The notes under the pieces: generated by a model
Database searches by the model: none
Seen by the model: only the letters and a program-made list of their open reading frames with translations
What the model was told of the DNA's origin: nothing
Part shown: positions 1 through 20,776 of the stretch, in pieces
Layout: the number at the start of each line of letters is the position of its first letter
Numbering within the stretch: the stretch's first letter is position 1
Program-made: the position numbers and the translations under genes
Origin: a virus
DNA length: 20,776 nt
Direction: 5' to 3' (one strand)
IMG/VR virus record: IMGVR_UViG_3300047666_000398
Span: 1-20,776 of that record

Positions 1-1
1 A

Positions 2-280
2 GAACTTGCCGAATCTTGTTGGACCTTGGAACGTCGGCCTTGGCGCAGTGTTTCGGGGCCGCAAGGAAATACACTATTTCTAAGAAGCGAAGCAAGGATA
101 CTGGGCAAGCTGTTAACAGACCAAGGGTTTATAGTTGATCTTAATATCAATGACGAGTGGCCGCGCGGGCATGGTCGTCCTGCTATTATACTTGCTTGGC
201 ACAAACGCCGTTCAGCAATGACCATGTTCGCGTTAAAACACGATTGTAAAACATTGATAATAACACCATACAGCAAGTGA
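2..280 (+). CDS. 3' end of an unrecognised gene, cut by the window edge
   Basis: The frame is open from base 2 to a TGA stop at 278-280, giving at least 92 residues. A TTG at 26 could serve as a start, but the frame runs upstream of it without a stop, so I treat this as the C-terminal part of a longer gene. The visible part is basic and contains a short hydrophobic stretch (PAIILAW). I recognise no family. The first 60 bases are more GC-rich than the rest of the window. It reads on the plus strand, like the virion-type gene at 504-1004. The frame could be non-coding by chance, since no homology supports it. Confidence 0.4.
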   Translation, partial: ELAESCWTLERRPWRSVSGPQGNTLFLRSEARILGKLLTDQGFIVDLNINDEWPRGHGRPAIILAWHKRRSAMTMFALKHDCKTLIITPYSK

Positions 281-337
281 AGTAAACGTATAGTGGGTCT
301 ACTGGAATTGACTATAAAATGGCGTTAAATTGTCAAC

Positions 338-385
338 CGTGTCGATAGGGCCCTAACGACACGTCGATAGCTAGCTATCGACGTG
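338..385. repeat. Two overlapping 26-bp palindromes (four alternating 11-bp half-sites)
   Basis: Bases 360-385 form a perfect 26-bp palindrome (CACGTCGATAGCT followed by its exact reverse complement). Bases 338-363 form a second 26-bp palindrome with one mismatched pair (345/356). The two share CACG at 360-363. Both are built from an 11-mer of form C(G/A)(T/C)GTCG(A/T)TAG, seen forward at 338-348 and 360-370 and inverted at 353-363 and 375-385. The palindrome centres are 22 bp apart, about two helical turns. This suits a tandem operator for a dimeric protein, or two consecutive hairpins in RNA. A T-rich run begins only about 10 bases after the second stem, so a standard intrinsic terminator is not well supported. 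Confidence 0.85.
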
Positions 386-490
386 GTTGTTGCAGTTTTT
401 ATTTTGTATGTTAGAATAGTACGCTGGTACTTGACCAGCTTGAATCACCGGTTTAAGTGGCCATTTAATTGCCCGCAACTCAGTGTGCTT

Positions 491-498
491 CATAAATA
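491..498 (+). promoter_or_regulatory. Candidate T4-type late promoter box
   Basis: CATAAATA matches the T4 late promoter consensus TATAAATA at seven of eight positions. Five bases separate it from the ATG at 504. In T4 late promoters the start site lies about six bases past the box, which would place it at or next to the A of this ATG. The downstream gene looks like a virion protein, which fits late expression. The box is short, so chance occurrence in AT-rich DNA is possible. Confidence 0.5.
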
Positions 499-503
499 TT
501 ATC

Positions 504-1004
504 ATGACATGGACCAATTGGAAAACCCCCGCAACTATAGCACAAGACACAGATGAAGGTATAGACTTCACTGATGGAGATAGTGTATTAGATCAAACCA
601 CAGACCTACAGAGCACTGCGTTGTTGTATGCATCTGCGCAGGATTACAACGACAAAGTCAACACCTATGGCAGCAAGGGACTGATATACACCAACTTTTC
701 ATTTGCTGCTGGTGTGGTTGACAGAGTTGAACTGCGTATAGAAGCACAACGATATTCACGCATTCAAGATGACAGAGTTCAATTGCTTGCACTTGGCACA
801 AGCGGCACAGACGTATCGGATCTCAGCACAGAGAATATCAAAACATACAGTGGACTTCTTGGTGCATATTGGGGGATGGAAGATATTGATGTTGCAGACA
901 TATCGTTTGGAGCACTAATAGATTTTGCTCCAAGAAACGATATGCCCAGCAGCAACAACTTGATTGTGCGCAGTGTTAAGATGCGTGTACACTACTCGTC
1001 TTGA
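504..1004 (+). CDS. Putative virion structural protein
   Basis: This 166-residue protein is rich in Thr, Ser, Asp and aromatic residues, has no transmembrane segment, and shows alternating beta-type patterns ending in SVKMRVHYSS. That composition and ending are typical of small beta-sandwich decoration or fibre-associated proteins in marine T4-like phages. The family assignment is inference; no catalytic motif is visible. I chose the ATG at 504 over the in-frame GTG at 483 because a late-type box (491-498) lies between them, so a late transcript would not contain the GTG. There is no Shine-Dalgarno. The 3' end overlaps the converging helicase gene by 13 bases (992-1004). It is one of three isolated plus-strand genes in the window. 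Confidence 0.7.
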   Translation: MTWTNWKTPATIAQDTDEGIDFTDGDSVLDQTTDLQSTALLYASAQDYNDKVNTYGSKGLIYTNFSFAAGVVDRVELRIEAQRYSRIQDDRVQLLALGTSGTDVSDLSTENIKTYSGLLGAYWGMEDIDVADISFGALIDFAPRNDMPSSNNLIVRSVKMRVHYSS

Positions 1005-2401
1005 CCCAAGCCATTTAGGAAAGCGCGTAACTTAGTGCCGTCGGTTTCTGCTGTTACTTTAGCAACAGGCGCACCCTCAGAAGGATTTGTTGAGCTATTG
1101 CGTTTGAGATTTGCAACAATGCTACTTCCAGTTGTTTGTCCTTGTGGCGAATCTTCATCATCTTCTTCACAGTCGATGATGCGCAAACTGTCAACTTCAA
1201 ACCCTAAATCGATCTTTGAATTAACACCGCTTGAGCTTCTTGTCTTCATCAACTGCAATTGATAACGTCCTCGTTCTCGCATTGCTCTGCTTGTAAATAT
1301 ACCAATCACGTTGTCTGCTGTATTGATTTTACTAAGGCCTCCGGAGATGTGCGAGTGGTCAAATTCAACTTCCTCAACTGCTCCTCTGTTCAGCTGCGAC
1401 GCTGTAACAAAAATTGTCTGCAATTCCATTGCCAAGTTACGTAGTTCTTCACTTACATACTTGTCTTTAACAAACAAGTTTTCTGGAGAAATTTTAACAC
1501 TCAATGGCATCATAAGATCCAAATAGTCAATCAACAGAACATCAATCTTGCGTCCTGTCTTAATTTCGTATTCTTTGATGTAGCTGCGAATATCGTTTGC
1601 ATTCTTGCCAGATGGCATGTACTTGACTTGGAAAGCTCCTGCTTTCTTTCCGATCATCTTAACTTTCATTTCAACATCGTCGATTGTTTTAAACACGTCT
1701 CTGCTGGGAATACCAGTTACCATGCTGTCAATGCGCATACTTACTAGGTTCTCGCTAAGTTCGAATGTTAAGTACAGCACATTCATGCCCATGAGACTCC
1801 AATTGACTCCTAGATTAGCAAGGAATAAACTTTTACCAGCACCCGAACCTCCAGCAAAGATATTAAGCTCGCCTCTGTTAAATCCACCAAACAATTTCTT
1901 GTCTAGGTTTTTCCAGCCTGTGCTCACTTGTCCGTTATTTTCTTTAATTGCTTCTAATCTAGCACGCGGGTTTTCCCAGTAGTCTGTGCCAAGATCTCTT
2001 TGCAATCCAATTTGAACAGCTTTCTTTACCAGTTCTTCAACTGGGCCGTACTCGCCTTTTTCTAACAAATCGGCACTCTGTAGAATTGCAGCTTCCAGTG
2101 CTTTGTGCCTAGAAAACGTTTCAAATTCTGTTAGCAACCAATCGTAATGCGAATCTTGTAGTATGCCCGGATCTTTGAGTTGCGTGTGCGTAGCAGCATT
2201 GATCATGTCAAATGTAGGTAATGCATTATGATCAATGACATAGTTGTTTAGAAATTCGGCAGCAGGCTTTAATCTTCTATCAAACGATTCTGCATCAAAC
2301 ACACTCTGGCAACGTACAAATGTTGCTGCGTCGCTCATCATCATTTCTAAATATACTTTTTGTATATCAAACCCGTAGTCTGTATTTTGTCTTGTACTCA
2401 T
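992..2401 (-). CDS. 41: Replicative DNA helicase, T4 gp41 / DnaB family
   Basis: This is the hexameric 5'-3' helicase that unwinds the phage replication fork and works with the gp61 primase. It has 469 residues, close to the usual gp41 length. Visible features: an N-terminal helical domain (about 1-140); Walker A GGSGAGKS at 184-191; FELSENL near 213-219; Walker B LLIDYLDLM at 289-297; TASQLNR at 333-339, the motif H3-type glutamine region of DnaB helicases; and an arginine-rich segment with QLMKTRSSSG that fits motif H4. The C-terminal 60 residues are low-complexity and Ser/Thr-rich. The ATG at 2401 is preceded by AGAGGT at suitable spacing. The gene is the last of the minus-strand run from the primase and converges on the virion-type gene, overlapping it by 13 bases. 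Confidence 0.95.
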   Translation of the reverse strand: MSTRQNTDYGFDIQKVYLEMMMSDAATFVRCQSVFDAESFDRRLKPAAEFLNNYVIDHNALPTFDMINAATHTQLKDPGILQDSHYDWLLTEFETFSRHKALEAAILQSADLLEKGEYGPVEELVKKAVQIGLQRDLGTDYWENPRARLEAIKENNGQVSTGWKNLDKKLFGGFNRGELNIFAGGSGAGKSLFLANLGVNWSLMGMNVLYLTFELSENLVSMRIDSMVTGIPSRDVFKTIDDVEMKVKMIGKKAGAFQVKYMPSGKNANDIRSYIKEYEIKTGRKIDVLLIDYLDLMMPLSVKISPENLFVKDKYVSEELRNLAMELQTIFVTASQLNRGAVEEVEFDHSHISGGLSKINTADNVIGIFTSRAMRERGRYQLQLMKTRSSSGVNSKIDLGFEVDSLRIIDCEEDDEDSPQGQTTGSSIVANLKRNSSTNPSEGAPVAKVTAETDGTKLRAFLNGLGQDE

Positions 2402-2423
2402 GCTATATTACCTCTTTAATGTC

Positions 2424-2741
2424 TTAGTACCATCCCATAATCATTCTTGTATCCTCAGGAACCATCTCTACAGAAAATTCAGGCTGAAATACCAGTTCTC
2501 TATTAACTGTTGCAACTCCGTCTATGCCTGCAACTGCTTCATATATATCCGAACATATTTCTTCTGCAAACGGACACATCATACTTGTAAGTGTGTGCTT
2601 AACATGTACGTGATCGCCTGTGATATTTATCTCATAAATTAGTCCCAAGTCTTGTACACTAATCCCTGCAATTTCTGGATCGTATACTTCTCTCAGTGCG
2701 TCCTTTACCATGTCTTTGGTGATTTTTTTAATTTGTGTCAT
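2424..2741 (-). CDS. DUF59/MIP18-family Fe-S cluster assembly protein (SufT-like)
   Basis: This 105-residue protein fills one whole MIP18/DUF59 domain. Conserved marks are VYDPEI (19-24), DLGLIY (31-36), the LTSMMCPFAEEI segment (51-62) with the family's cysteine at C56, and a final MGWY matching the hydrophobic end of SufT-like proteins. Members of the family help place iron-sulfur clusters on target enzymes. Here it could support a phage or host Fe-S protein; the target is unknown. The gene has its own strong promoter (2748-2776), whose -10 box lies six bases before the ATG. No Shine-Dalgarno is visible, so the message should be leaderless. It sits between the carbamoyltransferase and helicase genes and is an auxiliary gene in a replication module. 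Confidence 0.85.
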   Translation of the reverse strand: MTQIKKITKDMVKDALREVYDPEIAGISVQDLGLIYEINITGDHVHVKHTLTSMMCPFAEEICSDIYEAVAGIDGVATVNRELVFQPEFSVEMVPEDTRMIMGWY

Positions 2742-2747
2742 GTAATT

Positions 2748-2776
2748 ATTATACTTTAATCAGTTGAAAAAGTCAA
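2748..2776 (-). promoter_or_regulatory. Sigma70-type promoter giving a leaderless DUF59 mRNA
   Basis: On the minus strand TTGACT (2776-2771) is followed by a 17-base spacer and TATAAT (2753-2748), a perfect -10. Six bases (AATTAC) then separate it from the ATG at 2741. The predicted start site is the A of the ATG or within about one base of it. The -35 box overlaps the stop codon of the upstream carbamoyltransferase gene. Confidence 0.8.
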
Positions 2777-4236
2777 TAAACTTTTATATTATATTGATTT
2801 TCAAATTCTATAGCGTCCAACATCGTGTTGACGATAGGCTGCCCTTTTACATTGAGACTGGTATTTAGCAGCATCGGACAGCCTGTTAATTCGTACCATC
2901 TCTCCAACAGTTGACGAAAACCTCTGTTATCGTGTCTTCCAACAGTTTGGACTCTTGAAGTTCCGTCGACGTGGACAATTGCAGGGTATAAAGCAGGATA
3001 TCTGCAATGTGCTGTGAATTGCATATATGGGCCGTAGGATCCGGCAAAAATGTCACTGGCGTGTTCCTCAAGTATAGCTGGTGCAAATGGTCTGAATTCT
3101 TGCCGTTGTTTGATAGTATTAACTCTATCTTTGATATCTGATCCTCGCGGGTCAGCAAGTAGACTACGGTTTCCGAAAGCCCTAGGACCAAACTCGCTAG
3201 GACCGTTAGCAACACCACATATACCAGCACCGCGGGAAAGCTCAATAAGAATTTTAGCAACCGGATATTCTCCTTCTATGTTATAGCCAAGGTAAGGCCC
3301 TGGCCACTTGATACGTTTGTCATAATAGGACAACACTGCGCCGATTGCACTGCCGCTGTCGCCCGGATTAGGCATAACCCATACGTTTTTAAAGTATTCG
3401 TATGCTATTGAGTTGGCGCTGCAATTCAATGCACATCCGCCCATTAGCACTAGATTTTTACTAGGCAACTTGTTGGCAAATGTGCCCAACAAGTGACGAA
3501 GAATATCTTCATACACAAGTTGCGTAGCTGCGGCAATATCGAAGTGGTCCTGTTCAGTGGTTAGATCAGGGCGCCAGTATTTGCAGCCGCGATGTAAATT
3601 CCTATTAAACTTGATCATAGGCTTGCCGCCAATTTCAACAAAGTCACGTTTCACATCATGGTATAGACGATCGCCGTCGCCGTATGCAGCCATGCCCATG
3701 AGAATGTATTCATCCTCCTGTGGCTTTAAGCCAACTCGTTGAGTCATTGCAGTGTACCACAGGCCCACACTATGTGGGTAACGCTGGCTGTATACTTTCT
3801 TCATTCCAGTTAGTGTTGCACTCCACACAGTCAGTGTTTCAAACTCACCAATGCTGTCAATGCACACAACAGTAGCGTCGTAAAACCCACTTGTGTTAAA
3901 TCCAGCAGCGGCATGACTGCGATGATGGTCTACATAATTGATGCGGGCTGGATTGATGTTGTACTGTTGTAGATATTCTTTAACGTTATTCTTCTTGGCA
4001 TTCCAGCCTTGTCCGGCTAGCAACTGACGTGCTGTTTTCTTGTATGGATTTTCATACCACACCACATGCTCGGGTTCACCAAACTGCTTTGCATAATCGA
4101 CCAAGTCTTTGTGCAAATGCGGATCATTTTTTACTCTACTAAATCTTTCACTCTGACTGGCAAACTTCAAGTCGACGTTGTTGTCAAATACTGCAAGCGC
4201 AGCATCATGACTGTTTGCACTGATGCCCCAGATCAA
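2773..4236 (-). CDS. Carbamoyltransferase, NodU/CmcH/TobZ family
   Basis: These enzymes move a carbamoyl group from carbamoyl phosphate, via carbamoyl-AMP, to a hydroxyl on a sugar, antibiotic or modified base. The protein has 487 residues, slightly shorter than TobZ/NodU. The N-terminal Kae1-like domain shows GISANSHDAAL (4-14) and HHRSHAA (104-110), whose histidines bind metal in this family, and GGCALNCSAN (266-275). The C-terminal YrdC-like domain shows GPSEFGPRAFGNRS (345-358), ADPR (361-364) and FRPFAPAIL (381-389). The start is TTG at 4236, overlapping the stop of the small upstream ORF as TTGA, which implies translational coupling. The acceptor is unknown: a glycan or a hydroxymethylated base are both plausible, and members of this superfamily have been reported to modify cytosine derivatives in phage DNA. 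Confidence 0.92.
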   Translation of the reverse strand: MIWGISANSHDAALAVFDNNVDLKFASQSERFSRVKNDPHLHKDLVDYAKQFGEPEHVVWYENPYKKTARQLLAGQGWNAKKNNVKEYLQQYNINPARINYVDHHRSHAAAGFNTSGFYDATVVCIDSIGEFETLTVWSATLTGMKKVYSQRYPHSVGLWYTAMTQRVGLKPQEDEYILMGMAAYGDGDRLYHDVKRDFVEIGGKPMIKFNRNLHRGCKYWRPDLTTEQDHFDIAAATQLVYEDILRHLLGTFANKLPSKNLVLMGGCALNCSANSIAYEYFKNVWVMPNPGDSGSAIGAVLSYYDKRIKWPGPYLGYNIEGEYPVAKILIELSRGAGICGVANGPSEFGPRAFGNRSLLADPRGSDIKDRVNTIKQRQEFRPFAPAILEEHASDIFAGSYGPYMQFTAHCRYPALYPAIVHVDGTSRVQTVGRHDNRGFRQLLERWYELTGCPMLLNTSLNVKGQPIVNTMLDAIEFENQYNIKVY

Positions 4237-4358
4237 TCGTAGTTAAACGGATCTTTTTTACGAAGCGCCCTCATCTTCAAGCGGTACTTTATTTCATCTC
4301 TGATCCAGGTAAGCGGATAGATGATTATTGTAATTATATTAATTATTATTTGAACCAT
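4233..4358 (-). CDS. 41-aa single-pass membrane peptide between primase and carbamoyltransferase
   Basis: An ATG at 4358 opens a 41-codon frame ending in TGA at 4235-4233. The peptide begins with a run of about 16 mostly aliphatic residues (MVQIIINIITIIIYPL), followed by a Trp and then a strongly basic C-terminal half (RDEIKYRLKMRALRKK). This is the layout of a single membrane helix with a positively charged tail. The frame overlaps the 3' end of the primase by 13 bases, and its TGA overlaps the TTG start of the carbamoyltransferase. That tight fit fills an otherwise unexplained 109-base gap. No strong Shine-Dalgarno is seen. I know no homologue, and function is unknown. Confidence 0.6.
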   Translation of the reverse strand: MVQIIINIITIIIYPLTWIRDEIKYRLKMRALRKKDPFNYD

Positions 4359-5329
4359 TTTTTTGCTTTCAGTCTAATCTTTAACGGAGAACTTTCTGCT
4401 GCCGCAGCGATACTAAACAAGGTGTATACTTGCCCGTATCGCTGCACTGCTTCTCCGGTGTCTTTGATGTCTTCTTCCCAGTCGGGCATGCTCACTTGCC
4501 AGCCATACTCAATTGCTTCTTCGACCAATCTTTTACCGGAATAATCTCTGTCCGGTAATAGTATTATATCTTTGTTTAATCTCTTGAGCAACATAACCTG
4601 TTGTTCATTGATCTCTGCTCTCAACAATGCTACTCCATCAATTGGAATAGCGTCCAGCGGGCCTTCGACTACAATACAGAATATTTTATCCGGAGTTTGC
4701 TTGTCTAAATTAAAAAGATAACCAGGCTGAGAGTCAGTTAAGTACTTAGGTTTTTTGTTGGAATTAACAGTCCTTCCTGACCAGCCAACAATTCTATTCT
4801 CGTAATAAAACGGAATAAACAATCTATCTCTGTATTTCAGTTGGGACGACCAGTAATAATTATATCCGTCATCTAGCCAAAGTTTTCTGCTGGACATATA
4901 ATCCATAACTTCGACCAACTTGCCCGATGCACACGGATTGTCCGTTATTAGTGTTGCATCGTCGGGCAACGGCACACTAGCAAATGTAGGCAATTCAACC
5001 AGTCGTTCGACTGACTCAAACCCGTCATTGATTTTTAGAACTTCCAAACTCAACTTGGAAATAACATCGTCTGGTGCGCCAAGCCATTGGAACAGTTTCT
5101 TTAACTTGTACGAAATATGTCTGCCAGGTTGCCAACTGGCTTTGTATCCACAATTGAAGCAATGGTAGCTTACTACCTCGCCTTCTTGTATCACGCCGCC
5201 TCGAGTTCTATTATCAGCAGACTCGCCGTTGTGAACGCAACATACTCCGTTAAATGATATCCATCCGCTGGGGGTTTGCTTGCGCTTGCCAGGCAAAACT
5301 GTCAGCAGTGTGTCTGATACAATACTCAT
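4346..5329 (-). CDS. 61: DNA primase, T4 gp61-like
   Basis: This enzyme makes the RNA primers for lagging-strand synthesis together with the gp41 helicase. The protein has 327 residues, near the T4 gp61 length of about 340. The N-terminal zinc-binding domain shows C30, C31, H33 and the CFNC knuckle at 57-60. The TOPRIM domain follows, with VEGPLDA (221-227) holding the catalytic glutamate and LLPDRDYSG (257-265) holding the DxD pair D260/D262. A sigma70-type promoter ends six bases before the ATG, so the transcript should start at the initiation codon; I see no Shine-Dalgarno and no other nearby start in frame. In T4 the primase and helicase act as a pair; here three accessory genes lie between them. 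Confidence 0.93.
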   Translation of the reverse strand: MSIVSDTLLTVLPGKRKQTPSGWISFNGVCCVHNGESADNRTRGGVIQEGEVVSYHCFNCGYKASWQPGRHISYKLKKLFQWLGAPDDVISKLSLEVLKINDGFESVERLVELPTFASVPLPDDATLITDNPCASGKLVEVMDYMSSRKLWLDDGYNYYWSSQLKYRDRLFIPFYYENRIVGWSGRTVNSNKKPKYLTDSQPGYLFNLDKQTPDKIFCIVVEGPLDAIPIDGVALLRAEINEQQVMLLKRLNKDIILLPDRDYSGKRLVEEAIEYGWQVSMPDWEEDIKDTGEAVQRYGQVYTLFSIAAAAESSPLKIRLKAKKWFK

Positions 5330-5335
5330 ACTGTT

Positions 5336-5364
5336 ATAATAGCAGTATTACTTGCAAATGTCAA
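5336..5364 (-). promoter_or_regulatory. Sigma70-type promoter giving a leaderless primase mRNA
   Basis: The minus strand has TTGACA (5364-5359), a 17-base spacer, TATTAT (5341-5336), then AACAGT and the ATG at 5329. The -35 is a perfect match and directly abuts the stop codon of the upstream virion-type gene. The start site is predicted at or within about one base of the ATG. Confidence 0.8.
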
Positions 5365-6150
5365 TTAGTTTCTAATAAGAATCTTGGTTACTGTACCAGC
5401 TGGATCACTGTCTAACTTGAATCTAACAAAGCTTACAACACCATTGAAATTAAACGGAACTGCCTGAGTTTCAGATCCGTCAAATACCATCGTGCCTAGC
5501 GTGCTCCAGTTGTTGATGCCAGTTATCTGATTGTCAAGTGTTGCTTGTATTTCTACCTTGCCAATATATCCACTGGTATAAACTGCAACTGTGTGCAATG
5601 CTTCGTTTCCGTTTAATCCTGGTTGTGCGCCAATCTTGTCAGTGTCATCACTGCCGGCAACCCAGTAGTCCGATACTGTATAAAAGTTGGTGATTGTTGT
5701 GCTGGATTTTGGTCCTGGATAGGCGTTGCCGTCAAGGTATATTATTCCTGCACTTTCAAAACTGCGACTAGCATATGTCACAGTGTTTACTCCGTTGTCA
5801 CTTTTGTAAACATTGTATTTTAGGTATTGTTGTTTTACATTAAGTAATTCGTTGTCTGTGATGGTTACTTCAAACATTCCTCTATTTGCCACAGATGAGT
5901 CATCTGTGACGGTAGTAAGCTTGTTGATTATCATATTGTTGCCTTCGTCAAACACAACAAACACCATATCGGATGTGATTTCCACAGGCTTTTGATCTGC
6001 GTTTAATAATCTAAATTGTATGGTATTATCAATACCTTTATATACTTTTAACTGTCTGCTGTACACTGGTCTATACTCCACTGGGAATCCTGCATCATTA
6101 GATACAACAATTGTTCTCTCATCGACTAAATATCTAGGTATTAGCTGCAT
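5365..6150 (-). CDS. Putative virion structural protein (neck, baseplate or fibre type)
   Basis: This 261-residue protein resembles a family of structural proteins in T4-like cyanophages. The N-terminus reads MQLIPRYLVDERT, then the diagnostic-looking segment VYKGIDNTIQFRL at about 36-48 and further beta-strand rich sequence. The C-terminal half (about 150-261) is another beta-rich unit, ending with VSFVRFKLDSDPAGTVTKIL, as in receptor- or fibre-associated beta sandwiches. No membrane segment or catalytic motif is visible. The ATG at 6150 has AAGGA upstream, and a late-type box (6175-6182) lies about 25 bases upstream. It is a late-looking gene lying just before the primase on the same strand. 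Confidence 0.72.
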   Translation of the reverse strand: MQLIPRYLVDERTIVVSNDAGFPVEYRPVYSRQLKVYKGIDNTIQFRLLNADQKPVEITSDMVFVVFDEGNNMIINKLTTVTDDSSVANRGMFEVTITDNELLNVKQQYLKYNVYKSDNGVNTVTYASRSFESAGIIYLDGNAYPGPKSSTTITNFYTVSDYWVAGSDDTDKIGAQPGLNGNEALHTVAVYTSGYIGKVEIQATLDNQITGINNWSTLGTMVFDGSETQAVPFNFNGVVSFVRFKLDSDPAGTVTKILIRN

Positions 6151-6174
6151 ATAGTAGGATCCTTAATTATAGTG

Positions 6175-6182
6175 TATTTATC
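6175..6182 (-). promoter_or_regulatory. Candidate late promoter box for the virion-type gene
   Basis: GATAAATA on the minus strand differs from the T4 late consensus at one position. It lies in the 35-bp gap between two divergent genes. The predicted transcript keeps a leader with an AAGGA Shine-Dalgarno before the ATG at 6150. Confidence 0.5.
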
Positions 6183-6185
6183 GTA

Positions 6186-6554
6186 ATGTTATTAAAAGAA
6201 ATAGAAGAACAATTTCCATACGTAAGTGTTGTCGCATACGGCGGCAACGAGTATGTCGGAGTGATTGCAAATCAAGATCAGTATGTGACAACAATGTTTG
6301 TGTACACTGGATTAAAAACCAATAGTGATAAACGGTTGTTACTGGATATTGCAGAAACATGGTGGTGGGAATCAAATAGACTCATACCAGTTAGCACCTT
6401 TATGAGGAGAGAAATTGATCCTGTACGTTATTGTATGATGTCAATGAATTCCAAAGATGTAAAGGTTGTTGTAGGACCGTGTGTGAATCTCAATAATTTA
6501 TCATTGAAACGAGTAAAAAGAAAAAGCGTCCAGCTTGTTAAAAAAATTAAATAG
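6186..6554 (+). CDS. Conserved T4-like marine phage protein of unknown function
   Basis: This 122-residue protein contains an alpha/beta N-terminal half (about 1-45), a striking TWWWESNRLIPVSTFM segment around 59-74, and a basic C-terminus rich in Lys and Arg (LKRVKRKSVQLVKKIK). The WWWESNR motif is one I associate with small hypothetical proteins of T4-like cyanophages, but no function is known to me. It is the second isolated plus-strand gene. It diverges from the virion-type gene across 35 bp and overlaps the converging DnaE-like gene by 8 bases (6547-6554). I see no clear Shine-Dalgarno at the ATG. A possible late box (ACTAAATA, 6125-6132) lies 54 bases upstream, but this is weak. Confidence 0.75.
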   Translation: MLLKEIEEQFPYVSVVAYGGNEYVGVIANQDQYVTTMFVYTGLKTNSDKRLLLDIAETWWWESNRLIPVSTFMRREIDPVRYCMMSMNSKDVKVVVGPCVNLNNLSLKRVKRKSVQLVKKIK

Positions 6555-7101
6555 ACGCTTCACAAATTAAGTTCATGTGAACCATTACTGCCATTGCGTA
6601 AGAAAACGCATGTGCCTTCTTAAAGAAATATTGATCAGTAGTCGGCTTGATCCACACTTCCTCAAATATATCATTCCACTCTTTGTCCACCAAGTGTCGC
6701 TTCGCAGGACGAATAATTGCAAGACATGCTGCTAATTTTGCAATAGAGTCAGGCTTGAGCTTTTGCAAAATATTATGATGCCCTGACACGTGAAAAACTG
6801 TATCACTAAATTCCTTATATTGTAACAACTCCCACATAGGTTCTTTGTTGACCAAGTCGTCCATATGAGCATTGTTGCGAACATCTTTGTATATGCTTAC
6901 ATTTAGGAAATCTAACTTAAAATATTTTCTATCCTCGGCTGCTTTGTAATCAATTGTAGCAAGATTATCAATAGGGTTGTGCGGAATTGTAGTAGCATAT
7001 ACACCGGTATTGTGCTTCTTTCCATTTTCAAGTTTTGCAACATGATGCTGTATCTTAGACAGCAATATGTCTCTGTCTGCAAAGTCTATATCGATATCCA
7101 T
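6547..7101 (-). CDS. Miniature DnaE/PolC-like (Pol III alpha) catalytic-core protein
   Basis: This 184-residue protein lines up by eye, in order, with landmarks of bacterial C-family DNA polymerases: DIDIDF at 2-7 (PDxDxDF, two catalytic Asp); NTGVYATT at 31-38 (the His/Ala/Gly-Val segment); FKLDFLNV at 61-68 (KFDFLGL, third catalytic Asp, here D64); TVFHVSGH at 101-108 (FQLES region); CLAIIRPAK at 126-134 (ALxRPGP); and YFFKKAHAFSYA at 158-169 (FNKSHAxxYA). The PHP domain, thumb insertion, beta-clamp, OB and tau-binding regions are absent; DnaE proteins exceed 1,000 residues. It might be a small nucleotidyltransferase, a regulator, or a relic. The start ATG at 7101 directly follows the TGA of the upstream gene, with AAGGA in that gene's last codons. 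Confidence 0.7.
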   Translation of the reverse strand: MDIDIDFADRDILLSKIQHHVAKLENGKKHNTGVYATTIPHNPIDNLATIDYKAAEDRKYFKLDFLNVSIYKDVRNNAHMDDLVNKEPMWELLQYKEFSDTVFHVSGHHNILQKLKPDSIAKLAACLAIIRPAKRHLVDKEWNDIFEEVWIKPTTDQYFFKKAHAFSYAMAVMVHMNLICEASI

Positions 7102-7794
7102 TCATAGGTTTCCTTGTTTGGCAACAGACTTTACAAGTGCTACATCACTGGGTTGTCTTTTAAATCGCATAGCCCAGTGACTGGGATTTAGGATATGGAA
7201 AACTAGGCCTAGTTGTTCGTCATTGAACTTGGCCAGAAGTGCCTTTCCAGAATTACAATTTAATAATAGCCACGGTGATATCTTGCCGTCTTTTATATCA
7301 TACACTGCTCTATTTGTCGAGACGTATGTAAAGTAATGATTCCACACAGACTGATTGGCTTCGGCCCATGCTACCATTGTGTTTACTGATCGCTCTAGTG
7401 CTGTTTCAACACCTTCCTTTATTATAAGGTTAGCAGCATATTCTTCATACATTGCGTCTTTGCACCAGTGATCGAGTTTTACTCCACTTGTAACAACATA
7501 GTCAACATACTTTTCTGGATACAATGGCTTGACATTGTTTACAAAACTTCCAAACTTTACAAATGCTTTGTAAAATGTAGACTTCGTAAACTCTGCATAA
7601 GTCTTATCAGTTTTGTTTCCTGCACTCAATTTATAGAATCGCTGGAAGGCATACAAGCCTAGCTTCACACGCTTTTCGTCTTTTTGTAACCACCTGCGTT
7701 TCGGCTCGCACATATGCACAATCAGAGTACTCTCTTTTGAATAACTCTTTTTGCAATATTCGCAAACAAATTTCTTAGATGCTGACTTTGTCAT
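7102..7794 (-). CDS. Conserved phage protein with an N-terminal zinc finger
   Basis: From the ATG at 7794 the protein has 230 residues. The first 30 hold a zinc-finger pattern: C11-x2-C14-x12-H27-x-C29, within KFVCEYCKKSYSKESTL. The rest is mainly helical, with many aromatic residues and no enzyme motif I know. Proteins of this build occur in T4-like cyanophages next to the 152-aa gene that precedes it here, with unknown role; DNA or RNA binding is a fair guess. A second ATG at 7800 (adding Met-Asp) is also possible. The longer frame to 7857 would overlap the upstream gene by 83 bases and seems unlikely. The stop TGA is immediately followed by the start of the DnaE-like gene, so the two are probably co-translated. 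Confidence 0.75.
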   Translation of the reverse strand: MTKSASKKFVCEYCKKSYSKESTLIVHMCEPKRRWLQKDEKRVKLGLYAFQRFYKLSAGNKTDKTYAEFTKSTFYKAFVKFGSFVNNVKPLYPEKYVDYVVTSGVKLDHWCKDAMYEEYAANLIIKEGVETALERSVNTMVAWAEANQSVWNHYFTYVSTNRAVYDIKDGKISPWLLLNCNSGKALLAKFNDEQLGLVFHILNPSHWAMRFKRQPSDVALVKSVAKQGNL

Positions 7795-8233
7795 ATCCAT
7801 GTTCTCTAGCAAGTTCCTTAATTTGTGCTTTGGTAGATATTCTAGCAAGTAATTCAACCTCGTCTATCTTTTTGTTAGGGTAAATTTCCAATAACAGTTT
7901 TACCGCTTTGTTGTTAATATCCTTGTGTTGCTTCAAGCCAATCCAGGGATGATACTGTATCTTACCAGTATTACCGGCCATGCATAACAATTGCCATTGT
8001 AGCTTAGGATGTCTTGCTCCTAGCACTTCCCAGTTTTTGTTATAGTATTCATTTGTTTTAAACACTGCAAGTTCGGTAGAAGTTCTGTTACCTTTTATAC
8101 TACTAACGTAACGATTTAGCAACCAGAAGCTAACTTGCTTGCGTTGGTCTGTGTCTAGCTCGTCCCAAACGTCTTTTCCGTTTAAGTCAATTGCGGCTAG
8201 TAGATCCTTTACAGGAAGCTTTTCTGCTGGCAT
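7775..8233 (-). CDS. Conserved T4-like phage protein of unknown function
   Basis: This 152-residue, mostly helical protein begins MPAEKLPVKDLLAAIDLN and contains VSFWLLNRYVSS, FKTNEYYNKNW and KLQWQLLCM, followed by a C-terminal ELLARIS...LAREHG segment. I recognise it as a conserved hypothetical of marine T4-like phages, without known function and without a catalytic motif. The ATG at 8233 follows a purine-rich AGAAGAGA stretch. A sigma70-type promoter (8254-8282) stands just upstream, so this gene starts a short transcription unit with the zinc-finger and DnaE-like genes. It overlaps both its upstream neighbour (25 bases) and downstream neighbour (20 bases). Confidence 0.8.
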   Translation of the reverse strand: MPAEKLPVKDLLAAIDLNGKDVWDELDTDQRKQVSFWLLNRYVSSIKGNRTSTELAVFKTNEYYNKNWEVLGARHPKLQWQLLCMAGNTGKIQYHPWIGLKQHKDINNKAVKLLLEIYPNKKIDEVELLARISTKAQIKELAREHGYDKVSI

Positions 8234-8460
8234 GTTTTCTCTTCTTCTTTTTTAATATAATACAGAGTCATTAATTTGTCAAACTCTTTTTTAAATATTT
8301 CGTCATTGTTGGTCAAGGCTATCAAGTCTACAAATTCAGAATACTTAAAGTCAGGACTGTCGCTGCTTATTACCCAGCGTGGTATATCTGGCCTGTTGGA
8401 GTATCTAGCATATATTGTTTTGTCTAGTCTTTCGTAAATTAATCGTTCGCCTTCTAACAA
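8209..8460 (-). CDS. Small unknown protein
   Basis: From a TTG at 8460 this frame encodes 83 residues: an acidic/aromatic protein with SNRPDIPRW and a C-terminal charged helix ending KKEEEKTCQQKSFL. No family is recognised. The start is uncertain. The frame stays open to 8535, but starting there would overlap the upstream gene by 67 bases. The TTG has AGGA only three bases away, closer than usual. The frame fills the space between the stop of the 186-aa gene (8469) and the start of the 152-aa gene and overlaps the latter by 25 bases, as is common in this genome. Confidence 0.6.
   Translation of the reverse strand: MLEGERLIYERLDKTIYARYSNRPDIPRWVISSDSPDFKYSEFVDLIALTNNDEIFKKEFDKLMTLYYIKKEEEKTCQQKSFL
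8254..8282 (-). promoter_or_regulatory. Sigma70-type promoter inside the small unknown gene
   Basis: The minus strand shows TTGACA (8282-8277), a 17-base spacer and TATATT (8259-8254). Twenty bases then lead to the ATG at 8233, so a leader of about 14 bases containing AGAAGAG is expected. It would drive the 152-aa, zinc-finger and DnaE-like genes. It differs from the other three sigma70-type promoters, which leave no leader. Confidence 0.6.
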
Positions 8461-8468
8461 GTTTCCTA

Positions 8469-9029
8469 TTACTTTTCTCCTGTATGAGTTACAGTACACA
8501 TATCTTCGAAAGATGCCTCTTCCCAGTCCCACCAATTGATTCTACAGTTGTTTTCTCTCTTTGGTGTTCCGTCTAAGTTAAATCGAATTTCAATATTACT
8601 TGTTTTTGGAACATCTTTATACATCTTGTACGGAATAACAAAATAATAAAATTGATCTAATTTTCTTTCGTAACATTGTACTCTTAAATCTCCAATTTTA
8701 TTCCTAGTTCCAGAAACCATTGCCGAATATGATTTGCCATAACCGCTTGTTCTAACACACGTAAACTTAGCATCAGAATTATCGCAGTAATCTCTGCCCC
8801 GACCGAGTACAATACGTAGATCTTTGTTCACTACAGCAATTGCTATCTCTAATAAGTCTTCATAAACCAAGGCCGCCATCATACTTTCTTTATCCATTTT
8901 AAAATCCGGATCGTGCTCAAATATCTTATTAATTAAAAACTTTTTAATTGCAATATTAGTATCTACCCGATTTTGATAAAAATCAAGATTTAGTCGGTTA
9001 TGCTCGTCTTTTTTAGATTTAATTTTCAT
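8469..9029 (-). CDS. Unknown protein, 186 aa
   Basis: The ATG at 9029 is preceded by AAAGGA at good spacing, so I chose it over an upstream start at 9083 that would run into the preceding gene. The protein begins with a lysine-rich stretch (MKIKSKKDEHNR). A helical part follows to about residue 65, then a beta-rich second half with VLGRGRDYC, YYFVIPYKMYKD, IEIRFNL and a NWWDWEEASFED segment. It could be a small beta-barrel or nuclease-like fold, but I see no convincing catalytic set and name no function. It lies 10 bases downstream of the candidate PD-(D/E)XK nuclease gene and is likely co-transcribed with it. Confidence 0.7.
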   Translation of the reverse strand: MKIKSKKDEHNRLNLDFYQNRVDTNIAIKKFLINKIFEHDPDFKMDKESMMAALVYEDLLEIAIAVVNKDLRIVLGRGRDYCDNSDAKFTCVRTSGYGKSYSAMVSGTRNKIGDLRVQCYERKLDQFYYFVIPYKMYKDVPKTSNIEIRFNLDGTPKRENNCRINWWDWEEASFEDMCTVTHTGEK

Positions 9030-9039
9030 GGTAATTCCT

Positions 9040-10170
9040 TTATTTTCCAAAGATAAATTGCGTGCTACCCTTGGCTCTGTCATCGTGCCAATTTATTTCG
9101 CAAGTAAATGTTAGGCGTCCTTCATCATAAAGGAACTTGATATCATCAGCAGTGTGTGCAATGCCGTAGCAGCCGTTTTTAGTATTTAGAAACATTACAC
9201 AATCGTGGTCTTCAACAGATTTGTAATAACTAAATGCAACTTGTGCCAATGCCATTTGCATTGCGATTGCTGTAAATCTTCCGTTTTTATCCAATACTGT
9301 CAAGAATTCATCAATCAACAATTGGTCAATGCGTGTGTACAATCCCTGAAGCATAGTAGTGAATATCTTAACCGATCCATTGTAATCTGTATAATCACCA
9401 ATTACTCGATCTAGGTTTGTTAATCCAGATATGTTTAAATTAAATCCGCCGCGTATTACTGGCTTGTCAACTTCCATGCCATGCTCGAGTAATTCTCCCT
9501 CTAGGATGCCTACATCTGCCATTACTTTGTACAATTGCTTGCGAACAGATGTAGGGCTACCGTAGCCCGAAGTTCCACAAAGGCGGCCGCCGCTGTACGA
9601 CTTCCTGCCTTTTACTGTTCCTTTAACTTCGACAACAATAGGGTTAGTGGAAGTTGGCACAGTAAATGTCAAATCGCCTTTTTCTGCAAAATTTATACCT
9701 TTGCCGAATGTGGCTAACAAAAACTCTCCAGGTCCAACATCGCCGCTGCTGTATCCCATCTTGCCGGCCATTGCCGAAATGTCGTTAACATACTGGTATA
9801 ACAATGGAGATTCTGCATTGATCATATCATACAAGTTGGCATAGCTATATTTTAAAAGTTTACTTCCCGAAAACACGCCGTCTTTGCTTATAATTTTATT
9901 GAATAATTCAATTTTTTCTTGTATACTACCTTGCCCATTTATAAATGTATCGAGCAACCGTTTATCATTACCGTTTGACCTACCAAACTTGGAAACCAAT
10001 GCAGATTTTATAACTGGCTGTAAATTTCCCTTGAGTAGATAATTGTGGTAAGATGTTAGCGTATGCAAACAGCTAGTGCTGTTAATATGCTGAGATATTT
10101 CTTTTCTAATTTTTATTACTTCTGGAATAGTTTTCATTTTGTATGGCTTGGGTGTTTTTGTTATTTTCAT
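9040..10170 (-). CDS. Candidate PD-(D/E)XK-fold nuclease
   Basis: This 376-residue protein has a central block with nuclease-like spacing: GPGEF (146-150, E149), KGDLTF (164-169, D166), VVEVKG (179-184, E181 and K183), then GGRLCG (194-199). An E...D-x14-ExK arrangement followed by a glycine-rich GGR is the pattern of PD-(D/E)XK endonucleases and related phage proteins. The flanking regions are helical and unrecognised. Possible roles are host DNA breakdown, recombination or DNA end processing; the sequence does not decide. The ATG at 10170 has AAAAGGA upstream in a 68-base AT-rich gap, which holds no other feature I can defend. Nuclease activity is inferred from the motif only. Confidence 0.6.
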   Translation of the reverse strand: MKITKTPKPYKMKTIPEVIKIRKEISQHINSTSCLHTLTSYHNYLLKGNLQPVIKSALVSKFGRSNGNDKRLLDTFINGQGSIQEKIELFNKIISKDGVFSGSKLLKYSYANLYDMINAESPLLYQYVNDISAMAGKMGYSSGDVGPGEFLLATFGKGINFAEKGDLTFTVPTSTNPIVVEVKGTVKGRKSYSGGRLCGTSGYGSPTSVRKQLYKVMADVGILEGELLEHGMEVDKPVIRGGFNLNISGLTNLDRVIGDYTDYNGSVKIFTTMLQGLYTRIDQLLIDEFLTVLDKNGRFTAIAMQMALAQVAFSYYKSVEDHDCVMFLNTKNGCYGIAHTADDIKFLYDEGRLTFTCEINWHDDRAKGSTQFIFGK

Positions 10171-10238
10171 AGTAAATTCCTTTTCTTAATGCCTTTTGTA
10201 TGCCTATTTTTTTTTGTTAATAATTTAGTTTATTCGTT

Positions 10239-10745
10239 TTATAATAATTTGCCGAAGTCGATAATTTCACTCTGGCGACTTATGTCTTTTACAAAAAACG
10301 CACAATTTGCGTTCGGTTCCTCGTTAAGGGGAACTGCTAACAATTGTCCGTTTCTCATTTTTGGAAAATACCACTTGACATCATTGTAGAAATTTATTAT
10401 TTCTACCTTTGCGTATTGCGGATGTGTTCCAGTTAGGGGATTGAATACAAATGCTTCAAATCCTCTATCGTTCAAGCTGGTTAGAGGTAATACCTCTAAG
10501 TCGCTGCCTGCTTCGCTACAACCTACTGCTAGACACCAGTCCAACGGCATTGTAATCTCGTTGCCGTTTATCTCTAGCACAATAGCAGGGCTGTTGAAGC
10601 TTTCTAGAAATATCAATGGATTAAAAAAGAAATCCGGATCTGCTGGATTACTGTTGTCTAGCACTGCAAAGCGCAATGCTTCGTCAACTGATTCCGGCAA
10701 TTGATTAAGTATAAATGTTTCGTTTTCTAGAGTTAGTATTCTCAT
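10239..10745 (-). CDS. Conserved UvsW-linked phage protein of unknown function
   Basis: This 168-residue, probably single-domain, beta-rich protein contains ITMPLDWCLAVG, LEVLPLTSLNDRGFEAF (about 84-100), FNPLTG and a C-terminal MRNGQLLAVPL...CAFFVKD region. I recognise it as a conserved hypothetical in marine T4-like phages, commonly near uvsW, but no function is known to me. There is no membrane segment or nucleotide-binding motif. It begins 7 bases after the UvsW stop, with GGA in the intervening purine-rich stretch, and is likely co-transcribed with it. Confidence 0.75.
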   Translation of the reverse strand: MRILTLENETFILNQLPESVDEALRFAVLDNSNPADPDFFFNPLIFLESFNSPAIVLEINGNEITMPLDWCLAVGCSEAGSDLEVLPLTSLNDRGFEAFVFNPLTGTHPQYAKVEIINFYNDVKWYFPKMRNGQLLAVPLNEEPNANCAFFVKDISRQSEIIDFGKLL

Positions 10746-10752
10746 GTTAGTT

Positions 10753-12210
10753 TTAATTCCAATCTATTTTTTCTATAGTAAATGGGTATTCTGCTTCTTT
10801 GTAAAATTTCTTACGTGCAGTAAGGTGCCGCTTGGCAAACTTACATGTGCTGGTAATATCCCATATTTGGACAAAGTCTTTGTCCTTTGCTTTTCTTACG
10901 CCTCTGCCAATTGACTGAATAACTCTAACAAAACTTTTGCCAGGTTCAAACAATACTAAATTAAAGATTCTCGGAATGTTAATTCCAACAGCAGCTACGC
11001 CGTATGTTGCAATAATTACCATGTCTGTGGCATCCTGCACCTTGTCGTATGTTTCTTTTCTATTCTTGGTTTTTACAGATCCGTTGATGAAAACAGAGCC
11101 CGGAATTAGTTGTTGTAATTTTTCGCCTGCTGCAATTCGGTCAACTAAGATTAATGTATTTCCTGAACTTTTTATCTTAATCATCAACTTACCAAGATAT
11201 TCAAGGCGAGCTTCGTCTGATACAAGATACTTGAGTTCTTCTTGATAATTTGTAAATGCCTTGATATCCATCAGTTGACATATATTAACATGACATTTTG
11301 ATAACACACCCTTGTCCTGCAATTCCTTTGCTGTTACGTTTCCTACAACAGGGCCGAGACTTGCAAGTATGCTTTGAAATTCAAATGCTTCTTTGGGAAT
11401 TGTTCCTGTAAGTCCCCAGCGTATTGGTGCATTCTTCAAGTTTTGTGTTAGAATATTTTTCAGTACGTCGGCTTTGGCTTGGTGTACTTCGTCAACTATA
11501 ACAGTCGCTACGTCTTCTAAAAATTCGGCCAAGCTAAGAGTTGAGATGCCGTCTTTGTGGCGCTTGTTGAGTATATTAAGACTCTGCCATGTACAGATGG
11601 TGTGTGTCTTTCCTAGTTCTTTTCTGTCTCCAAAGTAAACACCTACATCTAGTCCGCAATTAATATAGTCTTCTTCTGTTTGTTCAACTAGACTTTTGTT
11701 AGGTACAATAATCAAACTCCTGCCGTACACTTCGCACATTTTAGATAACGTTGCTGTAATAATTGTTTTACCTGCGCCGGTTGCAATTTGCTGTAAACTT
11801 TGTGGATTTTGTATAAAATTGTTAATTGCTTCGACTTGATAGTCTCGTAGTATAATAGGTTCGCCTTCAGCAGGATGCCCTTTTGGCCACACTGTAGAGC
11901 CCCAATAGTTGCAAGTAATAGGTTGAAAATTCAATTCAATTGGAGATCTTTTATCAACAATTTCTGAAATATTCACCTTATTCTTTTCAAGTATCGGTAA
12001 CAATACGTCTAGATGACTCAAGTAGCCGGCGCCGCCGAGCCCAAAAAAGCCAACTTTACCGTCCCACCGACCTAGTTTAAACTGTGGCATGTGCTTTGCA
12101 TAAGGAACTTCGAACTTCAGTGCGTTGGACATCTGTCGTCGCACATCCACTGACAATCCTTCAAATTTTATATTTACTTCGTCTTCGATTATTAATTTAC
12201 ATAAACTCAT
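10753..12210 (-). CDS. uvsW: UvsW-type RNA-DNA / branch-migration helicase (SF2)
   Basis: UvsW unwinds R-loops and branched DNA and helps switch T4 from origin-dependent to recombination-dependent replication. The protein has 485 residues, as in T4 (about 500). It contains the N-terminal UvsW-specific domain (about 1-110, with KLGRWDGKVGFF), the Q-motif-like RDYQ (122-125), motif I ATGAGKT (143-149), Ia IIVPNKSL (167-174), motif II DEVH (240-243), motif III GLTGT (266-270), and C-terminal motifs IV-VI including ATYGVAAVGI (401-410) and QSIGRGVRK (432-440). All key residues are present. It is transcribed after the 392-aa gene with a 19-base AT-rich gap and no clear Shine-Dalgarno. Confidence 0.95.
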   Translation of the reverse strand: MSLCKLIIEDEVNIKFEGLSVDVRRQMSNALKFEVPYAKHMPQFKLGRWDGKVGFFGLGGAGYLSHLDVLLPILEKNKVNISEIVDKRSPIELNFQPITCNYWGSTVWPKGHPAEGEPIILRDYQVEAINNFIQNPQSLQQIATGAGKTIITATLSKMCEVYGRSLIIVPNKSLVEQTEEDYINCGLDVGVYFGDRKELGKTHTICTWQSLNILNKRHKDGISTLSLAEFLEDVATVIVDEVHQAKADVLKNILTQNLKNAPIRWGLTGTIPKEAFEFQSILASLGPVVGNVTAKELQDKGVLSKCHVNICQLMDIKAFTNYQEELKYLVSDEARLEYLGKLMIKIKSSGNTLILVDRIAAGEKLQQLIPGSVFINGSVKTKNRKETYDKVQDATDMVIIATYGVAAVGINIPRIFNLVLFEPGKSFVRVIQSIGRGVRKAKDKDFVQIWDITSTCKFAKRHLTARKKFYKEAEYPFTIEKIDWN

Positions 12211-12229
12211 AATATTTTTTTTCTACTCG

Positions 12230-13408
12230 TTATTTTGGACGTATAATTAGGTCTGCGTGCTGAGCTGCATATATTCTAATGTGTTCACAAGAGCGTTGCT
12301 CTGAGAAACTTATAGCACACCTTGGCTTCCAGTTACTTTTAAGCAAGATCTTTGGAAGCTTTTTCTTATTAATATACACTATTTTTGTAGTGTCGTCAAC
12401 CCAATTGTTGAGGTTATTTTCCTTTATATAAGTGTTAACAAGGTCTCCGTCGCCGCTGGGTTCTCTAAATAGCACAGACTGAGTAGCATTATCAATATTA
12501 GGAAATGCTTGATGCATCATAGTAATTTGTTTTAGTGCCGATTTGCCATCAACTAATACTAATATTGGAAAATGATCCAATGTACTAAGTGCAGCAGATG
12601 TCTCAGCAATGTTACAATCAGTTAACTCCATTTCAACAAGCGGTGCAAGTCGACTTATAATGTGTGAAAGTACACTTGTTGGATCTAAAGTATCTTTGTC
12701 AGTATCTATATCAACATGATTAAGGCCGTACCTGAATCGACGATCACACAGCTTGATTAACCTATTAGGGTCGTCAAGACTAATTTCTTCCGAAATTAAT
12801 TCCGTCGCTGCAGGTTTCAAGTTTAACATCTGATTGTTGTAAATGCCAGGAACAAAAAGCGATTTGGTTGTTTTAATCTCTTCAATGGCTGCGGCGTTGT
12901 CAATGAGTTCTTGGTCGATGTTAAAGTTCCTATCTTTAAATGTATCTATTACCATTGCAATATTTAATTCAGTCAACGGAAAATAGTGAGACTTTCCGCC
13001 GCGTGGATGAAAATAGCCAGATTTTGGTTCAGCACGGGCCATATTGTCAATTGCTGCAATAGTTTTCTTATTGAAAGGGAAATCAATCTTAATGTATGTT
13101 GGACTTAACTGATTCAGTAAAGGATAACTCAAATTCACATCATCAACTATAGTTATAGTTTTTGCTCGGTCGATAAAGCGAAGAGTGGAACCAAGTGTAG
13201 ACATTGATGTTGCTAGGTCTGTAATACCCAACTCACACAATTCGTCCTTGTATTTGACTAGTTTTTCCTTGGAAAGTTCGTATTGACGATCAGTTAGAGA
13301 AACATTTTTCAATAACTGCGAACGCAAACTTAACAGTACTTGCTTGTCTGATTCACCAAGGTCGACTTCGTTGATCTTAAGAATTACATCTTCAATTGTT
13401 TGTGTCAT
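12230..13408 (-). CDS. UvsW-linked protein with a possible HARP-like segment
   Basis: This 392-residue protein opens with a helical region (about 1-65) containing SLTDRQYELSKEKLVKY. Residues about 105-168 read IKIDFPFNKKTIAAIDNM...HYFPLTELNIAMVI...NFNID. The spacing resembles the HARP domain of SMARCAL1-type annealing helicases (a short basic/aromatic segment, then W/YxFPL, then a helix), but this is by eye and tentative. No Walker A or helicase motif is present in the remaining 220 residues; the C-terminus has repeated hydrophobic strands (ILVLVDG, KIVYIN). Its position directly before uvsW suggests a role in recombination or repair. It has a sigma70-type promoter whose -10 ends six bases from the ATG, and no Shine-Dalgarno. 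Confidence 0.7.
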   Translation of the reverse strand: MTQTIEDVILKINEVDLGESDKQVLLSLRSQLLKNVSLTDRQYELSKEKLVKYKDELCELGITDLATSMSTLGSTLRFIDRAKTITIVDDVNLSYPLLNQLSPTYIKIDFPFNKKTIAAIDNMARAEPKSGYFHPRGGKSHYFPLTELNIAMVIDTFKDRNFNIDQELIDNAAAIEEIKTTKSLFVPGIYNNQMLNLKPAATELISEEISLDDPNRLIKLCDRRFRYGLNHVDIDTDKDTLDPTSVLSHIISRLAPLVEMELTDCNIAETSAALSTLDHFPILVLVDGKSALKQITMMHQAFPNIDNATQSVLFREPSGDGDLVNTYIKENNLNNWVDDTTKIVYINKKKLPKILLKSNWKPRCAISFSEQRSCEHIRIYAAQHADLIIRPK

Positions 13409-13414
13409 AATGTA

Positions 13415-13443
13415 ATACTAGCATGTTACATGTACTGTGTCAA
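13415..13443 (-). promoter_or_regulatory. Sigma70-type promoter giving a leaderless mRNA for the 392-aa gene
   Basis: The minus strand has TTGACA (13443-13438), a 17-base spacer, TAGTAT (13420-13415), then TACATT and the ATG at 13408. The -35 lies within the last codons of the upstream glycosyltransferase-like gene. The spacing is identical to the primase and DUF59 promoters. It likely drives the 392-aa gene and uvsW. Confidence 0.78.
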
Positions 13444-14271
13444 GTTATTCAGCGGAATACCGTGAGCAATTTCTGCAATAGTATATTCTGTGTGTGCAAG
13501 GTCGTTTAGCCATTGTTGTCTATCTGGCATTAGAGGGTTTTCAATTTGTGTTAGGTCTTGCGAAGCTACATCATGTGCCAAGCTGCTGGATCCTACAAAT
13601 GCCGGCACTCCTTCTCTAACAGCTTGCACCCCAGGGTTACTACTCCAATTTACAACACTCCATGCATCTTTGTACTGTAAATCGTAATCGTCATACGATC
13701 CCTTGATCAACCGGGGCTGCTGTATACTTACATCTTTATATTTAGAATTGTTGTATGATAATGGACAACGCGGGTGAGGTCGTACAATAATTTCTCTATC
13801 AGTGTGTTGTCGGATAGTGTCAATTGATTCTGATACCCATGCGTTAATAGTCGGCATATTTGCCCATTGTAGGCTTTTGTTGTGCTGGCAGCAAATATAA
13901 ATAGGTCCTCCCTTGCTCCGCCAAGGTTTTAGATCAAGGCCGAGCTGATCAGCACGACTGTTGTTGTTTCCAGTTGGTGAAAAGTATGCATCTCGGTTTA
14001 TTCCGTTAAGTCCTACCTTCCATGTAGTACCTCGTTGTAACCCGCCGACTTCAAGAACTATTACATTTCGATGAGTTTTTCTAAAATAATCCCATATTGG
14101 TTTGTTGCCTACCATCCTACCATTCCAGAGAACACTCCATATTACTGCAACATCAGCATGCATATCGTCGCCTAGTGATCTGTGACCGCTGTCAATTAAA
14201 CTCTTTTCAAATGCATCAAAAACAGGTTTGCTGTTGAGCGCACCATATTCTCTAAAGAGACTGAATTTCAT
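13426..14271 (-). CDS. GT-B-like glycan transferase (capsule-synthesis type)
   Basis: This 281-residue protein resembles capsule-polysaccharide / CDP-glycerol-transferase-like GT-B proteins. Useful marks are EVGGLQRG (74-81), GPIYICCQ (122-129), HTDREIIVRPHPR (156-168; the HP is the typical donor-site signature), WSSNPG (209-214) and EGVPAF (220-225). It lacks a signal peptide and membrane helices, so it should act in the cytoplasm. It is related to the proteins at 15140-16054 and at the C-terminus of 16041-17741, which share the HTDR-x-I-x-(V/I)R-x-x-P block. The ATG at 14271 has TAAGGT upstream and a late-type box (14292-14299). Donor and acceptor are unknown. Confidence 0.75.
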   Translation of the reverse strand: MKFSLFREYGALNSKPVFDAFEKSLIDSGHRSLGDDMHADVAVIWSVLWNGRMVGNKPIWDYFRKTHRNVIVLEVGGLQRGTTWKVGLNGINRDAYFSPTGNNNSRADQLGLDLKPWRSKGGPIYICCQHNKSLQWANMPTINAWVSESIDTIRQHTDREIIVRPHPRCPLSYNNSKYKDVSIQQPRLIKGSYDDYDLQYKDAWSVVNWSSNPGVQAVREGVPAFVGSSSLAHDVASQDLTQIENPLMPDRQQWLNDLAHTEYTIAEIAHGIPLNNLTQYM

Positions 14272-14272
14272 A

Positions 14273-14280
14273 GTTAAATA
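14273..14280 (+). promoter_or_regulatory. Candidate late promoter box for the plus-strand GT-A gene
   Basis: GTTAAATA lies 29 bases upstream of the ATG at 14310. Two of its eight positions differ from the T4 late consensus. The resulting leader would contain AAAGGA near the ATG. It faces a second late-type box on the other strand within the same 38-bp gap. Confidence 0.4.
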
Positions 14281-14291
14281 CCTTACTACTG

Positions 14292-14299
14292 TATTTAAA
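14292..14299 (-). promoter_or_regulatory. Candidate late promoter box for the GT-B-like gene
   Basis: TTTAAATA on the minus strand differs from the late consensus at one position. It lies 20 bases upstream of the ATG at 14271, leaving a leader with TAAGGT. Together with the box at 14273-14280 it makes a compact divergent late promoter pair. Confidence 0.45.
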
Positions 14300-14309
14300 G
14301 GATTTACAA

Positions 14310-15152
14310 ATGACAGATATAACTGTGGTTACAACATTTCACAAAGAGGGAATGGACTTGTACGGACAACGGTTTTTAGATAGCTTTGCTCAACGAGTCG
14401 ACAAGAAAGTTAAACTTTTAGTGTACACTGAAAATTGCAAGCCTGTTAACCCAGACGAGAATCAGATTACAATTCTTGATGCAGCACTGGTTTTACCAGA
14501 CTTGAATGCGTTTAAGATGCGGTGGAAAGATGATCCAAAAGCAAACGGAATTCCTCCTGCTGACATTCGTGCAAAGCGACAACGCGATCATCACAAAGCA
14601 TTCAAGTGGGATGCTGTACGGTTTGCCAACAAGACCTACGCCGTGTACGACGCTTGTAGACGCTGTACAGACTGGTGTGTGTGGATGGATGCCGACACGT
14701 TTGTACACAGTGATTGGAGTTTTGATCAATTCAACGAGTGCCTGCCGAAGACCAGCTGGATCACATATGTGGGCCGTGGCAAAGGATCGCAAACATGGCC
14801 CGAGTGTGGGTTCTATGGCATGAATTTAAAAGATACAGTGTGTCAGGAATTCTTGGCAGAGTTTGAAAGAGTATACACTGATGCACCAAATGGAATCTTT
14901 TTACTCGAAGAATGGCACGACAGCTTTGTGTTTGGAGATATTGTAAACAAGATGAAACAACTTGCGCCAAATGTGTTGGATTATAGTGCAGAGATGTACT
15001 TGAGGGAAGCAAAGACAGGCGGAGGCGGGCATCCTCTTATTAATACCAAGTTAGGACAATGGATTGACCACATGAAGGGCAACCGAAAGAACGCCGGAAA
15101 GAGTTTGACTAAGGACCTAATAGTTGACAGAAACGAAGGTTACTGGCAGTAA
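14310..15152 (+). CDS. GT-A-fold glycosyltransferase
   Basis: This 280-residue protein starts with the GT-A-type opening MTDITVVTTFHKEGMDLYGQ and has the metal-binding DxD as WMDADTFVH (DAD at 127-129). A GRGKGSQTWPECGFYGMN segment follows at about 155-172, then an EEWHDSFVF acidic stretch suited to the acceptor side. It ends with a basic tail. Such proteins transfer a sugar from a nucleotide donor; the target may be a phage or host glycan, a virion protein or modified DNA. The ATG has AAAGGA upstream. It is the only plus-strand member of the sugar cassette, and its last 13 bases overlap the end of the converging GT-B-like gene. Confidence 0.82.
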   Translation: MTDITVVTTFHKEGMDLYGQRFLDSFAQRVDKKVKLLVYTENCKPVNPDENQITILDAALVLPDLNAFKMRWKDDPKANGIPPADIRAKRQRDHHKAFKWDAVRFANKTYAVYDACRRCTDWCVWMDADTFVHSDWSFDQFNECLPKTSWITYVGRGKGSQTWPECGFYGMNLKDTVCQEFLAEFERVYTDAPNGIFLLEEWHDSFVFGDIVNKMKQLAPNVLDYSAEMYLREAKTGGGGHPLINTKLGQWIDHMKGNRKNAGKSLTKDLIVDRNEGYWQ

Positions 15153-16054
15153 TTGCGCATGTGCCGCCAGCATTCGCCTGATTCTAGTTCATCAAATTTC
15201 CAATGGAACATGCTAATACGTTCCAGCCACCGTTGGCGGTCAAACTCTTGAGGATTTTCGATATTTCTAAAATCGATATTGCTAACTTCGGCACACTGGC
15301 TATCAGCAGGATCTGTTAAGAAGCAATGATACCCTTCTATAATTGGGCCGACTGCTGCGCTACTATTATGATTTATTATGGCCCATGCTTTATGCAAGTC
15401 AGTAGTCAAGCTAGTGCCAACTGCACTTATTCTGACATTGCTCATATGTTTTATAGAATTATTTAAAGTGTTTATATATGTAGCTGCTGATTTATCACCC
15501 GGGTGTGTTCTAATTATTATAGGCCTGTCAGTATGTTGGCGCAGTTGGGTAATTGTTTTTATTGCCCATTGTTGCACATCTGTACCTTTTAAACTCCAGC
15601 CTTTGTTGCGTTGCAGCATTAAAACAATACTTTTTCCTTTAACTTTGTAATCTTCTAATTGTATATTAGTATCTTTGGAAATTTGATTCCATCGTATAGG
15701 ATTAACATCAGTGTCGCAATAAATTCCAGTAGTCGGAAATATGCCATTAAAGCTGTATCGCAAGTACCCGTGCGGATTTGTTTTATCTTTATACAAAAAT
15801 AAATTGGCGTCACCAGTTACTACTTTTTGAGCATCAATAATTTGTTTTCTTAATTTCAAATGAGCACTGCTAGTGTCAGCATACACCCACCCCTGTATCA
15901 CTGCTACATCTGCAGTTTGTATAACTTCTGAGTTACTAACAATTCCAGTGTCGCCTGCTGCATTTACGCCTTTAATAAAGTTAATTAACAATTGCGGTTT
16001 TTGCTGATTGCTATTGCGAGCCGGAACAGTTTTTAAATAACTAACTACCTTCAT
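15140..16054 (-). CDS. GT-B-like glycan transferase, paralogue
   Basis: This 304-residue protein is related to its two cassette neighbours. It has ADVAVIQGWVY (48-58), matching the ADVAVIW region of 13426-14271; a YLRYSFNG segment (97-104); LMLQRNKGWS (145-154); HTDRPIIIRTHPGDK (174-188) with the HP donor-site signature; NHNSSAAV (228-235); and IENPQEFDRQRWL (265-277). The repeated IENP...DRQ(Q/R)WL C-terminal block in the two stand-alone paralogues is strong evidence of duplication. The ATG at 16054 lies inside the 3' end of the fusion gene (14-base overlap), with no strong Shine-Dalgarno, so translational coupling is likely. It is probably cytoplasmic; substrate unknown. Confidence 0.75.
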   Translation of the reverse strand: MKVVSYLKTVPARNSNQQKPQLLINFIKGVNAAGDTGIVSNSEVIQTADVAVIQGWVYADTSSAHLKLRKQIIDAQKVVTGDANLFLYKDKTNPHGYLRYSFNGIFPTTGIYCDTDVNPIRWNQISKDTNIQLEDYKVKGKSIVLMLQRNKGWSLKGTDVQQWAIKTITQLRQHTDRPIIIRTHPGDKSAATYINTLNNSIKHMSNVRISAVGTSLTTDLHKAWAIINHNSSAAVGPIIEGYHCFLTDPADSQCAEVSNIDFRNIENPQEFDRQRWLERISMFHWKFDELESGECWRHMRNYCQ

Positions 16055-17741
16055 TTAAAATATGCCATGCAGTTCCATTGGCTAATTCACTTGATGTGAA
16101 TTGACAATAGCTCAAATGCCTTGCTAACGGTATTTGTAAATCTATCGCAGGAGTTGTTAAGTTTTCAATCTGATCAATACTGGTATTGCACACAGATGTT
16201 GCTGCATTGGGCGCTAATGCAATAGCAGGTAGTCCAAACAAAAATGCTTCTGTTGCAGCAATACTATTAAATGTAACTAAACAATGTACGTCATCTTGCA
16301 TTGCTTGCCAAATTGGGTTGCTAGTAACTCTGTCTGTTCGATTAGGTTTTAATCTAATTTCGATAGGCCTGTCGGTGTGTTTTTTAATTTCGGTAATAGT
16401 TTCAGACATCCATTCGTCGAGATCCTTGCCGTAAAACATCATTACTTTTTCACTCGGTGGTACAAGTAATATTTTACGACCAGTCTTGAACTTTCCGGGT
16501 TTAAAATTTAATTTATCAAGACGGCTATTGTCTCTAGCGACCAGCGGATTTGTATTTTGCAGTCCATTAAATGATACTCTATGATACTGTTTTTTAGTTC
16601 CGGGTTGTAAATATCCGGTGTCTATAGCATAAAAGTTTCTTTTGTTTTCTAAACAATATCGAAGAGCAGTTTGACTAGTGCTACCAAGGCCTCGAATAAC
16701 TAGTGTCGACTCGCCACTAGGATTTATTTTATTCCATTCACTAATGGTGCCGCCGCTGCCTAATACAAAATCTCTAAGATATGGATCATATAAATGTCCT
16801 TTTTTAGCAGTATTAAAATCACCCTTTGATGGCGATATAGCTACAACTTTTACTCCCATTTCGATGTCCTTTAAATCGTGCAATTGCTTTTTTGTTTTAT
16901 ATGCCACTTCGTCTGGATCTATTGTACTTTGTAAAAATAACTCAATTAGATTTTTTTTTTGATCCGAAAGAGTCAAGTCACTTATGCCTATTACTCTTTC
17001 TTCATTAGCGGTCATTCTAGTTTCAAGGACATTTATATTAGTTTTTAAAAAGTTAATATGTGCCTTGTACCAATCAACTGCGTATTCGCAATCTTGGTAT
17101 TCTTCAAACCACGGCCCGCCATTTGTGTAATGAATAAGGTCAGGAATACCGTTAGTAGGTTGGCTATACCATCCAACTAACCAATTCCACGTATGGCTAA
17201 TCTTACCAAGTTCAGAGTCGTGTAGCCAGCTAAATCTGTGTAGGAAAGCACCGGTCTTTTCGGGGTCATTAACAAATTCTTTTGTAACTATTTTGTTACT
17301 AGTATGCCCGCAATTGACAAGCATCATGCTTGACCAGTTTTTACGAGGGTACGGAAGTTGCTGCTTGCCGTCCATCTTTGTGCCTTCTTTAGGAGTGTAG
17401 TCATGTTGGGCACACATAACTGCATACTGATCATCTACTTGATCAAACAGTTCTTTAATGTCTGTCTTAAGGACTACATCGCAATCTATAAACAGCGCCC
17501 ATCCTTGAAAATTGCAAAGTTCGGGCAATAGAAATCTAGTAAATGTAAATTCTGTTGATGCAAGAGTATCTGTTGGTCTGCTGTACAGTCCTTTTCTTAT
17601 TAAATCTTTTTGTTTTAGAGGAACTATTTCTACTGGGACACTAGCAGTGTCAAGTATACTTTGTTTGCAGACTTGATAAGCAATATCTTCTCGGCTATCC
17701 CAGCCAATAAAAATTCTTAATGGTTTAATCTCTTCGTTCAA
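16041..17741 (-). CDS. Two-domain glycosyltransferase: GT-A N-terminus fused to a GT-B-like C-terminus
   Basis: This 566-residue protein has two units. Residues about 8-230 form a GT8-like GT-A domain: LRIFIGWDSREDIAYQV (8-24), TEFTFTRFLLP (63-73), the DxD as FIDCDVVL (84-91), and LHDSELG...HTWNWLVGW (173-191). Residues about 300-566 match the GT-B-like paralogues: HTDRPIEIRLKPN (455-467), FNSIAATEAFLFGLPA (491-506) and IDQIEN (522-527). The HP of the paralogues is KP here, so the donor-site histidine is lost. The start is TTG at 17741 with GGAG at suitable distance, overlapping the upstream gene by 17 bases. A run of ten A residues in the mRNA lies at codons 261-264, in the linker. Confidence 0.82.
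   Translation of the reverse strand: MNEEIKPLRIFIGWDSREDIAYQVCKQSILDTASVPVEIVPLKQKDLIRKGLYSRPTDTLASTEFTFTRFLLPELCNFQGWALFIDCDVVLKTDIKELFDQVDDQYAVMCAQHDYTPKEGTKMDGKQQLPYPRKNWSSMMLVNCGHTSNKIVTKEFVNDPEKTGAFLHRFSWLHDSELGKISHTWNWLVGWYSQPTNGIPDLIHYTNGGPWFEEYQDCEYAVDWYKAHINFLKTNINVLETRMTANEERVIGISDLTLSDQKKNLIELFLQSTIDPDEVAYKTKKQLHDLKDIEMGVKVVAISPSKGDFNTAKKGHLYDPYLRDFVLGSGGTISEWNKINPSGESTLVIRGLGSTSQTALRYCLENKRNFYAIDTGYLQPGTKKQYHRVSFNGLQNTNPLVARDNSRLDKLNFKPGKFKTGRKILLVPPSEKVMMFYGKDLDEWMSETITEIKKHTDRPIEIRLKPNRTDRVTSNPIWQAMQDDVHCLVTFNSIAATEAFLFGLPAIALAPNAATSVCNTSIDQIENLTTPAIDLQIPLARHLSYCQFTSSELANGTAWHILNEGS
16951..16960 (-). repeat. A10 homopolymer at the domain junction of the GT fusion gene
   Basis: The coding strand reads GATC, then ten A, then TCTAATTGAG. 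In frame this gives D-Q-K-K-N-L. Losing one A puts TAA two codons on, and gaining one puts TGA three codons on. Polymerase or ribosome slippage would therefore release a GT-A domain of 264 or 266 residues without the C-terminal half. Confidence 0.8.
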
Positions 17742-18495
17742 TGTCGTTCTCCGTTAGATTGTTGCCTAGCCAAACTTCTATTACCTTGGCAGTATTCTGG
17801 CCAGTGTTGGTTGCTTTGTGCCATGTATTTTTAGGAATGTCAATGCTTTCACCAGCTATGTATAAATTATTAAGTGTGCGGCCGTCCTCGAACTCTAAAT
17901 TCATTTGTATTTGTCCAGACACAACATGCCAGTGCTCACTGCGGTCGAAGTGTCTCTGATCACTTAATGACTTGCCTTCTAAGAAGGATAATTCCTTTAC
18001 TTGCCATCCATTATTTTTATCTAATACAGTGTATGTTCCCCATGCACGCTTAGTTGTAGGCTGACTCCATTCTTTGAGAATTGAACTGCTCGAATTCTTT
18101 TTATCTTCGCCGCCTACGCCGCATGCAAATTGCAATCCATGTTGATGCTTGTACATTTTGTATTCTGGACTGTTGATGTTATTTCGGTCGCCGCCATTGG
18201 CAAAGATAATATCAGTGCTACTTCCATGTGTTGATAGCATTTGAAAAATAGCACAACATGCGCTGTCGTCATCATCGTTAAAACCAATAACTTGATCAAC
18301 TATGCCCAAGTGCTTGATAATGTTTGTACGTTCTTCGAAGGACATAAACGGCTTGCCCTTCTTACGTGTCAACCATGCGTCAGAATTGACAGCCACAACT
18401 AACTTGTTGCCTAACTTTTTGGCTTCTTTGAAATATTCAATGTGGCCTGAATGCAATGGGTCAAATCCGCCCGAAACTAATACTACTGTTTTCAT
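17725..18495 (-). CDS. Nucleotidyltransferase-cupin fusion (GmhD/TagD-like plus ManC-type cupin)
   Basis: This 256-residue protein begins with a cytidylyl/adenylyltransferase domain (about 1-145): SGGFDPLHSGH (8-18; HxGH at 15-18 binds the nucleotide), AVNSDAWLTRKKG (35-47), an EERTNII segment, and SSSSIL near 135-140 where the family has its SSTxII motif. Residues about 150-256 form a type-II mannose-6-phosphate isomerase-like cupin: RAWGTYTVLD, FDRSEHWHVVSGQ (183-195, with the metal-site His/Glu cluster), IDIPKNTWHKATN and the final LTENDIER. Such domains make activated sugars (NDP-heptose or CDP-alditol) and act on hexose phosphates. The ATG at 18495 is favoured over a TTG at 18516 because it restores the usual N-terminal length. 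Confidence 0.85.
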   Translation of the reverse strand: MKTVVLVSGGFDPLHSGHIEYFKEAKKLGNKLVVAVNSDAWLTRKKGKPFMSFEERTNIIKHLGIVDQVIGFNDDDDSACCAIFQMLSTHGSSTDIIFANGGDRNNINSPEYKMYKHQHGLQFACGVGGEDKKNSSSSILKEWSQPTTKRAWGTYTVLDKNNGWQVKELSFLEGKSLSDQRHFDRSEHWHVVSGQIQMNLEFEDGRTLNNLYIAGESIDIPKNTWHKATNTGQNTAKVIEVWLGNNLTENDIERRD

Positions 18496-18509
18496 ACAAG
18501 TACTTATTT

Positions 18510-19130
18510 TCACCAACCAAAAATATAATCTTTTCTGACATTAGTGATTTCCTTTGCTCCGATACTTTTAAGATATGCGCCTGCATTGTAATTTGTGTCT
18601 GCTTGCTGCTCGCAAACAATAATAGGTTTATACTTCAATATCGTTTCAGTTGCACCTTTGAGTACTTCTAACTCGTGCCGTTCGCAATCAATTTTCAATA
18701 GTCCGAACTTTGGAAGATCCAATTCATCCATGCGTTTAATTATAATGTCACCTGTACCAACTTCACTAACAAAGCTGCCGCCTGTGTTTTTGCTATCATA
18801 AACCATTTCAACTACATTGTCAACACTACCTAGTGCATGTTTGTGAATCTCAATGTTTAGCCCTGACACATTTTTTTCTAAGCATTTATATACTTGTTCT
18901 AATGGTTCAAATGCTATAACATGATTAAACATCTTTGTCAATGGCCTTGACCATAGTCCGACATTTGCTCCAACATCAACTGCTATATTAAAATCAGTGA
19001 CGTATTTGTATGCAGCGTCTCTAACATCGTCTTGATATTCTGGTGGGCCGCCATTTTTAATACGCTTGGCAATCAACCTCTCAAAGTGGTCATCACTGTC
19101 AGGCATCCAGTAGTTGTAAACTTTTTTCAT
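18510..19130 (-). CDS. FkbM-family SAM-dependent methyltransferase
   Basis: FkbM-type enzymes O-methylate sugars, glycans or polyketides. In this 206-residue protein the SAM-binding loop is VDVGANVGLW (51-60), followed by AFEPLEQ (73-79) and the family-typical KIDCERHELEVLKGA (146-160). It ends within an AdoMet-fold beta strand (DYIFGW). No membrane segment is seen. The ATG overlaps the stop of the upstream methyltransferase as ATGA, so the two are coupled. Located inside the sugar cassette, it most likely methylates the product of the nearby glycosyltransferases; that is inference. Confidence 0.9.
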   Translation of the reverse strand: MKKVYNYWMPDSDDHFERLIAKRIKNGGPPEYQDDVRDAAYKYVTDFNIAVDVGANVGLWSRPLTKMFNHVIAFEPLEQVYKCLEKNVSGLNIEIHKHALGSVDNVVEMVYDSKNTGGSFVSEVGTGDIIIKRMDELDLPKFGLLKIDCERHELEVLKGATETILKYKPIIVCEQQADTNYNAGAYLKSIGAKEITNVRKDYIFGW

Positions 19131-19681
19131 TCTTTTTCCAGTATTACGATATATTTTACAACATGCCTCGGCGGGCCTTTTTTAACTTCTGCATGTCTTT
19201 CTGTAATCTCTTCGTGAATGATGTGCCATCCTTGTATTGCTTCAAGTTTGCGTTTCCACCATTTAGGAGATTCAATAATAAGGTGTGCATTTCTGCCGTC
19301 ACTAAGTGACTTCTTTGCAGGATGACATGCAATAAGATGATATTGATACCTAGTTGTTCTGTTACATAAATCTTGTAGAGTATCGTCAATGTAGTATTCT
19401 TCTACATGTTCTAATACGTCGCTGCTGTACGTAAGTTCAACTTGTTCCGGTAACGGATTTGGAAATGTAGCAGGATCAAATGTATGTAATTTAATATTAG
19501 GATATTCTGTTCGTATTGTCTCGCTGGTATTGCCCTTGCCTGCCCCAAAGTCTAAAAAACTGTTAATAGCGTTTTCGCTGATCAACTTATGAACGATATC
19601 TGGAATATTTTTATTTAAACCAAATGTTTTTTTACTATGTAACAGTTTTAATTCTTCTACGTATTCTTTACTATATGCCAT
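19127..19681 (-). CDS. Class I SAM-dependent methyltransferase
   Basis: This 184-residue protein has a Rossmann-type SAM site: FLDFGAGKGNTS (42-53, motif I), HTFDPAT (66-72, motif II acidic), and SSDVLEHVEE (86-95, the post-II SxDVLEH pattern). The C-terminal part includes HLIIESPKWW and a basic end. The substrate is not predictable; a glycan, small molecule or nucleotide are options. The start codon overlaps the upstream stop as TAATG, and the 3' end overlaps the FkbM gene by 4 bases, placing it first in the accessory cassette after the uvsX-linked genes. Confidence 0.85.
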   Translation of the reverse strand: MAYSKEYVEELKLLHSKKTFGLNKNIPDIVHKLISENAINSFLDFGAGKGNTSETIRTEYPNIKLHTFDPATFPNPLPEQVELTYSSDVLEHVEEYYIDDTLQDLCNRTTRYQYHLIACHPAKKSLSDGRNAHLIIESPKWWKRKLEAIQGWHIIHEEITERHAEVKKGPPRHVVKYIVILEKE

Positions 19682-20136
19682 TATATTGCCGCGTCATCTA
19701 GTCCTGCAACTCGCAGTTTGACAATATTTGTCATTTGCCATTGTTTCTGATCCAGTCCTTTTAGTACACCTAGCCATTTGTTTCGCAACAGTGCAAATTC
19801 GTTGATTAGTTGTTCGTAGTCACAAACTGCTGTCTCGCCGTCTACATACTTTTCGCAATCACGGCTGGATAATGCACGCTGGTAATTTTCTAGATATTTT
19901 CTAAAAAACGAGCTACGCAGCTTGCGCAATTCAATATTTAGATATTCTAGTATAGCCTCAAGTTCTTGAAGTTGATTAAATCTTTGTTCAACAATCCCGG
20001 GCATCATTGCTGCTGCTTTTTCAATACTACCCTTGATCTGGGTTTCAAAGCGAGCTGTTGCCAGCTCGCTTTCAAAGTATTGTATAGCATTTGGAATTTC
20101 AGTAATGTCATTGGTGACTTTGCTATACCATCCCAT
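19681..20136 (-). CDS. uvsX-linked coiled-coil protein of unknown function
   Basis: This 151-residue protein begins MGWYSKVTNDITEIPNAIQYF and is helical throughout. The strongest amphipathic stretch is about 53-85 (QRFNQLQELEAILEYL, then RKLRSSFFRKYL). The C-terminal half has LLRNKWLGVLKGLD and ends RVAGLDDAAI. I recognise it as a conserved uvsX neighbour in T4-like marine phages. A recombination-mediator role like T4 UvsY is possible from position and size, but I see no alignment that supports it. The ATG is preceded by GAGGA at good spacing. Confidence 0.78.
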   Translation of the reverse strand: MGWYSKVTNDITEIPNAIQYFESELATARFETQIKGSIEKAAAMMPGIVEQRFNQLQELEAILEYLNIELRKLRSSFFRKYLENYQRALSSRDCEKYVDGETAVCDYEQLINEFALLRNKWLGVLKGLDQKQWQMTNIVKLRVAGLDDAAI

Positions 20137-20138
20137 TT

Positions 20139-20369
20139 CTAGTCCTCGTCTTCTTCGTTGTCTTCGTCGTCGTTGGTATCTAGATCAAGATAGTAATTAA
20201 TAGCGTGATCTAAGAACTTGTCAGTTCCGCTAACCTCTTTAAGAGTCATGTCGTCAACGCCATAGTCTGCTAATAAATCAACATACTTTTCTGCTGCAAG
20301 TTCGACATGCTTTTTATCAAGATACTCCTTGAATAAATTCCAAATATCAGCTACTTGGTCTTCGTTCAT
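20139..20369 (-). CDS. Small acidic uvsX-linked protein
   Basis: This 76-residue protein has a helical body (DIWNLFKEYLDKK, EKYVDLLADYG, LDHAINYYLDL) and an Asp/Glu-rich tail (DTNDDEDNEEDED). Acidic tails of this kind are common in phage ssDNA-handling proteins, but the role here is unknown. The ATG overlaps the uvsX stop as TAATG, with GAGGAG upstream inside the uvsX end, so it is co-translated with uvsX. It is conserved in position in T4-like marine phages as far as I recall. Confidence 0.78.
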   Translation of the reverse strand: MNEDQVADIWNLFKEYLDKKHVELAAEKYVDLLADYGVDDMTLKEVSGTDKFLDHAINYYLDLDTNDDEDNEEDED

Positions 20370-20776
20370 TATTCTTGCTCCTCGGCATAATCAACATTGA
20401 CTGCTTCGTCAACATCGTCGTCGTTGCTAATGCCGTTTGCTCTATCAGTTATTGCTTTTTCTTTCTTGATGATAAAGTCGACCATTGCACGATCAAGAAG
20501 ATCGCCAGTCCACCTTTTGCGGAACTCAAGAATTTCTTCGCCGTCTTCCATTATGTACTTATAACGGTTTCCTACTTTTTCAAGAAGGCCTTGACCGTCA
20601 AACAAGTCAAATAATCCGCTGTACGGATCCATGCCTGTTGCATAAGGAATACGCACTTCAACACTTTCAAACGGTTTTGAATAACGAGTTTTCATTATCT
20701 TGCACTTGGCTCGAATACCATGTACAGTTGATGACTTAACACCGTTTTCGTCTTCTTTTAGTTTTAGCTTCTTCAT
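20369..20776 (-). CDS. uvsX: C-terminal part of UvsX (RecA-like recombinase), cut by the window edge
   Basis: UvsX is the T4 RecA-type strand-exchange protein. Only 135 C-terminal residues are in the window. The segment AKCKIMKTRYSKPFESVEV, then MDPYSGLFDLFDGQGLL and FRKRWTGDLLD, matches the UvsX C-terminal region, including the loop-2-like basic segment and the end of the core. The ATPase core with the Walker A motif lies outside. The ATG at 20776 is probably an internal methionine. The tail is acidic (DDDVDEAVNVDYAEEQE). The stop overlaps the next start. Confidence 0.9.
   Translation of the reverse strand: MKKLKLKEDENGVKSSTVHGIRAKCKIMKTRYSKPFESVEVRIPYATGMDPYSGLFDLFDGQGLLEKVGNRYKYIMEDGEEILEFRKRWTGDLLDRAMVDFIIKKEKAITDRANGISNDDDVDEAVNVDYAEEQE

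Follow-up and report, generated by a model that had tools for sequence, protein, structure and literature searches.

The window, by which we mean the whole 20,776-nucleotide stretch analysed here, is a piece of an uncultivated phage genome and carries on its minus strand a gene for a 184-residue protein, hereafter the C half. The gene, its landmarks and the conserved genes around it are listed below. The fractions give the number of related loci in which a neighbour is kept, counted over the loci with enough flanking sequence (74 upstream and 62 downstream of the C half).

10753..12210, minus strand: UvsW-like helicase at the far end of the conserved cluster (69/74 loci)
7775..8233, minus strand: 152-aa protein of PHROG 11758, the conserved second gene upstream of the C half (72/74 loci)
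7102..7857, minus strand: C2HC zinc-finger protein of PHROG 11058, directly upstream of the C half (same-strand neighbour in 74/74 loci)
6547..7101, minus strand: C-half gene, 184 aa, of a putative split minimal Pol III alpha (PHROG 11778, conservation, AlphaFold2, Foldseek)
7078..7101, minus strand: start codon and catalytic motif MDIDIDFA of the C half, with D2/D4 equivalent to E. coli D401/D403 (motif alignment)
6907..6924, minus strand: YFKLDF, residues 60-65 of the C half, with K62 and D64 equivalent to E. coli K553 and D555 (conservation, motif alignment)
6595..6630, minus strand: YFFKKAHAFSYA, residues 158-169 of the C half, the E. coli K758/H760/Y764 region (HMM alignment, conservation)
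6186..6554, plus strand: small convergent gene of PHROG 11637, sharing 8 bases with the 3' end of the C-half gene (62/62 loci)
5365..6150, minus strand: conserved protein matching a virion structural family (61/62 loci)
4346..5329, minus strand: DnaG-type primase, T4 gp61-like (62/62 loci)
992..2401, minus strand: DnaB-like replicative helicase, T4 gp41-like (57/62 loci)

The stop codon of the zinc-finger gene abuts the start of the C-half gene. Because the C-half ATG immediately follows this TGA, an earlier start in the frame is impossible and the true start is M-DIDIDF; the chain begins at the catalytic motif itself, as the original prediction had claimed. The landmarks DIDIDF (2-7), KHNTG (29-33), YFKLDF (60-65, including D64), LAACLAIIRPAK (123-134) and YFFKKAHAFSYA (158-169) follow one another in the same order as their counterparts in E. 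coli DnaE, which motif positions and HMM alignments place at 401-406, 510-514, 553-558, about 628-641 and 753-765. The E. coli equivalents are DFDVDF at 401, KHAGG at 510, KFDFLG at 553, RPG at 639 and KSHSAAY at 758, and further landmarks in the C half are RP (131-132) and KKAH (161-164). From these positions D2 and D4 correspond to D401 and D403, K62 and D64 to K553 and D555, R131 to R639 and H164 to H760, so that the predicted order of the landmarks, with all three aspartates, was borne out.

The chain comprises the catalytic Asp strand, a further palm segment and what is left of the fingers. The Mg-binding aspartates and the template-binding subdomain are present and the GS motif is absent. 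In the HMM alignment the 15 residues at 11-25 stand in for E. coli residues from about 411 to 506, which we take from the 2006 crystal structure to be essentially the thumb, and residues 135-157 stand in for about 643-752, reducing the fingers from about 110 to about 25 residues. Full fingers are not found on the 184-residue chain, nor are the PHP domain, the clamp-binding part and the thumb, whose loss had been noted from its sequence.

Homology to Pol III alpha, also predicted originally, is evident at the profile level. The C half matches phrog_11778, annotated 'DNA polymerase', with E = 4e-58 (residues 1-182 on profile positions 7-194 of 197). The Pfam match, to the finger domain, was weak and sub-threshold (E = 0.0086) and a single-sequence phmmer search against PDB returned only chance matches to kinases, which is why the similarity is easily overlooked; it came out with a profile. 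Sequence identity to DnaE is low (20-26%). An AlphaFold2 model built from a 110-sequence alignment reached a pLDDT of 93.6; the alignment was needed, as the single-sequence model (pLDDT 33.8) was useless. When this model was compared with PDB by Foldseek, the best 14 matches were all Pol III alpha, PolC or other bacterial C-family polymerases, among them those of Thermus, M. tuberculosis and E. coli, the best with E = 8e-4 and a probability of 1.00. Phage Pol III was among the matches to viral models. TM-scores were modest, about 0.4-0.46 on the query, as is expected for a core with large deletions. The comparison with DnaE/PolC structures that had been proposed as a check thus confirmed a resemblance to Pol III alpha beyond chance.

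Lack of conservation of the three aspartates among homologues had been named as a refutation, and they proved to be conserved. All 126 distinct C halves keep D4 and D64, as well as D6, H30, G33, K62, L66, P88, W90, P117, I130-R131-P132, K134, H164 and Y168. D2 is kept in 125 of them, the remaining row being gapped at this position. Comparison of the C-half gene with its two nearest relatives gave dN/dS values of 0.058 and 0.029, and the gene is under strong purifying selection.

The palm of the E. coli enzyme is built from a stretch bearing the GS motif (GRGSGAG at 361), the strand with Asp401 and Asp403, and a second stretch at about 511-560. Only the last two are found on the window chain; in its relatives the GS stretch is encoded by a separate gene, the N half. 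Searching the complete relatives Phosso, Atu_ph07, RaK2 and PA5oct with Pfam DNA_pol3_alpha gave one short match in each, and N halves match this profile with E down to 5e-12. Their ORFs are 169-177 aa long and end in WGVGRGSSVASYVLFLIGVHKVDSLKYNLDIKEFLK directly before the stop codon; some N-half reads that run past stops are tblastn extensions through an upstream stop. By hhalign, the N half covers E. coli residues 313-393 and the C half covers 507-642 plus DIDIDF at 401, which places the break in a loop of about seven residues. Against M. tuberculosis DnaE1 the last aligned position of the N half is 407 and the first of the C half is 415. The hallmarks of a C-family palm are divided, with the three catalytic aspartates and the basic residue beside the third on one chain and the GS loop on the other. 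G-x-G-R-G-S is invariant in 131 distinct N halves. Beside the chain break, E. coli R390 aligns with a near-invariant Glu (E174 in P0003 numbering, 129 of 131 N halves), and nucleotide handling may differ as a result.

No N half was found on the 20.8-kb window; since the window is a genome fragment, that of the same phage would lie outside it. Scans of IMG/VR with three N-half queries found hundreds of N halves, with none of those listed coming from the samples that hold the C halves of 86-92% identity. Halves of the split polymerase occur in hundreds of environmental contigs, and no fusion of the two genes was seen in 167 C-half and 251 N-half loci. A gene for a clamp-loader large subunit (gp44-like) or an AAA-ATPase is found a few genes away from the N half in RaK2, Phosso, PA5oct and Atu_ph07, gp44 being near it in RaK2 and Atu_ph07; the same four phages have a GroES-like, chaperonin or head-morphogenesis gene next to or near the N half.

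Almost without exception, the phages checked have both the N and the C half and also a family-B polymerase. The C half was found in 90 phage records and the N half in 87 (RaK2 query), with a near-identical genus make-up. The Phosso N half as query gave 113 phage records, and the additional ones, where inspected or annotated, were mostly ordinary longer phage Pol III. RaK2, PA5oct, Atu_ph07 and Phosso each carry both halves and a family-B polymerase. The same holds for a 357-kb contig, with a C half that shares 61% identity with that of the window and the family-B polymerase in a 908-aa frame, and for seven further large environmental contigs. The few N-half contigs that have no C half include no known complete genome. 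Both halves, with catalytic motifs intact where read, are also present in two 141-kb Alishewanella phages, which are below the jumbo limit, and the C half is kept by phages that infect Alpha- and Gammaproteobacteria. A family-B polymerase is present in most large related contigs and was not seen on the 20.8-kb window fragment. Its presence in the relatives upholds the view that the 184-residue protein is not the main replicase. The alternative suggested originally, a minimal nucleotidyltransferase, has to be given up as a self-sufficient enzyme because the NTP-binding half of the palm, with the GS motif, is a separate, co-occurring gene.

The neighbourhood of the C half is conserved. The gene order is UvsW, a 168-aa protein (present in 72 of 74 loci), the PHROG 11758 protein, the zinc-finger protein, the C half, the convergent gene, the structural-like protein, the primase and the DnaB helicase. 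In the zinc-finger protein a C-x2-C ... H-x-C pattern (C32, C35, H48 and C50) is invariant. The protein was found in 87 phage records, compared to 90 for the C half, and is a candidate for an associated subunit of the split polymerase. The PHROG 11758 protein looks gp62-like by eye, and two members of its family weakly match clamp-loader PHROGs (E about 0.05). Its identification as the clamp-loader small subunit gp62 was rejected, as hhalign scores against four gp62 sequences did not exceed those of shuffled columns. In the window the fixed order is interrupted at 8469-10170 (minus strand) by two adjacent proteins of 204 and 376 aa without family matches, a pair present in only 2 of the 74 related loci.

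The window carries further genes. Between the carbamoyltransferase and helicase genes, at 2424-2741 (minus strand), is a gene for a MIP18/SufT-type Fe-S cluster assembly protein (PF01883, E = 1e-18); the NodU-like carbamoyltransferase itself (2773-4236, minus strand; PF02543/PF16861, PHROG 1601) is a phage auxiliary gene. A sugar-related cluster at 13426-19681 encodes a GT8 glycosyltransferase, a fusion of a cytidylyltransferase with a cupin (mannose-6-P isomerase-like), two methyltransferases, one of them FkbM, and several glycan-type proteins to which no Pfam family matched. The match to the PHROG for UvsX recombinase at 20369-20776 (minus strand) is confined to profile positions 347-446 of 506, indicating that what lies at the window edge is the C-terminal part of UvsX.

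In their group 2.2 of jumbo phages, Iyer et al. (2021, PMC7824862) described a minimal Pol III alpha that is specific to phages and consists of two proteins whose genes lie far apart. One chain, N-terminal, binds NTP and the other, C-terminal, binds Mg and the template; the pair accompanies a family-B polymerase, and a role in strand sharing or repair was proposed (Iyer et al. 2021, PMC7824862). Judged from its sequence, the window protein belongs to this family, whose division into two chains and company of a family-B polymerase are seen in its relatives; it differs in that it comes from an uncultivated contig with the C half only. The split enzyme as such had already been reported in 2021 (PMC7824862), which limits the novelty of the present findings. 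We found no mention in the literature of the exact junction (E. coli 393/401), the thumb deletion, the C2HC zinc-finger neighbour, the fixed synteny with UvsW, primase and helicase, or the presence of both halves in 141-kb phages. A search of the open literature, with subscription journals and preprints outside its scope, found no biochemical follow-up of the split polymerase.

With bacterial DnaE and PolC the split enzyme shares the palm core, the residues equivalent to D401/D403/D555 and K553, the RP and KxHxxxY motifs, and the fold. In contrast to them it consists of two chains, lacks the PHP, thumb, clamp-binding, OB and tau-binding parts, retains only a remnant of the fingers and has Glu in place of R390. 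The full-length phage Pol III alpha of PHROG 405 (e.g., of Pseudomonas phage nickie) has the same C-family palm but, like the Pol III of Tenacibaculum phage Larrie, is 1100-1200 aa in all and a Pol III-type replicase by annotation. Larrie Pol III (L428:3146-6726) is encoded by two adjacent genes, with the break about 57 codons after the FLN motif and not before DIDIDF. Another split phage Pol III alpha gene, in Thomasclavelia phage TR-TP1 (L430), is interrupted by an HNH endonuclease gene. What the literature calls a 'split DNA polymerase' in phage MIJ3 is something else, a family-B polymerase split by an intein.

We consider it probable (about 0.78) that the 184-residue protein forms the C-terminal part of a minimal C-family polymerase made of two chains, which works beside the family-B replicase of large T4-related phages. 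The partner chain of about 170 aa, encoded elsewhere in the genome, would bind the nucleotide triphosphate through its GxGRGSS loop, and the window chain would contribute the K-D strand, all three of the aspartates that bind metal, and a short piece of the fingers that binds template and nucleotide. The chains would associate along the split palm sheet as a heterodimer, with the break in the 7-residue loop, to form one two-metal-ion active site, and from the conserved motifs this pair is predicted to be catalytically active. The absence of the thumb, PHP, clamp-binding, OB and tau-binding parts points most likely to a short-acting polymerase of low processivity. Loss of the thumb and the clamp-binding part in particular argues for short synthesis events or help from other proteins, and the likeliest role would be extension of gaps or primers, or synthesis during repair, beside the family-B replicase. 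Grip on DNA and recruitment may come from other replisome proteins, the neighbouring zinc-finger protein being the best candidate. Against this reading, the drastically shortened fingers and the missing thumb leave DNA binding unexplained. A more specific version, in which the N half (GS loop), the C half (Asp triad) and the C2HC zinc-finger protein make up a three-protein accessory replicase, the smallest known C-family polymerase, acting alongside the family-B replicase in, for example, primer extension or gap filling on one strand, is possible but, in our view, rather doubtful.

The same losses might instead mean that the pair is a catalytically dead or vestigial Pol III-like scaffold, a structural part of the replisome that serves, for example, as a platform for primase, helicase and clamp loader. 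Loss of the thumb, most of the fingers and all accessory domains, the presence of a family-B polymerase and the fixed place beside the primase and helicase genes would all suit such a scaffold. A dead scaffold should, however, have shed at least some of D2, D4, D64, K62 and GxGRGS; the catalytic motifs are invariant on both chains, in more than 120 distinct sequences each, which argues for an active enzyme and makes a scaffold improbable. We find it just as improbable that the pair is an active nucleotidyltransferase that does not copy DNA and uses its Pol beta-type palm to add nucleotides to RNA or protein, or to make a small nucleotide product. The palm core is kept while the parts that hold template and duplex are strongly reduced, and the N half has Glu at the R390 position, as such an enzyme might, but the RP and KxH finger motifs, which are tied to DNA polymerase function in the family, are also kept and the neighbouring genes are those of DNA replication and recombination. 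Phages do make inhibitors of host replication and the C half resembles part of host DnaE, but the earlier suggestion that it mimics or blocks DnaE, which would shut off host replication, is scarcely credible, given that identity to DnaE is only 20-26%, that the catalytic parts rather than the clamp- or tau-binding parts are kept, and that it leaves unexplained the invariant catalytic residues, the obligate, matched N half and the place among phage replication genes across phages of Alpha- and Gammaproteobacteria, very different hosts.

C-family polymerases are large, multi-domain enzymes that are thought to need a thumb, a clamp and exonuclease partners. A widespread and strongly conserved two-chain version of about 355 residues would reveal the minimal active site of the family, and it raises the question of why phages already equipped with a full T4-type replicase retain a polymerase core of bacterial type as a second one.
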